Shown here piece by piece: positions 1-64,000 of a stretch of 64,000 bases of DNA; the first letter of the stretch is position 1; the number at the start of each line of letters is the position of its first letter. Under the pieces are notes generated by a model. The model ran no database searches and was not told the DNA's origin. It saw only the letters and a program-made list of their open reading frames with translations. This stretch comes from Schizochytrium sp. TIO01. Lineage: Eukaryota > Sar > Bigyra > Thraustochytrida > Thraustochytriidae. A program made the translations under genes and the position numbers. The stretch covers positions 1,577,501 to 1,641,500 of the forward strand of contig SMSO01000004.1 of NCBI GenBank assembly GCA_004764695.1, read 5' to 3'.

Positions 1-1
1 T

Positions 2-2125
2 CCACCTGTTCAAGATGAATCTTCCTGGGTGTCAAAGTATCTTGTCCCTGGCACTCTGGCACTCTCAGCTGGGGCTGGTATGGCGTTTTTGTACAAAACG
101 ATGGTGCTTAAGGAAAACATGGGTGGCCCTCGACAGTGGTTTGGGCCTGGGCCGCCGCCTCCGGGCGTATATGGGCCTGGAATGCCCATGCAGCAACAGC
201 AGCAAATGTTGCAAAATCCTTTTGAGGCCACCAATAACGGCCAACAACAGATTCCGCAGAATGCGACAAACGCTGCTAGTATCAACAATAACAAGTCTTT
301 GCCAGGTGCGCCAGGTGCTATGGAAGCATTGGTTAGCCAAGGCAAGCCAATTCCAAGCCTCGCTCAATTTGAAAAAGACCAGGCAAGTGGTCGTGAAAGC
401 AACAGCACCTCTGTAGTCCCATACGAGTCTGGCTCAATGTTTGGCAGCGCACCGTACGCTTCTGGACAAACTTTTGGGGGAGATTTGACAGCAACAGGGT
501 TTGGAGGTAGTGACGAGTCTAGGGGCTTCTCTTCAATCATTGCAAAGCAAACTGAGCTATTGCAGGATGTCAGCAACTCACTCAAATCAGTGACTACACA
601 GCTTGCCGATATTAAATCAGAGCAAATGCTTGGTGGCGGTGGTTTTGGAATGAGTACCTCGGGATCTACGCAGGCCATGCTTGCAAACCTCTCGCAGACT
701 ACCAGCGACCTCAAGGCCGAGATGAACACTCTTAAGATGCTTATTCTTTCCGGTAAGCTTGGTGGTAGCAATGGAGGTACACCGAACGAAGACGAGATTC
801 GAAAGCTGCTTGGACCAATCGATGAAAAGCTCGCACAACAGCAGCAGAATCGTAACCAACTTGACCAACTCATCAAGGCCACCTCAGGAGCAACTTCGGA
901 GGAAACTGCTCCCACTGCTGCTGAGGAGGAACAACCTCAAGCAGACCCAGAGCCAGAGACGGATGAAAAGATTGCCCAGGAGAAGATTCACGCGTCTCGC
1001 ACCGCCCTTGCGGAGATGGTGAAGGCCTGCCCTGCTGATAAATTGCGACCTGCAGTCAACATCCTTCTTCTTTATTTGCGAAACCTCGCGAAGGACCCGG
1101 AGGTGCCTCGCTATGGACGAATTGCCCGTACCAATCAAAGTTATATCAACAATCTAGGCGAGGTTGAGCATCACTTAGAACTCCTCAAGGCTAACGGATT
1201 CGAGGAGCGCAACCCTGGTGGCTTTGTTCGTGCTCCTACGTTGGAGTGGTCCGAGAAGTGGCGCGAGAACAAGGACAAATGGGCTCTCCAGGTTCTCAAA
1301 GACACAATTACGAACCTTGAGACTGTCAACAAGCAGGGTGCTTCTGCAGCACCTGCTGCCACCTCTGCACCCGCTGCTTCCCCAACTCCCCCGCCAGTGG
1401 CATCCACTCCGACACCACCTCCACAGGCAACCACAAGTTCTCCTTCTTCGACTTCTGTGGCGAGCAAACCTAAGCAATCCTCTTTTGTTGCCCCGCCTTT
1501 TACAATCCCAAGTGTCCCCAGTCCGCCCTTGTCCTCGGCAACTGAGAGTGCTAGTTCCCAGGCTGCTAATGATGTTAGGTCAACTCCTGCACAGCAAGCG
1601 AATGGTTCTACTGAAACAAGTTCTGAAGAGCCTCGGTACCCGCTCTCATACAGTGAGATTTGCAAGTACGTGCAAAAGGGCCAGGAACCTCCTGGTATCA
1701 AGAAGGTACCTGACTCCCTGTCGGGCGACCCTCCTTCTGCAGCTACCATGGCTCCCTTGCGAAAGCCTTGGGAGCGCCAAGAAAATGCCACCCAGGATGA
1801 GCAACCTGAACAAGAGAACACATTCCAATTTTTTGCTCAGAACGGTGCTGTGAACCCTGCACCGCAAGATGTGGTCCAGGATGTGCCTTATGACTACGCC
1901 GGCTATGGGGGATACCAGCATAATGGGTACGGAGGATACTCAAAGGCTACTATCGAGGAAATCAACGAGGACCAGGATCCATCGGAAGCAGCTCCAGAGG
2001 CTGCTGGTGGCGAATTCAAGAGTGAGGAGAGCTCTGCGCCATCGATTAACAGCAGCGTACCTACTTCGGGCCTTCCTTTTCCTGAGGTTGAGACTTCCAG
2101 CGAAGTTGCTTCTGTAGCACCGTAA
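2..2125 (+). CDS. PEX14: Pex14 peroxisomal docking protein with PUB-like domain, 5' truncated by window edge
   Basis: The frame is open to the left edge, and the first in-window start-like codon (GTG at 29) is internal, so the N-terminal Pex5/Pex19-binding domain lies outside the window. What remains begins with a hydrophobic segment (nt 38-110), the Pex14 membrane anchor. A Gly/Pro/Gln-rich stretch follows, then a coiled coil (nt 525-650) typical of Pex14. Near the C terminus (nt 1635-1790) is the conserved Pex14 block with the motifs PPGIKKVPD and KPWERQ. Pex14 is part of the peroxisomal matrix-protein import docking complex. Between coiled coil and C-terminal block, nt 1010-1280 encode a region that matches the PUB fold pattern: an LLLYLRNL helix, a DPEVPRYGRIARTN core, then LLKANGFEE. 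PUB domains bind p97/Cdc48 tails. Pro/Ser/Thr-rich linkers flank it. The Pex14 call is firm; the PUB call is by pattern. Confidence 0.88.
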   Translation, partial: PPVQDESSWVSKYLVPGTLALSAGAGMAFLYKTMVLKENMGGPRQWFGPGPPPPGVYGPGMPMQQQQQMLQNPFEATNNGQQQIPQNATNAASINNNKSLPGAPGAMEALVSQGKPIPSLAQFEKDQASGRESNSTSVVPYESGSMFGSAPYASGQTFGGDLTATGFGGSDESRGFSSIIAKQTELLQDVSNSLKSVTTQLADIKSEQMLGGGGFGMSTSGSTQAMLANLSQTTSDLKAEMNTLKMLILSGKLGGSNGGTPNEDEIRKLLGPIDEKLAQQQQNRNQLDQLIKATSGATSEETAPTAAEEEQPQADPEPETDEKIAQEKIHASRTALAEMVKACPADKLRPAVNILLLYLRNLAKDPEVPRYGRIARTNQSYINNLGEVEHHLELLKANGFEERNPGGFVRAPTLEWSEKWRENKDKWALQVLKDTITNLETVNKQGASAAPAATSAPAASPTPPPVASTPTPPPQATTSSPSSTSVASKPKQSSFVAPPFTIPSVPSPPLSSATESASSQAANDVRSTPAQQANGSTETSSEEPRYPLSYSEICKYVQKGQEPPGIKKVPDSLSGDPPSAATMAPLRKPWERQENATQDEQPEQENTFQFFAQNGAVNPAPQDVVQDVPYDYAGYGGYQHNGYGGYSKATIEEINEDQDPSEAAPEAAGGEFKSEESSAPSINSSVPTSGLPFPEVETSSEVASVAP

Positions 2126-2764
2126 ATTCTTGATGAAAAAACCTGTAGACAACTGTGTAGTTCTCTTCAAACCTTGGATTGTTTGTCCTCCGTTTTATTA
2201 TTATTCTACTCTTGTGTATTCGCACTTTACTGACCGTCGAGTCGAGGCTAGGTCGCTAAATTAACACAGCGCTCATTTTTTATATTTTTCTTCTATAGTC
2301 CTTGTTCCTTACGCTTTCTTTTGGGGGAAATGCTGAACGAAAATTGAAAAACAATGTTGAAAGCGGTCTGTTCAGATTAAGAGAGAGGGACCTGTGGTGC
2401 GAATCACAAACTTTTGCGCACAAAGAGAAAAAGACATAATCTCCTAGACAATGTGAACTCTTACGACAACGTTTTCGCCAATGACTTCAGGTGGGATCTC
2501 AATGATTAATGCTGTAATATGTTTACCCTTACTTTTTTTTCTTTTTTTTTTTCTGTTTCTTCTCTTTCATATGTAAGGATAAAAGAGTAGTCCATAATTG
2601 AGGCTGCGTGTGCTGAGGAGTGCCAAGGCCATGTCCGAGACTCCTCGCGGGCTCAAAAGGTACTTTGCAACTTCTGAGGACCCGTGTTTAGGATCTAAAA
2701 ATCGGACATCAAATGCAACTCATGGAAGTGCAGAGAGTTTGCGACGTTCATCGTCGAGAGTGCC
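2126..2764. other. Intergenic: Pex14 3' end and FAN1 upstream region
   Basis: This is AT-rich sequence with T-runs (about 2524-2552). An ATG at 2631 in a favourable context could start a short FAN1 first exon, described under FAN1. No RNA gene is recognisable. Confidence 0.6.
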
Positions 2765-5479
2765 ATGGAGGTGATCGACCTGAACAGTGACTCCGAGGAC
2801 AACGACGCAGACAACAGCAGTGGAGATGTAAAGTTCACTAAACTGGAACCAAGGAGCTCAAACCTTGGCGCTGTAAATGGTGCAAGTTCAAGCATCGAAA
2901 ACTCTTCAAGCAAAGGAAATGTCAGTGAGCATGAAAATCAGGAAGAGAACAGTGAAGAGGACGAGGTGATTGAAATTGTAAACTCGACTCTGCCAACTCC
3001 GTCTATAAAATCTCGACACCCCGAGAACAACTTATCAAGGAAAGACAAGGACACTACCCAGAAAGAATGGGGGGCATTGCTTGCTGGCTCGAAAAGACGC
3101 GCCGTGGATCGTGATGACTCCTTGCTCGAAGCCATGGAACCGACAGACAAGTGGGGTATGGTTGTGGATTCCAAATGGCGCGCAGAGTACGAACAACTAA
3201 CTCCCGTAGAGCGTAATATCGTGTTAACGCTGCGTTATTTAGCTTTGGAAGCTACGGGGCCCTTTATGCCAGCATTCGGGTTCTCTGATGGTATATCTGA
3301 ACAGGCCTTTCGGCCTCCTGGGAGCGGGAGCTACTCGTTTGATGGCCTCCGTGCCCCGTCAAGATACCAACACCACCCAGCTCTTGCATGGCAAGTTTGC
3401 GCACCTAATCTTCTCTTCTGTGTGCAAACCTTTCTTCAACTAAGTAGCCATCTGATAGCTGGGGTTCTTCAGCCCGAGGTTGACGAGCTCTCAATGTTTC
3501 TGAAAATAATGATTACAAACGAGAACGTAGGCAAACCCACGGCTGCGTTCAAAACACTTTCTGCGCTAATGTACTGTCGTACTCGCTGGGTAGCAGAGGA
3601 AGACTTGATCCAGCGATGGCATCTTGATCAAGATACACTCAGTGACACATTGAGTACACTTAAGCAAGGAAACTACATTCAAACTAGACCAAGTACGTTT
3701 GCGGATTGTTTAGATCTTCTTAATACTCAAACTCGGGGAGTACTCTATCAGCTCAAGCTTATTCAGAAGAGTAGTCTGAATACTAGCTCAACAAAACGAC
3801 AAATCTTAGTCTACATTGAGGATCAAGGGCTATCGTTTGCTCGAAAGTTGTGTGAGTCTCTTGAAACTGTTCATGTTCGTCTGCAGGATGAGACGAGGCG
3901 TAATTTACATCGATGTTTAGTTCATATATTTGCCAAAACTGGTTACAGTAGCGATGATACTCGATTCATGCTAAGACACATTCCTTTAGACAGCTATAAG
4001 TTCGCCGGTTCTCCCAAAGATGCGACAAACGGCGCATACCAAACCGACAAAGAAGTGCCAAAGGCAGAGGAATCAAATGCTGACATTATATCGGGAAGGT
4101 TACGGGTATTGCAACAGCGAGAAGATTTTTTTAAGGCTGTCGAACTTTCGGGCAAGCTATCTCTTTATGCTGCTCACGGGGACTCTGGGAATGCTTATCG
4201 AGTGCTACATGAAGCAGCAGACCGGTTATTGCGAATGTTAGAAGGCGCTGCCCCCCACCAGCTTCGAGAGCTTCATGCATTAGCAAGGGTCTGTCTGACC
4301 GGTTGCCAGCTCCTTCAGCGTGAACGGCGCTATGCTGATGCAGAGCATTATTTGCAGATGGTTGTCAAAAGTACAGGTCACCATCCAGCGTTAGTCATGG
4401 TGCATTGTGAAGCCTTGGGGCGCCTTGCGCAAGATCTTGAACACCGTGGTGCCAAAGCAGCAGCATTGAGGCTTGGGGAGGACGCCCTTAAACGTGATCA
4501 CTGGATCCTCGGATGTAAGCTTCCCTTAGCGAAAGAAACACCAAATCGCTTGGGCGGGACTGGTGTCGCAATTATGTCGCGGTACGTCCGTCTTAGTGTG
4601 CCTCCTCGGAGATGGCGACTTGTCGTGAAGGAAGCAGCGCAGCTGCACCAGCCAGTTTTCATAAAAATTGAGGCAGAATGCGAAGCCCGAGAGGTACAAC
4701 AGCCTCGCGATGCACAGTCCGTGAGTAGCTTTAGTACACAACGATTTATGTCTAAACCAGCGTGGAAAACAGCATCTTCTGTTGAGGATGTTGTCCTAGA
4801 ACACTTCAAACGCCATGGCAATTGGCAAGGTGTACACTGTGAAAATGGTTTTGGAATCACAAGCTATACTCTTTTGTTCTGGGACCTTCTTTTCGATGAA
4901 CGCGCTCCACACGCAGAAAGTAATAGTGCGTTTGTTGAGCTCCCGAGAGCAGCATCAGATGGAACCTGGCTTATGCATAAGGAAACCCGTCAAGCGATCG
5001 AGGAGAGGCTTGCAAACATTCTAGACGAGAGTTCTGGTCATGCGTTTGTAGCGCAGTGTCTTGAGTCGGCATGGCCCAAGGCTAATGTCTGTCATGCCCG
5101 GGGTGTTAATTTGAGTCGTTTGTCACTTGACGAAACCAAGCAAGTTTTTGCGGGTATGTCACTGCGAACAATTGCAATGATTTGTGCACTTTTTGCTGAA
5201 AATTACAAGGCTTGGAATGGAGGTCTCCCGGATCTTATGCTTTGGCGTGTGGCACCTGCGAAAACTGCAAAACCTGTCATTGGTGTTAACAATCCATCAG
5301 AGACCCAGGGGTTATCAAGTTCTTCTTCTCATGCAGACAAAACTATGGAAACTCGCTTTATAGAGGTGAAGGGCCCTGGAGATTCCCTCAGTGAGCGCCA
5401 GAAAGCATGGATTGATAAGCTTACTCAGGTTGGTGCAAACATAACCGTGTGTAACGTTAAAGCAGTATCCGCTGTATAA
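2765..5479 (+). CDS. FAN1: FAN1-type structure-specific nuclease (VRR-NUC)
   Basis: FAN1 is a 5' flap endo/exonuclease recruited to DNA interstrand crosslinks. The 904-residue ORF has an acidic, Ser-rich N terminus (about 1-110), a helical/TPR-like middle, and a C-terminal VRR-NUC nuclease domain. Catalytic signatures are visible: QGVHCENG near residue 690 (the upstream conserved Glu), GGLPDLMLW near 820 (the PD aspartate) and EVKGPGDSLS near 867 (the E-x-K pair and following loop). The RGVN motif near 780 is also family-typical. The PD and EVK motifs are separated by a roughly 30-residue Ser/Asn-rich insertion compared with animal FAN1. No N-terminal UBZ zinc finger is seen. An alternative start at 2631 with an intron 2660-2733 (GT...AG, frame-compatible) would add about 21 residues and avoids an in-frame stop at 2696. 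The ATG at 2765 is the simple choice. Confidence 0.9.
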   Translation: MEVIDLNSDSEDNDADNSSGDVKFTKLEPRSSNLGAVNGASSSIENSSSKGNVSEHENQEENSEEDEVIEIVNSTLPTPSIKSRHPENNLSRKDKDTTQKEWGALLAGSKRRAVDRDDSLLEAMEPTDKWGMVVDSKWRAEYEQLTPVERNIVLTLRYLALEATGPFMPAFGFSDGISEQAFRPPGSGSYSFDGLRAPSRYQHHPALAWQVCAPNLLFCVQTFLQLSSHLIAGVLQPEVDELSMFLKIMITNENVGKPTAAFKTLSALMYCRTRWVAEEDLIQRWHLDQDTLSDTLSTLKQGNYIQTRPSTFADCLDLLNTQTRGVLYQLKLIQKSSLNTSSTKRQILVYIEDQGLSFARKLCESLETVHVRLQDETRRNLHRCLVHIFAKTGYSSDDTRFMLRHIPLDSYKFAGSPKDATNGAYQTDKEVPKAEESNADIISGRLRVLQQREDFFKAVELSGKLSLYAAHGDSGNAYRVLHEAADRLLRMLEGAAPHQLRELHALARVCLTGCQLLQRERRYADAEHYLQMVVKSTGHHPALVMVHCEALGRLAQDLEHRGAKAAALRLGEDALKRDHWILGCKLPLAKETPNRLGGTGVAIMSRYVRLSVPPRRWRLVVKEAAQLHQPVFIKIEAECEAREVQQPRDAQSVSSFSTQRFMSKPAWKTASSVEDVVLEHFKRHGNWQGVHCENGFGITSYTLLFWDLLFDERAPHAESNSAFVELPRAASDGTWLMHKETRQAIEERLANILDESSGHAFVAQCLESAWPKANVCHARGVNLSRLSLDETKQVFAGMSLRTIAMICALFAENYKAWNGGLPDLMLWRVAPAKTAKPVIGVNNPSETQGLSSSSSHADKTMETRFIEVKGPGDSLSERQKAWIDKLTQVGANITVCNVKAVSAV

Positions 5480-6835
5480 AAAAAGGTTATTCCAAGTCGA
5501 CGATGCCTCAATAAGAGGCAAGCGGAATGCAACATATCTCATTGCAATATTACTTTACTACTGCCTAATACTTCTTACTGTCTCGTTTCTATATACTCTG
5601 GATATCTCTTTTGTTATGAAGGAAAATGAAAAATTAAAAAACACAGGGCTTTGTGTGTGCAAATATAAATTTTGATATATTTAAAGTGAATATTTATATT
5701 AGATTCCTTTCAACTGGACTGTTGTTACTGTTGCAGTGGTAGCCTCATATTTTCGTCGCTGAGGTCAGGTCCGTGTTACAGATTTTAAGTTTTATCCAAA
5801 ACAATATGTACACAACAGCGAAAGCGTTGGCGGACAACTATTGTTTATTTTAAGCTGAGCACGAGAGTCATGTGTGACTTTGTCAAAACCTCGTCAGACC
5901 ACGCTTTAGTCAGGCTCTTGAAATAACTATGCTACGAAACTCCAGCAAAGCCACGATAAACTCTCTTTTCAACGCTCGCCTTAGCCTCTGGCATTTTATA
6001 ATCTTCGAGTTCTTGGACAGGGGCGGGCACCAAGGTCTCTCACCTTATATCAAGCATGTCAATCATTCTTTATTCTTCATTTAATCAATCAATAAAACAA
6101 TCGATTGTGTGTAAGCCATAATTCTCGAACACGTCAATGTCATCACATTACAAGACACTGTCTTATATGCTCCTTATGTGCAGCTATGATTACGTGCGTA
6201 CTATGCATAAGGTTAGGATAGGTAGGTACCTCCTGACTATCGCAAAGAAGAAGAAGTATATTACAAACTCAAGACTTCTTTCTCCCAGTCGCTTACACCT
6301 TTCAGGGTATATGTAAATAGACAATGCCGAAGTTCACCAAAGGTAGGTATCGTGAAAACTTCGACCTAAATCATCGTTGCAAGGCCTCTATTTGCACACA
6401 CAGCTACACAATTATCACCTCAAAGATCATCTCTAAGCTCTCGAATAGAAGATCATTGAGTTCGCAAGCGCTGTCCGTGTCGTCGTGCAGGCATCCAAGG
6501 AGCACATACGAAGTCACGAACTAAGCAATTAACTTGAGGCGTTCGTTGCTCGCTCGTTCGCTCGCTCTGGCAAGAAAACACCACTCTGAGGATGGATGGA
6601 TCTATGGAGCCGTGATAATTGTCGTAATAGAGGAAAGAAATGGCACATCATCCAATGGCCTTCACCATCATTTGAACATGGGGTCAATCCTGTCCGTGTC
6701 GTACATGGATGGGATGCTTCGAGGTGGAGCTGCGAGACTCGCTCGTGCCACACGCATCTTCGACAGCCAAATGATCACCACGAGCTTGGTGCATTTCATT
6801 CTCAGCAGTAGATTGAAAGTTGAAAACCTCTGGCT

Positions 6836-6864
6836 AGGTAGGTAGTCCTTAGGGGTACCTACCT
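6836..6864. repeat. 9-bp inverted repeat, AGGTAGGTA / TACCTACCT
   Basis: AGGTAGGTA at 6836-6844 and TACCTACCT at 6856-6864 are exact reverse complements around an 11-base spacer. Related copies of the motif occur in other intergenic gaps (6219, 48297, 61886, 63951). Function unknown. Confidence 0.7.
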
Positions 6865-7202
6865 TGTCGCCTACTTTACTTTGATCAGTATTTTTATTTT
6901 CAATAAAAAGCGACATAATTGTTATTAAAAGAAGAAACAACAGCGATTGTAACTAACCATATATAGACAGTCCAGTGCACAACTCCAACCGGGACTCCAA
7001 AGCACGCGACCTGAATCTGCTCGCTGCCTCGAAGAAAGCTTCTGCGCCATGCCAAATACGCAGCAATTAGAACCACAGTCTTTCCTCGGACGCCACCTCC
7101 GGCCACAAGTGCTGTCAATTGATCAGTCGATTGATCAACTTATCCACAAATTGATCGCTCCTCACTCACTCACTCACCCACTCACTCTTTCACTCGTTCA
7201 TT

Positions 7203-7228
7203 TGTATGTATGTATGTATGTATGTATC
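7203..7228. repeat. TGTA tetranucleotide microsatellite
   Basis: About six tandem TGTA units in the gene-free interval, just after a run of imperfect ACTC/TCAC units. Confidence 0.9.
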
Positions 7229-8355
7229 AATCAACTTATCAAAAATCTTTAGTTTTGTATCGTCGCTCCACTTCCCCACCTTTGTGCTTGTTTCACTTGC
7301 ATTTCCAGCCTCAATGGAGTATCCACATTTTACTGTACTTGTAACTTCGTATACTCTACTGTACCTCACCCCTCTATATGGATTTACTGCGTGTGCACAC
7401 CAAAGAGTCCTTTCCGCGCTCTCACCGTACTCCTCGTTAGAGTTACTTATGTATCAGAAATGCCAAACTTTTAATTAAAAAATGTTTTCACTGACTTTTA
7501 AAACTTATGTTAGTAATGCTACTTCTAATGATAAACCATAGTCAAACTTATTAACACGAGATAAAAAATTAGCATTTTCTCTTTTATCCTTTTTTTACTT
7601 CTTTTTGTTACTGCTTGTGCACATGCTGCCAGCCCCATCAAAATCCGCGCGTCCTAATGCCTTGCAGCTCAAAACCGACGATGCGACTCCCGTAGAAGAC
7701 CTTGGTATGAGCCAGGTCAGCTCAAGGTGACCTGATTTACTCTAAGGCGGGTTTGTCCTCCATTGCACCGCAATGGTGACACATGCGGCAGCAAATGAAT
7801 GAGGATGTGCAGCTACTATAAACCTCTTAACAGACCCAGTGTATACAGGTCTCTATTCCAAACAGATTGATGAATTGGAAAAGAAGTGCGAAAAGAAAGA
7901 AAACAGGAGAATTTTTGTTTAATTTGATAGGCAAGTATATGGGTAAAATGAGTGAGTGAAGGGGTGAAAAGTTTTAAAGATGTAATGTGCGCATGTAAAG
8001 CAAGTGCTTCAAGCTCGCCGAGTCCATTCCGCAGACCTCGATTGTGGTGACTCCTTCGGGCGCACAGCCGCGACGCCGGCTAGTGCAGAGCGCGTGCAAT
8101 TCTGTCTGGATCGATCGACACTCGCTGAGGCGCTGTGCGGCTCAGTTCATTTAGGAGCGACTTGTTGAATAGAACGGAGATTGACGCCATTCTGGCGCGT
8201 GCGGTCCAAAGAAGCGATATTACCAACGTTGGAAAGCGTCGAGAAATCTGGCTAGCTCGACAAAACTTGGCCTTGAAGGAGCCTCTTTGGTAGTGTTTAG
8301 CTCTAGTCTTGGGCAAGCAAATTGAGAAGAGCCTGCGTGAAACCTTGGGATCAGC

Positions 8356-11300
8356 ATGATGAGCTCGCCTCGCTATGGCGGTCCTACAACAAAATGCGAG
8401 GTGTGCAAGAAGACTGTGTACCACCTCGAGCAGATCACCCTTGGCCACCGAGCTTTGCACAAGGGCTGCTTTAGATGCTTCTCTTGCGACCGTGTTCTCA
8501 CTATGGATGACTTCGGTATTGTAGATGGTCGCATTTTTTGTAAACGCCACCACAAAGAAGCCGCCAACATTAAACCCAGCGACAGCAGATCGCCCTCGCC
8601 TGCTCCACGCTCAAGGCCCAGCTCTGCTAGGTCAAGCAAGAGCTCTCGTGCGCAGGAGCCTATGGCTGCCGAGACTAAGCTTACGCAACGTCTTAAAATG
8701 TACCGCCAAGCAAATGGTCGCACTGCACCTGAAGAGGAAGAGGATGTGGCTCGCCACCTCGATGTTGCTGTCGAAGACGTCTATGAAGACCCGGAAGGCA
8801 CTTACCTCGATGATGCAGAAGCCATGCAATACAGAAATGGTGCTCCTGTGGAAGATCTGTACGAAGATGAGAATGAGGCGAACTTTGAAGAAGTCGCCGA
8901 GCCTCGCCCACGCCTACGCTCGCGTAAGGAGAGTGCGGCATCCAAGACCAAGCCCGCCAAAAGCCCCCGCAGCTCAAGACAAAAGCAAACAACTCCTAAA
9001 GCTCGCCCATCAGAAGTTGCTGAAGATGTAGAATACTACGATGACGAAGAAGATGATGTGGAGCTTGCTTATGAAGAGCCGGAGCCCGTGGTGGTGGAGA
9101 AAAAGAAGAAGAAATCCTCCAACAAGACCTTAAGACCCCCTGCCACTGTCAAAAAGGCTGCTCGCATCTCCAAAGCATCGCCAACTTCTTCGAGTAGCAT
9201 GTCCATGGCTTACACAGAAGACGAGCTCATGAATGGTTACGATACTGTTGACAATGGATATGCCACGCGTCCCGCAAAGACCTCTTCCCGAGGACGTGCG
9301 AATAGCCGCCGCTCGCAGCGTCTGGAGGATGAGGTTGGAGAACATGAGCATAGCATATATGAATATATGGAAGATGAGCTCGACGATGGTGCTTCTTCAT
9401 ACGATGCAGAAGCAGTGGAACCCGAGCCCCGTCATCATCGTTCATCTCAGGCGCAGGAGGAGCGCCCCCTCAGGCGCTTGGTAAAGAAGAAACAGCAGCG
9501 CAAGTCTCCGACCGCTGCGCAGCAGCAACGCTACGTTGATGAAGACCTGGGAATGAGAGGCGACATCGTCGACGGTGAGTATGAGGAAGAAGACCAGGAG
9601 GTGTACAGCAGACCAGCTCCGCAACCTCAGTTGAGGAGACCATCCTACGTCGAGGATGAAGCAGAAGTCGAAGAAGAGGACGAAGACGAAGATGATGGTG
9701 CTGAAGAGTACGCATTACACCTTCGCCTAACTCGTGGAGGCCGTCGTCTTTCCCGTGGAAGCAAAGCCAGCGTGAAGACTGCAAAGTCTGTACGCTCTGT
9801 TAAATCTGTTAAATCTGCGAAGTCAAAGCAAAGTCGCCAAACTGCTCCTGAGCCGTATGAATATAATGATAGTGAAGGCTACTTCGAGGATGAATACGAG
9901 AATGCTGCAGGCGAGCTGGTTGAGCCTGCTGTGCGCCAACGCAGGCCTAGTCGTGACGCAAAACAATACATTGCACCTGCTGCAACTGTCGCTGCACATC
10001 GCGCTGCTGGCTCGCGCAGGAACAGCGTAGGCTCCCATGCCAACGGAGGTCACAGCATTGCAACTGCTACAAAACTGGAGCTGCAGCTTGAGAAAGTGCG
10101 TGATCTTTTACAGAGAAAGGAAGACGAGGTTGAAAATCTGCAGTCCCGCTACTCTAATGTTGTTGGCCGATTGGAGGAAACGACTGATGAGCTCTCCCGC
10201 CAGTCCGCGCATGTTGATCACCTCTCTGCGTCTCTGAAAGACCTGCGGGACGCTCGCGCTCGCGCAGAGGCTGACCGAGAAGATGCTCAGACCGTCATTT
10301 CTGATATGGAAAGGTCTATGAACACGTACCACTTCAAGAACGATTCTCTAGAGAAGACTTTGAACGAATTGAAGGCTCAGATTAGCGTGGCAGAAACTCG
10401 GATTCTTGAGCTTAACGAAGAAAATGCACAGCTCCGTAAGCCCAAACCTGTTGCCAGAAGACCCTCTACGCATAGTCGCGCAGAAGTGGCTCAGTCTGAA
10501 GAATCCTCGTCATCTTCTGAAGAAGACGATAGCGAAGAAGAGGGCGAGGCGCTTGCACAACGTGGCTTGCGCCAACGTCGACCTTCTCAGATTTCTGTAC
10601 GCTCTACAAAGTCTGTGCAAAGCCGTGCTTCTGCAAAGAGCCGTGGCAATGCTCCTGTATCTGCAAAGAGCCCTGTTGCACCTGTCTCAGGAACTCGTAG
10701 CCGAGGGCCGTCTGTGGGATCAGCTGTATCTACTGCCTCGCGCAAGAGCGTGAAGCCAATCGCGAAACCTGCACTTCGCGTCGACACAGGAAGAAGGCCT
10801 TCTGTTGCTCAAGATTTGAGCAGTGAAAGCAGCGATGAGGAGGATGACTCTGAAGAGGAGGCTAAGATGCTTGCCAAGGCCGAGCAGGCTAGCAAGGCAA
10901 AAGCTGCTGCGGCTGCAAAAGCTGCTGCTGCTGCAAAGGCATCTTCCGCAAAACCTGCCGCCCCCAAGCCGGCGGTGCAGGAATCTAGTAGTAAAGCACC
11001 TGTAAGTGCGAAGTCTGTGAAGTCTCCTTCGCCAGCATCTCCGCCATCTTCAGGATCTGGATCCACTGTCAACAAAGGTTCAGAAGTTGCCAAGAGTGCT
11101 CTTGCTAAACCTTCCGCTCTCAAAACCGCAAACAAGGCCGCCCCTGCTAAAAGTGCTGACGCAAATAAACAAGAACAAGATGAACCTCAAGAGAAGTCAT
11201 CACCCGTACAAGCTCGACGCAACAGTACTGCAGAGCCTGCTCTTAAACAGCGACGTGCATCTGTCACATCAACAGCAGGTAAGAAGAGCCCTGTGACAGG

Positions 11301-11580
11301 ATCTTCAAGTACGACTCGCAAATCAGCCGCTTTGTCCACTGCTTCTTCGCGGTCCCAGCGTAAATCCCGTAAGAAGGGTGATGAGTCGGACTCCTCCTCG
11401 TCCGACTCGGACAGTGACTCCAGCAGTGACTCAGACTCCTCTGCTGTCGCAACTGGTGCTAAGGGCAAAAAGGGCAAGCGTGGTGGTAGGAAGAAGAAGC
11501 GCAGTGAGGAACCCAGCACCTTCCAAGCTATTCTCTTCATGATCTTTATGCTTATTGTAATCATGTGGCTTTCCATTTAA
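8356..11580 (+). CDS. Single-LIM-domain protein with coiled coil and C-terminal tail anchor
   Basis: The 1074-residue protein begins with a textbook LIM zinc domain. Ligands are C14, C17, H35, C38, C41, C44, C62 and H65, with the exact 2-17-2-2-2-17-2 spacing. A long, low-complexity region follows, rich in acidic patches alternating with Lys/Arg/Ser stretches, and likely disordered. A coiled coil spans about residues 572-700 (a run beginning TKLELQLEKVRDLLQRKEDE). A second Ser/Ala/Lys-rich region follows, with Asp/Ser repeats and a KKGKRGGRKKKR basic cluster. The last 20 residues (from FQAILFMIFML) form one hydrophobic helix right at the C terminus, as in tail-anchored membrane proteins. LIM domains mediate protein contacts, often with actin or nuclear partners. 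A role tethering a membrane to cytoskeleton or scaffold is inference. ATG at 8356 is followed directly by a second Met codon. Confidence 0.85.
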   Translation: MMSSPRYGGPTTKCEVCKKTVYHLEQITLGHRALHKGCFRCFSCDRVLTMDDFGIVDGRIFCKRHHKEAANIKPSDSRSPSPAPRSRPSSARSSKSSRAQEPMAAETKLTQRLKMYRQANGRTAPEEEEDVARHLDVAVEDVYEDPEGTYLDDAEAMQYRNGAPVEDLYEDENEANFEEVAEPRPRLRSRKESAASKTKPAKSPRSSRQKQTTPKARPSEVAEDVEYYDDEEDDVELAYEEPEPVVVEKKKKKSSNKTLRPPATVKKAARISKASPTSSSSMSMAYTEDELMNGYDTVDNGYATRPAKTSSRGRANSRRSQRLEDEVGEHEHSIYEYMEDELDDGASSYDAEAVEPEPRHHRSSQAQEERPLRRLVKKKQQRKSPTAAQQQRYVDEDLGMRGDIVDGEYEEEDQEVYSRPAPQPQLRRPSYVEDEAEVEEEDEDEDDGAEEYALHLRLTRGGRRLSRGSKASVKTAKSVRSVKSVKSAKSKQSRQTAPEPYEYNDSEGYFEDEYENAAGELVEPAVRQRRPSRDAKQYIAPAATVAAHRAAGSRRNSVGSHANGGHSIATATKLELQLEKVRDLLQRKEDEVENLQSRYSNVVGRLEETTDELSRQSAHVDHLSASLKDLRDARARAEADREDAQTVISDMERSMNTYHFKNDSLEKTLNELKAQISVAETRILELNEENAQLRKPKPVARRPSTHSRAEVAQSEESSSSSEEDDSEEEGEALAQRGLRQRRPSQISVRSTKSVQSRASAKSRGNAPVSAKSPVAPVSGTRSRGPSVGSAVSTASRKSVKPIAKPALRVDTGRRPSVAQDLSSESSDEEDDSEEEAKMLAKAEQASKAKAAAAAKAAAAAKASSAKPAAPKPAVQESSSKAPVSAKSVKSPSPASPPSSGSGSTVNKGSEVAKSALAKPSALKTANKAAPAKSADANKQEQDEPQEKSSPVQARRNSTAEPALKQRRASVTSTAGKKSPVTGSSSTTRKSAALSTASSRSQRKSRKKGDESDSSSSDSDSDSSSDSDSSAVATGAKGKKGKRGGRKKKRSEEPSTFQAILFMIFMLIVIMWLSI

Positions 11581-12275
11581 TAACCATAAACTCGAATACT
11601 ACATTGATTAATGATTGATTTTTTTCGTATAGAACATAAGAAATGTTGCCTCTCTCTCAGAATCGTTCCTTCCACTACTAAGGCTCATGACGAAGCCTTA
11701 AGAGTCTCCATTTGTGATGATCATGCTTACTAATAGAACCATGTTTGGCGTCCATGATACAATTCTAGAATGAAGATTTTTGCTTGCCGCAGGTAGAAAT
11801 ATAACCTTTATTTACTCTACAATGAATCTTTTCATCATACATTAGACATTCGGTTTTGGACAGACTTTATGTGATACTTAGATTTTCTTGTACAGGCTTT
11901 AGGTGAGGTTGATTCAGAAAAATGATGTTTGTCTCATATTTATACTAAAAAGTTTCGCTTTGTGTTTCTCATCTTATCGCTCGTCGTTGACAGCAACAGA
12001 AAATTCACTGAAGTAAAATAAAGCTAGTCCTTGAACGTTGTTGGTTATTAACATAATGTGAACAATACAACGTGCGTTCCTTTGTTCGTACACTTCGGAA
12101 GTGAGAGCTGCAATGGCAATGTGTAATCAGTGCATCTTGCGGTTGAACTTTTGATTGAGAGAAATACTATTCGGATTTGGAAATTTCATGGAGGAAGCCG
12201 TTCCGAGGTCATGCATGCTTTCAGAGATGGAAGTGTTTTTATACTAATTTGATGAAAGGCAGTGTGAAGCTAGGA
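11581..12275. other. Intergenic between convergent LIM and lectin genes
   Basis: This is the shared 3' side of two convergent genes. It is AT-rich, with no ORF or RNA gene that I can support. Confidence 0.6.
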
Positions 12276-13820
12276 TTAGAGGAGATGCGTTTTCATGTAA
12301 GAGTTGTACTTGCGGTAACCCGTTGAAGCCAGACCAATGATACAGGCTAGGAGGATTAAAAAGGGCCAAAGCCAAGAGGTGCCAGCGCTTTCCTGTGCCT
12401 CTTCGAGCGGCTCAATAGCAACCTTGAGGCGCTGCGCCAGACGGACAATGCGTTGGTTCATGTGGTGCTCCCGAGCACGAATGTCACGAACCATATTGGT
12501 CAATTGGTCAACAGTATCTGAGATCTCTGCCTCAAGGTGCTGTCGAACTGACTTGAGCTTTTCCTTCTGCCTATCCTGCATACGCTTAATTTCGCGACCC
12601 GTCTTGGTTCTGGCAAGGATCTCGCTGATAGAAACGAGTTCTGCGCGCGAAAACTTACGATTAGACTTTTTGCCGTCCTTATCCTGAAGATCACGCCCCT
12701 CCTTTCGGCGTTCGTACGCTTCGCGCATACGGCGGAGCTGCTCCTCACGATCCTTTGAATGGTGCGATTTGTCGATAGGATCGTCCTCTTCATAATCCTC
12801 ATCATAGTCCTCATCCTCACCCTCATCACCTTCGCGATTGGCGTAGCCATATTCGTAGTAGTCTTCATAATCATCCTCGCCTTCATCATGATCAAACTGC
12901 GTTTCTTCCATGATCTTCTTCTCCCATCCCTCGAACTCGCGAGCAACATTCCCCTTGGCCAGAATATCCTCCCACATGCCAGGCATATTTCCCTGATCAT
13001 TGACCTGGGCATACTCATATGGGTCCAACTCAATGTTCGTGTACGCCTTGATTTCAACCATATGGTGCTTGTCGACAAGCTGACCAGTCATCGCGGTCAC
13101 ACCAAAATACAAATCGGTTCCCGGGATATCCAAGTTATCGAGCTTGATACACTGCACCCACTCAATAGCTCCCTTGGGCTGCATGATGACTGAAAGGGTT
13201 TTCTTCGTGTACGTGATCCTCGCTACAGTTGTTGCCATGTCCTTTGTATGTGCCGAACGAAACGGAATATGGCACCCGTTCGTAATATCCCTGGTCTTAA
13301 TCTTAGAGTAATCTAGTTTGCCATCGTTCGTGAGAGCGTAAACGTACGGGTGGCGTTTCCCCCTAAACTCCTTGTTCTTATATGTGTCGAAGAAGACACC
13401 GAGTCCCTCCCATTTGTTTGGCCCTCCGAGAGCATCGCCACCTCGTCCGCGTTCTTCGGATAGCCAGAATCCAAAACCGTCGCCGAAGAGGTCGCCCTCA
13501 GTGCCTCCGACGCGGAAGGTAAGGTCAACCTGCCAGTCAGAGATAGTCTTAAGCGGGCGTCTAGCCCAAGCAGCACCCTTTTGATCCTGCTCGGCATCGG
13601 TGACGTGGATTGCGTCGTCGCGAGCGAAGCAGGAGCCGAAGAGCTCCCAGTCCATGAGCATCTCCTTTGGAAATGGCGCTGGCCCAAGGCTGTACTTGGG
13701 CATGAGGTCTCGTGAAGCCCATTTGTCAGGACCGAGCTGCATCTCATATGCGGACACGCAGCTCAGGCACGTGGCGAGCAACGCCACCAAAGCTGAGGTC
13801 TTCATAGAGAGGACTTCCAT
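12276..13820 (-). CDS. L-type lectin cargo receptor, ERGIC-53/VIP36-like
   Basis: Such lectins bind high-mannose glycoproteins and cycle between ER and Golgi. I chose ATG 13820 (second candidate 13805) because a signal peptide, MKTSALVALLATCLSCVSA, lies directly there. The frame stays open upstream to 14087, but that would bury the signal peptide. The luminal L-type lectin domain covers about residues 25-280, with GDGFGFWLSEERG, LGVFFDTY and a following Asn/His-containing segment typical of the sugar/calcium site. Next come an acidic Asp/Glu/Tyr-rich stretch (nt about 12760-12900), a coiled coil (nt about 12420-12650) that may drive oligomerisation, one transmembrane helix (about SWLWPFLILLACIIGLAS) and a short tail ending in KTHLL. 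The terminal hydrophobic pair resembles the ER-exit signals of ERGIC-53-type lectins. The family call is secure; the particular subtype is not. Confidence 0.88.
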   Translation of the reverse strand: MEVLSMKTSALVALLATCLSCVSAYEMQLGPDKWASRDLMPKYSLGPAPFPKEMLMDWELFGSCFARDDAIHVTDAEQDQKGAAWARRPLKTISDWQVDLTFRVGGTEGDLFGDGFGFWLSEERGRGGDALGGPNKWEGLGVFFDTYKNKEFRGKRHPYVYALTNDGKLDYSKIKTRDITNGCHIPFRSAHTKDMATTVARITYTKKTLSVIMQPKGAIEWVQCIKLDNLDIPGTDLYFGVTAMTGQLVDKHHMVEIKAYTNIELDPYEYAQVNDQGNMPGMWEDILAKGNVAREFEGWEKKIMEETQFDHDEGEDDYEDYYEYGYANREGDEGEDEDYDEDYEEDDPIDKSHHSKDREEQLRRMREAYERRKEGRDLQDKDGKKSNRKFSRAELVSISEILARTKTGREIKRMQDRQKEKLKSVRQHLEAEISDTVDQLTNMVRDIRAREHHMNQRIVRLAQRLKVAIEPLEEAQESAGTSWLWPFLILLACIIGLASTGYRKYNSYMKTHLL

Positions 13821-17605
<3,785 letters not shown>

Positions 17606-17976
17606 AATACCCTTAAGTTATGCTAATCAACACGCCACCATTTTCTACGACTGTGTTTTTCTTTAATATTACTCACAAGTATTCGCTTCCTTTCATAAAA
17701 ATAAGTAATATATGTATCAAGCCAAAAAAGACGTCTCGTAAATGTCAATTCATTACTATCTTGTCGACGGAAAGGCAGAGCACTTCAGTATTCTTTTGCA
17801 ATTTGGAAAGTAGCGCAAGTTAACATATGCTCGATAGCGGATAAAATGGTGAAAATTACAGTGGCTGGGTACATATAGTTCATGTCATAGCACTATTCAA
17901 ATAGCATGCAGTTGTTATTAAGCGCTCAATGGAATTGAGAGCCCCGTCGCAGTAGTACGTTTCTGTTTTCAAAAAG
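17606..17976. other. Short convergent intergenic region
   Basis: It contains the 3' UTRs of nitronate monooxygenase and separase. It is AT-rich and nothing else was recognised. Confidence 0.6.
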
Positions 17977-20900
17977 TCATTTGATTGTTTTTGCAGTAGT
18001 TGATGACACAGGCATCCCGATACATATAGGCGCTGCACCCACCAAGAATGGTAGCTTGCACGCTGCACGAGCGTCTTGAACAGCTTCAGGCAGAGATCGT
18101 TTCTTCCCCATCCATGCTTCCAGCATAGACAAGGTAAATCTATCAATGTCCTTATCCGTCACATCCCAAAGATTGGCAACAACCGCGAGACTACCAGCAA
18201 GCATGTATGCAAGAACTACACCAGCAGGCTCGAAAATTCCTTGCGAGCGTAGTTTTCCACTGCTACAGCCCATGAGCAATGTAGTTGCACAGGCATTAAG
18301 CTGAGCTAGCTGTTCCCTTGACAAAAGCTCTTCGCCACTTCCATGACCACAGTATAAGAATACGGGCGCCTCAGATAGTGCCCGCTTCAGAAGAGCAGAT
18401 CCTTCACTTGGAGTTTTCAGCCGGCCACAAGTTCCCTTCCAACCTAATCCTTTCGTAACACTGTCTAAAAACGGTTGCATCGCCTTGGCAGTGGAGTTCA
18501 AATCCCCGCGAGGATCAATCATATACTCTGCGCCCCGAAGACTAATCTTTCGGCCGATACTAGACAGCCTTTCTGCAATAAACGCAAATGAGGGCATGCG
18601 GCTAACACAGCGAGTATGAATACACGGCATAGCCTCAAACGGAATACCTTGCAGCATTTCATCTAGAACAAGAATGAGTGACCCTTGAACTTTGACTATC
18701 TCGTTGGATGCCACAGTAGTCTTGCTTCCAACTTGCTCTTTTGGAAGACCTTCTTGTTGGCCACTCTCGCATCCGCTATCACTCTCACCGTCACTTTCCA
18801 TGGCATCCATTTCTTCTTCATACGCCTCTAGACGCGCTATGAGCTCCTTTTTAAGCCCGGAGGTTCTCAGATTCCTTTCGGCTAAAGCCGCTCGCAACTC
18901 AACAACCTTCATTTCATTTGGATTCTTATTGAGCTTAACACGTTGCTGAGAAGACGACTTAACTAGCTCATCCTGAGAAGAACATCCCGAGGATGAACGA
19001 GAAGACGCATCTACAACTTCTTCTTCGTCTAATAACTCATTATCATATGAACCTGTAAGGCGATTACCTGCTTGGCGAACACATTCTACTAAGTTCAAGT
19101 GATCCCTGGTCTTTAAGCCCAGTGGTTTAGAAAGGAGCACCTCAACAGCATGTTCGAGAGTATCTGATACAGCATTATGCATGCCAGCACTCACTGCCAA
19201 AGTTAAGACATTGAAGATTTCCATTTCAGCAGATGTTACATCTGATTTCTTGAGACCCAAACCTTTGAAGGCAGCTGCTGCCTCGGCATCGACCTCTTTT
19301 GTGTCGATGCCAAGCGCACTTGCAGTAGGCGCTAGAAGAGTAACAGCTGCGGGTCCAAGCCAAGCAGTCTCCACATTTGAGAGCAAATCTTGAAGCTCCT
19401 TGTCAAGACGTTGGCGGTCATCCCACCATTGTCGCTTCCGTGTACGATCCCAGCCTGCAGTTGAGTCTGCAGTTGTACCTCTGGTAGTCTGCTCGGCGGC
19501 TTCCACCAGAGCACGCATTTTTTTAGCCAAGTCCTCTTCGTGTTGCTGCAGAGGTAGAATGAGTGTCAAGGGGTTTCTTGAGCGGGTCAAACGAGATACA
19601 CAAAGAAGCTCAAGCTCATCTAGTGCCGTCACAGAGCATACTGCCATATCGTCGGGAAGATCTTTTGAACAGATCTGTTTAAGATGAGCACCAGCATCAA
19701 TGACGTTGTCCCAAGGCGAATGCAATACATGACAGGGTTTGTCAGTCCAAAGACGGGTTCTCTCGAGGGAGAGGGCCAAACCAAAAGAGGCATGCATGAG
19801 GGCAGCAACCTGCCAGTCTGCACTTGCTACAGCATTGCTTGCACGAGTTTTTGTCATGGCTACAGAAAGCCCACGGAAAAGTGCGCGTCCAGTTTCAGGA
19901 CTTGCGTCGACACGCTGGGCACTATACAGTGCATCTTGCAAAACTGTAAGACCCTGCGACCATTTATTTTTAGCTAAGTAGGCTTGACCCAAGGCAATGT
20001 TAGAACGGCAGACCTCACGTTCAAGTGTTGGGTTTCCTTCACCGATTTCGGCTGCCTGCGTGAGCCACTTCGTCGGGTCTTTTCCACGTAAAAGCGCAAG
20101 TCTTGCTTGTAGACCAAGAATTTGAATTTTAGCTTCTTCCGCAAATACAGAGCAACGACTACGATGTTTCTGACGAGCTGCACGTTTTGACAAAGATGCC
20201 TTTGCGCGCGCTGCAAGCTCTGTTTCATCAATATCAAGACCACCAAGAGTTGCGATCGCCACTTCATCTTGGTCCTCAGCATGTTGGCTTGTTTCAAGTT
20301 GGTCAACAAAGGCCCGCCAGGCATCCTCTGCTTCACCTACAACTTCCGCTGCGGCGTCGATATCATGACGAGCAAGTGCAACGGAAGCGCGGCACATAAG
20401 AAGTTGAAGTCCAACTTTGCCGCTCTGTTCTTTTTTCAAGGAACCCAACAAGGCCTCGGCGTCATCCGGCTTGCCACACATAAGAGCAATACGACCTTTC
20501 AACATCTGAAAACGATTCATCAATGCATCCGAACCAACGCGCTCAGCAAGCGCATGACCGCGTTCAACATAGTAGCGAGCTGTTCGAGGATCACCACGTG
20601 AAACATAGACCTCACAAAGCAGTTCAAGACAGTCAACGACGTCATTGACATGCTTCCAATTTACTCCTGTAACTGCCAAAGGGCCAGCAGGGGTTTCCTG
20701 ACATGCAGCCCGTAATTTCAAAGCGTTGAGAGCTGTGTTAAGTACGACTGCAGAGTCCGTTGTGCTAGCAAATGACAAGGAAGCAAGTAGAAATGCGCAG
20801 GTGGCGTATTCATCACTTTGAGCTTCTGGATCCAATGTATTCATGACATCCGTAACGCGAGTTTCCAACGTGCATACAAACTCTCCCAATCCTCCAGAGT

Positions 20901-23712
20901 GAGTTGATCTCGCAGAATTTACCTCGGCTCTCTCATCTAGACTTTCAATGTCGTCAGCAAGAGAAGGAGGCTCATCTTCCTGGCATTGGTTCGCGTGATC
21001 TTGCTGTTGGTGCTGATTAAGAAATTCTAGCTTGTAAAACTTCGCAGCCACCACCGCCGCGAGGGTTTCCCCAAGTCTGTCACTCTGCTCATAAAGAAGT
21101 CTTGCTAATAGAGCTACACCCAATTTTGATTCCTTATGCGCAGCAATTTGTACAAGACGTTCAGGGTCAGCAGCACGTGCAGCTCGAATAAAGATGGCGC
21201 GCGCGCGGAAGCTTGCCTCGTGAAGACCGATTACTTCACACCACTCGCCTGCAAAACCAATATCTTGCAGGGAGCAATAGTCAAATTCACCGCTGCCTTG
21301 CATACTCCACTGATCAACTGCAGCACAAATCCGTTCACCTTGGCCTTCTAGGGCCTGTTCACATGTGCCCAGCCAAAAGTTGATAGAAGTACTTGCTGAT
21401 TGGTCGTCTTGTACATCTTGCATTGCACGATCACACAATTCAGTAGCCTCAATCAAGCGCTCTTTACGCTCTTCTTCGCTTGCACCTACATCCATGCCAA
21501 TGCTTCGAATTATTAGAGAGCGAGCGTGTTCGATATCGATCATTGCACTCTGGGATATATCCTTACATCGTTCCTGGACATGCTCTAGGAGGGCATTTCC
21601 AAGATTTAAGCAGCCAAGGGACATATAAGCATCAAGCTGTAAACGAATAAGTAGACGCATCCAGGCATCAGCTGATTCGCCATAGACGGTGGTGTCAAGC
21701 AACGTAGACACACAAATGATCTCCTCACCTTGGTTTGAAACAAGTTCTTCAGTACATTTGCAAAACCCCGTCACATCTGGAACCTCATCTTTCGAGATTT
21801 GGTCAGCAATCATACAAGCAAATGACTTACGTGACTCGTGAAGAAGTCCTGCACGCTGTTGACAGACAGCTAAAACATTGTACCTTTCAGCAAGTGAAAC
21901 CTGTGAGACAGCTGCTTCATCTGCATATTCGGTTGACTTTTGCAGAAACGGGACAGCATCAGAATAATCACCCGCGTTGAAGAGTCTGGCACCAACATTG
22001 TACGCGGCATTTGCGAGTGTTCGATAAAGAGACTCATCCAGCTCCGCAATTTCACACATTGCCCCAAGATGCTTTATAGCATTATCCATCCCGTTGCTGC
22101 TTCCTGATTCGCGATCCATCAAAAGGCGGTGACAGGCAATACGAGGTTTCAACAGGCCTTGTGGAGAAACACCAGCTGCAACTTTAAGAAAGGAAACCAA
22201 GACGCTTTGAAGTTGGGCGTTTTTCGTCTTTGCACAGGTTTGCGTGAGATTGACTAATTCTTTCTCGAGGCGGTGCAAAAAGTGCTTGAATGTCAGAGCC
22301 GTGGCATCCTCAGCTGCACATGGACGAACACATGTAGTTAAAGCAGCACAAAGGTCGGGAAATGCAGAAGAGGCAGCTACGTCCTCACTGTGAAGACTTT
22401 CCAATAAGTGTTTGATACATTGCGAAGGCGCTTTTTGTTTAGTCGTAAGGGTCCATTCGATCATTGCCATTAGCAGAGTTATAATGATTTCTGCGCGAAC
22501 ACAGCAGGGGTCAGGTACGTGTTCGAGCCATCTTGCGTACATGTCAAGGGCGCGCTCAACATCGTTCAATTGAAAACAAAGCTTCCGATAAAATTGTATA
22601 TTGCTGATCGATGGATCCTCGGTGCTGATGAGCTCTGCCGTGAATCCTTCGAAGCTGTCGAAGACGTCCAGAATTTCCAGTGCAACTGCTGCGTTTGTCT
22701 TGGAGTCAGGTGTGGGCGACGACTTAGCATATCGATGACACGCAGTAATGAGTTTTTCCGTAATGACAATATCTGAAGCCTTTGCACAGTCTCGCGGAGT
22801 AGAAAAGCACATTCGTAGGTTTTGTAGTGCTTCCACACGCAGACTAAAAGTCATTTCGAAGTTTCGCTTTGCTTCTTGCGCAGCGGCGCCATGGTGATAA
22901 AAAAGCGAAAATTGTGCCTTAGCGAAAGCTACGGATTTATTGGCATCGTGTTTCCCAAGCTCCTGAAGCCAGAAACCTAAATTTGCCCTTGATGCCTTTA
23001 AAGACTCACGGGAAAGTCCCTGTTCAACGAGAGATCGAACACAATTGTAAACAGAGAATGTGATAATACCACAGGCCTTCACCCACAAATCGTCCTCCTC
23101 GTCAATATTTTGGGATGGCCGTAAAGGTTTATAGCACAAAGGTGAATCTGCGTCATCAGGGAATGTCACATAGTCAAGATCTGCAAATGATTTAAACAGC
23201 AGATTAGAGGCCTCAACTGCTGTCTCAAAGCACTTTGCCTCCGCGCATACCCCAACAAGTTTCTGCACCAAGCTTTCCGGAGCCAGCGGATGTTTGAAGG
23301 TAACCTCATCTCTGATTGCCAGCAACATCCGCAAAGCTCTCAGTGCAACTGTCGCGTGAGGGAGGTCTTCTCCTCGACAACTATCGTTTCCAAAGGATGC
23401 TTTCGAGCTGCTCTGTTCTCCCGAGATCGCCTTACAGCAGTTCTGGGCCACCACAGCGAGCAGTGCCCCAAGCTTTGGAGCCTTTGCAACCGCCTGGGCG
23501 CCTTCACCAGCACCAAAGGCCTCCTCTGCCTCTCCAAGGCACTCGTCGAACTCTAACTGCAGCGCTTTTCCATCATTGAAGGACTGTGCAAGCTCTGCAA
23601 TCTTTCCTGCGCTCCACTGTCGTTGATCTCCATGAGCTCCGGCGCTCTTTGAAGGTCCTCCTCCTGCTTGTCGCCCAACACGACCACGGTTCGGGGCCCG
23701 GTTCTCGCTCAT
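17977..23712 (-). CDS. ESP1: Separase (peptidase C50) with a SAP motif
   Basis: Separase is the cysteine protease that cleaves the cohesin kleisin subunit at anaphase. The 1911-residue ORF, comparable to the roughly 2100-residue animal enzymes, starts at an ATG and has a long helical-repeat N-terminal part (to about 1500). The catalytic domain is C-terminal: LYCGHGSGEE places the catalytic His at residue 1790, and LLMGCSSGKL places the catalytic Cys at 1816, with the usual 26-residue spacing. RGAEYMIDPRGDLNSTAKAM and VANLWDVTDKDIDRF are also family signatures. Between the two parts is an acidic, Ser-rich linker. It holds a stretch at about residues 1597-1630 (nt 18825-18925) that fits the SAP DNA-binding motif (MKVVELRAALAERNL, then SGLKKELIARL). 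No intron is needed. A securin gene is not seen here. Confidence 0.93.
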   Translation of the reverse strand: MSENRAPNRGRVGRQAGGGPSKSAGAHGDQRQWSAGKIAELAQSFNDGKALQLEFDECLGEAEEAFGAGEGAQAVAKAPKLGALLAVVAQNCCKAISGEQSSSKASFGNDSCRGEDLPHATVALRALRMLLAIRDEVTFKHPLAPESLVQKLVGVCAEAKCFETAVEASNLLFKSFADLDYVTFPDDADSPLCYKPLRPSQNIDEEDDLWVKACGIITFSVYNCVRSLVEQGLSRESLKASRANLGFWLQELGKHDANKSVAFAKAQFSLFYHHGAAAQEAKRNFEMTFSLRVEALQNLRMCFSTPRDCAKASDIVITEKLITACHRYAKSSPTPDSKTNAAVALEILDVFDSFEGFTAELISTEDPSISNIQFYRKLCFQLNDVERALDMYARWLEHVPDPCCVRAEIIITLLMAMIEWTLTTKQKAPSQCIKHLLESLHSEDVAASSAFPDLCAALTTCVRPCAAEDATALTFKHFLHRLEKELVNLTQTCAKTKNAQLQSVLVSFLKVAAGVSPQGLLKPRIACHRLLMDRESGSSNGMDNAIKHLGAMCEIAELDESLYRTLANAAYNVGARLFNAGDYSDAVPFLQKSTEYADEAAVSQVSLAERYNVLAVCQQRAGLLHESRKSFACMIADQISKDEVPDVTGFCKCTEELVSNQGEEIICVSTLLDTTVYGESADAWMRLLIRLQLDAYMSLGCLNLGNALLEHVQERCKDISQSAMIDIEHARSLIIRSIGMDVGASEEERKERLIEATELCDRAMQDVQDDQSASTSINFWLGTCEQALEGQGERICAAVDQWSMQGSGEFDYCSLQDIGFAGEWCEVIGLHEASFRARAIFIRAARAADPERLVQIAAHKESKLGVALLARLLYEQSDRLGETLAAVVAAKFYKLEFLNQHQQQDHANQCQEDEPPSLADDIESLDERAEVNSARSTHSGGLGEFVCTLETRVTDVMNTLDPEAQSDEYATCAFLLASLSFASTTDSAVVLNTALNALKLRAACQETPAGPLAVTGVNWKHVNDVVDCLELLCEVYVSRGDPRTARYYVERGHALAERVGSDALMNRFQMLKGRIALMCGKPDDAEALLGSLKKEQSGKVGLQLLMCRASVALARHDIDAAAEVVGEAEDAWRAFVDQLETSQHAEDQDEVAIATLGGLDIDETELAARAKASLSKRAARQKHRSRCSVFAEEAKIQILGLQARLALLRGKDPTKWLTQAAEIGEGNPTLEREVCRSNIALGQAYLAKNKWSQGLTVLQDALYSAQRVDASPETGRALFRGLSVAMTKTRASNAVASADWQVAALMHASFGLALSLERTRLWTDKPCHVLHSPWDNVIDAGAHLKQICSKDLPDDMAVCSVTALDELELLCVSRLTRSRNPLTLILPLQQHEEDLAKKMRALVEAAEQTTRGTTADSTAGWDRTRKRQWWDDRQRLDKELQDLLSNVETAWLGPAAVTLLAPTASALGIDTKEVDAEAAAAFKGLGLKKSDVTSAEMEIFNVLTLAVSAGMHNAVSDTLEHAVEVLLSKPLGLKTRDHLNLVECVRQAGNRLTGSYDNELLDEEEVVDASSRSSSGCSSQDELVKSSSQQRVKLNKNPNEMKVVELRAALAERNLRTSGLKKELIARLEAYEEEMDAMESDGESDSGCESGQQEGLPKEQVGSKTTVASNEIVKVQGSLILVLDEMLQGIPFEAMPCIHTRCVSRMPSFAFIAERLSSIGRKISLRGAEYMIDPRGDLNSTAKAMQPFLDSVTKGLGWKGTCGRLKTPSEGSALLKRALSEAPVFLYCGHGSGEELLSREQLAQLNACATTLLMGCSSGKLRSQGIFEPAGVVLAYMLAGSLAVVANLWDVTDKDIDRFTLSMLEAWMGKKRSLPEAVQDARAACKLPFLVGAAPICIGMPVSSTTAKTIK

Positions 23713-24223
23713 TGCGGCGTGTAACGTCCCTTAAAGGCAGCGTGCGAATCTACGTGTCCCGGCACGCGTGGCCGGGCCAGTGTCTCCGCGGAGCGAGATC
23801 TACTTGAGCGATTTCCCGATTTGATTAGCTTTTCTCACTCTACCTACTTTGTCAATTCAAATGATTTGATTTCTTCTTCGTTTTGCGGGTAGTTAGCTTT
23901 GATCAATTTTGAACTTCAAAACTGAGAGGCCTAGCGTTTATATTATCCCTATATAGGACTCGAGTTGAATTTTTATTTACTTAATTCTAATTTCAGAAAC
24001 TACTAGTACAAGACGTAGGTATTTACTATGTAGCTCGAGTTTTCAAAGTTCGAAATTGAAATGAATAACTGTTTCTTTTCTTTCTCACCACATGAGGATC
24101 ATATTAATCAAAATAATATTTTAGACTAAAAAACGAAAGTTTGTTTGGGTAGAATGAATGACACGGAATAAACGAAAGAATGAATGATTTTCTTAAGGTT
24201 TGACTCAGAAGAGCAACAGAATA
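23713..24223. other. Divergent upstream region of separase and a small gene
   Basis: A GC-rich stretch directly upstream of separase (about 23730-23810) passes into AT-rich sequence. No ORF or RNA gene can be supported. Confidence 0.55.
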
Positions 24224-24745
24224 ATGCAAAACCGAAACAGAAACCCACGGTGGTTTGGAGTGATGGGCCGCGGCACAGAGACTCTGCGGGCGCTGGAGAA
24301 GGTCCGTGAGACGCACAAGGATGTGGTTTTAGCGCGGAAGAGGGAACAGCCGACTGCAACTACGTGGCAGGGCTCTGTGGTTGACTTAGAGGGCCTCACA
24401 GTGGCGGACCTTGGGGCTCTGGAGGCCGTTGCATCTTCTTTAGGTCAACAACAGACTTCGGAAAATCTGAGTTCTGTGGAGTCGTCGCATTCTATAGAGA
24501 ATTGGGAAGAAGGTAAAGAGCTAGTAGCAGAACTTGAAAGGGGGAATAAGGAAATGCTTGAGGGGCAAGAGAGGACTTTGAGAGCGTGCGCGGAGCTGGC
24601 GACGGTCGCAGAAAGAGATATACTGCTGTGGACAAGAACTGCAGACTTGGCACCAAAATCCAGCGAGACTGGGTTTCGTGCGATAAGTTTTGAGTCAGCC
24701 TTTGACGATGCGATGCAACAACTGCAGGCTGTTGGCATGCAGTGA
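24224..24745 (+). CDS. Small helical protein of unknown function
   Basis: The first ATG is at 24224 and gives 173 residues; a second ATG at 24263 would give 160. The frame extends to a TTG at 24200, which is unlikely to be used. The sequence is mostly charged and helix-forming (an ETLRALEKVRETHKDVVLARKRE helix near the start, then VELERGNKEMLEGQERTLRACAEL-like helices), with no signal peptide, membrane segment or motif that I recognise. It lies between the separase promoter and the 3' end of the ABC transporter gene. Base composition is coding-like, and few long competing ORFs overlap, so it is probably a real gene, but homology is untested. Confidence 0.5.
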   Translation: MQNRNRNPRWFGVMGRGTETLRALEKVRETHKDVVLARKREQPTATTWQGSVVDLEGLTVADLGALEAVASSLGQQQTSENLSSVESSHSIENWEEGKELVAELERGNKEMLEGQERTLRACAELATVAERDILLWTRTADLAPKSSETGFRAISFESAFDDAMQQLQAVGMQ

Positions 24746-25465
24746 GCATATATAGATTTGTTTCGACGAAATTGACTGCTAGGAATAGTTGGTCTGGCGC
24801 GAATATGGCTTAATTCAACTGATTGGAGCTTAATTTCATATTGGGTTGGCTTGGCCGCATGACATTGTTTTCGCATTAGCTGTTTAATGTGAGGGTTATA
24901 TCTCTGTATCCTCAATACATGCGGACCATGAAAATGCTAGTGCCAATTCGCTTATGCAAACGGCAATTTGAGGAGCTTAACACTAGAAGCAACCTTCGAG
25001 AGGTATATTGCCGCGTTACGTTAAGGCAATGTGAATTGATGACTTCAGTCCAGTCAACATTCAATATTGAGGCCTCAAATATGCATATGTCTAATGTGTA
25101 AAATATGAGGCAATAATGACCAAAACTAGAAACTAGATGAACAAGTTGAGGGGTGCAACATCCCCGTTTATAGAAATCACGTAAGGAGTTTTAACAGCAA
25201 GCAGACACATGTATACAAAAGACATAACTAGTTAAACAAGTTAGTAAGATAAATGAATTGAAATAATAGTGCTTTGTTGGTGTATGATTCTGAAAAGGCT
25301 AGCATGTTTGCTAACCTTGATGCGAAAGTTCAAAATTGGAGCAGACGACTTCGTCCTGAAGCTTTTCCTGCATGTAGTTCACAACAAGCTGATCAGACAA
25401 GCCAGAGACAATCTATGTCTTACTTTGCGCATCTGATGTCATGAAAGTCAACAATATCTACATGT
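24746..25465. other. Intergenic, AT-rich
   Basis: Shared 3' flanks of the small gene and the ABC transporter. I see nothing else here. Confidence 0.6.
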
Positions 25466-28183
25466 TCATCCGCATTGCGCAGCTTTTCTTGCAATGCGGT
25501 AATCCACGGGAAAGTACCATTCTTGCAGCAAAGTCATGATAAGAAGAGCCACGACATGGCAGCTCAACACTTTGAAAATAAAGATGAGAAAGAGTGGGGT
25601 ATCATGAATGGAATGGAAATCGTTCGAGTTTTGCAAGCTGAAGACTACAAATCGTATGGCCTGTGTCAACGTCCAGAGCGAAAACATAGAAGTAGCGCAA
25701 CCAGTCTTGTCCGAGTCATGATAGCCAAAGTATCGCAGGACATAGTTCCGTCCATTGTGGTCAGCTGGCGAGGGGTCCCAGATGAAAATAGCCTCGAGGA
25801 AAAACCGGACATAACTGAATGAGCAAAGCAACTCTACTGCAGGTGCAATATTGATTCTGCCAAACAAAACAGAGTCAGTTTTGATTTGGTGTTGATTAGG
25901 AGTGAAGAACGCAAAAACATGGCAAGCAATCAGCATTGCAACTGAGCCGATGTAAGATACAGTTGTTGAATGGTTCGCGAAAACACAGATAGCTTTGCTT
26001 ATCGACTGAGAGGTCAAGTAGTTTAGGTGCAAAAGGTGAGCAAATTCATAATACTTTTGCAGCCGAACCCAATAGGTGAGATCAAACGGACTTGTGTCTG
26101 GAGGTCTAGCTGGCGGCTTGTCTATAACCCAAACGCCAGAGCGGGCCCAGAGGCCAAGGAAGTAGAAAATCGAGTAGAAGTGACAAACAACCCATCCCCA
26201 CAAAAGTGACTCAGCAAGTACCGCAAATTCGTGAGCGCCCAAGAGCATACCAGCAGAGGCCGCGCGTTGTGCAGAAGCTACATCATCATTGAATACTGCA
26301 CCAGCCATTCCTAACAGACCAATTGAAATACTTAGGAAAAGGTTTGACACAGCTCGCCGATTCCAAGAAGTGTTAAAGCTGCGCACAAAGGAGACCACTA
26401 GAGCAAGAGATGCAATAGATGCCATCTCGACAGCCACCCCACGCCGCCATTTTAACACGAAGATATTGCGCCAAAACCACAGCTGGAACTGGCGCTTTAA
26501 CCCAGGTTTTGGGCGTTGTTGAGTGGAAGGCAACCGCGCATCGTGATGATCCCAAAATGCACAATATCCAGCTGTACTTTCTTCGTCGCATAGAAACTCG
26601 AAAAGAGCTGATAGAAGTGTTGGCGACGACTCTGCATCTAGGTTCTGTATAGAACCTTTGTTCACTAGGGCAAGCTGTTCTGTAGAAAGCGCAAGGCACT
26701 CTGAGCGCCAACTTAGGACGAAATCTTCGAGCCGCTTCCTGTCTTCACTATGTAAAAGAACAATGTCATTATGATAGTCTGTCTTCGCAGCGACACAACG
26801 ATCGATGTCCTCCTCGTAGCGGTCCCTGGCCATGCGTTTTTCTATACTATCCCAATTACCCCGTTGTTTTGCAAATTCGCGAAAGAGAACAGGCAGAAGG
26901 GGGTGACGCAAATGATCCTCACGAGATATACACATCTCTTCATTGTACTCAACACAAAGTTCGTTCAAAGGAATGGCAAGGTTTGGAGGGCGAATGGGGC
27001 GTTCTAATCTTGCTGCAACATCTAAAATAAATTCCGCAGGTGGTTCTGCAAATCCAGCCTCTACGTCACTGGCATTTGCACCCTGAACAGCATAACCCAT
27101 TTCATGCAAAAATGGTAAAATGTCTTTTCGAGGGCCTAGATAGGCAGCCTCGCCATCTTGCATAAGAACAAGATCATCTAACAAGCTAAAAACACGAGCA
27201 GACGGCTGATGAATCACTGTCACAACAGAGACGCCACGATCTGCTACACGTTTCAGCATACTCATAAGACGAAAAGTTCCTGCGCTATCAAGACCAGATG
27301 TAGGTTCGTCCATAATTAAAACAGCGGGCTTGGCCACGAGCTCCATACCTATACTTACTCGCTTTCTCTCTCCACCGCTGATACCTCGTTTGCTTACGCC
27401 ACCCACTCTCCGATCACGTATTTTGACAAGATCTAGAGTTTCCATGACGTCCTCAACCCGTTTCATACGCTCTTCGTCGCTCATATCTCTTGGTAAACGC
27501 CACCCTGCGCTGAACATCAACGTTTCTTCCACGGATAAATCTGGGCATAACACGTCATCTTGTGGTACAAAGCCAACGCGGTCTAGAAAGGCTTCAAGAT
27601 TCCGTGGCCGTCCATTTAAATACAAGCTTCCATGTGTGCCGCCAGTACAATAGCGTTTGCCACGCCCAAGTAAACCCCAGGATAAAGTTGTTTTGCCGGA
27701 ACCGGTTGGACCCATTATGCCGGTGAGTTTCCCTGGCTGCACTTGGCCAGACACGTTTGCGAGGATCGTATGGTCAACGCCATTGATGGAGCAGCCAATG
27801 TTGTCAAAAGCAATGTGCAGGGCGTTTGATTGATTTTCCCAGTAGAAGTCCAACATTTGGTGTCGCTGCGGGCCCTCGTAATACTCATCCGCAGAAAGTT
27901 GTACGCCCACGGTGCTTAAGCAAGACCCCAGGAATAGAAAGAGGATTAGACGTCGGGTCGGGTACAGATTTTCGGGATTTTCGGGTCTTAGAAACCGTCT
28001 AAACGGATCAAGACCATTTTCGTCGTAGTATTGCCATGTGTTATCGCCAGTGCCTTCCGCGCCATCTGAGGAACTGTCATCCCCCAAATCTACGGACTCG
28101 TCCTCCTCACTGTGACGTCTTCGGTGGCGAAGCCCGTCATGATGATGCTGCTTATCATGAGGTTCATACGGAACAGTTCTCAT
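25466..28183 (-). CDS. ABCG-family half transporter
   Basis: The 905-residue protein follows the ABCG order, ATPase first and membrane domain second. After an acidic, His-rich N terminus comes an extra hydrophobic segment (about residues 78-97, RLILFLFLGSCLSTVGVQL), as in the plant/protist ABCG members with an N-terminal membrane helix. The ATPase has Walker A GPTGSGKTT (near 157), signature ISGGERKRVSIG (near 268), Walker B VLIMDEPTSGLD (near 288) and the H-loop IHQPSARVFSLLDD. A long charged linker follows, then about six hydrophobic helices from residue 580 on. Half transporters dimerise and export lipids or other hydrophobic compounds. The substrate cannot be told from sequence. The first codon is ATG, and no intron is needed. 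Confidence 0.92.
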   Translation of the reverse strand: MRTVPYEPHDKQHHHDGLRHRRRHSEEDESVDLGDDSSSDGAEGTGDNTWQYYDENGLDPFRRFLRPENPENLYPTRRLILFLFLGSCLSTVGVQLSADEYYEGPQRHQMLDFYWENQSNALHIAFDNIGCSINGVDHTILANVSGQVQPGKLTGIMGPTGSGKTTLSWGLLGRGKRYCTGGTHGSLYLNGRPRNLEAFLDRVGFVPQDDVLCPDLSVEETLMFSAGWRLPRDMSDEERMKRVEDVMETLDLVKIRDRRVGGVSKRGISGGERKRVSIGMELVAKPAVLIMDEPTSGLDSAGTFRLMSMLKRVADRGVSVVTVIHQPSARVFSLLDDLVLMQDGEAAYLGPRKDILPFLHEMGYAVQGANASDVEAGFAEPPAEFILDVAARLERPIRPPNLAIPLNELCVEYNEEMCISREDHLRHPLLPVLFREFAKQRGNWDSIEKRMARDRYEEDIDRCVAAKTDYHNDIVLLHSEDRKRLEDFVLSWRSECLALSTEQLALVNKGSIQNLDAESSPTLLSALFEFLCDEESTAGYCAFWDHHDARLPSTQQRPKPGLKRQFQLWFWRNIFVLKWRRGVAVEMASIASLALVVSFVRSFNTSWNRRAVSNLFLSISIGLLGMAGAVFNDDVASAQRAASAGMLLGAHEFAVLAESLLWGWVVCHFYSIFYFLGLWARSGVWVIDKPPARPPDTSPFDLTYWVRLQKYYEFAHLLHLNYLTSQSISKAICVFANHSTTVSYIGSVAMLIACHVFAFFTPNQHQIKTDSVLFGRINIAPAVELLCSFSYVRFFLEAIFIWDPSPADHNGRNYVLRYFGYHDSDKTGCATSMFSLWTLTQAIRFVVFSLQNSNDFHSIHDTPLFLIFIFKVLSCHVVALLIMTLLQEWYFPVDYRIARKAAQCG

Positions 28184-30481
28184 CTTGCAATAATATGTCG
28201 ATTAGGGCTTGTGTCTTTCGTACCCAAATTTTCTATGTTCCCTCTCGACACTAACTTCGCTAAATAAAAATCGCCGGCTCTACACTAGCTCAAGGTTTTT
28301 AAAGCACAGTTCCACAGTGTAGACAAGATCCAATGTCTCTAAATTCGAGGTGTTGCTGGGAAGAGAATTCTAATTTTCAAAAGCTCACGACGATGTTCGC
28401 GTCAACGAGGTCCTGGATGCCCGCGCAATCTGTCGATCCGCTAGGTCCTGGCGCCGGCGCCTGCAGCGAGGCGAGCAGCCGCGGCCCGCCTCGCCCAGGG
28501 CGACCCGACTGATATAGCGACCGAACAACCGGTCCGAGGCGGCAGCTCTCCGCCACGGTTTAATCCGTACGGGATTTGTACGCTGTTGACTTAAGCCACC
28601 AAATGTTTGGAGATTTCGATCGCTCACTCACCCATTCTGTACTACTAATAGTCTTATTCATATCTTCTTGTTATTCATTAACAACTAACTAGAACATAGT
28701 CGCAACAGGTAGTAGTAAATGCATGACAAGTCCCTTCTGAAATCTAATATATTGGTACACAGGAAAAAACACGAATCATCTGGCACCAGACCGCTTTTGA
28801 ATACGTTAATAAGTTATGCTCAGCTTTTTGGTTAAAATCCAGGCTGTTTCTTATGGGACACATCCGAATTGAGCAGGGGAGATCCATGTTTTAGATATTT
28901 ACTTGCGGTTCAATCTTTGCGATGAAATGAATGAAGCAAAGTGCCAGTATTCGGACCATAGCTGAGATTACACGATATGCCTATTAATTTCTTTAAAGAA
29001 TACAACCTTAGTTTCCTTACCCTATCTTCTCCAAGATAGCCTCATAGCTCTCTTGAGGCATCAACGAGTTTGAGAGCAAAAATGGGTTTACGCTCTTTGT
29101 GATCCTTCTAAGCAATTAGGTGCAGATTGTAACAGGCATTCAGTGTTGTCTCTTCAAAGTCATCTGTAACAAAGTGTATATATCTTATAGAAAATCTTCC
29201 ACCTGTAGCAAGTAACCCTACAAAACAGTAAATTTTAGATGATGACCTGCAAGATGGAGTTGATTTCGATGACGCTAATCCTGGGCTAATTTCCGAGGAT
29301 TTTCGAACTTAGGCCCCTCCTTCCAGTTTTTAGATAATCATGTGTAAATATGTTGATAGAAGAAGAAGATGAAGTGGCAACACATTTCGGCTAACTTTGC
29401 TTACTCATTTATTACAGTCATAAAGAGTTTAAGCTTTATGACAACTTCGCGCCCACCTTTATCTCTTTTAAAGGAAAACGCAAAGACTTTTCCTTTTCGA
29501 TACCAGCGCCAATAAAATCTAGGAGTCTTAATATTGGATACAATGGTCTCTTACGTAAGTGATAATGACGCTGAGCAAATCTAAAAGGTGCATAAATAGA
29601 AAGCGTCCATTCACTATAAATCAGTGAATTAGGTGTTTAACGAAACCCATAGATCTGTGATCAGCATAAAGAATCTCCCAGAAATTGTTCGGTATCCTTT
29701 CCGACACATATTCAACAAACAGTCAGTAACAGCATACTCCACGGATGCTCGTGCATTCTCAAGTATCTCAATTCTGTGAATTCCTACTTGGGTGACCGGA
29801 ACATTTAATGAGTTCTTATGTCTAACGACTTTTGCTGTTTTTTTTAATGTCCTGCTCACTGGGACTGTACAAACATCATCAGAAATCCAGAGTCCCAGAT
29901 GCAATTTCACAATCTGTTTCGCTCTCGAAAGCTGATTCGACAAGGCAAGCATCGAAATTTGGTCTAAGGTCAATGTTTTAATGCGGTTGCTAAAGGCGAC
30001 TTGTTCTCTTTTTCTTTTCTTTTCCAATTTTAAGAAGGCTGAGAAAAGTTGATTTCGAATCAAGCATATTCCATTTTTCCCCTATTTTTTTCATCCAAAA
30101 AACGAAAAAAAAAAAAACAGTGTTTTTAAGCACATTATGGATCCAAATCCACATTTTGGCGCCACACGGAGGTGGGTTCGGGACTTTCGTTTGATTGTTC
30201 GCTTGTGTATGAGAGTTTACTCCTTTTGCAAGGGAATGGAGCACCGCTGAATGTGCAGAAAAGCCAACATTCTTTTAAGTTGAGGCGTCGTCGTCTGAAT
30301 CTCAGCGAACCAGGATTGTTTTAGCGCAATTCAAGCAAGCTGTTTCGGACAAGACGCGAAGTTTGCGGGCTACATTCAAGGGTGGCAGAAGCTCCCAAGC
30401 TTCTGACAGTGTGCCCCATAACAATCATCAAAATCCTTGGAGCGCAAACTAAAGAATCCCGTGGGTCAGAAGGCCACAACG
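28184..30481. other. 2.3 kb divergent intergenic region
   Basis: It holds a compact GC-rich patch (28385-28630, listed separately) and otherwise AT-rich sequence. A 144-codon minus-strand ORF (29629-30063) has coding-like composition but begins with TTG, lacks an early ATG and resembles no family I know, so I do not call it a gene. Confidence 0.5.
28385..28630. other. GC-rich, hairpin-prone island, possible structured RNA
   Basis: A patch much richer in GC than its surroundings, with palindromes (GGCGCCGGCGCC near 28450) and self-complementary pairs (GGCGAG/CTCGCC; GGCGG/CCGCC). I could not match it to SRP, RNase P, snRNA or tRNA signatures. It could equally be a promoter CpG-type island for the ABC transporter gene. 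Confidence 0.3.
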
Positions 30482-33400
30482 ATGGAACAACAGGCTTCGA
30501 CAGAAATAGCTACTATTGAAAAGCCGTCAAAAACGGCATCCAACTTGAGAAGGTCAACTAGGTTGACAAACCCGCTAAGATCATTTTCACCAGGAGAGGA
30601 GGGAGCCAGACGTCAGCCTGTCACCAGAGAGCTTTCCTCTAAACAATCTAGCTCCGATCAGCCTAGCTCCAAACGACCTATAGACGAACAGCCCGATAAT
30701 GTTAATCACAGAGGTAAACAAACTGGTCGTGATCAGACAGATGACAACAATTCAAACAACTTACAATCACAAGATAGACTGCCGGGTGGCACAGACCTTT
30801 CTAAAAACGTAGGAAGTGATATGAAGCCTAAGCGAGGCCGTGGTAGACCCCGCAAATATCCTTCACGCTATACGAACAAAAAACAAAATGACAACGCCTC
30901 TACGGAAAAGCAACTGGAAGATAAGAATCTCAGTGAGGGACAAAATTCGTTTGGAGAAGCCCAGAGCAAGACAATATTTGACAAACAAGCTGGTGTAACA
31001 GAGGAAGCAAACATGGATTCAACTGAACCGCTACGCGAAGGCGATTCTGCAAAAGTGCTCAATCTGCGGGGCCGTGCGGACTCTGCGGACGTAGAATTTG
31101 TGTCTGAGACGGGTAGCAGCCGTGCAAATTTCCACTCAAACCTCTCTGAGACAGATCAAACTAGTACCCAAGAGGGGAAATCTACGTCTGGGCCTTCTTC
31201 ACAGTCTAAGCACGGTGTTACCCGTGCCGGACAAGTTGCTATTGTTGACCAGACCCAATCTGCAACCAAGAAACCTCGTAGAGAGCTTTGTATTGAAAAC
31301 AATTGTGATCAAAACATGGAGATGCTCAGTAAATTTAATGACACAGGCGTGAGTGAAATCAGTGCTAAGAACAGTATCATTGATAGAAGCAAAGGCAAAG
31401 GCAGTGTTAATAGTTCTGATGCTAAAAAAGTCGTTTCTAAAAGCTCATCTTCTCCACATTCATCCCATTATCAAGATGACTTCGCTGCAGCTCTTCATGA
31501 GACGAGGTCGCCACATGAAATGAAATTTGGATCTCAAAGCATGGGAAAATCTTCAAAAATACCTAAAACAATGGCTTCTGCAAGGTATGCTAGGAATGGA
31601 AATCACAGAAATAAGGACGACGACAACCATGAAGATTCAAGCTCTGAATTGACCAGCGATGATGAACTTCAAAATCACCTAGAAGGGGTAGATACGACAG
31701 GATTCATTACACCAGCACTCGAACAAGTAATTGCAGACGTAATTATTGCTTTTGCAGACGCTGGCCTTCCGCTGACCAAAATGGAAATGCGTCGACTTGC
31801 AAAAGATATGCTTGATAGTTTATATGATCCAACAAACTCATTTTCAACACCGGATGGATGGTTTGAAGGCCTTCGGATGCGCCATCCAGGTATCTCTGAG
31901 CGAAAGCTTGGGCAGCGCACAAAGCAGCGCTTCTCGATCTCTAAAAGTGAAATCAGATACAATTGGTTTCGATTGCTGGAGTCAAAATTTGCTGAGGTAC
32001 ACGACCTAAATGCAAAATTAATTAAACAATACAGCTTAAAATGCACTTCAGCAGAGCTTGCACCGGGAAATATCTACAATCTTGAAGAGTCATGTTACAC
32101 ACATTTAAGGTTTCCTGGGTACAGTAATATCCCCAAAACCAAAGAAGAAACTATTGAAAAGGTGTCTAAAGTTTGGCCTTTAGTTACAATGTTTGCGGCA
32201 ATAGCAGCCGATGGGAGTTGCGTAGATCCATCTTTTGTAGTGAAGGCGTTGCGATCGTTGCCAGCTTCTGAGAGTTTGAGTCAATTTGGTAATTGTTCTA
32301 AATATGCCAATGCTGCTATTTTTCAATCTGAATCGGGCTGGACCGACTCGAACGTCTTTCGAGAATGGGTTAGACACTTTGCGCAGCATCTTAGCATGAA
32401 AAATGGGACCCTCGATTCAGGACGGCTGTGGACACTCCTTATTTTAGATGATCACCCATCACATCAAGATCATCTGGCATTTTCCATGCTTCGTGACGAA
32501 CGGGTTTGTGTCGTCTTCGCACCAGATGGAAACTCGGTTATGCCTCTTCCGCTAACCAGGGTCCTTTATGGGCCTGTATTTAAACAGTACCTCAAGAAGC
32601 TCCAGTATCTGAGTGACACTCGAAGCGATGCCCGAGAGATTAAAGACATAATTTCAATGGCGAGCGAAGCTTTCTTCGCGGGAGCTACTCCGGAAAATAT
32701 AAAATCTGGGTTTATAAGCTGTGGGGTTTGGCCTTTGGAAAAAAATATTGCGGATAGTAACGAGGGTGAACTAGATGCGCATCACCATTTGAGCTCCTAC
32801 TCTGAGCAATCGAGCTTCTGGGAAGCCATGGAAATAGCTGTTGATGTTGGATCTAGCGTTCGAAATGAAAATTCTACTATTGTGACTTTGGAGGAGGTTG
32901 AGCTAAGCAAAAAGGAATTTCATGTGTTAGCCTCTCTTTCGAACAAAGAGGACGCTTGGCTTTGCGATAAACTAGTTCTGTCACTTTCAAGACACGTTTG
33001 CAAAGGTTCTGAAGTCTTTGTTGTTGATCCTCAAATCACTGCTCTGCTTGGAAAACCGCAGTTTCAGGTAGAATGCATCACCAGGGCTGCCATACATTCA
33101 AACAATATTGACGCAAAAGGCCCGGTGTTAGACCGCGTACATGGTGGGCGGTTGTTTGCTCACAAATTTATTGCTTTTCCTGCTATTGTGCACAGCTCGC
33201 ATTGGGTTCTTTGTGTCGCACAATTCACTTTCGGAAACTCATGTCAACTATGGTATTTCGACTCTCTTGGTAACGAAATTGTTGAAGAAGTAACGAATGC
33301 ATGTAAAACCTATCTTGAAGTTAAGGCCCTCGAATTGGGTCACGAAAAAATAATCCCATGTATTGTTAGGGCACCTTGCACGAAGGTGTTGGAACGTCCA

Positions 33401-33586
33401 GTTCAGACGATACATGCCCAGTGTGGCGTTCATGTCATTCATGCATTGCATGCGTTGAGTAAAAACCTTCTGACGTGGAGATCCCAGATACAAAACCAGG
33501 TGCCGAACGATGTTTCGATTTTCCGTGGGTTTCTAGTTAGTCAACTTGTGCGATTGTTCGCCTCGAATTCGCACTTTTCTATTTAG
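30482..33586 (+). CDS. Domesticated pogo/CENP-B-like transposase fused to a Ulp1-like (C48) protease domain
   Basis: The first ATG (30482) gives 1034 residues; the frame opens at a TTG (30437). The N-terminal 380 residues are charged and disordered, with an AT-hook (KRGRGRPRKYPSRY, nt about 30830-30875). Nt 31690-32750 encode a pogo/Tigger-type unit: a CENP-B-like HTH region (DGWFEGLRMRHPGISERK) and a DDE_1-like core (NIYNLEESC; SGWTDSNVFREWVRHF; LLILDDHPSHQDH; LPLTRVLYGPVFKQYL). The usual first Asp is Glu, and the third acidic position (normally QPLD) is Thr, so transposition activity is unlikely. The C-terminal 220 residues fit a Ulp1/SENP cysteine protease. They contain SHWVL (His 907), WYFDSLG (Asp 927), Gln 975 and QCGVH (Cys 981), with the Gln-to-Cys distance of 6 seen in Ulp1. 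The protein could bind DNA and process SUMO or a related modifier; this is inference. Confidence 0.8.
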   Translation: MEQQASTEIATIEKPSKTASNLRRSTRLTNPLRSFSPGEEGARRQPVTRELSSKQSSSDQPSSKRPIDEQPDNVNHRGKQTGRDQTDDNNSNNLQSQDRLPGGTDLSKNVGSDMKPKRGRGRPRKYPSRYTNKKQNDNASTEKQLEDKNLSEGQNSFGEAQSKTIFDKQAGVTEEANMDSTEPLREGDSAKVLNLRGRADSADVEFVSETGSSRANFHSNLSETDQTSTQEGKSTSGPSSQSKHGVTRAGQVAIVDQTQSATKKPRRELCIENNCDQNMEMLSKFNDTGVSEISAKNSIIDRSKGKGSVNSSDAKKVVSKSSSSPHSSHYQDDFAAALHETRSPHEMKFGSQSMGKSSKIPKTMASARYARNGNHRNKDDDNHEDSSSELTSDDELQNHLEGVDTTGFITPALEQVIADVIIAFADAGLPLTKMEMRRLAKDMLDSLYDPTNSFSTPDGWFEGLRMRHPGISERKLGQRTKQRFSISKSEIRYNWFRLLESKFAEVHDLNAKLIKQYSLKCTSAELAPGNIYNLEESCYTHLRFPGYSNIPKTKEETIEKVSKVWPLVTMFAAIAADGSCVDPSFVVKALRSLPASESLSQFGNCSKYANAAIFQSESGWTDSNVFREWVRHFAQHLSMKNGTLDSGRLWTLLILDDHPSHQDHLAFSMLRDERVCVVFAPDGNSVMPLPLTRVLYGPVFKQYLKKLQYLSDTRSDAREIKDIISMASEAFFAGATPENIKSGFISCGVWPLEKNIADSNEGELDAHHHLSSYSEQSSFWEAMEIAVDVGSSVRNENSTIVTLEEVELSKKEFHVLASLSNKEDAWLCDKLVLSLSRHVCKGSEVFVVDPQITALLGKPQFQVECITRAAIHSNNIDAKGPVLDRVHGGRLFAHKFIAFPAIVHSSHWVLCVAQFTFGNSCQLWYFDSLGNEIVEEVTNACKTYLEVKALELGHEKIIPCIVRAPCTKVLERPVQTIHAQCGVHVIHALHALSKNLLTWRSQIQNQVPNDVSIFRGFLVSQLVRLFASNSHFSI

Positions 33587-33987
33587 ATATACTTTTTACT
33601 TTCACATACTGAAAGTAAAGCCATACACAGGTTTAATTTAAATAACTATGTCTAATTTAAAAAATGTTGTCTGAATTTGAGCATTATGATTTCTTGGTGC
33701 ATGGGCTTATCTCTTTCTTACCTTTGGCATTGAACTAATCATAAAATTCTTATTTCTCTTTTTGCAATGACAATTGGGGTTGTTGCGTCTGTTTACATGG
33801 TGTACAGATGGCTGTAGGCCTGAAATCTGGTAAAGTTCTATTGAGACATATAAGATGTATGGTAACGAACAAGTTGACTCGGCAGTGATCCGATTTTACA
33901 TGCACAATGGGTAAATCAATTTGCTGCTATATGCGTACAACAGAATTATTTTAAAGGGCAATAGTTATAGCTCTAAATCATACTTGC
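33587..33987. other. Convergent intergenic region with a hairpin
   Basis: Between the transposase-protease gene and the EF-hand gene. It has a 10-bp hairpin at 33595-33619 just after the stop codon; the rest is AT-rich. Confidence 0.6.
33595..33619. repeat. 10-bp perfect inverted repeat, 5-base loop
   Basis: TTTACTTTCA (33595-33604), loop CATAC, TGAAAGTAAA (33610-33619). It sits 8 bases after the stop codon at 33586, where it could mark the mRNA 3' end. Alternatively it may be a relic of a transposon end. Both are inference. Confidence 0.7.
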
Positions 33988-34794
33988 TTAGGTATGGATT
34001 GAATATGCAGCATCAAGGAACTCCTCATACTGAAAGGTTGCATTGCCATTGTAGGCAGTATCCTTCTTCTTGAAGGCTTCAGTGAGCTTGTGAAGTTCGC
34101 AAAAGAGAGAAACAAACATGTCAAACCCGAGACCGCCAGCCTTGTCAGTACCGTAGATTTCGAAGAGGCGATGGAAAAACTTGTCTGAGAATTGATAGCC
34201 TGTCTGACGGATTGCATCGATTAGCTCACTCTTTCCAATGACACCAGAGTGGTCTGTATCGTGGGCCTCAAAGCATTGACGCCAGCTCTGGAGGTATCCC
34301 CACAAGCCCTCAAACTCTGTGCGATCCACGCTGCCATCGCGACTTGTATCATACAAGTTAATCAGCAAGCGGCAGGTCTTGAGACTAAAGTCCATCTTTC
34401 CACCCTGGCTGAGGCCAAACTGGAGCTCATCAGCAGTGACAGAGTTGCTTCCATCACGATCCATCGCTGAGAAAATCAGTCCTGCAGTAGGTTGCTGACC
34501 GGAGCGCAATTGGTTCTCAGCATGTATAGATGCTTGGCATTGCTGGCCCAATGTTTGTGCCATTGCCGGCGGGGGTGCACCAGGCTGGGGAGGTGGGGGG
34601 GGCATTGGAGCAGGGGGACCTCCGTGGTGATGGTGCCCATGGGAAGGAGGTCCCACCGGAGCTTGGATCTCAAGCTCCATGCCAGAGTAGACCCCAGCCG
34701 GGCAGGTTACTCGCATCTTTTGCCCACTCACATTCACGAGAAAGCTCTGGCCAGGGCCTACGCCGAGGGGAACAGTAACACGGTATCTCTGCAT
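33988..34794 (-). CDS. Penta-EF-hand calcium protein (ALG-2/peflin/sorcin type)
   Basis: The 268-residue protein has three parts. Residues 1-50 form a compact beta-like module (VTVPLGVGPGQSFLVNVSGQ, then VTCPAGVYSGMELEIQAPV). Then comes a Gly/Pro/His-rich linker (about 51-85), the hallmark of penta-EF-hand proteins. Finally, about residues 100-268 hold the EF-hands: DRDGSNSVTADELQ, DTSRDGSVDRTEF and DTDHSGVIGKSEL are clear calcium loops, followed by two degenerate hands. Family members bind Pro-rich partners and membranes on calcium binding, for example in ESCRT and ER-exit events. The N-terminal module is not part of animal members. ATG at 34794 is well placed. Confidence 0.88.
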   Translation of the reverse strand: MQRYRVTVPLGVGPGQSFLVNVSGQKMRVTCPAGVYSGMELEIQAPVGPPSHGHHHHGGPPAPMPPPPPQPGAPPPAMAQTLGQQCQASIHAENQLRSGQQPTAGLIFSAMDRDGSNSVTADELQFGLSQGGKMDFSLKTCRLLINLYDTSRDGSVDRTEFEGLWGYLQSWRQCFEAHDTDHSGVIGKSELIDAIRQTGYQFSDKFFHRLFEIYGTDKAGGLGFDMFVSLFCELHKLTEAFKKKDTAYNGNATFQYEEFLDAAYSIHT

Positions 34795-37248
34795 CTTAGT
34801 TGCTCCTTTCCCTCGTTTCCAGATATCTTACTTGCACAAGCTACCCTAGGCAGGCTCAATGTCACAAAGCCTGCACTCGCAAGACTCCTCAACAATCAGA
34901 TTTGGCTAAACTTGCCTCTTTTGGCAAAGATTTGTAGTAGGTCATGTCATCCCAAAAGTCAGCACATTCTATCTTTATCCGACTCTCTCTGCGCAACCCA
35001 TTTTATTTTCCTGGATCTTCGTACCTTCTGGAGTAGCGCAAAAAGGAACAGAGAACAGAGAACGGCTCAGATAATTTGAAAATTGGGACAGAGTTTGAAA
35101 TTATATTCGAAACTAAATTTGAAACGCAGAGCCGAGTGTCTTGAGGCCGAGGTGACACGAGCGAGAGTTTGTACACGCCAGCGTGCTAGGCTGACGAACC
35201 AACCTTACTTGAAGGCGTGAAGGCGTGTGGCTATTTGCTTGACGTGCATAGACTGCCGGGCCCGAAAGAAAGTGGCCATTGGAATTGGCCAACTTTGGAA
35301 GGGATTTGGACAGAGTTTGTGCTTGAAGACTATCTCTTTATCTATCGAAAGCGCACAAGAGACTTAAATTACAGCACAAAAATTAGCAACAGCTGTACAA
35401 AGGTCACCGTTGATTTTCTGCTTCAGTTAATCTGCAGGAAAACTAGCCGACTCTAGGTCTGTAAAAATCCTAACCTCTGAGCTGGGTAGTGCTTTCAAAT
35501 CCTTCACGAAACGTTCTGCCTGGAGATCCAGAACTACGAGAATACCTTTAAGCACTGCATTGGTACGGTCTGCCCCGGCACCCAGCTTTCCACAGCCCGT
35601 TTTGCAAGTTTCGTGACCCTGTGATAGTCGCCAGGTCGAAGTAACTGTCTAGCGTTGATTTCTGGCCTTCGCTGCATGAATGTCGGTACGGTAAATCTGG
35701 GAAATCGTTGCTGCCGTCGGATCCTTGAACCCTACGCCGCATATTGTTTTCTTCAGTACCTCATTCAATCTACTTCTTGACTTTCCACGACAGTCTGGAG
35801 GCCACCCAGACTGGGTTACTATTGATTGCAGCAAGACTGCCAAACACGACTTGGCAAGCTCCGCCAACTCCTCTGGGGAGGAGACCGACGTCTTGAAACA
35901 GTCGCTCAGTGAGATTAATAGCACTTGCCTTCTCTACCTCGTCTCAGTCTCTCTTAATTTTTTGCAGCGTTTCGTCGCTTGAAACTGTCTAACCCAGTAC
36001 GAAGCAGCTAAAGAAGGTTACTCTGTATTCGCGATTGCAGCTGGGCACTGTCGCAAAAACTGGCGTATCCCGTGGTGCTGACAGAACTACTATACCCATC
36101 CTGCACAAACCAATTGAAGGTTCAAGGTCTCATTTGGTGTTGGGACGAAGAAAAGTCGCGGGTTACCTACGGACTCATTCTCTGTCTATTGTAGGGTCTT
36201 ACCTCCAGCTTTGACGACGAGGGTTGCAGACGCTTGAGTTGCATCACTTCGTGAGACGGAGGCTTGGACTTTTATCGCTACGCGAATTGCTCATCGTTGT
36301 GTTCTGAGAGTCGCAAAACAGTATCCCCCACTGATCTATAGCAGCATCCAAAATCGTTCATTAGTGTCACCGCGCATTTCTCGGGCGAGTCACAAAGCGC
36401 ATCCTGCCAGTGCCAAAGTTCTTTGCGTCGCCTCGTCACCTAAAGAAGTTTACGATAGCTGCGACCTAACAGCCCCTACTTGACAAGATTTCAGAATTAA
36501 AACCAAACAAAAAAAAAACCACAATAACATTTGCAAAGGCTAAATACCTATTGTACTGGGATTGCGTAATTTACTAGTCTAGGTGCCTAAAGTACCAGTT
36601 ACCAACTGTATTCAATCTCTGCCAGCTGAGCGGTAGATTCTGTAAATAGCAAACCTGATCGCTCCAGCAGCAGCGACTTCTGGCCATACGCTATCACGCG
36701 CGAAGCGTTCTGCGGACTAGCACTCGTGGATTCCAATTTATTGGTAGCGTCAAGGCTTGCTCAGGCTTCAAATTGAACTTTTCCTCGCAGAAACGAATCC
36801 CTCTCCGCCAGTTTCATTGGGCCGCCATATTAAAAAAAAAAAAAACAGAAGAAAAAAGGAAAAAAACAAAACAAAAAAACATCTCTTTTAAAAATAAGTC
36901 GGCAGCAGGAACACACACCGAACACTGGTGTAGCTGCTCTTCAGTTTTTACGAGGCAGCCGGCACACTGGAGAGACATTGATATAAATCTCTTCAAGAGG
37001 TACTCCCTGGACCCCTACTTTTAAATCTCTTGTTGGGATTTTATCATTGTTTTTGCATCCACTGTTCTTCACGGGAACAGGTCTCTCTGTATCATCGTCC
37101 TCAGGGAATCTGAAAAAGCCTATCGAGACAACTCACGTGTGTCTCCCCTGGTGCCTTGGGAGGGAGAAAAAGGTTTTCTATTGAGCCCCAAAGAAATCCA
37201 TCTTTAAACTCATCAATTTACTTATCTTCGCGACTATATACTACGACG
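34795..37248. other. 2.4 kb gene-free interval with possible decayed coding sequence
   Basis: The centre (about 35460-36480) has a more balanced base composition than the AT-rich flanks and carries short overlapping ORFs broken by stops, mostly on the minus strand. It looks like a degraded gene or transposon, but no family is recognisable. Poly-A/oligo-A stretches occur at 36510-36518 and 36831-36880. Confidence 0.45.
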
Positions 37249-39195
37249 ATGGTGGCATCTGATGACGACAAAATGAGTATTTCCCGTGGTGGAACCATCA
37301 ATGATGATAGCAATCATGTCAGCTACTTTGGGAAGTCAGAGAACGCGAGTTTTTCCAGTGCTCCAGACTCGGGGACAAAAAATAGGAGCCAATTCTTTTC
37401 TACCACATCAACTAACAATAGCAATAATAGTAATAGTAGTTCGAAGATGACTGCCCAAGAAAGTGACACTGCTAGTACCACTTCAGGAGCTAACCCAGGC
37501 AAAATCGAAACACAGCAACACCTACATCTGGGCGAGTCAGCTACCACTAACAAAGAACGTAGCTTGATAACATCACGGCATTCACGGGGCACAACACAAG
37601 AGGAAGCCTGCTTAGGAGGAAAGGAAACGGGCAAAGAAGAAACGTCAGAACCTGTTACAACAAAAAAAGCACCAAAAGAATTTGTTAGCACGTCTCAAAA
37701 CAAACTGGAACCCAGTCACAAGGAACAACAACAACAACAACAACAAGATCACCGTAAAGATCCTGTAGCTCTAGAGAAGGCAATTTCAAGGAACAACAAT
37801 ACTGCAACTCACCGAACGAAAGCCACCGGATCATCAAACGACGTGGATGAAGAGACACTTAAGTTAACGCCGAGACCACCGCATCGGTTCGCAACCTCTA
37901 GCGCTTTGATAATCGCATCATCCGCTTCAAGCCTGACATCGTCATCGTTCAAACAACAAGGCCTGAGCTTCGGAGCCAATAAGCAAGGTGTCGGCAAACT
38001 AGCTAACTTTGTAGGTGTTGGAAAACCTTGCGAAGGTAGATCAGACATCACCAACGAGTCTAGTTCAAAGAGTGGCTTTGTTTTGCCACAAGTATCTGCA
38101 AAATTGAGTTCTATATCTCAAGCTGGCAAAAAGGTTTGTTCCTCAGCTAGCGTGCTTGCGAATAAGATTGTCAGTTCGGAGAATACTTTTTCTAAGATGG
38201 CATATTCAGGCTCACCACGCAAGCGTTCATTTCTTGGTGAGGGCTCATCACCTACATCTACTTCTCCCTCTTCCTTGAGGTCAACCAATGCAACTTCTGC
38301 TCTCAGTGAACCTGCGAGTTTGGACCAGACCACGTCTGCGGGTGCAGCAGTATCCTCAGAACAACACCGGTCCGAAACTCCCCCCTCGACGCCTAAGCGA
38401 GGTGATTCTACGTCAAAGACACTATCTATGGCGCCAGACAATTTGGCCAAGAAACAAATGGTAGCGCATACCCCAAAGCGAATTCGTAGGGACTTCTCGC
38501 CATCAGCACCTGAGCATGAGTCCTCACAGAGCGGGTTTCTCCGCACAGTTTCTGGATCTCACGAGTTCCCTCGCCGGTCAATTATTCCTATTACTGACGA
38601 AGAGCAGAATGAAAGCCATAACTTCGCTAATTATGAAGAGACCCGATTAGTTGAGCAAGCGGCAGATGCCAAAGGTAATTTTTCAAGGCAACAGCAAAGC
38701 CAGGACGAGTCAAGATACTTTGGGGCTGAGCCAAGCCAGCCTCACTTTGAAATTTCAATGGGTCAATACCATAGTTTCCTCGATGAGAATATGCTTGGGG
38801 ATGCTGAAATGCAAGACCAGAATAAGGAAAATGCACGGGATGGTATTAGCGATCAACGATCCTATGATTTCTTTGATATCAACAAGACTTGGGAACCGTC
38901 CCCTCGGCTCATCGGATCAAATGGAGACTTCCTGCCCGTTATTCGAACTGTGGATGGTCTATCGATGCAAATTCCTGTCATTGATGCTGTGCCGGAGTTC
39001 ACGGCTGATCCTCTCTACCAAGCGGTGCATGAACAGCTTGACAACCTAGTGGAGGGTTTGCGCGACCAGGCTAACACATCCAGAAATATTTCAGAGTCTG
39101 CGGCAGAACTCAGAGTGCAAACAGAAATTTTGGTGTCATCAAAGCAAGCTGCTGTTGGCCAAATCAAAACTCTTCTTGAGCAAGCAGGCCTCTGA
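37249..39195 (+). CDS. Ser/Thr-rich protein of unknown function with C-terminal coiled coil
   Basis: The first ATG is 37249 (the frame opens at a TTG, 37156) and gives 648 residues. Most of the protein is low-complexity Ser/Thr/Asn/Gln, with a short polyGln tract (nt 37727-37747), and is probably disordered. It contains several SP/TP sites next to basic residues (SGSPRKRSF, PSTPKRGDS, HTPKRIRRDF), the pattern of CDK targets and of nuclear localisation. The C-terminal 70 residues (from about EFTADPLYQAVHEQLDNL) are the only ordered-looking part and predict as coiled coil. No known family is recognised. A nuclear or cell-cycle role would fit, but is inference. Confidence 0.7.
   Translation: MVASDDDKMSISRGGTINDDSNHVSYFGKSENASFSSAPDSGTKNRSQFFSTTSTNNSNNSNSSSKMTAQESDTASTTSGANPGKIETQQHLHLGESATTNKERSLITSRHSRGTTQEEACLGGKETGKEETSEPVTTKKAPKEFVSTSQNKLEPSHKEQQQQQQQDHRKDPVALEKAISRNNNTATHRTKATGSSNDVDEETLKLTPRPPHRFATSSALIIASSASSLTSSSFKQQGLSFGANKQGVGKLANFVGVGKPCEGRSDITNESSSKSGFVLPQVSAKLSSISQAGKKVCSSASVLANKIVSSENTFSKMAYSGSPRKRSFLGEGSSPTSTSPSSLRSTNATSALSEPASLDQTTSAGAAVSSEQHRSETPPSTPKRGDSTSKTLSMAPDNLAKKQMVAHTPKRIRRDFSPSAPEHESSQSGFLRTVSGSHEFPRRSIIPITDEEQNESHNFANYEETRLVEQAADAKGNFSRQQQSQDESRYFGAEPSQPHFEISMGQYHSFLDENMLGDAEMQDQNKENARDGISDQRSYDFFDINKTWEPSPRLIGSNGDFLPVIRTVDGLSMQIPVIDAVPEFTADPLYQAVHEQLDNLVEGLRDQANTSRNISESAAELRVQTEILVSSKQAAVGQIKTLLEQAGL
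37727..37747 (+). repeat. CAA trinucleotide run (polyGln)
   Basis: Seven CAA codons inside the unknown Ser/Thr-rich gene, encoding a short polyglutamine tract. Confidence 0.85.
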
Positions 39196-39516
39196 TACCA
39201 GCCAAATGCATGCATTTCAGATTAACCCAATTAGTCAGGGCCAACAGGTCTAATCCAGTTTACCTGCGCTGGGGCTACCGTACAATAATCGCCTGAATCT
39301 AAAAAATATGTATCTCATTCTGTATTTCACATCATTTTTAATGAAAATGTACTACCGAACTTTTTTCGTGTTTGTATGAGGAATGTCTCTTTTTCCTATT
39401 GAGACAGTTGGACATTTTGTAAACAATAATAGACATAAGACATAGAAGGCAATAAAGTAAAAGATAGACAAGATTCGTTTGTTTGCACAAATTTGTTTTT
39501 AGTTGTGCAGGAAGGG
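39196..39516. other. Short convergent intergenic region
   Basis: It contains the 3' ends of two convergent genes, is AT-rich, and shows nothing else. Confidence 0.6.
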
Positions 39517-42500
39517 TTAGGGAGCCTTGTAATATTTTTGCTCAGCAGTATGAAACTCCTTAACAACATTGCTAACGTCTGCAGGCAAGCCTATGAGACG
39601 CCTAGACCTGTATCCATGGTCAGGAACATTTAAATCATCTTGAACACGCTGTGGAGCCTTGAAGATTGATAGGTCAGGGCGCCCTTTGGTAGAACGTGGC
39701 TTGTTCTTATTGTAGTACGGGCTAGTTGTGTCAAAATTGACTTCTGGTAGATCATCAAGGTTCAAAGTAGGCCTTGAACCTGCACAGGGGCTCCGCGCAG
39801 TCTTGATTGCACTTTTACGAATAGCAACCGGCTCGTTACGCTCCAGCTTTGCAGTGCTCCCAAAACCTACAGATTTCTTAACACGCTGGCTCGAGAATGA
39901 AGATTTGGCAGCCACATCTGCTTTAATTGGTGTCATAAACACTGAACCAGCTCCTGCAGAGGGCAAAGAAATGGGTGCATCGTTTCCAGCCGCACGCGGA
40001 TATGAGCGGAAGAGCGGTTGGACGAATTCTGGAGGGCGGTGATCATCAGCCAATGGCATGCCATCCCGTTTCCTGATTCTTTCCAAAGCTACTACAGCAT
40101 TAACATTCTCAAGCTCAGGAGGTTTCCATTGATTGCGCATTTCTTGCCGTTTGCGGGCCATTTCGCGCCGCTTCTTCATATCTGTTCCAGGATACTTTGG
40201 AATGTAAGAAAGTTTTGCATCACTCGGATCAACATCTGCCATACTTGCGACATCGTGTTCGATAGTACCTGACGAGTTGCGAATATCGAGAACTTCTGGG
40301 AGCTGCATGCGAACCTTTTCCTCGGCATATTTCTTGTCGCCAACTACACTTGCCTTGTCGCCAGCGCGCTCATAATCCGTCTGAAAATTACTCAATATTG
40401 TGTCTACAGCATTGTATACTCTGTCTGCTGCACCATCAGCTACCAATGTTACAACTGCCTCCACAACAGGAATATCGTCTGCGGGTGAGGGTTTTCCACC
40501 AGGTAAGTTAGCGCAGATACGAACGCCCAGGCTTCTCTTCTCTTCAGATCCTCCGAATGGCGAAGACAGGGAGGACCGTGACATCGGTGATCGGGATCCA
40601 GGCGACTGTGGGGCAATATGAAATGGACGACTACAGGTAAGGCCATCCATACCTCGAAAAATCCAAATTGCCTTACGACGAGGACGTTCCTCTGTAAAGG
40701 TAGGCTGCCATTTAGAAGAGGTAGGCCCAGCACTGGCTAGGACGACGCAGTCTGAAAATGCTAGACACACGCATCGCCTAATACATAATGCCTTACGGTT
40801 AGGAATCATGAGGAGTAGTTCTGCGCATTTTTCTTCAAGCTGGAAAGTCCTGCGTCTCACTCGTAGACTTGGATTTGTCAACCAGGTTACCAAACGCTTG
40901 TCCATTGCGGCATGCGCAGGAATCATTGCTGTGATGTGTGTGAGCGCTTCAGCACGCCGTTTTGCATCTTCTACGTTGCAATCAATTCGGTTCAATAGAT
41001 CAGTCACCATGGAGGATAACATCTCAAGACGCTGTTGCATAGCAGCATTACCCCCAGCTCGATTCAAGTCTGAAAGGCGATGGAAAGCCTGCTCGTAAAC
41101 ACAGAGTTGCTCCAAAGGACGTAGTAGCAAACTCTTTAGTAGAGTCCCGCCATCTTCCCCATTGGGGGTAGCACGCAAAAAATTAGCAAACCCAGCGACT
41201 TCACCTTGACGCACCTGAACAATTGCCATTGAGAGTGAACAGTTGACACCAAAATTAATGTAGGACTCAAAACGCTCAAATCTTTTCAAAAAAGCACTGA
41301 GAATCTCGCTTGCGTCGTGGCATCGGGCCAGTGCGTTTCCGAGGGCCTCGTGCAAACGGAACAAATCTTCAGCATTCAAACAAATGGCTTGAAGATCTCG
41401 CGGCGGAAGAAGGCATCGCCTGCGCATGGGTACTAAAAAGCTATTTACAAGTTGCTGCAAATCTTCAAGATACTTCGCTTCGCTTTCAAGCAAATTATCC
41501 AAAACCTTTTTCCTGTACTCCCTGGCCTTTTGTTCCGAAACCGCCATCAAAGCTGCAGAAGCAACAGTGGAGTCATCAGCAATCTCATCCGTAGTCTTAC
41601 GAGGCCGTGATCGTGAGCTGCTATGATTTTGCTTTCCATTAGTAGGTTCCCCCCGGGGTGCATCATTGTTATACGAATGGTTCATGGAGGAAGATGTTGG
41701 CGAGAAAGTAGCATCTTCACCTGCTGGACGGCCTCTTGAGGCAGGTGAGTAGACAGAGCTTTCATCTGCGATACGAGAAGCTTTAGCATTTTGGTTGATT
41801 GCAATTTTACTCTCTGTAGCTGCACTTTCAGCCTCTGTGCGAAGACGACGGATAGTCTTACTGCAGGCCTGCACAACAGCTTCCTTCTCGTCCAGTGCTG
41901 CGCACATGATTGAGCATTGTTTGGTACGCAGGTTGGCTTCAATACGCCAAGCATCGCATTTAAGTTGCAAAATCTCGGCTTGCAATTCCCGAACTCGCTC
42001 GTGAGCAGTCCTAGCTTCTGCCTGTAAGATCCCCTCACGTCGAGCTTCTTGTTTTCCTTCATCTTCATCGTCCTCTTCTTGCTGAACTTTGTGGTGTTGA
42101 GACCCGTTTGCACCAATCGATCTTTTCCAAGGTTGAGAGCTAGTGTTTCCATAGTCAGAAAGAGATTCGCTGCGTGTTGAAGAAGGAGGCGTAGCCGGAG
42201 TTTCTGGAGACATAAGGTGATCACTTCGCTTACTGTTGCTGCTATTGCTACTATGCGCTGAGTGAGGTACGGCGGTCGAGGAAGCTAGAGAGTCGATTGA
42301 GCGACGCACTTGCTGCATCCTTATCTCAGAAGTTTGCATGTTTTCTCTAAGAACACCTTCTTGCTCCTTAATGCGCATGACTTGCTCTGACAGAGAAGAT
42401 ACATTCGAGTCAAAGAATGATGACGAACCACCTTCGAATCCAGAGGTAGGCTCAAAAACTTTTGGTTGTCCGTCTTCATCAACCTCTTCAAGGCTCTCTA

Positions 42501-44196
42501 AGTAACCCAATGTGCGAAATGTACTTTGTACTTCTTTTGCGCAGCCTGAAAAATTATCCATTAATTCAGACCAGCTCATAACAACATGCATTGCAGCGCC
42601 TCGAAGGTCGTTACGTAGCTCTGCAATGCGTTCGTCAAGGGAAGCAAGTCGGCGAACAATGGCGGCATTCCCTGCTTCATCGAAGGCATCCTTATCCATC
42701 ATCAAACGCTCTGTGTAAAGCACCAAAAGATCCTGTGTTGACTCTAGCTTCTTGCGTAGAGCCGTCACAACGATTTGAATATGCTTTCTAACCGATGCAA
42801 TTTGTCTCAACTCACTTTGCTTAGCCTCCAGCTCCAGGGCAGCATCACCAAGCCCTTGTGGCAATACCCGGTGTTTAGCGGAGCGTTCATGCTTGAGCAT
42901 TGCTCGGTTTTGTTGACGTCGGTCCATGTTTTGCTGAAATTCCTCAAGTTCATTTTGTACATCTGACAGATCTGCTTTGGCATCTGCAAACTCCACATTT
43001 AAGGCACGAAGACGGAGCGTGGCTTCCTTGGCATTCTCTGCAATCTCCACCTCTACTTCGCGTAGAGCATCTGCCAAGTCCCCCGGAGGAAGAATAGGTC
43101 CACTAAGAGGTGAACGACTTATGAGTCCCCACAATTCTGCGACAGGGTCTGCCGCAGCATGCTGGGGCTTCCCCATAGAAGCTACCGATGAACTCATCTC
43201 TGCTTGAGTACCAGCTAAACTTGCCTCAGTTATAGACAAGAGAGATACTTCATCGTCGTAACGCCTCGCTGGTGACGCTGTGCCTTGGGACCTAGCCAAT
43301 TCTGTGTCTTCCTCTGGAATCTGTAATTTTCCTGGCCGTTTTTGATTGAGATGATTGTGCTGATTCTGTTGCGCCTTGTGATATGAACTTGGACCATCAA
43401 TCTTGAGAAACGCTAGCTCCTGTTGCAATCGGCTGGCTTGTTCCTCTGCGATGGCCCACTCAGATGTTTTTCGAGCGAGGAGCTGGGCGGTTGCCTCGAG
43501 TTCGGATTTGAGATCATGATTTTGAGCTTGCAGAGTTTGTACGGAGGCCCTCTCCGCTGCAACCTGACGCTCCATTCGCACCATTTTCTCCTTGAATTCC
43601 TGGTCCAGCCGAATTTGCTGCTCTGATGCCGTGGCATGAGCCGGCAAAGCCCGTCCGGCGCGTCCATTGCGCACGACCTCTGACTCGTCCAGCCAAACAA
43701 GGCTGCTACAGTGCTTCAAAATGAGATCTCCGACAGTGGGCAGGCCGCAAAATGGATTTCCCTTCACAAAGATTCTGAAGAGCCTTGAGCATGGTGCTAA
43801 GTTTGCAAATTCTTCAGGCACGCCAAGCTTGTTACTTCGCAGGTCGAGCCACTGCAAGTGTACAAGAAGGCCCATTTGCTCTGGAATGTGCTCGAGAAGA
43901 TTCCCACTCACGTCGAGCACGCGAATATTTTGCAAGCGACCTATTCCCTCAAGACGTCGTAGCCTATTGCGTGAAAGATCAAGCTCTTGGAGCTGTCGCA
44001 TTTTACGGAGACGGTCTGCATTCGAGAGCGCATGCCCGCTCAGATCCAGGCTCACCAAATTCTCGCAAACCTCGATGCCCTCCACATCTGTGAGACGTTC
44101 TTCAACCCCAAAATTATCCTTTGGATTTCCTAGACTGAGCCATCGCACGTTTCGAGGATCTCTCCCGCCGATGACTTCGTTGACTACACGGTCCAT
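39517..44196 (-). CDS. LRR, coiled-coil and DH-PH Rho guanine-nucleotide exchange factor
   Basis: The first ATG is 44196 (the frame opens at a TTG, 44223) and gives 1559 residues. The N terminus has about five leucine-rich repeats of the SDS22/U2A type (LVSLDLSGHALSNADRL, LQELDLSRNRLRRLEGI, IRVLDVSGNLLEHIP, LQWLDLRSNKL) and an LRR cap. Long coiled coils follow (about residues 185-280, 360-560 and 690-790), separated by Ser-rich linkers. A DH domain spans about residues 890-1090 (nt about 41530-40930), starting YRKKVLDNLLESEAKYLEDL and including LLLRPLEQLCVYEQAF, the conserved helix that contacts Rho GTPases. A PH-like domain comes next (to about 1240). The C-terminal 300 residues are basic and disordered. 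It should activate a Rho/Rac GTPase at a site chosen by the LRR and coiled-coil parts; the partner is unknown. Confidence 0.87.
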   Translation of the reverse strand: MDRVVNEVIGGRDPRNVRWLSLGNPKDNFGVEERLTDVEGIEVCENLVSLDLSGHALSNADRLRKMRQLQELDLSRNRLRRLEGIGRLQNIRVLDVSGNLLEHIPEQMGLLVHLQWLDLRSNKLGVPEEFANLAPCSRLFRIFVKGNPFCGLPTVGDLILKHCSSLVWLDESEVVRNGRAGRALPAHATASEQQIRLDQEFKEKMVRMERQVAAERASVQTLQAQNHDLKSELEATAQLLARKTSEWAIAEEQASRLQQELAFLKIDGPSSYHKAQQNQHNHLNQKRPGKLQIPEEDTELARSQGTASPARRYDDEVSLLSITEASLAGTQAEMSSSVASMGKPQHAAADPVAELWGLISRSPLSGPILPPGDLADALREVEVEIAENAKEATLRLRALNVEFADAKADLSDVQNELEEFQQNMDRRQQNRAMLKHERSAKHRVLPQGLGDAALELEAKQSELRQIASVRKHIQIVVTALRKKLESTQDLLVLYTERLMMDKDAFDEAGNAAIVRRLASLDERIAELRNDLRGAAMHVVMSWSELMDNFSGCAKEVQSTFRTLGYLESLEEVDEDGQPKVFEPTSGFEGGSSSFFDSNVSSLSEQVMRIKEQEGVLRENMQTSEIRMQQVRRSIDSLASSTAVPHSAHSSNSSNSKRSDHLMSPETPATPPSSTRSESLSDYGNTSSQPWKRSIGANGSQHHKVQQEEDDEDEGKQEARREGILQAEARTAHERVRELQAEILQLKCDAWRIEANLRTKQCSIMCAALDEKEAVVQACSKTIRRLRTEAESAATESKIAINQNAKASRIADESSVYSPASRGRPAGEDATFSPTSSSMNHSYNNDAPRGEPTNGKQNHSSSRSRPRKTTDEIADDSTVASAALMAVSEQKAREYRKKVLDNLLESEAKYLEDLQQLVNSFLVPMRRRCLLPPRDLQAICLNAEDLFRLHEALGNALARCHDASEILSAFLKRFERFESYINFGVNCSLSMAIVQVRQGEVAGFANFLRATPNGEDGGTLLKSLLLRPLEQLCVYEQAFHRLSDLNRAGGNAAMQQRLEMLSSMVTDLLNRIDCNVEDAKRRAEALTHITAMIPAHAAMDKRLVTWLTNPSLRVRRRTFQLEEKCAELLLMIPNRKALCIRRCVCLAFSDCVVLASAGPTSSKWQPTFTEERPRRKAIWIFRGMDGLTCSRPFHIAPQSPGSRSPMSRSSLSSPFGGSEEKRSLGVRICANLPGGKPSPADDIPVVEAVVTLVADGAADRVYNAVDTILSNFQTDYERAGDKASVVGDKKYAEEKVRMQLPEVLDIRNSSGTIEHDVASMADVDPSDAKLSYIPKYPGTDMKKRREMARKRQEMRNQWKPPELENVNAVVALERIRKRDGMPLADDHRPPEFVQPLFRSYPRAAGNDAPISLPSAGAGSVFMTPIKADVAAKSSFSSQRVKKSVGFGSTAKLERNEPVAIRKSAIKTARSPCAGSRPTLNLDDLPEVNFDTTSPYYNKNKPRSTKGRPDLSIFKAPQRVQDDLNVPDHGYRSRRLIGLPADVSNVVKEFHTAEQKYYKAP

Positions 44197-45460
44197 GGCG
44201 TCAAGACCTGAGTTTGGGTCCAAACCGACGACACGCCTAAAACCGAAACGCGATTCTCCCCCAAAATAACGCTAGAGCTAAGTTCGTCGGTGCCCAAGTC
44301 AGACTTGAGCCTCTAAGCCCAGAGCCCCACGGGCAAATCTGAGTTTGTTTTCGCCTGAGCTCACCGTGGGCGAGTTCCTTCTTCAATTGTTACTCGCTTC
44401 GCATGTTTCTGTCTTCAAGTTGCTCTTTCATTTTAATTCATTACTAGTAGTAGTAGGTAATTCATCGTTATTGTGATTGGCCGTTTCGCTAGAGAAAAAA
44501 AAGGAATAGTACTGTTTTAGAGGACCATGAGTGTAATAGGTATGTAATGATAAAGTATTCCTAGGATTGGCTAGGATGGGAGATACAGCGCTAGTTGAAT
44601 CAATCATACAATGGTATCAGAAATGCTATGTGCTCGCGAGAGGGATGAAAGGTGCTTCTAAGAGAAAGGATCAAGAATCTTGATGCTTGGAGGATGCCCA
44701 TGCATAAGCTTCAGAGCTGAATTTGGGGTGGAGCTTGCTTGGAAAAGAAATGCTGAGTTCTAGAATAGGGGGTTACAATAATGCAGACATAGAACGCAAA
44801 GGCTGGGAGGCCGAAACGAGTAGTTGGGAAGCACAAGGCTAGCACGTGGAAGTGGGCAGAAGTTTTGAAGTGTTCATGGCCAGTTCACAATTTGTAAGGG
44901 TTAGGGAAATATGGACTCTTTTATGAATGCAAAATAGAAGATTAAAAAGAGTAAAAAAGTCTGATACAAACTGCAAAGTGCACTGACTTCAATTGCACTG
45001 GCCTCAGTGAAGAAAAGTCCACGCAGTTGGCATGCACATCTTGTATGTGCAAAGCACGATAAAATTTAGAGTTGCAATTGTTTTTTTCTGTTTTTCCATT
45101 TCTTTTTCTTTGTGAGCGTTACACTCAAGCTTGAGTGTGGGCGTTACGTTTAGCAAATCGCGAGCAAAGATCTAGGTGAGAGAAGACATGTGAGAATATG
45201 AGTCCTTCGATTCAAAACTATCTGGGTGTTTGAGCTGAAGAATGTCTGGACCATAACGTGTTGCTTCTTTATTTTGTGGAATGTAGTCTTCTTGCCTTAT
45301 ATGAGTCTGAGTATCTCACTCTGGCTAGAAAGAACATATCTGAATATTTTAGGTTGACGAAGCTTCAATTACATAGGAAACGTTGCCCAGACGAAAAAAT
45401 GACCATAACACATACCTACTTTGCTCTACAAATAATCACATAGATAATTTCAAGGAGTAT
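44197..45460. other. 1.3 kb intergenic, AT-rich
   Basis: The upstream region of the RhoGEF gene and the 3' side of the next gene. No ORF, RNA gene or clear repeat is supported. Confidence 0.6.
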
Positions 45461-47955
45461 CTAGTTATGCTCTGGCGGCGCAGTGTCACTATTACTAGTG
45501 TTCATTGCAGCGGCGACAACAGGTTTAGGACCACGTGCCCGCTTCGCAAATCGGCCAAGGGAATCATCTCGACCACTGATGCGCTTAACCTGAGCAGCAC
45601 GATAAGCATCGCCACTAAAAAAGTGACTAATCGGAAGTCTGCTAATATTAGGTTTTACCTTGGGAAGTATACACTCAGGTCCAGCAGGGGAATCTTTGCC
45701 TGGCATCAATTGCTTCGCAAGATGCATGTGACCAACACGTGGGCGATGACAGCCTTGACAATACTTTCGGGGATTCAGGTTTTCTATTGTACGCCAACTC
45801 TCAGCATATGATACTGTGACTGCGTCTGCAAGCGGAAGTACTTGATCAGTCGAATTCTCATGCTCCTGTTGTATTTGCTGCTGAGTAGTAGGCGAATCAG
45901 TTTGAATATGTGCCGATGAAGAGCCTTGCAAATGTGGGTCAATTGTGGAGGCAGGTTGATCATCCATGGCTGGATCTGGCGAATACATGGCAGAATAGTC
46001 TTGTCTCGCATGTGAATCAGCTAACTCCAGCTCGGATGTTAGCGCAAGCGGTGGCCGTGAACCCTTCGATATTGACAACGGCGCATAGATACGCTTCAAA
46101 AGTTCCAAAGTCGTGAGCTTTGTCGTATTATCTACTTCCGGGTCATCCTCAGCATCGGGAGGCAGCGGCATATCATGGTTCGTTGTTGCGTCAGGGCTAG
46201 ACGTAGCTACTCTGTTGTCGTGATGCATCCCAGGCGTTTGCAGAACTCCAGAGCTGAGGTTGTTCATCGAAAGAGTCTGGTCCTCGCCGTCATCATCAGA
46301 CCCGCCACCTCCACTCTCATCACTAGGGTCTTCATAGTCCACAAGCTTTTTGTTTAGAGACTGCAGGAGCTTAGTCTGATCATAAGAAAAACTGCTCTGT
46401 GCTGCGCGTTGATTGTCAATGTCTTTCAGTCCTGGTTCGAGTTGCTGAAGATACTTGATGCAAAGATCATCAAGGAATTTCTTCCAATGAGGAACCCGTT
46501 GTAACCATTAGGGGAATCAAACTCGCCAAACAAATCCGGGTTTCCTTGACTTGAAGCTTGCACAGGTTGCACACTTGAGATGCCACCGTCAGCTTCCTCT
46601 ATTGAATGATGGTCAAGATTCATTGGACTACTATTGAGAGGGGCTCTACTTGTAGTATTGGCTGGCAAGGAGGTGGAATCAATAGCACCAGAGGGAGCAT
46701 GCTCGGTGCTATCGTTAGGATCAGTCGGAGCCGTATCTTTTCCATTTGTCTCTTGATTTATCAGCGCAGGGTCACCGAGAAGCCCTTGTTCCTCAGCTTG
46801 TTTAATCTTAGTGAGATTACGAAGAGAGCGATCTGCCATACGCTGGCGTAGCGCCAGAGCTTCCTCAATAGACTTAACACCAGCTTTTTCCATGTGTGGT
46901 CGTAGAAACTCGTTCGCAATGTATTTCCACCGTTTAATCTTGCTACGGAGACGACTTGGCTTCTGTTGCGGATCATTTGCCCATTCTCGAAGTTTCTCAG
47001 GTGGAGCATCCGTGTCCACCTCATGCACTAGCTCGAAAACGTAATAAATGTTCATCTTCTTGTTAAAATGACGGAGCTTGTCCTTGCCAATATACTTTAG
47101 ATGCGGAAGGCATTCTTCTAGTGTCAAGCTGAGAAGGTAATCAGCTTCGTCCTCTCGAGCTTGTTCTTCTGGCGTGCGAGTCTCTAGCCCAGCAAGTTCT
47201 GCGAATTTGAGGATCTCTGGGTCTACACGCAAATCAGCCCCATCAAATGCATCTTCTTCAGGCTCATTAACAATATAAGAGTCGCCTGCAAGGTAGAGTG
47301 CCTTCAGCTCCTCGAAATGGCGAATATGGGCCTCTCTAAAACTACTCAAAGCCCATGGTGGGCTGAGCATCCATTGTGAATATAACGATATGCACACGCT
47401 CCTTTCCATCGCAACTTTGCGTCGGAGGATAACGCCGAAGTGCAAACGCACTGAGTGAGGGAAAAAACGTAGGACATCACTGCGCGTATTTCTAAAAGAG
47501 TTTCCACATTTGGCGCACCGATAAGTCCTTGAAAGAAGGTACCATGAGGAATTTGCGCCAAGCACCTCTCGCATACAACTGAGGCTCCAATGTCCTCGAT
47601 TCCCCTCAATGGTATTGAATTTTGTTCCCTTTGCAGTGCACGATGGGCACGGAATACGCATTTTCATCTCAGCAAACATTTTCTCGGGCCACCACACGCC
47701 TACGCCACGCACATGAAGAGCACTTGGACTCGAACCAGCCGTAAATGTAGGTCGTTGGATCCACGAAATTGTCCCGTCTGGTTTGCGGTCAAACTGAGCC
47801 CGACACTCTTCTAATGACATAGCCTCGACCTTGCGTTTGCACTCATGTATGAATTCCTCTTGTGCTTTGCTGATGGTCTTTTGTCTGCCTGCTTTGCGCT
47901 CTTTCCTTGCGCTGCTCTCGATAGTTTCCATCCCGCCTAGACCCCCCGACGCCAT
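45461..47955 (-). CDS. Zinc-binding protein, DUF6729-like, frame changes once
   Basis: Two minus-strand frames join to one protein. The first runs from ATG 47955 (strong context, GCCGCCATGG) to a stop at 46426; the second is open from 46507 to 45461 and has no ATG near its start. In the 79-base overlap the second frame reads like protein (VPHWKKFLDDLCIKYLQQLE), while the first turns into unlikely sequence. The switch is -1. It could be an 83-base intron (46481-46563, GTGCAAG...GGAAG, containing CTAAT), an indel error, or a real lesion. The N-terminal part has paired cysteines (CPSC, later CAKC) flanking WYLLSRTYRC, as in the DUF6729 zinc domain often linked to transposon-derived proteins. The C-terminal part has YCQGCHRPRVGH, a second zinc-type motif. 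Function is unknown; a nucleic-acid-binding role is likely. Confidence 0.65.
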
Positions 47956-49484
47956 GGCGGCTCCACACGAAATAGCTTCAGGTCGACACAAACAACAACT
48001 ACAACCAAGCAAACAGACAGTCCATGCAAAACAAGTCAATATTTCCACCACCACTTGGCACCCAAGCCGCGTCTCCTCGGGCAATGCTCACGATACCTCT
48101 CTCCACGGCCCTCGTCAGTCGTAGTTAAGTCACTTCTTATTTTTTTACTTTCTTACGCTTTCGAAGTTATACTTCTATCTATTACCAGTACCAAGTATAG
48201 GTGCCTCTACAGGTAGCTAGGTTTTCTGCCATTCTTCGACATGGTATAACTGGGTCATGTACTACCAATTCAAATTACTACTAATAGTAGTAACTGTACC
48301 TACCTACCTTTAGAACTCTACTCTCTAAAAAGAATGCATGACAGCTCAATTTCTAGTCCGGTACAGAGTAACCTTGGTATGTCTACTGACTGCTTTTAGG
48401 TGCGAGAGAGGTGTTCTATGCTATCATGATTTCCTGCTGCAATCAAATGCCTAATTGAATATAAAAAGGACTGTCAGTGCTGCAGAGAAAAACGCACGAT
48501 ATGACTGTGCTACGAGAAAGGATCATAGTAATTATACACTATCTTACTTGAATGTAGATATCGAATACGTTCAATTCTCTCTACTTTCTCTATTCCTTTG
48601 GTGGCAACTATGTCAAAACTGTACAGATTAATCAGACTTGGAATTCCTGCGATGGAAAAATGCAAAAGAACTGAGAAAACGCATGTGTAAAACTACGCGT
48701 AAGCCTTGTCAGGCCTCAAGCTTTTGGCGGAAGCAGGCAAAAGCCAATTTAAAATCGTGCTGAGGACGTGGTCAATGAGGCTTCTATTTCTATGTACTGT
48801 GCACAAGTACGAGCATTGAATTGACTACCACGTTCATAATTATGCATATGAGAACCACATGTATGCCTTTTATAGGCAAAACTGTGCAGCCGGGTTGACG
48901 AAGCAGCTAGCTGCAAAGGGGGATGTGAAGGGCATCGAAAGAGCAACCCCTAAAATTATAAATAATGAGGGGTTAAGGAAATATGTTTCGCCTCATAGGG
49001 TGTCAATTAATTAAACTGACCGTGATACATATAATCTTTGGAAAATCAGTACAATCAAAATATGGTTTATCAACTCAAGGGATGAACAACGCTTTAAAGA
49101 GCCATAACTCGTGTAAAGTAAAAGAGACGAGGACATTAATGAAGAGAAAAACGAAGAGGAAAACGAAGAGAAATTGGAGACGAAGAGTTATGGTGCCTGG
49201 TGGCTCCTGATACATCATATGTTCGAAATGAACAGATACACGCTCCTGTAGTTCCATATCAGTGTATTTATGTGGAGAGCGCCATCCAAACAATTCTTTT
49301 AACCCTTTGAACTCAAGCATACGAACGCAGACAAAGTCTCAAGTACTTCAGATCAGACCTCAGCAAAACCAAAACATCGCCAAGTCCCGCCAAACACAGA
49401 AACAATCAACAAGAATCTCTGGCATTCTACTATAGAATCAGCAAGTCAAATTGTCCTTTATTTGTCTCCTTCGAAAAGCGAACC
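47956..49484. other. 1.5 kb divergent intergenic region
   Basis: It contains a TACCTACCTACC motif (48297-48310), related to that at 6.2, 6.8 and 61.9 kb, and AT-rich sequence. No gene can be supported. Confidence 0.6.
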
Positions 49485-50207
49485 ATGCATTTTTCAGTTG
49501 CTTTTGCTCTTTTACAGCTTCTCGCGCTTGCTATGACAAGCAATGCAGCAAGTTTACGAAGCAATGAGCAAGACGTTCAATCAGTCGAAAGTAAACCTAG
49601 TACAGAGTTCTCCACTATTGAACGCTCACTTACGCAGGCTGAGGCTATCACAGATACTTGCGAAGCCTTTGAGCTCATTGGAGATGGATTTTGTCGTGAG
49701 ACTGAAGCTGGCACTGGCACAGGCAAGTTCAACCTGTACAACAACATCTACTCTCAGGAGGACTGTGAAAAGCTCTGCCGCGACTACGAAGGCTGCACCG
49801 GATATGAATACGATGAGCGTGAACATCGCCATACTTGCGAAGTTCATCGTGGCAGCGTCGAAGGCTACGCAGCAAAGGATGGTGTCAAGTGCTACAAGCT
49901 CAAGAAGAACCCTTACCGTATCTACGCCAAGGGATACTGCCGTTGGAACTACAGTGACTCCGGAGCTCCTGTCCCACATAACAAGGAGGACATTGATGTG
50001 TTCTGCAACGATAAGCACCCTTGCACTCTGGCACATTGTGCTGCAGAGTGTGAATATCTTGATTGGTGCAAGCATTTTGAGTTCAAGCCGAAGGAGAACC
50101 CGTACTATACCGACATTGTAGGTCAATGCACTCACTTCAAGAAGGACGTCACAGCTTATAAGGCCTCCAAGTACGCCACCTGCTACGAAACTTGTTTATA
50201 TATTTAG
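49485..50207 (+). CDS. Secreted PAN/Apple-like protein, copy 1
   Basis: The 240-residue protein starts with a signal peptide (MHFSVAFALLQLLALAMTSNA). A short, variable Ser/Glu-rich spacer leads to two cysteine-rich PAN/Apple-like modules. The first has SQEDCEKLCRDYEGCTGYEYD, the second CTLAHCAAECEYLDWCKHFEF; both follow the PAN pattern C-x3-C-x5-C-x-(G/H). PAN modules bind proteins or carbohydrates outside the cell. It is the first of three tandem family members. From 49698 to 50195 it is almost identical to copy 2 (51484-51981, one base difference at 50132), while signal peptides, spacers and flanks differ. That points to recent gene conversion. The stop codon follows a short copy-specific tail (LYI). 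Confidence 0.8.
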   Translation: MHFSVAFALLQLLALAMTSNAASLRSNEQDVQSVESKPSTEFSTIERSLTQAEAITDTCEAFELIGDGFCRETEAGTGTGKFNLYNNIYSQEDCEKLCRDYEGCTGYEYDEREHRHTCEVHRGSVEGYAAKDGVKCYKLKKNPYRIYAKGYCRWNYSDSGAPVPHNKEDIDVFCNDKHPCTLAHCAAECEYLDWCKHFEFKPKENPYYTDIVGQCTHFKKDVTAYKASKYATCYETCLYI

Positions 50208-51264
50208 ATATAATCATTCTCACTAACCAGAGCTTTTAAATTTTAAGTGATTTATCATGAGCAGTCTTTCCCAAAACGCCATAAAACTATTTCCTACTTT
50301 GTTCTGTTTTGAAAAAAAGTTTAAAACTTTCGGTTTGTAATTTTCTACGGTGCTAAAATCTACAAGAGACGAGTCCCCCCCTCACACACATAAACAAAAT
50401 CATAAAGAACGTCACAATGTCAGCACTGGTTATAGTGCTGCTACATAGATCTAGGTAGATATTAGATTAATGAGTTGATGAGGTCTCGCAAATGTAATAT
50501 GTAATAATAGAAACGGAGAATTGCATATTATAACCTAATGGTTAATTAAGCTTATGACAACCCTACACAAGTCTTTTATTATATAAACCGGGTATAGTCC
50601 TCCTTCTACAGCGGTGTGAAGCCGGTGTGATTTAGAACTTGGGACATCCCAAGATACGAATCTCAGTATCTTTCTCTCTTCTTTGCAACAATAAGAACAA
50701 CAGAGTCCAACCAAGGAAGAAATAGACACCAGATGAAGAAATACGATTGAGACTGAAGAGAAGGAACAAATTCATCAATCTAGCAAAAATCATTTGCAAA
50801 GATTACGTTCTGACTGCAGCAGAAACATGAGCGAAGAGAAGGATTCGATTGGCCCTTTTAACAGTTTCTAAGGTGCATTTGTTAGAAATAAAAAAGAAGA
50901 CGATAAATTGGGTTTGAGAAAATGCGTATGAAGAGATGGAAAATTGTAACGAACAACGAAGAGACCAAATCAGCTCAAAGTTCATGACCTCGCTCTTTAA
51001 GGTGAAGGCAACAACACAAAGGAGTTAGGGAGTAAGCTAGTTTCTGTACAAGCAATCAAATCACTTGCAAATCATCGTGCGTATGAATCCAAACATGTCA
51101 TCGCGGTAATCTAGCCCAAAGCTTACCACAAGTACCCTTCTTGTGCAACCAGACCCGCAACTCTAGTCCAAGACAAACCCACAACTCAAAACATACCAAC
51201 AATATAGAGCCTATCCAGCCCTGACCTTCACAGCCAAAGACTGGAGTACTATCTTATCGACAAG
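50208..51264. other. Intergenic between PAN copies 1 and 2
   Basis: AT-rich, with no similarity by eye to the region upstream of copy 1, so the duplication is not a recent copy of the whole unit. No gene was found. Confidence 0.55.
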
Positions 51265-51987
51265 ATGTTTATGAAAGTTTCTCGCAAAATCGCACTGCTT
51301 ACGATCATGCAACTTCTTGCTCTCGCATTTGTGTGCAAAGCAACGAGTCTGCGCGCTACCAAGAGTGAAGGAGCTCTTGTTCCCGAGTCCACTTCCTCAA
51401 GCTCTCGCAAATTGACAAAGTACGAAGACCCGACCCCTGAAGAATGTGAGACTATCGAATTTGTAGGCAGTGGTTTCTGCCGCGAGACTGAAGCTGGCAC
51501 TGGCACAGGCAAGTTCAACCTGTACAACAACATCTACTCTCAGGAGGACTGTGAAAAGCTCTGCCGCGACTACGAAGGCTGCACCGGATATGAATACGAT
51601 GAGCGTGAACATCGCCATACTTGCGAAGTTCATCGTGGCAGCGTCGAAGGCTACGCAGCAAAGGATGGTGTCAAGTGCTACAAGCTCAAGAAGAACCCTT
51701 ACCGTATCTACGCCAAGGGATACTGCCGTTGGAACTACAGTGACTCCGGAGCTCCTGTCCCACATAACAAGGAGGACATTGATGTGTTCTGCAACGATAA
51801 GCACCCTTGCACTCTGGCACATTGTGCTGCAGAGTGTGAATATCTTGATTGGTGCAAGCATTTTGAGTTCAAGCCGAAGGAGAACCCGTACTATACCGAC
51901 ATTGTAGGTCAATGCACGCACTTCAAGAAGGACGTCACAGCTTATAAGGCCTCCAAGTACGCCACCTGCTACGAAACTTGTGTGTAA
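51265..51987 (+). CDS. Secreted PAN/Apple-like protein, copy 2
   Basis: The 240-residue protein has its own signal peptide (about MFMKVSRKIALLTIMQLLALAFVCKA) and its own spacer, followed by the same two PAN-like modules as copy 1. The mature part from RETEAGTG to CYETC is identical in protein sequence to copy 1 and differs by one synonymous base (51918). The proteins part again only in the last residue(s). Such near-perfect synonymous identity, next to unalignable 5' parts, is not expected from selection alone. It is probably secreted into the extracellular space or wall; its ligand is unknown. Confidence 0.8.
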   Translation: MFMKVSRKIALLTIMQLLALAFVCKATSLRATKSEGALVPESTSSSSRKLTKYEDPTPEECETIEFVGSGFCRETEAGTGTGKFNLYNNIYSQEDCEKLCRDYEGCTGYEYDEREHRHTCEVHRGSVEGYAAKDGVKCYKLKKNPYRIYAKGYCRWNYSDSGAPVPHNKEDIDVFCNDKHPCTLAHCAAECEYLDWCKHFEFKPKENPYYTDIVGQCTHFKKDVTAYKASKYATCYETCV

Positions 51988-53512
51988 TCAACCTCGAATT
52001 GAACCTCACACGAATAAAGAAGAAGAGCATTTCTCGTATTACAAAATTGTCATTAATTTTTTTCATTTCGATTTTTCAAAAACCTCATTGCATACAACAA
52101 AGGCAGAGGTTATACCTTATATATATGTTCTATCGATAGCAACTGACGAACAAGCGCCAGATTTGCTATGTGCTATCTGATGGTAAACCTGCAGAGTAAC
52201 TTTTGGGAAATTATTTTTAGACAAATCGTTCCATTGCACATAGCTCATATCTGACAATACGTAAATTGCAAGCGTCGCTTAAGATCCTAATCCTTCAATT
52301 TCCATCCTTAGCTGCAAAACATTTCTTCAAAACCTCCAATGCTTTGAGAAAATGATAGAGTTATCTAGCTAGTTATTAAGCAGGGGTGGGGGTGGGGGGC
52401 ATACGAGATCGCATATGCATTTTGATTTTTAGCTTTCCAAGCAAATTCCGGTCTTAAGATGTGGCGGTTTGTAAAAAGGCTGTAAATCCCTCAAAGTTCA
52501 TCACCATCATTACTAACAATAATAACAAAGTAGTGCCTACTCTTAGGAATTACCTCAAGGTTGTGCACCTCCGCCAACAATGCGAACCATAGAGGTCTGC
52601 CCCCTCCATTAGCTAGTTATTACTTCTCCTCCTCCTCCTCCTCCTCGCCAACAGCGTGGTTATCCATATTTATGCTAAGAGAGCTCCATGTACCAACCAC
52701 CCCATCTTTAGTTTTTTCATGGAGTGTTTGCTCATTTTCACGATCTCCTCCCACCAAGAGCTGACCATTATCATCATCACGCTAATACCTTACGAAATCA
52801 TCGTCATCATTCATCGTAGTCGTGACCTTCAAGTTTCCCTCTGCAGGGTCCCCCTCAAGTACCTTAAAAGACACCGTAGTAGTCCCAATGTAGCGATGAG
52901 TTAATAACCTTTGTTCGTTTAGAAACGCACTGGACCCGAAAAGCGTCCCAGCGAAATGCGCGGTGTCTCCGAACCTAGCGGGGAAGCTGCCTCGAAGGCG
53001 GTGGAAATTGGGGCTGCAGATGGCACCGAGAGCCTCCCTCAGGTCGTCCCCCATCTGTTGAAAGATCGATTGATGTATCAAGGGTACGAGCAGGCAGACG
53101 CGCAGTACCGAAGTCCTTGGATCTTTGGTCTCAGAACGGGCTTGACATCTTCGGTGTACTGTGGAGATGCAGCGTGCATGCTGGCTATGCATGATGGTGA
53201 TGATAATGATGGTGATGGTGATGATTCAGGTTGGGCGGAAGGCGTCTGTCGATAGATGGGATGCTGAAGTGGCAGCGCCCTATCTATCTTTGAGGATTTG
53301 CTTTCGTTTAGAATCTTGGTAGTGAGGCAGTCAGGTATTGTAAAGGAGATTTCTACTTTATGAGACGTCACGGGAGCTGCCTTACAGTTAGCAGGGGGAA
53401 CTTGCAATTGATACCAAGAAGCAAGCAAAACCTTAATCTCAGGCGGAAAAAGGGAAACTCCAAAGCGTGAAGGCTGAGACCAGTGATTACTTCAGTCCAC
53501 GGAAATTTAAGA
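51988..53512. other. Intergenic with repeats, between PAN copies 2 and 3
   Basis: It contains a CTC/CCT run (about 52625-52648) and a GATGGT-type repeat (53193-53226). A 99-codon ATG ORF (52956-53255, plus) and a 136-codon ORF on the other strand (52782-53192) overlap each other. I cannot support either as a gene, since the repeat supplies part of the open frame. Confidence 0.5.
53193..53226. repeat. GATGGT/GATGAT microsatellite
   Basis: Imperfect tandem GAT/GGT units. Confidence 0.8.
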
Positions 53513-54361
53513 ATGCTGGGCAAAGGGTTGGAGAAAGATAAGCTTCCCAAGAACGGAGAGCACTGTTCAAAGAAATGGAAGGTTTTTGTGCTGCAACGGG
53601 TCTTACTCGCCATGATGCTGGTGATCTTTGTGGGGTTTGTGCATGTTACTAAGATCCGTGGCATTCGTTCATTTCAATACGGCAAGAGAGTGGAGGAAAC
53701 GATGCTGCTAGACGAAGATCTTGAAGATCTTGAAGATCTTGAAGATGATGAAGCAGTGCTCGCAACTCCAGATATTCTTACAAATCTTATGCCAAACGTA
53801 AGCTCGTCTTGTGAAGGCTTCAGTTTTGTAAATCATGGCCGCTGTCTCACTAGCAAACACGATGCAGAAGATTTTGCCGGATCTACATACGAAATTTTCC
53901 CTAATGTTACGTCTCGAACTATATGCGAGGATCTCTGTGAGGAATATCCGGGATGTACAGGTTTTGCGTATGATTATCGTGAAGCAATGCAAACTTGTGA
54001 GTTATTCACGCGCGAGGTCCAGTCCGTCGACCAGGAACAAGGTATCTGGTGCTTCAAACGATCACAGGAAGCTTTTGGCCTTCTTGGTGAGGGATACTGT
54101 CACAAAAGCGGCGATGGAACTCGAAATACTGCATCAGCAAATGACTATGTGACCTACTGCAACGTGGACTTTCCTTGCGCACAGGAAGAATGCGAGAGCT
54201 TCTGCTCACAGAATGGTTGGTGCAGGTTTTATGAATTTACCCAAACCAGGACGGATTTTGATGATGTGCAAGTGGGTCGATGCAACCTCTTTCAGAGCGA
54301 CATTGACTCGGCACGTCCTTCTAAGCGTGCCAGCTGTTACGCAAAAATTTGTATTCGATAA
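53513..54361 (+). CDS. Membrane-anchored PAN/Apple-like protein, copy 3
   Basis: The first ATG is 53513 (the frame opens at GTG 53483) and gives 282 residues. A short basic N terminus is followed by one hydrophobic helix (VLLAMMLVIFVGFVHV). This makes a type II membrane protein or an uncleaved signal anchor, unlike the cleavable signals of copies 1 and 2. An acidic repeat, (EDL) units from a GAAGATCTT tandem repeat at about 53715-53750, precedes two PAN-like modules. They align with copies 1 and 2 (ICEDLCEEYPGCTGFAYDYREAM; CAQEECESFCSQNGWCRFYEF) but are strongly diverged and not part of the conversion tract. The cysteine pattern is kept. It probably presents the PAN modules at the cell surface or in a secretory compartment. 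Confidence 0.75.
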   Translation: MLGKGLEKDKLPKNGEHCSKKWKVFVLQRVLLAMMLVIFVGFVHVTKIRGIRSFQYGKRVEETMLLDEDLEDLEDLEDDEAVLATPDILTNLMPNVSSSCEGFSFVNHGRCLTSKHDAEDFAGSTYEIFPNVTSRTICEDLCEEYPGCTGFAYDYREAMQTCELFTREVQSVDQEQGIWCFKRSQEAFGLLGEGYCHKSGDGTRNTASANDYVTYCNVDFPCAQEECESFCSQNGWCRFYEFTQTRTDFDDVQVGRCNLFQSDIDSARPSKRASCYAKICIR

Positions 54362-54881
54362 TAAGAATCTTCACGCACAAGCATGGTGCGACAAGACCTT
54401 TCAGAAGCCATGCAAGGTAGACAGATACTCTTTATAATACTTGCAGAATTGTCTTCGCGCTTGAGAGGGCACCTTTGAAATACTTTCAAAAGTAAATAAA
54501 TTTTGTTGTTTTTATTTGTTCGTTCGTATGTATGTATGTTTGTTTGTTTAATGACTTCCATTCATTTTGAAATTAGCTCTCGAATAAAATCTAGTACAGT
54601 GTAATCTTTTTGGAAGCATCCCGTAGGATATTGCGCAAGTAAATCCGTATACGAAAGACTTTGTGTGTTATTTGTAAAGCAATTCAAAGAAATCTGTGTA
54701 CGTACTTATATGGGTGAATGTGCTCGTGTAAATATTCAACTTTTCGTAAAGAAAAGGGGAAATTACGAAGCACTACGTAGGTTGATACAACTGAAAAAGC
54801 AACAAAAGAAGACAAAAGAAAAGGGAAAAGACAATAGACCAAACAAAAAACGCTTGTAGATGTATATGCTTTCGTTCGTGA
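54362..54881. other. Intergenic, convergent PAN 3 / HDAC
   Basis: AT-rich, with a GTATGTAT-type short repeat near 54525. No gene is supported. Confidence 0.6.
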
Positions 54882-57800
54882 TTATGGCGTCGTATTGTAA
54901 CCGGGCGGAAGAAACTCATTAAACTCCCGCATGAGTTCAGGGTCACCGTTGAAGATCTGCTTAACTTGCTCAATGACCTGAGGCACGTGCAAAGTACGGT
55001 TTTTAAAGTGGCCCATAATGACGAGAAAGTCTCGGTACACAGAGTCGTCATGCGCAAACTTAGTTTTCACCTTGCGCAGGAACGCGAGAGCCATCTCGCG
55101 TTTTTCGACAGATGGCTCCTGGCCAGGAGCGTTATTAGCTGTTGCTGCTGGAGCTGGCGTGGCAGCTGCAGGCGCGTATGAGGCTTGCTTACGGCGACGC
55201 TTGCCAGTAGCGCTGTCCGCATCCTCCTCATCGGAATCATCATCCTGGCCCTGTCCACGTCGCTTGCGGCGTTTTGTGGGTGCCACCTCATTCTCAAACC
55301 GCTTGGGTTTTTTCCGGTTGCGCCCACGCCGCTGCAGTTGTTTCTCTTCGTGCTCCTTGGCAGCCTCGTCCTCTGAATCTGATTCATCCGGGTCTGCATC
55401 CATCTTAGCAAGCGGGTTCACAAGGCCTGCAAGATGAGCCACAACGTTACGTGCCAGAGATGTGCGATCCACTCGCATCATGCGAGCATCGATCGACTTG
55501 TCAATGCGGCCGTAGCCTCCTTCGAGCACGGAAACCACGCGACCCTTACAGCAAATGTTGGCCACCTTGGAGAGCTGTCCTGCGATCCACATAAAGTCTT
55601 GTTGCTGCAGATCAAATCCTGAGCAGAAATGGCCCATGAAGCGTCCATTTCCAACGTCGCGGCGACCGGCATCAAATCCTGCAGAGACGAGAATCAGATC
55701 AGGCTGAAACGCTCTCACGGGCGGAAGAAGGCGCTCCTTGACAATACGACGAAACTCAGTGCGTCCAAAGTGGTCGAAGTAGAATCGTTGTGCCCAGTTA
55801 CGACGTCCTCGCTTCGGTGCTAGCGGATCCTCGGGCTCAGGGGCTCGCGGATTGCTTGCTTCCACGGCTTCCTCTGCGTCTCCAAAGTGGCATCATCGGC
55901 GCGTTGATAATGTTGCCTAAGGCGTCGCTGTGTTGGCCACTTCCAGGGTAAAATTCATAAGCGCCGTTGGGTCTTGCTCCATCGAAAACGTGGGACGAGA
56001 AGAAGAGCACGGGTGGGTTGGGCTTCTCGCCTCGAGCTCTTTGCGCCGCCATAGTTGATTTGTTAAGCTTCGCAACGATCTCCTGTGTGCCGTTTCCGTG
56101 ATGGACGTCAAAGTCTACAATTGCAATTTTGCGAATGGTTTCCGGGTACTTTTCCATCGCGTGCATGACACCCACCATGACGTTGTTGAAGATACAAAAA
56201 CCGCATGAGCTTGCTGAGTCTAGTAGTCCCTCAAGCCCCGCGTGGTGTCCCGGAGGTCTTACAATGCAAAACGCGTTTCTGTGTTTGCCATCAACGACAT
56301 GATCAATTGCATGGCACACTGCGCCGCTTGCCCGGAAGCGCCGCTGAAAGTGATCCTGCCGAGAAACTTGTATCAGAGTACTCCGCTCGTTTGACTTCCT
56401 TAGTCTTAGCCTTCTTCACATCCGACTGCACTCGGGGGGTGAACGCTACCGGGTTCTTGCCCTGAAGTTCATCTGAGAGCGCATAGACCATATTCACATA
56501 CTTGGCTTCGTGCACCTTGGTAATCTTCTCGCGTTCTGCAGGCGGGAATTTGGAGCTGATCAGGACGGAGCTAAAGCTTTCGCTACCTGCGAGCTCCTCG
56601 AGAATCGCCGCGATACGTTCCGGTGCCTCCCACACGTCGCGATCGTCGTCTCCAACAGGAACGTGGTCGAAGCAGTCAGGGTGATGAAGTACGAGTGTCC
56701 GGAAAAACTTGCTCGTGTTCCAAAATTCCAGTTGCACCTTATTCCGTACATCATGATTCAACCTTCCAGAGACGTCGCGACCTGCTGCATCAAATGCAGT
56801 TTCGCCTTCGAGATTTCGTGCCACAAGTGCCGGAGGAGGTGAGATTTCACCGATCTCCTGCTCCGGAATCAAAGCTAAAGCAGCATCCTTGCGCTTCTGC
56901 AGCGCGTCAGGAAGCTTCTGGCCAGTTGGAGTGAGGATTGACAGTGCCGGCCTCGTTGAACTTGACGAGGCCGTTGTCGAGGTTGTGTTGGATGGTCCTG
57001 AGACGCCAGCCTCAGTCTTAACAGTCTCTGCGTGCTTCTCGACAATGCGAGTAATGAGGTGCTTGACAACTTCAGCATGTCCCGCACGGCTTGCAAGATG
57101 CAAGGGGGTGTCGCCTTCGTTGTTTGCGAGCGAGAGCAGCGCAACGTCATTTGCGCCAAGGTCGTCGAGCACCGTAAGCTGGCCGTTAAGAGCGGCCCAG
57201 TGAAGAGCTGCGTTGCCAACGCGGTCAACAGGGGTGACCCGAGCTCCGCCACGAAGGAGCTCTAGCACGAGATCGCGGTCAAGCTTACCTTTCTCGCACG
57301 AGACAGCGGCCATGAGCGTGCTAAAGCCGTCACGGGTTTCGTTCACGACCTTCTCACGAGTAGCACTGTCATCGATGCTGGCAATCGTTGCACGCACGCA
57401 GTCAGTGTCACCATCGAGGACGCATTTTCTGAGCTCGAGACACTTCTGCTCGAGCAGAGAAGGACCATCGGATTCTGAGGCCTCAACGCCACTGGCACCG
57501 TTAGAGCCAGCTCCCTCGGTCTTTACAGCCGAGGCGGGCTTGGATTTGGTGCCATTGGAAGCAACAACATCGCCTTGGTCAGCTTTGTCTGCAGAAGTAT
57601 CCATGGAATCAGAATCTGATGATTTTTTCTTCTCCGCGTCTGATGCAGATGTTGGCCCCGTTGCTCCACCTCCTGAGATTGCGGACGCAGTGGAAGCGTT
57701 GGCGCCAGCAGCTGTTGAGGCTGAAGAGTCGGCGTTAGTGGCAGAGGTTGTGTTTCCGTTGTTGATTGGTGCGGAGGATAATGGTGCATCGCCCTTATTA

Positions 57801-58249
57801 CTGTTACTGGCTTCGGCGGCAGCGGCGGACCAAGATGATGAGGCATCAGCAGCAGATGAACTTGCATTAGTTCCATCAGCAGAACTGGCAGATGTTGCTG
57901 GCAAGCTCGAAGGGACGTTTTCAGTTTTAAGAAGCTTGCCCATGCTGGTGACACGGGGAGCTGGAGCAGGTGCGGACTCTCCTCCGTTCACAAGTCCAGT
58001 CTTGGACTTTGCGAATGACATAACCTCATCTGCGAAGGCCTTTCGCGGCGAATACTGTGCACCGTCACGGTTGATATTGGAGTCACCGTCGTCATCGTTA
58101 TCCGATTTGTTGTCCTCAATCTCCTCGTCGTCCTCTTCCTCGTCCTCATCCTCTACGCTATCACCATCCCCGCCTCGGGATGCAGCGAGAGCGCTTGGAT
58201 CTTGAATGCGGAGGCCTTCGTTGAGGCTCGTTGATAGAGACCGCTGCAT
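54882..58249 (-). CDS. Ankyrin-HDAC-PAH fusion (class II-type histone deacetylase), frame broken twice
   Basis: Three overlapping minus-strand frames (58249-56303, about 56341-55837, about 55892-54882) form one deacetylase; the later two have no ATG at their starts. ATG 58249 is the best start. Order: acidic Ser/Ala-rich N terminus (to about residue 290), ankyrin repeats (nt 57335-57040, GNAALHWAALNGQ, GDTPLHLASRAGHAEVVKHL), HDAC domain (nt 56710-55440), basic linker with KRRKRR clusters, and a PAH domain (nt about 55110-54890). HDAC catalytic motifs RPPGHHAG, DFDVHHGNGTQ, SAGFDAG and LEGGYGR are intact. Both breaks are +1 and can be explained by one extra base each, near 56336 (CC) and 55885 (TTT). 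They may be sequencing or assembly errors, or a young pseudogene. The enzyme would remove acetyl groups from histones in a repressor complex. Confidence 0.8.
54890..55110 (-). other. PAH (Sin3-type) domain region of the HDAC gene
   Basis: The C-terminal end of the HDAC protein reads ALAFLRKVKTKFAHDD, VYRDFLVIMGHFKN, VPQVIEQVKQIF and LMREFNEFLPPGY. This is the four-helix PAH pattern of the Sin3 corepressor (VK..F / Y..FL..M..F / V...V..LF / L...FN.FLP.GY). It was recognised by pattern, not by search. Confidence 0.75.
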
Positions 58250-58970
58250 TGTGATCAAACAATTTAGGCACACAAATTCGCACGAATTATGCTGCTGACC
58301 AGGCAATCAAGCGAGAGCAATATCTAACGAACTGAGGTACGAACGAAAGAAGGAGTGAGAGTGAACGAATGTATCTATGCAATGCCCAAATGTCCAGATT
58401 AAAATCCTCAATTCCACACAGTTAGTCCTTTTAACCCCCGAAACATGTAATTACAGCCGCTTCTCAACCGAGTTCTTATTGAATGATCAATCAATCAACC
58501 GATGTCAACGTGACTGCTTGCCCAGTCAGGTCCCGTTTTCAATCGAATTTTCGATTGAGTGAGTTAGGCAGTTATTGTTTACTTACTAACTTAGTCAACC
58601 AAGTGAGTTGTTTAGTTACTAGTAGTACAGCAGCAGCAGCTGTGCCGTCTTCGCTGTTGCGATGATGCAGGTGCGAGGACAGCTGGACACAGGGCACAAC
58701 CTGGCCGAATTTATTTATCGCTCTTCGCCGCGCGTGCCTCCGCCGCGAAGACTTGCTGCGGGTCCTTGCCTCGTCGCCGCCACGCCGTAAGCGTAAGCGA
58801 GCGAGCGAGCAAATGAACGAATGAATTCGCGATTTGATTCAATCGCTGCTCTTCTTCTTTTTCTCTTCTTTTCCTTTCTTTTACAATTCTTTTATTTCAT
58901 TTTTAAAACTTTCATTATAAAAAACAAACACTTTTTAATTTATTTATTTTACTACTCGTTAAATTAAATT

Positions 58971-58993
58971 AAAAAAAAAAAAAAAAAAAAAAA
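58971..58993. repeat. Poly-A run, 23 bases
   Basis: Uninterrupted A-run in an AT-rich stretch, preceded by AAATT-type repeats. Confidence 0.9.
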
Positions 58994-59433
58994 GACGAAG
59001 ACAAATTAAAAAGTTCTCCTCTAATATTTGCTTATCTTCTCTCTATCTCTCTTCCATAACTACCTCCTCACTCTCCTTTTAGTAGCATGTATTTTATTTA
59101 TCTGCGCCTTTGCCATCTTTCAGTGATTTTAGGACATCGCTCCGGCGTGCTCTCTCCAAACCGTGTTTTCCATGCATTTACTCGCAACTATCGTCCTCCC
59201 GACCGCGTTTTGCACGCCAGGTACGCCTGACTTCTCACCACCCTGCGCCTATGGACTGGAATCCCTCGCCGCTCCACGGTGCCAACCAGAAGATTAAATC
59301 TCTGAGACCCAATGCCGCATCAGCCATTTCAGACAGTTGCTTGAATAGAGTACCGTATTTAATTACTCTCGCCCGTCCTAATTCCTTGCCCTTCCTTTCT
59401 CCTTCTTATGCACGAATACCCACTAGTGCCTGT

Positions 59434-59467
59434 CTATATATATGTATATATATGTATATATATATAT
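59434..59467. repeat. TA/TG dinucleotide-type microsatellite
   Basis: Alternating TATATATATG units. Confidence 0.9.
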
Positions 59468-60333
59468 GGTTATTGGTCCATTACAAAGGAGGCGAGGCCT
59501 GATGCATGCATGCCTTTGCATCGCTGCTCTGCCGCCTCTAAGGACCGCTGCAGCTCTGGATATTTGGCCTCTGAGGAGCCCTCCCCTTGCCCAGGACGCC
59601 CTCGAAGGCCTCTTCGTCGCAGCTGCCGCGGTCTTTTTGCCGCGACGCACATTCCGCCGCGGGTCGTGGCCTGGCATCCCTTCGCATTGTCGCTCTGGTC
59701 AACCTGCAATAAAATACAGCGCCCAATAAAATACCGCGTATGTATTTTATTCATCCTTCCTCGGCGTACTTTATTCGCCCGTTCAAATATAAAACTGTTT
59801 GTTGTTTGTTTTCTTACTGTTCTTTAGCGAGAAAGAATGCAAACGGGCGCCGCACAGAGGAGACCTCAGTGGCACTGCAGAAGGCCCTCACTCACTAAGG
59901 AACAAGCAATGCTAACTTTGAAAAACCTCTTTTTTAAAAGAAAGAAAGAAAAGAACTTTTACTAATCGATGTGTTTAAAGGCGGAGCAGCGTCGCGGCCA
60001 GAGGAGCGAGAAACCAAAAGCTGCGATGCATGCAGCCGTGGCGCGCGGGGTGCGGAGGGCCGGCCACGCCGGGGCAGAGGCCGAAGGGAAGGGCGAGGTG
60101 GCGGCTCCCACGAGCTCTTTGGAGAAAGCCCGTGCGTGCCTGCCCGAATTTCACGGGCGGAAACCCGCCATCTGATGCCCTCAACACGAAATCTTTCTCC
60201 TTCTACGTATCATCATCGTCTCATAAACCTTGAAATGTTTTTAGACACAGAGAAAGTACATTTCTTAGTCTCTGCTCACTCACTGCCAACGAGGACTAAG
60301 CAGAGAGAGAGATAGGTAAATGAAAATGAGTGA

Positions 60334-60357
60334 ACGAATGAGTGAGTGAGTGAGTGA
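60334..60357. repeat. GAGT tetranucleotide microsatellite
   Basis: About five tandem GAGT units. Confidence 0.85.
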
Positions 60358-61365
60358 ATAATAAAAGACGCCAGCGAATTCGAATTAAGCACAGCGCCAG
60401 AATGGGGTCGAGGCTGAAGGCCCTCATTGGCAAAGAGGCGAAGGCGCACAGGAAATGCCTCTCTTCACGCCTAAGAGGCACTGGAGGCACCGGCACGAAG
60501 CGAGAAAGCGCCAAGTAAACCACATTCTGCAAAAAGGCACTTTTTCTTTCCACATATATTTTCTCAACAATCATTGTTCTTTTGTTTCATGAAAATCAAT
60601 AAATGCCAGAGAGAATTTGAAAGTGAAAACCCTGTATATAAAATTTTATTATTATTATTCTTTTTACACAGAGGGCGGCAGTGAAAAGGGAAGAAAATGA
60701 ATAATTGATGGGCATGGACGTTTCAAGGGGCCTCAAATGTGCCCTCCGGCCGCCGCTGCAGAGGCCGAGCCGCCTAAGGGGCCGCCTGAGGAGGCTGATC
60801 ACAGCCTTTCGAGGCAATCTCAGAAGCCTCGCGAATTTTAATCGCCGCTTCCCGCACGCTATGGCCTCCGTCCGTCATGCGGAGTCTCGGAAATGGCTGG
60901 CTGCCTACCCTCAGTCTGCGCCCTCCTACTCCACAGCACGTGTTTTCCTCCAGACATCTCAGCATCGTCCCCTCTCACCAGGATTTTAAAACTACCCGTT
61001 GTGAGGGCGGAGCCTGAAAGAATGAGTGCGACAGGGAGGGAAAGATACAGGGGCAGAGGGGGAGAGAGACAGAGGGGGAGAGAGATGTTACGTATTCATG
61101 CACTTGTAAAGAAATGTTTAGTTTTGTCTTGCTTCTGAAGAAATGTTGATGAGGTTAGTGTTTGGAGAGGTGCTCCTGAAAGCCAAAGGCGCAAGGAAGC
61201 GGTCGCTTTCGCGCTGCTTGTGACTAATTTGAAGCCCTCGCAGACAGCCCATCCCGCTTTCTGCAGGCCGCATGGCACAATCAATCAAAGGTAATTAATA
61301 TTGTTCATGTAAAAGTTATGAATTAAAATCGATCGATCATCTTGTTTCTGAATTGAGTGACTGAG

Positions 61366-61396
61366 TGATTGATTGATTGATTGATTGATTAATTGA
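61366..61396. repeat. GATT tetranucleotide microsatellite
   Basis: About seven GATT units; the reverse complement, AATC, is the unit of the long tract at 63.75 kb. Confidence 0.9.
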
Positions 61397-62362
61397 TCGC
61401 TCATAGTTGTAATAAACATTTCGCCGTCTGTCTTAAAATCAATCCTTTCGAATGGGTACCAACCCTACTTGATAGTAGTAAAACTATGGCAAAGTATTTT
61501 GGAAAGTTTTTTTCTTTTTCTTTCTTTCCTTCTTTCTCCACAAACCAAAAAAAAGAGATGATAAAATATTGGTTGCATTGCAGCATTGTAGCGGCGACCT
61601 TCAAAACGCGTGGTTTCAAGCGCAAATTCGCCGCCTCGAAGCTACCCTGAGCCTTCTTTAGCTCCAAGACGCCAAAGGCTTTCGCTGTTGGACCGATTTA
61701 CTGCCCTTCTCGAGCAAGGGTGAACCGCGTACTTTTGGTTTCCTTCGAAGCCTGAGCAACAAAACAAAATAAAACAAAATAAAACATCCCTTGGAAATTT
61801 AAAAGGAAAACTGAGTCCACTAGTAAGCAGGTACGTAGTAGGAATCTGCTTATCTGTTCTGGCTAATACTCTCTAGCCAGCTAGCTAGGTAGGTATCAAG
61901 CAACAACTATGACCGTGGAAAATCAATCATCAAGAGCCGCGAGCTTCATCGCGCGAGATTCGGGCTCCCAAATCGCAGAAGCCGGGAAGAAGGCGAAGGC
62001 GTTGACGGGCCACGCTCAAACACCGCCTGAGGCCGCACCTCCGGCCCTCTTGAGCCTTTAAAGGCGCCGCAGGATCGCCTTTATTGCTGCTTTCGATCGT
62101 TCATTCATTCCTTGCTTCATTTCATTCTGTCAAGTTAGCTCCAAAGACAGCAGGCTTTTCGGACGCGGCGCGTATTTTAATGTCTGTATTTTAATCAAGT
62201 CTGACCGTCGAGGCGAATGAATGAATGAATGAATTCTGCGCAGCGGTCGTGGCTGAGATGCGCAGGAATTAATCGCAGAGCTCGCCGCGAAGGCTCCGCG
62301 CGAAGGGCCCAGGACGCCCGCAGGCCGACTGCGAAGGGCCACGGCCTCGAATCGCCAGCCAC

Positions 62363-62441
62363 GCCAGCCAGCCAGCCAGCAAGCGAGCAAGCAAGCGAGC
62401 GAGCAAGCAAGCGAGCAAGCAAGCGAGCGAGCAAGCAAGCG
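62363..62441. repeat. CAGC/AAGC/GAGC tetranucleotide tract with higher-order pattern
   Basis: About twenty 4-base units of the form NAGC, alternating in the order AAGC-GAGC-AAGC. The open frames on both strands here come from the repeat. Confidence 0.85.
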
Positions 62442-62672
62442 GCACAGAGCAGATCAATAAAGAAAGAGGCGGCCATGATAAAAGCCTTTCTGAGAAGAGT
62501 GGATTAAATCTGAGGAGTAAAATTCACGCCAAGCCACGGACAAATCATCGCACCGCCCGTCGACCGGGCTCTCTCGCAGACGTGGAAGGCCGCGCTTAAG
62601 CAGAACGCGGCCTCGGCCGGGCCCGGGCCAGGCAGGAAGTCGCGAGCGGCGCTGCGGAACATGGGCATGAAG

Positions 62673-62736
62673 ATGCCATGCCATACCATGCCATGCCATG
62701 CCATGCCATATCGTACCATTCCGTACCATATCGTAC
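62673..62736. repeat. CCATG/CCATA pentanucleotide tract
   Basis: Tandem 5-base units, CCATG changing to CCATA and CGTAC variants towards the right. Confidence 0.85.
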
Positions 62737-62827
62737 AGAGCCCGAATGAATCAATTGAAATCCAAACCGAAGACCAAAGGAACTTGGAGACCCAAAGCCA
62801 AAGCAAACCATCGACAGCTAGCAATGT

Positions 62828-62853
62828 CTAGTTAGTTAGCTAGTTAGTTAGTT
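62828..62853. repeat. TTAG/CTAG tetranucleotide tract
   Basis: Tandem TAGT units with one variant, followed by ATTC/ATCC runs at about 62867-62912. Confidence 0.75.
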
Positions 62854-63373
62854 ATCCGCCTGAGCATCATTCATCCATGCATTCATTCATCCATGCATTC
62901 ATTCATTCATTGATCCTCTCTCTTTCGGGCAACAAACAAACAGTAATAAGTGACAGCAGCAGGTCAAATGAAAGAGGTTGAGCCGGGCTTTTTCTGCTTC
63001 GTAGTGAGCGAATGGAAAGAGTGCCTCCGTTGACCGCCGTTGTGGATGGGACATTAGTGCGCAGAGAGGATTTCAAGAGCCGCCTTTGGAGCCCAGATCG
63101 TGGTGTGGCCCCGGCCTCCACGACACCATTTGATGGGTTTCGTCACCATCGTCGCAGCTGCCGAGCTTGTTATTCGTTAGGTGGAAAGACAGACATACGC
63201 AGCAACGTAGGTGCCGAGCAGCAGGTACTATAATGATTAGGCTGTTAGGTAGCTGACCAAGTACCTCTGTGAACAATGTTTAAAGTAAAGACCTAACTAC
63301 CTCTGTACTTTAACCAAAGAAACATTTTTCATTAAGCAGAGGAGGTGTATAAAACGTATAGGCCTGTATATAT

Positions 63374-63400
63374 TGTCGTTGTTGTTGTTGTTGTTGTTGA
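63374..63400. repeat. GTT trinucleotide microsatellite
   Basis: About eight GTT units. Confidence 0.9.
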
Positions 63401-63753
63401 TATTGTTATTAAAATTTTCTCAAAGTTTAAGGACACGTATTTTATTGCGATACTAGGTTTATAAGTTTTACCTAAGAGGCTAAAAAGAAAAGAAAAAATA
63501 GAATAGAAGGCAAGGTTGAAAGTTGTACAATCAAATCGGTCAATACGAAATGTGCGTGGCCACCGCCGCCTCGACGCCGCAGGAGTCCAAATAATCTGGC
63601 AGCGCATGGCTCAGAGAAGCCCTGGTCGCTTCCAGCTAGCCCATCTATTGGCGTCAAATTACTCTCCTTCTGCAAAGCGGGGTTTGAAAACGAGAAGCCA
63701 TACATACATTTTTTGAAGAAATTAGTTGTCCAGTGAATATGAAGTTCATTCGC

Positions 63754-63878
<125 letters not shown>

Positions 63879-64000
63879 CATTCATTCACTCAAATGATAC
63901 CTATTCTAGTTCGAGGAACAGACCTTATGCTACGCCGTGTATGTATGGACGGTAGGTAGTTACTTTATAGGTATGTATCATGTTGAAGAGAGAGGTGGAA

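Follow-up and report, generated by a model that had tools for sequence, protein, structure and literature searches.

Within the window, the whole 64,000-nucleotide stretch of DNA analysed here, positions 30482-33586 of the forward strand form one uninterrupted, stop-free reading frame of 1034 codons, encoding a protein of 1034 aa. At the ORF's own base composition, the chance of an equally long open frame is ~5e-28. Its ATG lies in CACAACGATGG, and we take the surroundings of the ATG to be a favourable start context. The encoded protein comprises a low-complexity N-terminal tail, a pogo HTH-DDE body and a SENP-type C48 domain; a pogo-type body and an Ulp1/C48 domain are fused in one frame. The first-pass annotation had read an AT-hook, a pogo HTH/DDE region and a C48 protease in this ORF and had proposed profile searches as a check. 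In these searches DDE_1 and Peptidase_C48 both scored above their Pfam cut-offs, and the HTH and the AT-hook scored below theirs. The AT-hook-like motif, KRGRGRPRK, starts at residue 117 (30830-30862, forward strand, as are all features of this gene); the AT_hook profile matches residues 117-127 of the whole protein with 11.2 bits, under the cut-off of 17.4, and the RGRP core is evident on direct reading. SUMO-interacting motifs are no commoner in the N-terminal part than in shuffled sequences, and a search of the PDB with the whole protein or with the C48 part alone returned no matching sequence at E values up to 10.

The pogo catalytic region extends over residues ~525-760 (32054-32761), its ends being estimated around the DDE_1 match at residues 568-744, which covers positions 5-177 of the 177-position profile with 38.5 bits and an E value of 1.2e-9 for the whole protein (2.5e-10 on fragments). 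Upstream of it, searches with fragments located the CENP-B/pogo DNA-binding profile HTH_Tnp_Tc5 at residues 411-475 (31712-31906; profile positions 2-66 of 66), with 19.2 bits for a short fragment and 16.9 bits for a longer one, both below the cut-off of 22.2. Neither psq nor CENP-B_N was among the domains listed by Pfam for the whole protein or its fragments; pogo proteins with a single HTH have been described already (PMC7386202). Two pogo-like proteins, P0003 and P0004, likewise have DDE_1 above and HTH_Tnp_Tc5 below the cut-off. P0003 is 21% identical to the ORF product (BLASTP, E 4e-9 for that one comparison), and residues 400-800 align with a profile of P0003 and P0004 over 310 columns (E 8.6e-17), the HTH region lying inside the alignment. 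A scan of the genome with HTH_Tnp_Tc5 listed a single weak match, C6:824326-824493 (17.4 bits, E 0.27), which sits in a 655-aa open frame; the pogo-C48 gene itself was not listed, which indicates the limited power of such scans.

The catalytic triad could be placed because the same motif pairings appear in the alignment with P0003 and in that with the P0003 and P0004 profile, another alignment, out of register at the first motif, having been left out. NYDET pairs with NLEES, LLGDN with LILDD and QPLD with LPLT, which puts the three positions at E535 (32084-32086), D656 (32447-32449, the Asp being kept) and T692 (32555-32557). The triad is therefore E535-D656-T692 rather than DDD, in agreement with the earlier reading that two of the three acidic catalytic positions are changed, although the first change, from D to E, retains an acid. 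On the other hand, the second and third positions are separated by 35 residues, the DD35 spacing that is the rule for the Passer and Fot/Fot-like families (PMC7386202). The altered triad suggests that DNA cutting by the pogo part has probably been lost. Such a loss need not be complete, since Metnase is said to cleave DNA with a DDN triad (PMC4036204), and a change of the third residue alone need not abolish all cutting. Changed triads in vertebrate pogo genes include DD34S, DD34N and DN35D (PMC7386202, Table 1).

The Ulp1/SENP-type C48 domain occupies residues ~825-1034 (32954-33583). Its score is modest: Peptidase_C48 matches residues 890-1006 of the whole protein with 23.2 bits (E 6.8e-5, cut-off 20.7) and reaches 27 bits on a fragment (E 4.8e-6). 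A WL-x-D motif at residue 826, ahead of the matched segment, suggests that the domain probably begins upstream of the Pfam match, and its start was estimated from this motif. Alignment with C48 proteins encoded elsewhere in this genome recovered the complete set of catalytic residues that had been proposed earlier, namely H907 (33200-33202), D927 (33260-33262), Q975 (33404-33406) and C981 (33422-33424). The residue preceding the catalytic Cys is Gln (QCG), where Asp (DCG) is usual; one other C48 protein of the genome has NCG. Among the 12 C48 domains compared, the nearest is that of the genome's strongest C48 match, a SENP-like protein, and not the C48 of a repeat family present in five copies. 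As to a possible substrate, a genome search with Rad60-SLD gave 24 rows, and seven short stretches were read. Several of these resemble ubiquitin, either by itself or in fusions; one of the seven, C32:394107-394274, reads as SUMO-like and contains one TAA within the match, perhaps the sign of an intron. This stretch suggests that a SUMO system probably exists in the organism. AlphaFold models were of poor quality, with a mean pLDDT of 37.6 for the HTH-DDE-C48 part (four sequences) and of 39.7 for C48 alone (one sequence), and neither support nor refute the proposed folds.

A counterpart from another data set of 3 contigs, P0002, is also 1034 aa long and has an identical junction between the two parts. 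It differs from the ORF product at six residues (114, 147, 193, 279, 356 and 364), none of which lies in the 635-residue domain part, residues 400-1034. Under an even spread, the probability that all six would fall within the first 399 residues is 0.0033. This pattern, seen at the protein level in one pair, cannot tell constrained domains apart from a rapidly changing tail. The Pfam annotation precomputed for P0002 lists DDE_1 alone, with no C48. P0002, P0003 and P0004 were the only relatives found in three protein searches, two of which scored the best 8000 candidates and may therefore have missed orthologs; within that scope, no ortholog other than the near-identical P0002 was found. The database search gave P0003 with an E value of 0.088; P0004 emerged solely with a profile that already contained P0003. 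The profile behind one protein search had its C48 row misplaced upstream of the core of that domain, and two alignments with misplaced C48 rows were left out of the analysis. Viral contigs, scanned four times, yielded no confirmed relative.

The mobility of the gene was assessed in a genome of 64.06 Mb in 37 contigs. Searches with the protein, with the DNA of 30482-33980 and with DDE_1 each returned the locus itself as the sole match; no second copy or fragment was found among the best candidates, the only ones scored, so that a diverged copy could have escaped. The two flanks, 28202-30481 and 33587-36500, were scanned against each other for 16-base inverted pairs, with a tolerance of up to 3 mismatches; 27 pairs were obtained, compared with 10 to 45 across 20 shuffles, and none of the 27 had TA on both sides. 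A separate listing contained 14 inverted pairs, of which four (I2, I3, I6 and I9) enclose the ORF with 70-80% complementarity; TA flanks on both sides were again absent from all four. The scan of the flanks was directed at TA as the flanking duplication, not at TAA or TAAA, and would overlook TIRs of lesser length or greater divergence. The hallmarks of a pogo transposon, TIRs with TA-type target duplication and multiple copies, thus did not appear in the searches run. The first-pass annotation had suggested a host protein and had named many near-identical, TIR-flanked copies as the sign of an active transposon. These were looked for, and one copy with no TA-flanked TIR was found. An active transposon was rejected on the grounds that these searches brought up neither another copy or fragment nor a terminal repeat flanked by TA. 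Within the limits of these searches, the locus has the features of a domesticated transposase: a single copy, no terminal repeats, an open frame and an altered triad.

It is the single copy, the lack of TIRs in the scans, the altered triad and the intact P0002 that favour a domesticated host gene over an active transposon. The balance of evidence leans, although not heavily, towards a domesticated single-copy pogo transposase that has been fused to a SENP-type protease and works as a DNA-addressed deconjugase; DNA binding, protease activity, substrate and benefit to the host are what we infer for it. Such a protein may have arisen when a pogo-type transposase with the DD35 spacing of Passer and Fot/Fot-like elements lost DNA cutting and a SENP/Ulp1-type cysteine protease was joined at its C-terminus, the long low-complexity N-terminal tail carrying the AT-hook-like motif. 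The AT-hook, the HTH and the dead DDE region would then direct the protein, perhaps in dimeric form, to particular sites on the DNA, where the C48 domain, with its H907, D927, Q975 and C981, would strip the proteins present of SUMO or a similar modifier. That the gene encodes a host SUMO/ubiquitin-like protease with a built-in DNA address, the non-cutting pogo body putting the SENP domain at chosen sequences, is a possibility that we put forward tentatively and at somewhat less than an even chance.

The main rival to the domesticated-gene reading is that the locus is a relic, the last immobile copy of a pogo transposon lineage with its own Ulp1 domain and no host function. In that lineage the C48 domain would have had a role in transposition, as others have proposed for the Ulp1 domains that different transposons carry. 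Ulp1 domains have indeed been reported in several transposon groups (PMC2836005, PMC3212892), and the C48 protein found in five copies that are identical over 3 kb shows that C48-bearing repeats exist in this genome. Yet the searches run found neither a second copy, nor a fragment, nor a TIR, and the C48 domain resembles the SENP-like protein more than it does the C48 of the repeat family. Moreover, although two of the three triad positions are altered, 1034 codons remain open both here and in P0002, and the differences between the two proteins spare the domain part. We regard a relic as rather unlikely. A second rival, a host gene valued for its protease alone, would make the protein a SENP paralogue that has acquired a pogo body for structure or dimerisation and not for targeting to DNA. 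It draws on the C48 residue set being complete while the HTH and AT-hook score under their cut-offs; against this, the HTH-DDE part aligns with the pogo-like proteins over the 310 columns given above, the HTH_Tnp_Tc5 of those proteins is itself below the cut-off, and the HTH-DDE part is identical between the ORF and P0002, which leaves this reading improbable. Two neighbouring genes or an assembly error mistaken for a single ORF might be suspected from so unusual a fusion, but we consider this very improbable in view of the one stop-free frame and of P0002, which comes from another data set and shares both the 1034-aa length and the junction.

The two halves of the gene each have precedents. 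The pogo half resembles the vertebrate CENPB, POGK and POGZ, domesticated host genes that retain an HTH_Tnp_Tc5 and DDE_1 body joined to a further domain, the additions being dimerisation, KRAB and zinc-finger domains (PMC7386202). None of the 12 genes in Table 1 of that paper has a protease, unlike the present, non-vertebrate gene with its C-terminal C48. The earlier remark that Ulp1 domains occur in Mutator-type elements was correct but too narrow, as they have also been reported in Ginger1 transposons (PMC2836005) and, beside the recombinase, in some oomycete Cryptons (PMC3212892). Ginger1, Mutator-like elements and the oomycete CryptonF and CryptonS thus resemble this gene in that a recombinase occurs together with a C48/Ulp1 domain or protein (PMC2836005, PMC3212892), but their recombinases are integrase-like, Mutator or tyrosine recombinases, whereas here the partner is a pogo DDE_1 with an altered triad, present in one copy. 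SENP/Ulp1 SUMO proteases share the His-Asp-Gln-Cys set and the WL-x-D start motif; the ORF differs from them by QCG in place of DCG and by its pogo body. SETMAR/Metnase joins a SET methyltransferase to mariner parts, its enzyme lying at the opposite end from that of the pogo-C48 protein. It is similar in that it is a host protein containing a transposase whose triad has been altered, to DDN, and differs in that it is said to keep DNA cleavage (PMC4036204), whereas the pogo-C48 protein is probably without cutting. Other transposons with Ulp1 domains are known, and so are domesticated pogo chimeras; the combination of the two is new in the literature searched, largely without subscription journals, where no pogo-Ulp1 pairing was found; the first-pass annotation had known of none either.

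If the domesticated-gene reading is correct, DNA sequence would set SUMO removal within one polypeptide, and direct tests of the effects of local deSUMOylation on chromatin would become possible. An enzyme domain would also join KRAB, zinc-finger and dimerisation domains as partners of tamed pogo transposases (PMC7386202). If the gene is a relic instead, the range of transposons that carry an Ulp1 protease widens.

Several further observations were made in the course of this work. In the genome search, the DNA upstream of the gene (28400-30481) hit, apart from itself, 19 short stretches of contig C15; a 36-base stretch, 29295-29330, matches at ~90-94% a tandem array with a unit of ~101 bases within C15:1-9900 (L047). 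A link to a CENP-B-like satellite through this array was considered and dropped, as C15 (71.7 kb) reads as mitochondrial DNA, with one tRNA in the first 9.9 kb and Nad7-like and ribosomal-protein-like ORFs seen on reading the sequence, and 29295-29330 may be a short insert derived from mitochondrial DNA. The five-copy C48 repeat encodes a protein of ~1849 aa with DUF6729 and C48, found on contigs C33, C24 (two copies), C13 and C4 (L026), with six further partial matches, and is probably a recently active transposon family carrying an Ulp1 domain. Elsewhere in the window, a 1917-aa ORF on the reverse strand (17977-23730) ends in a region that, as read, resembles a separase-type protease. The neighbouring ORFs 49311-50207 and 51208-51987 share a long identical stretch, from ETEAGTGTGKFNLYNN to SKYATCYETC, of a Cys-rich, secreted-looking protein and are apparently a recent duplication, with a diverged relative at 53471-54361.
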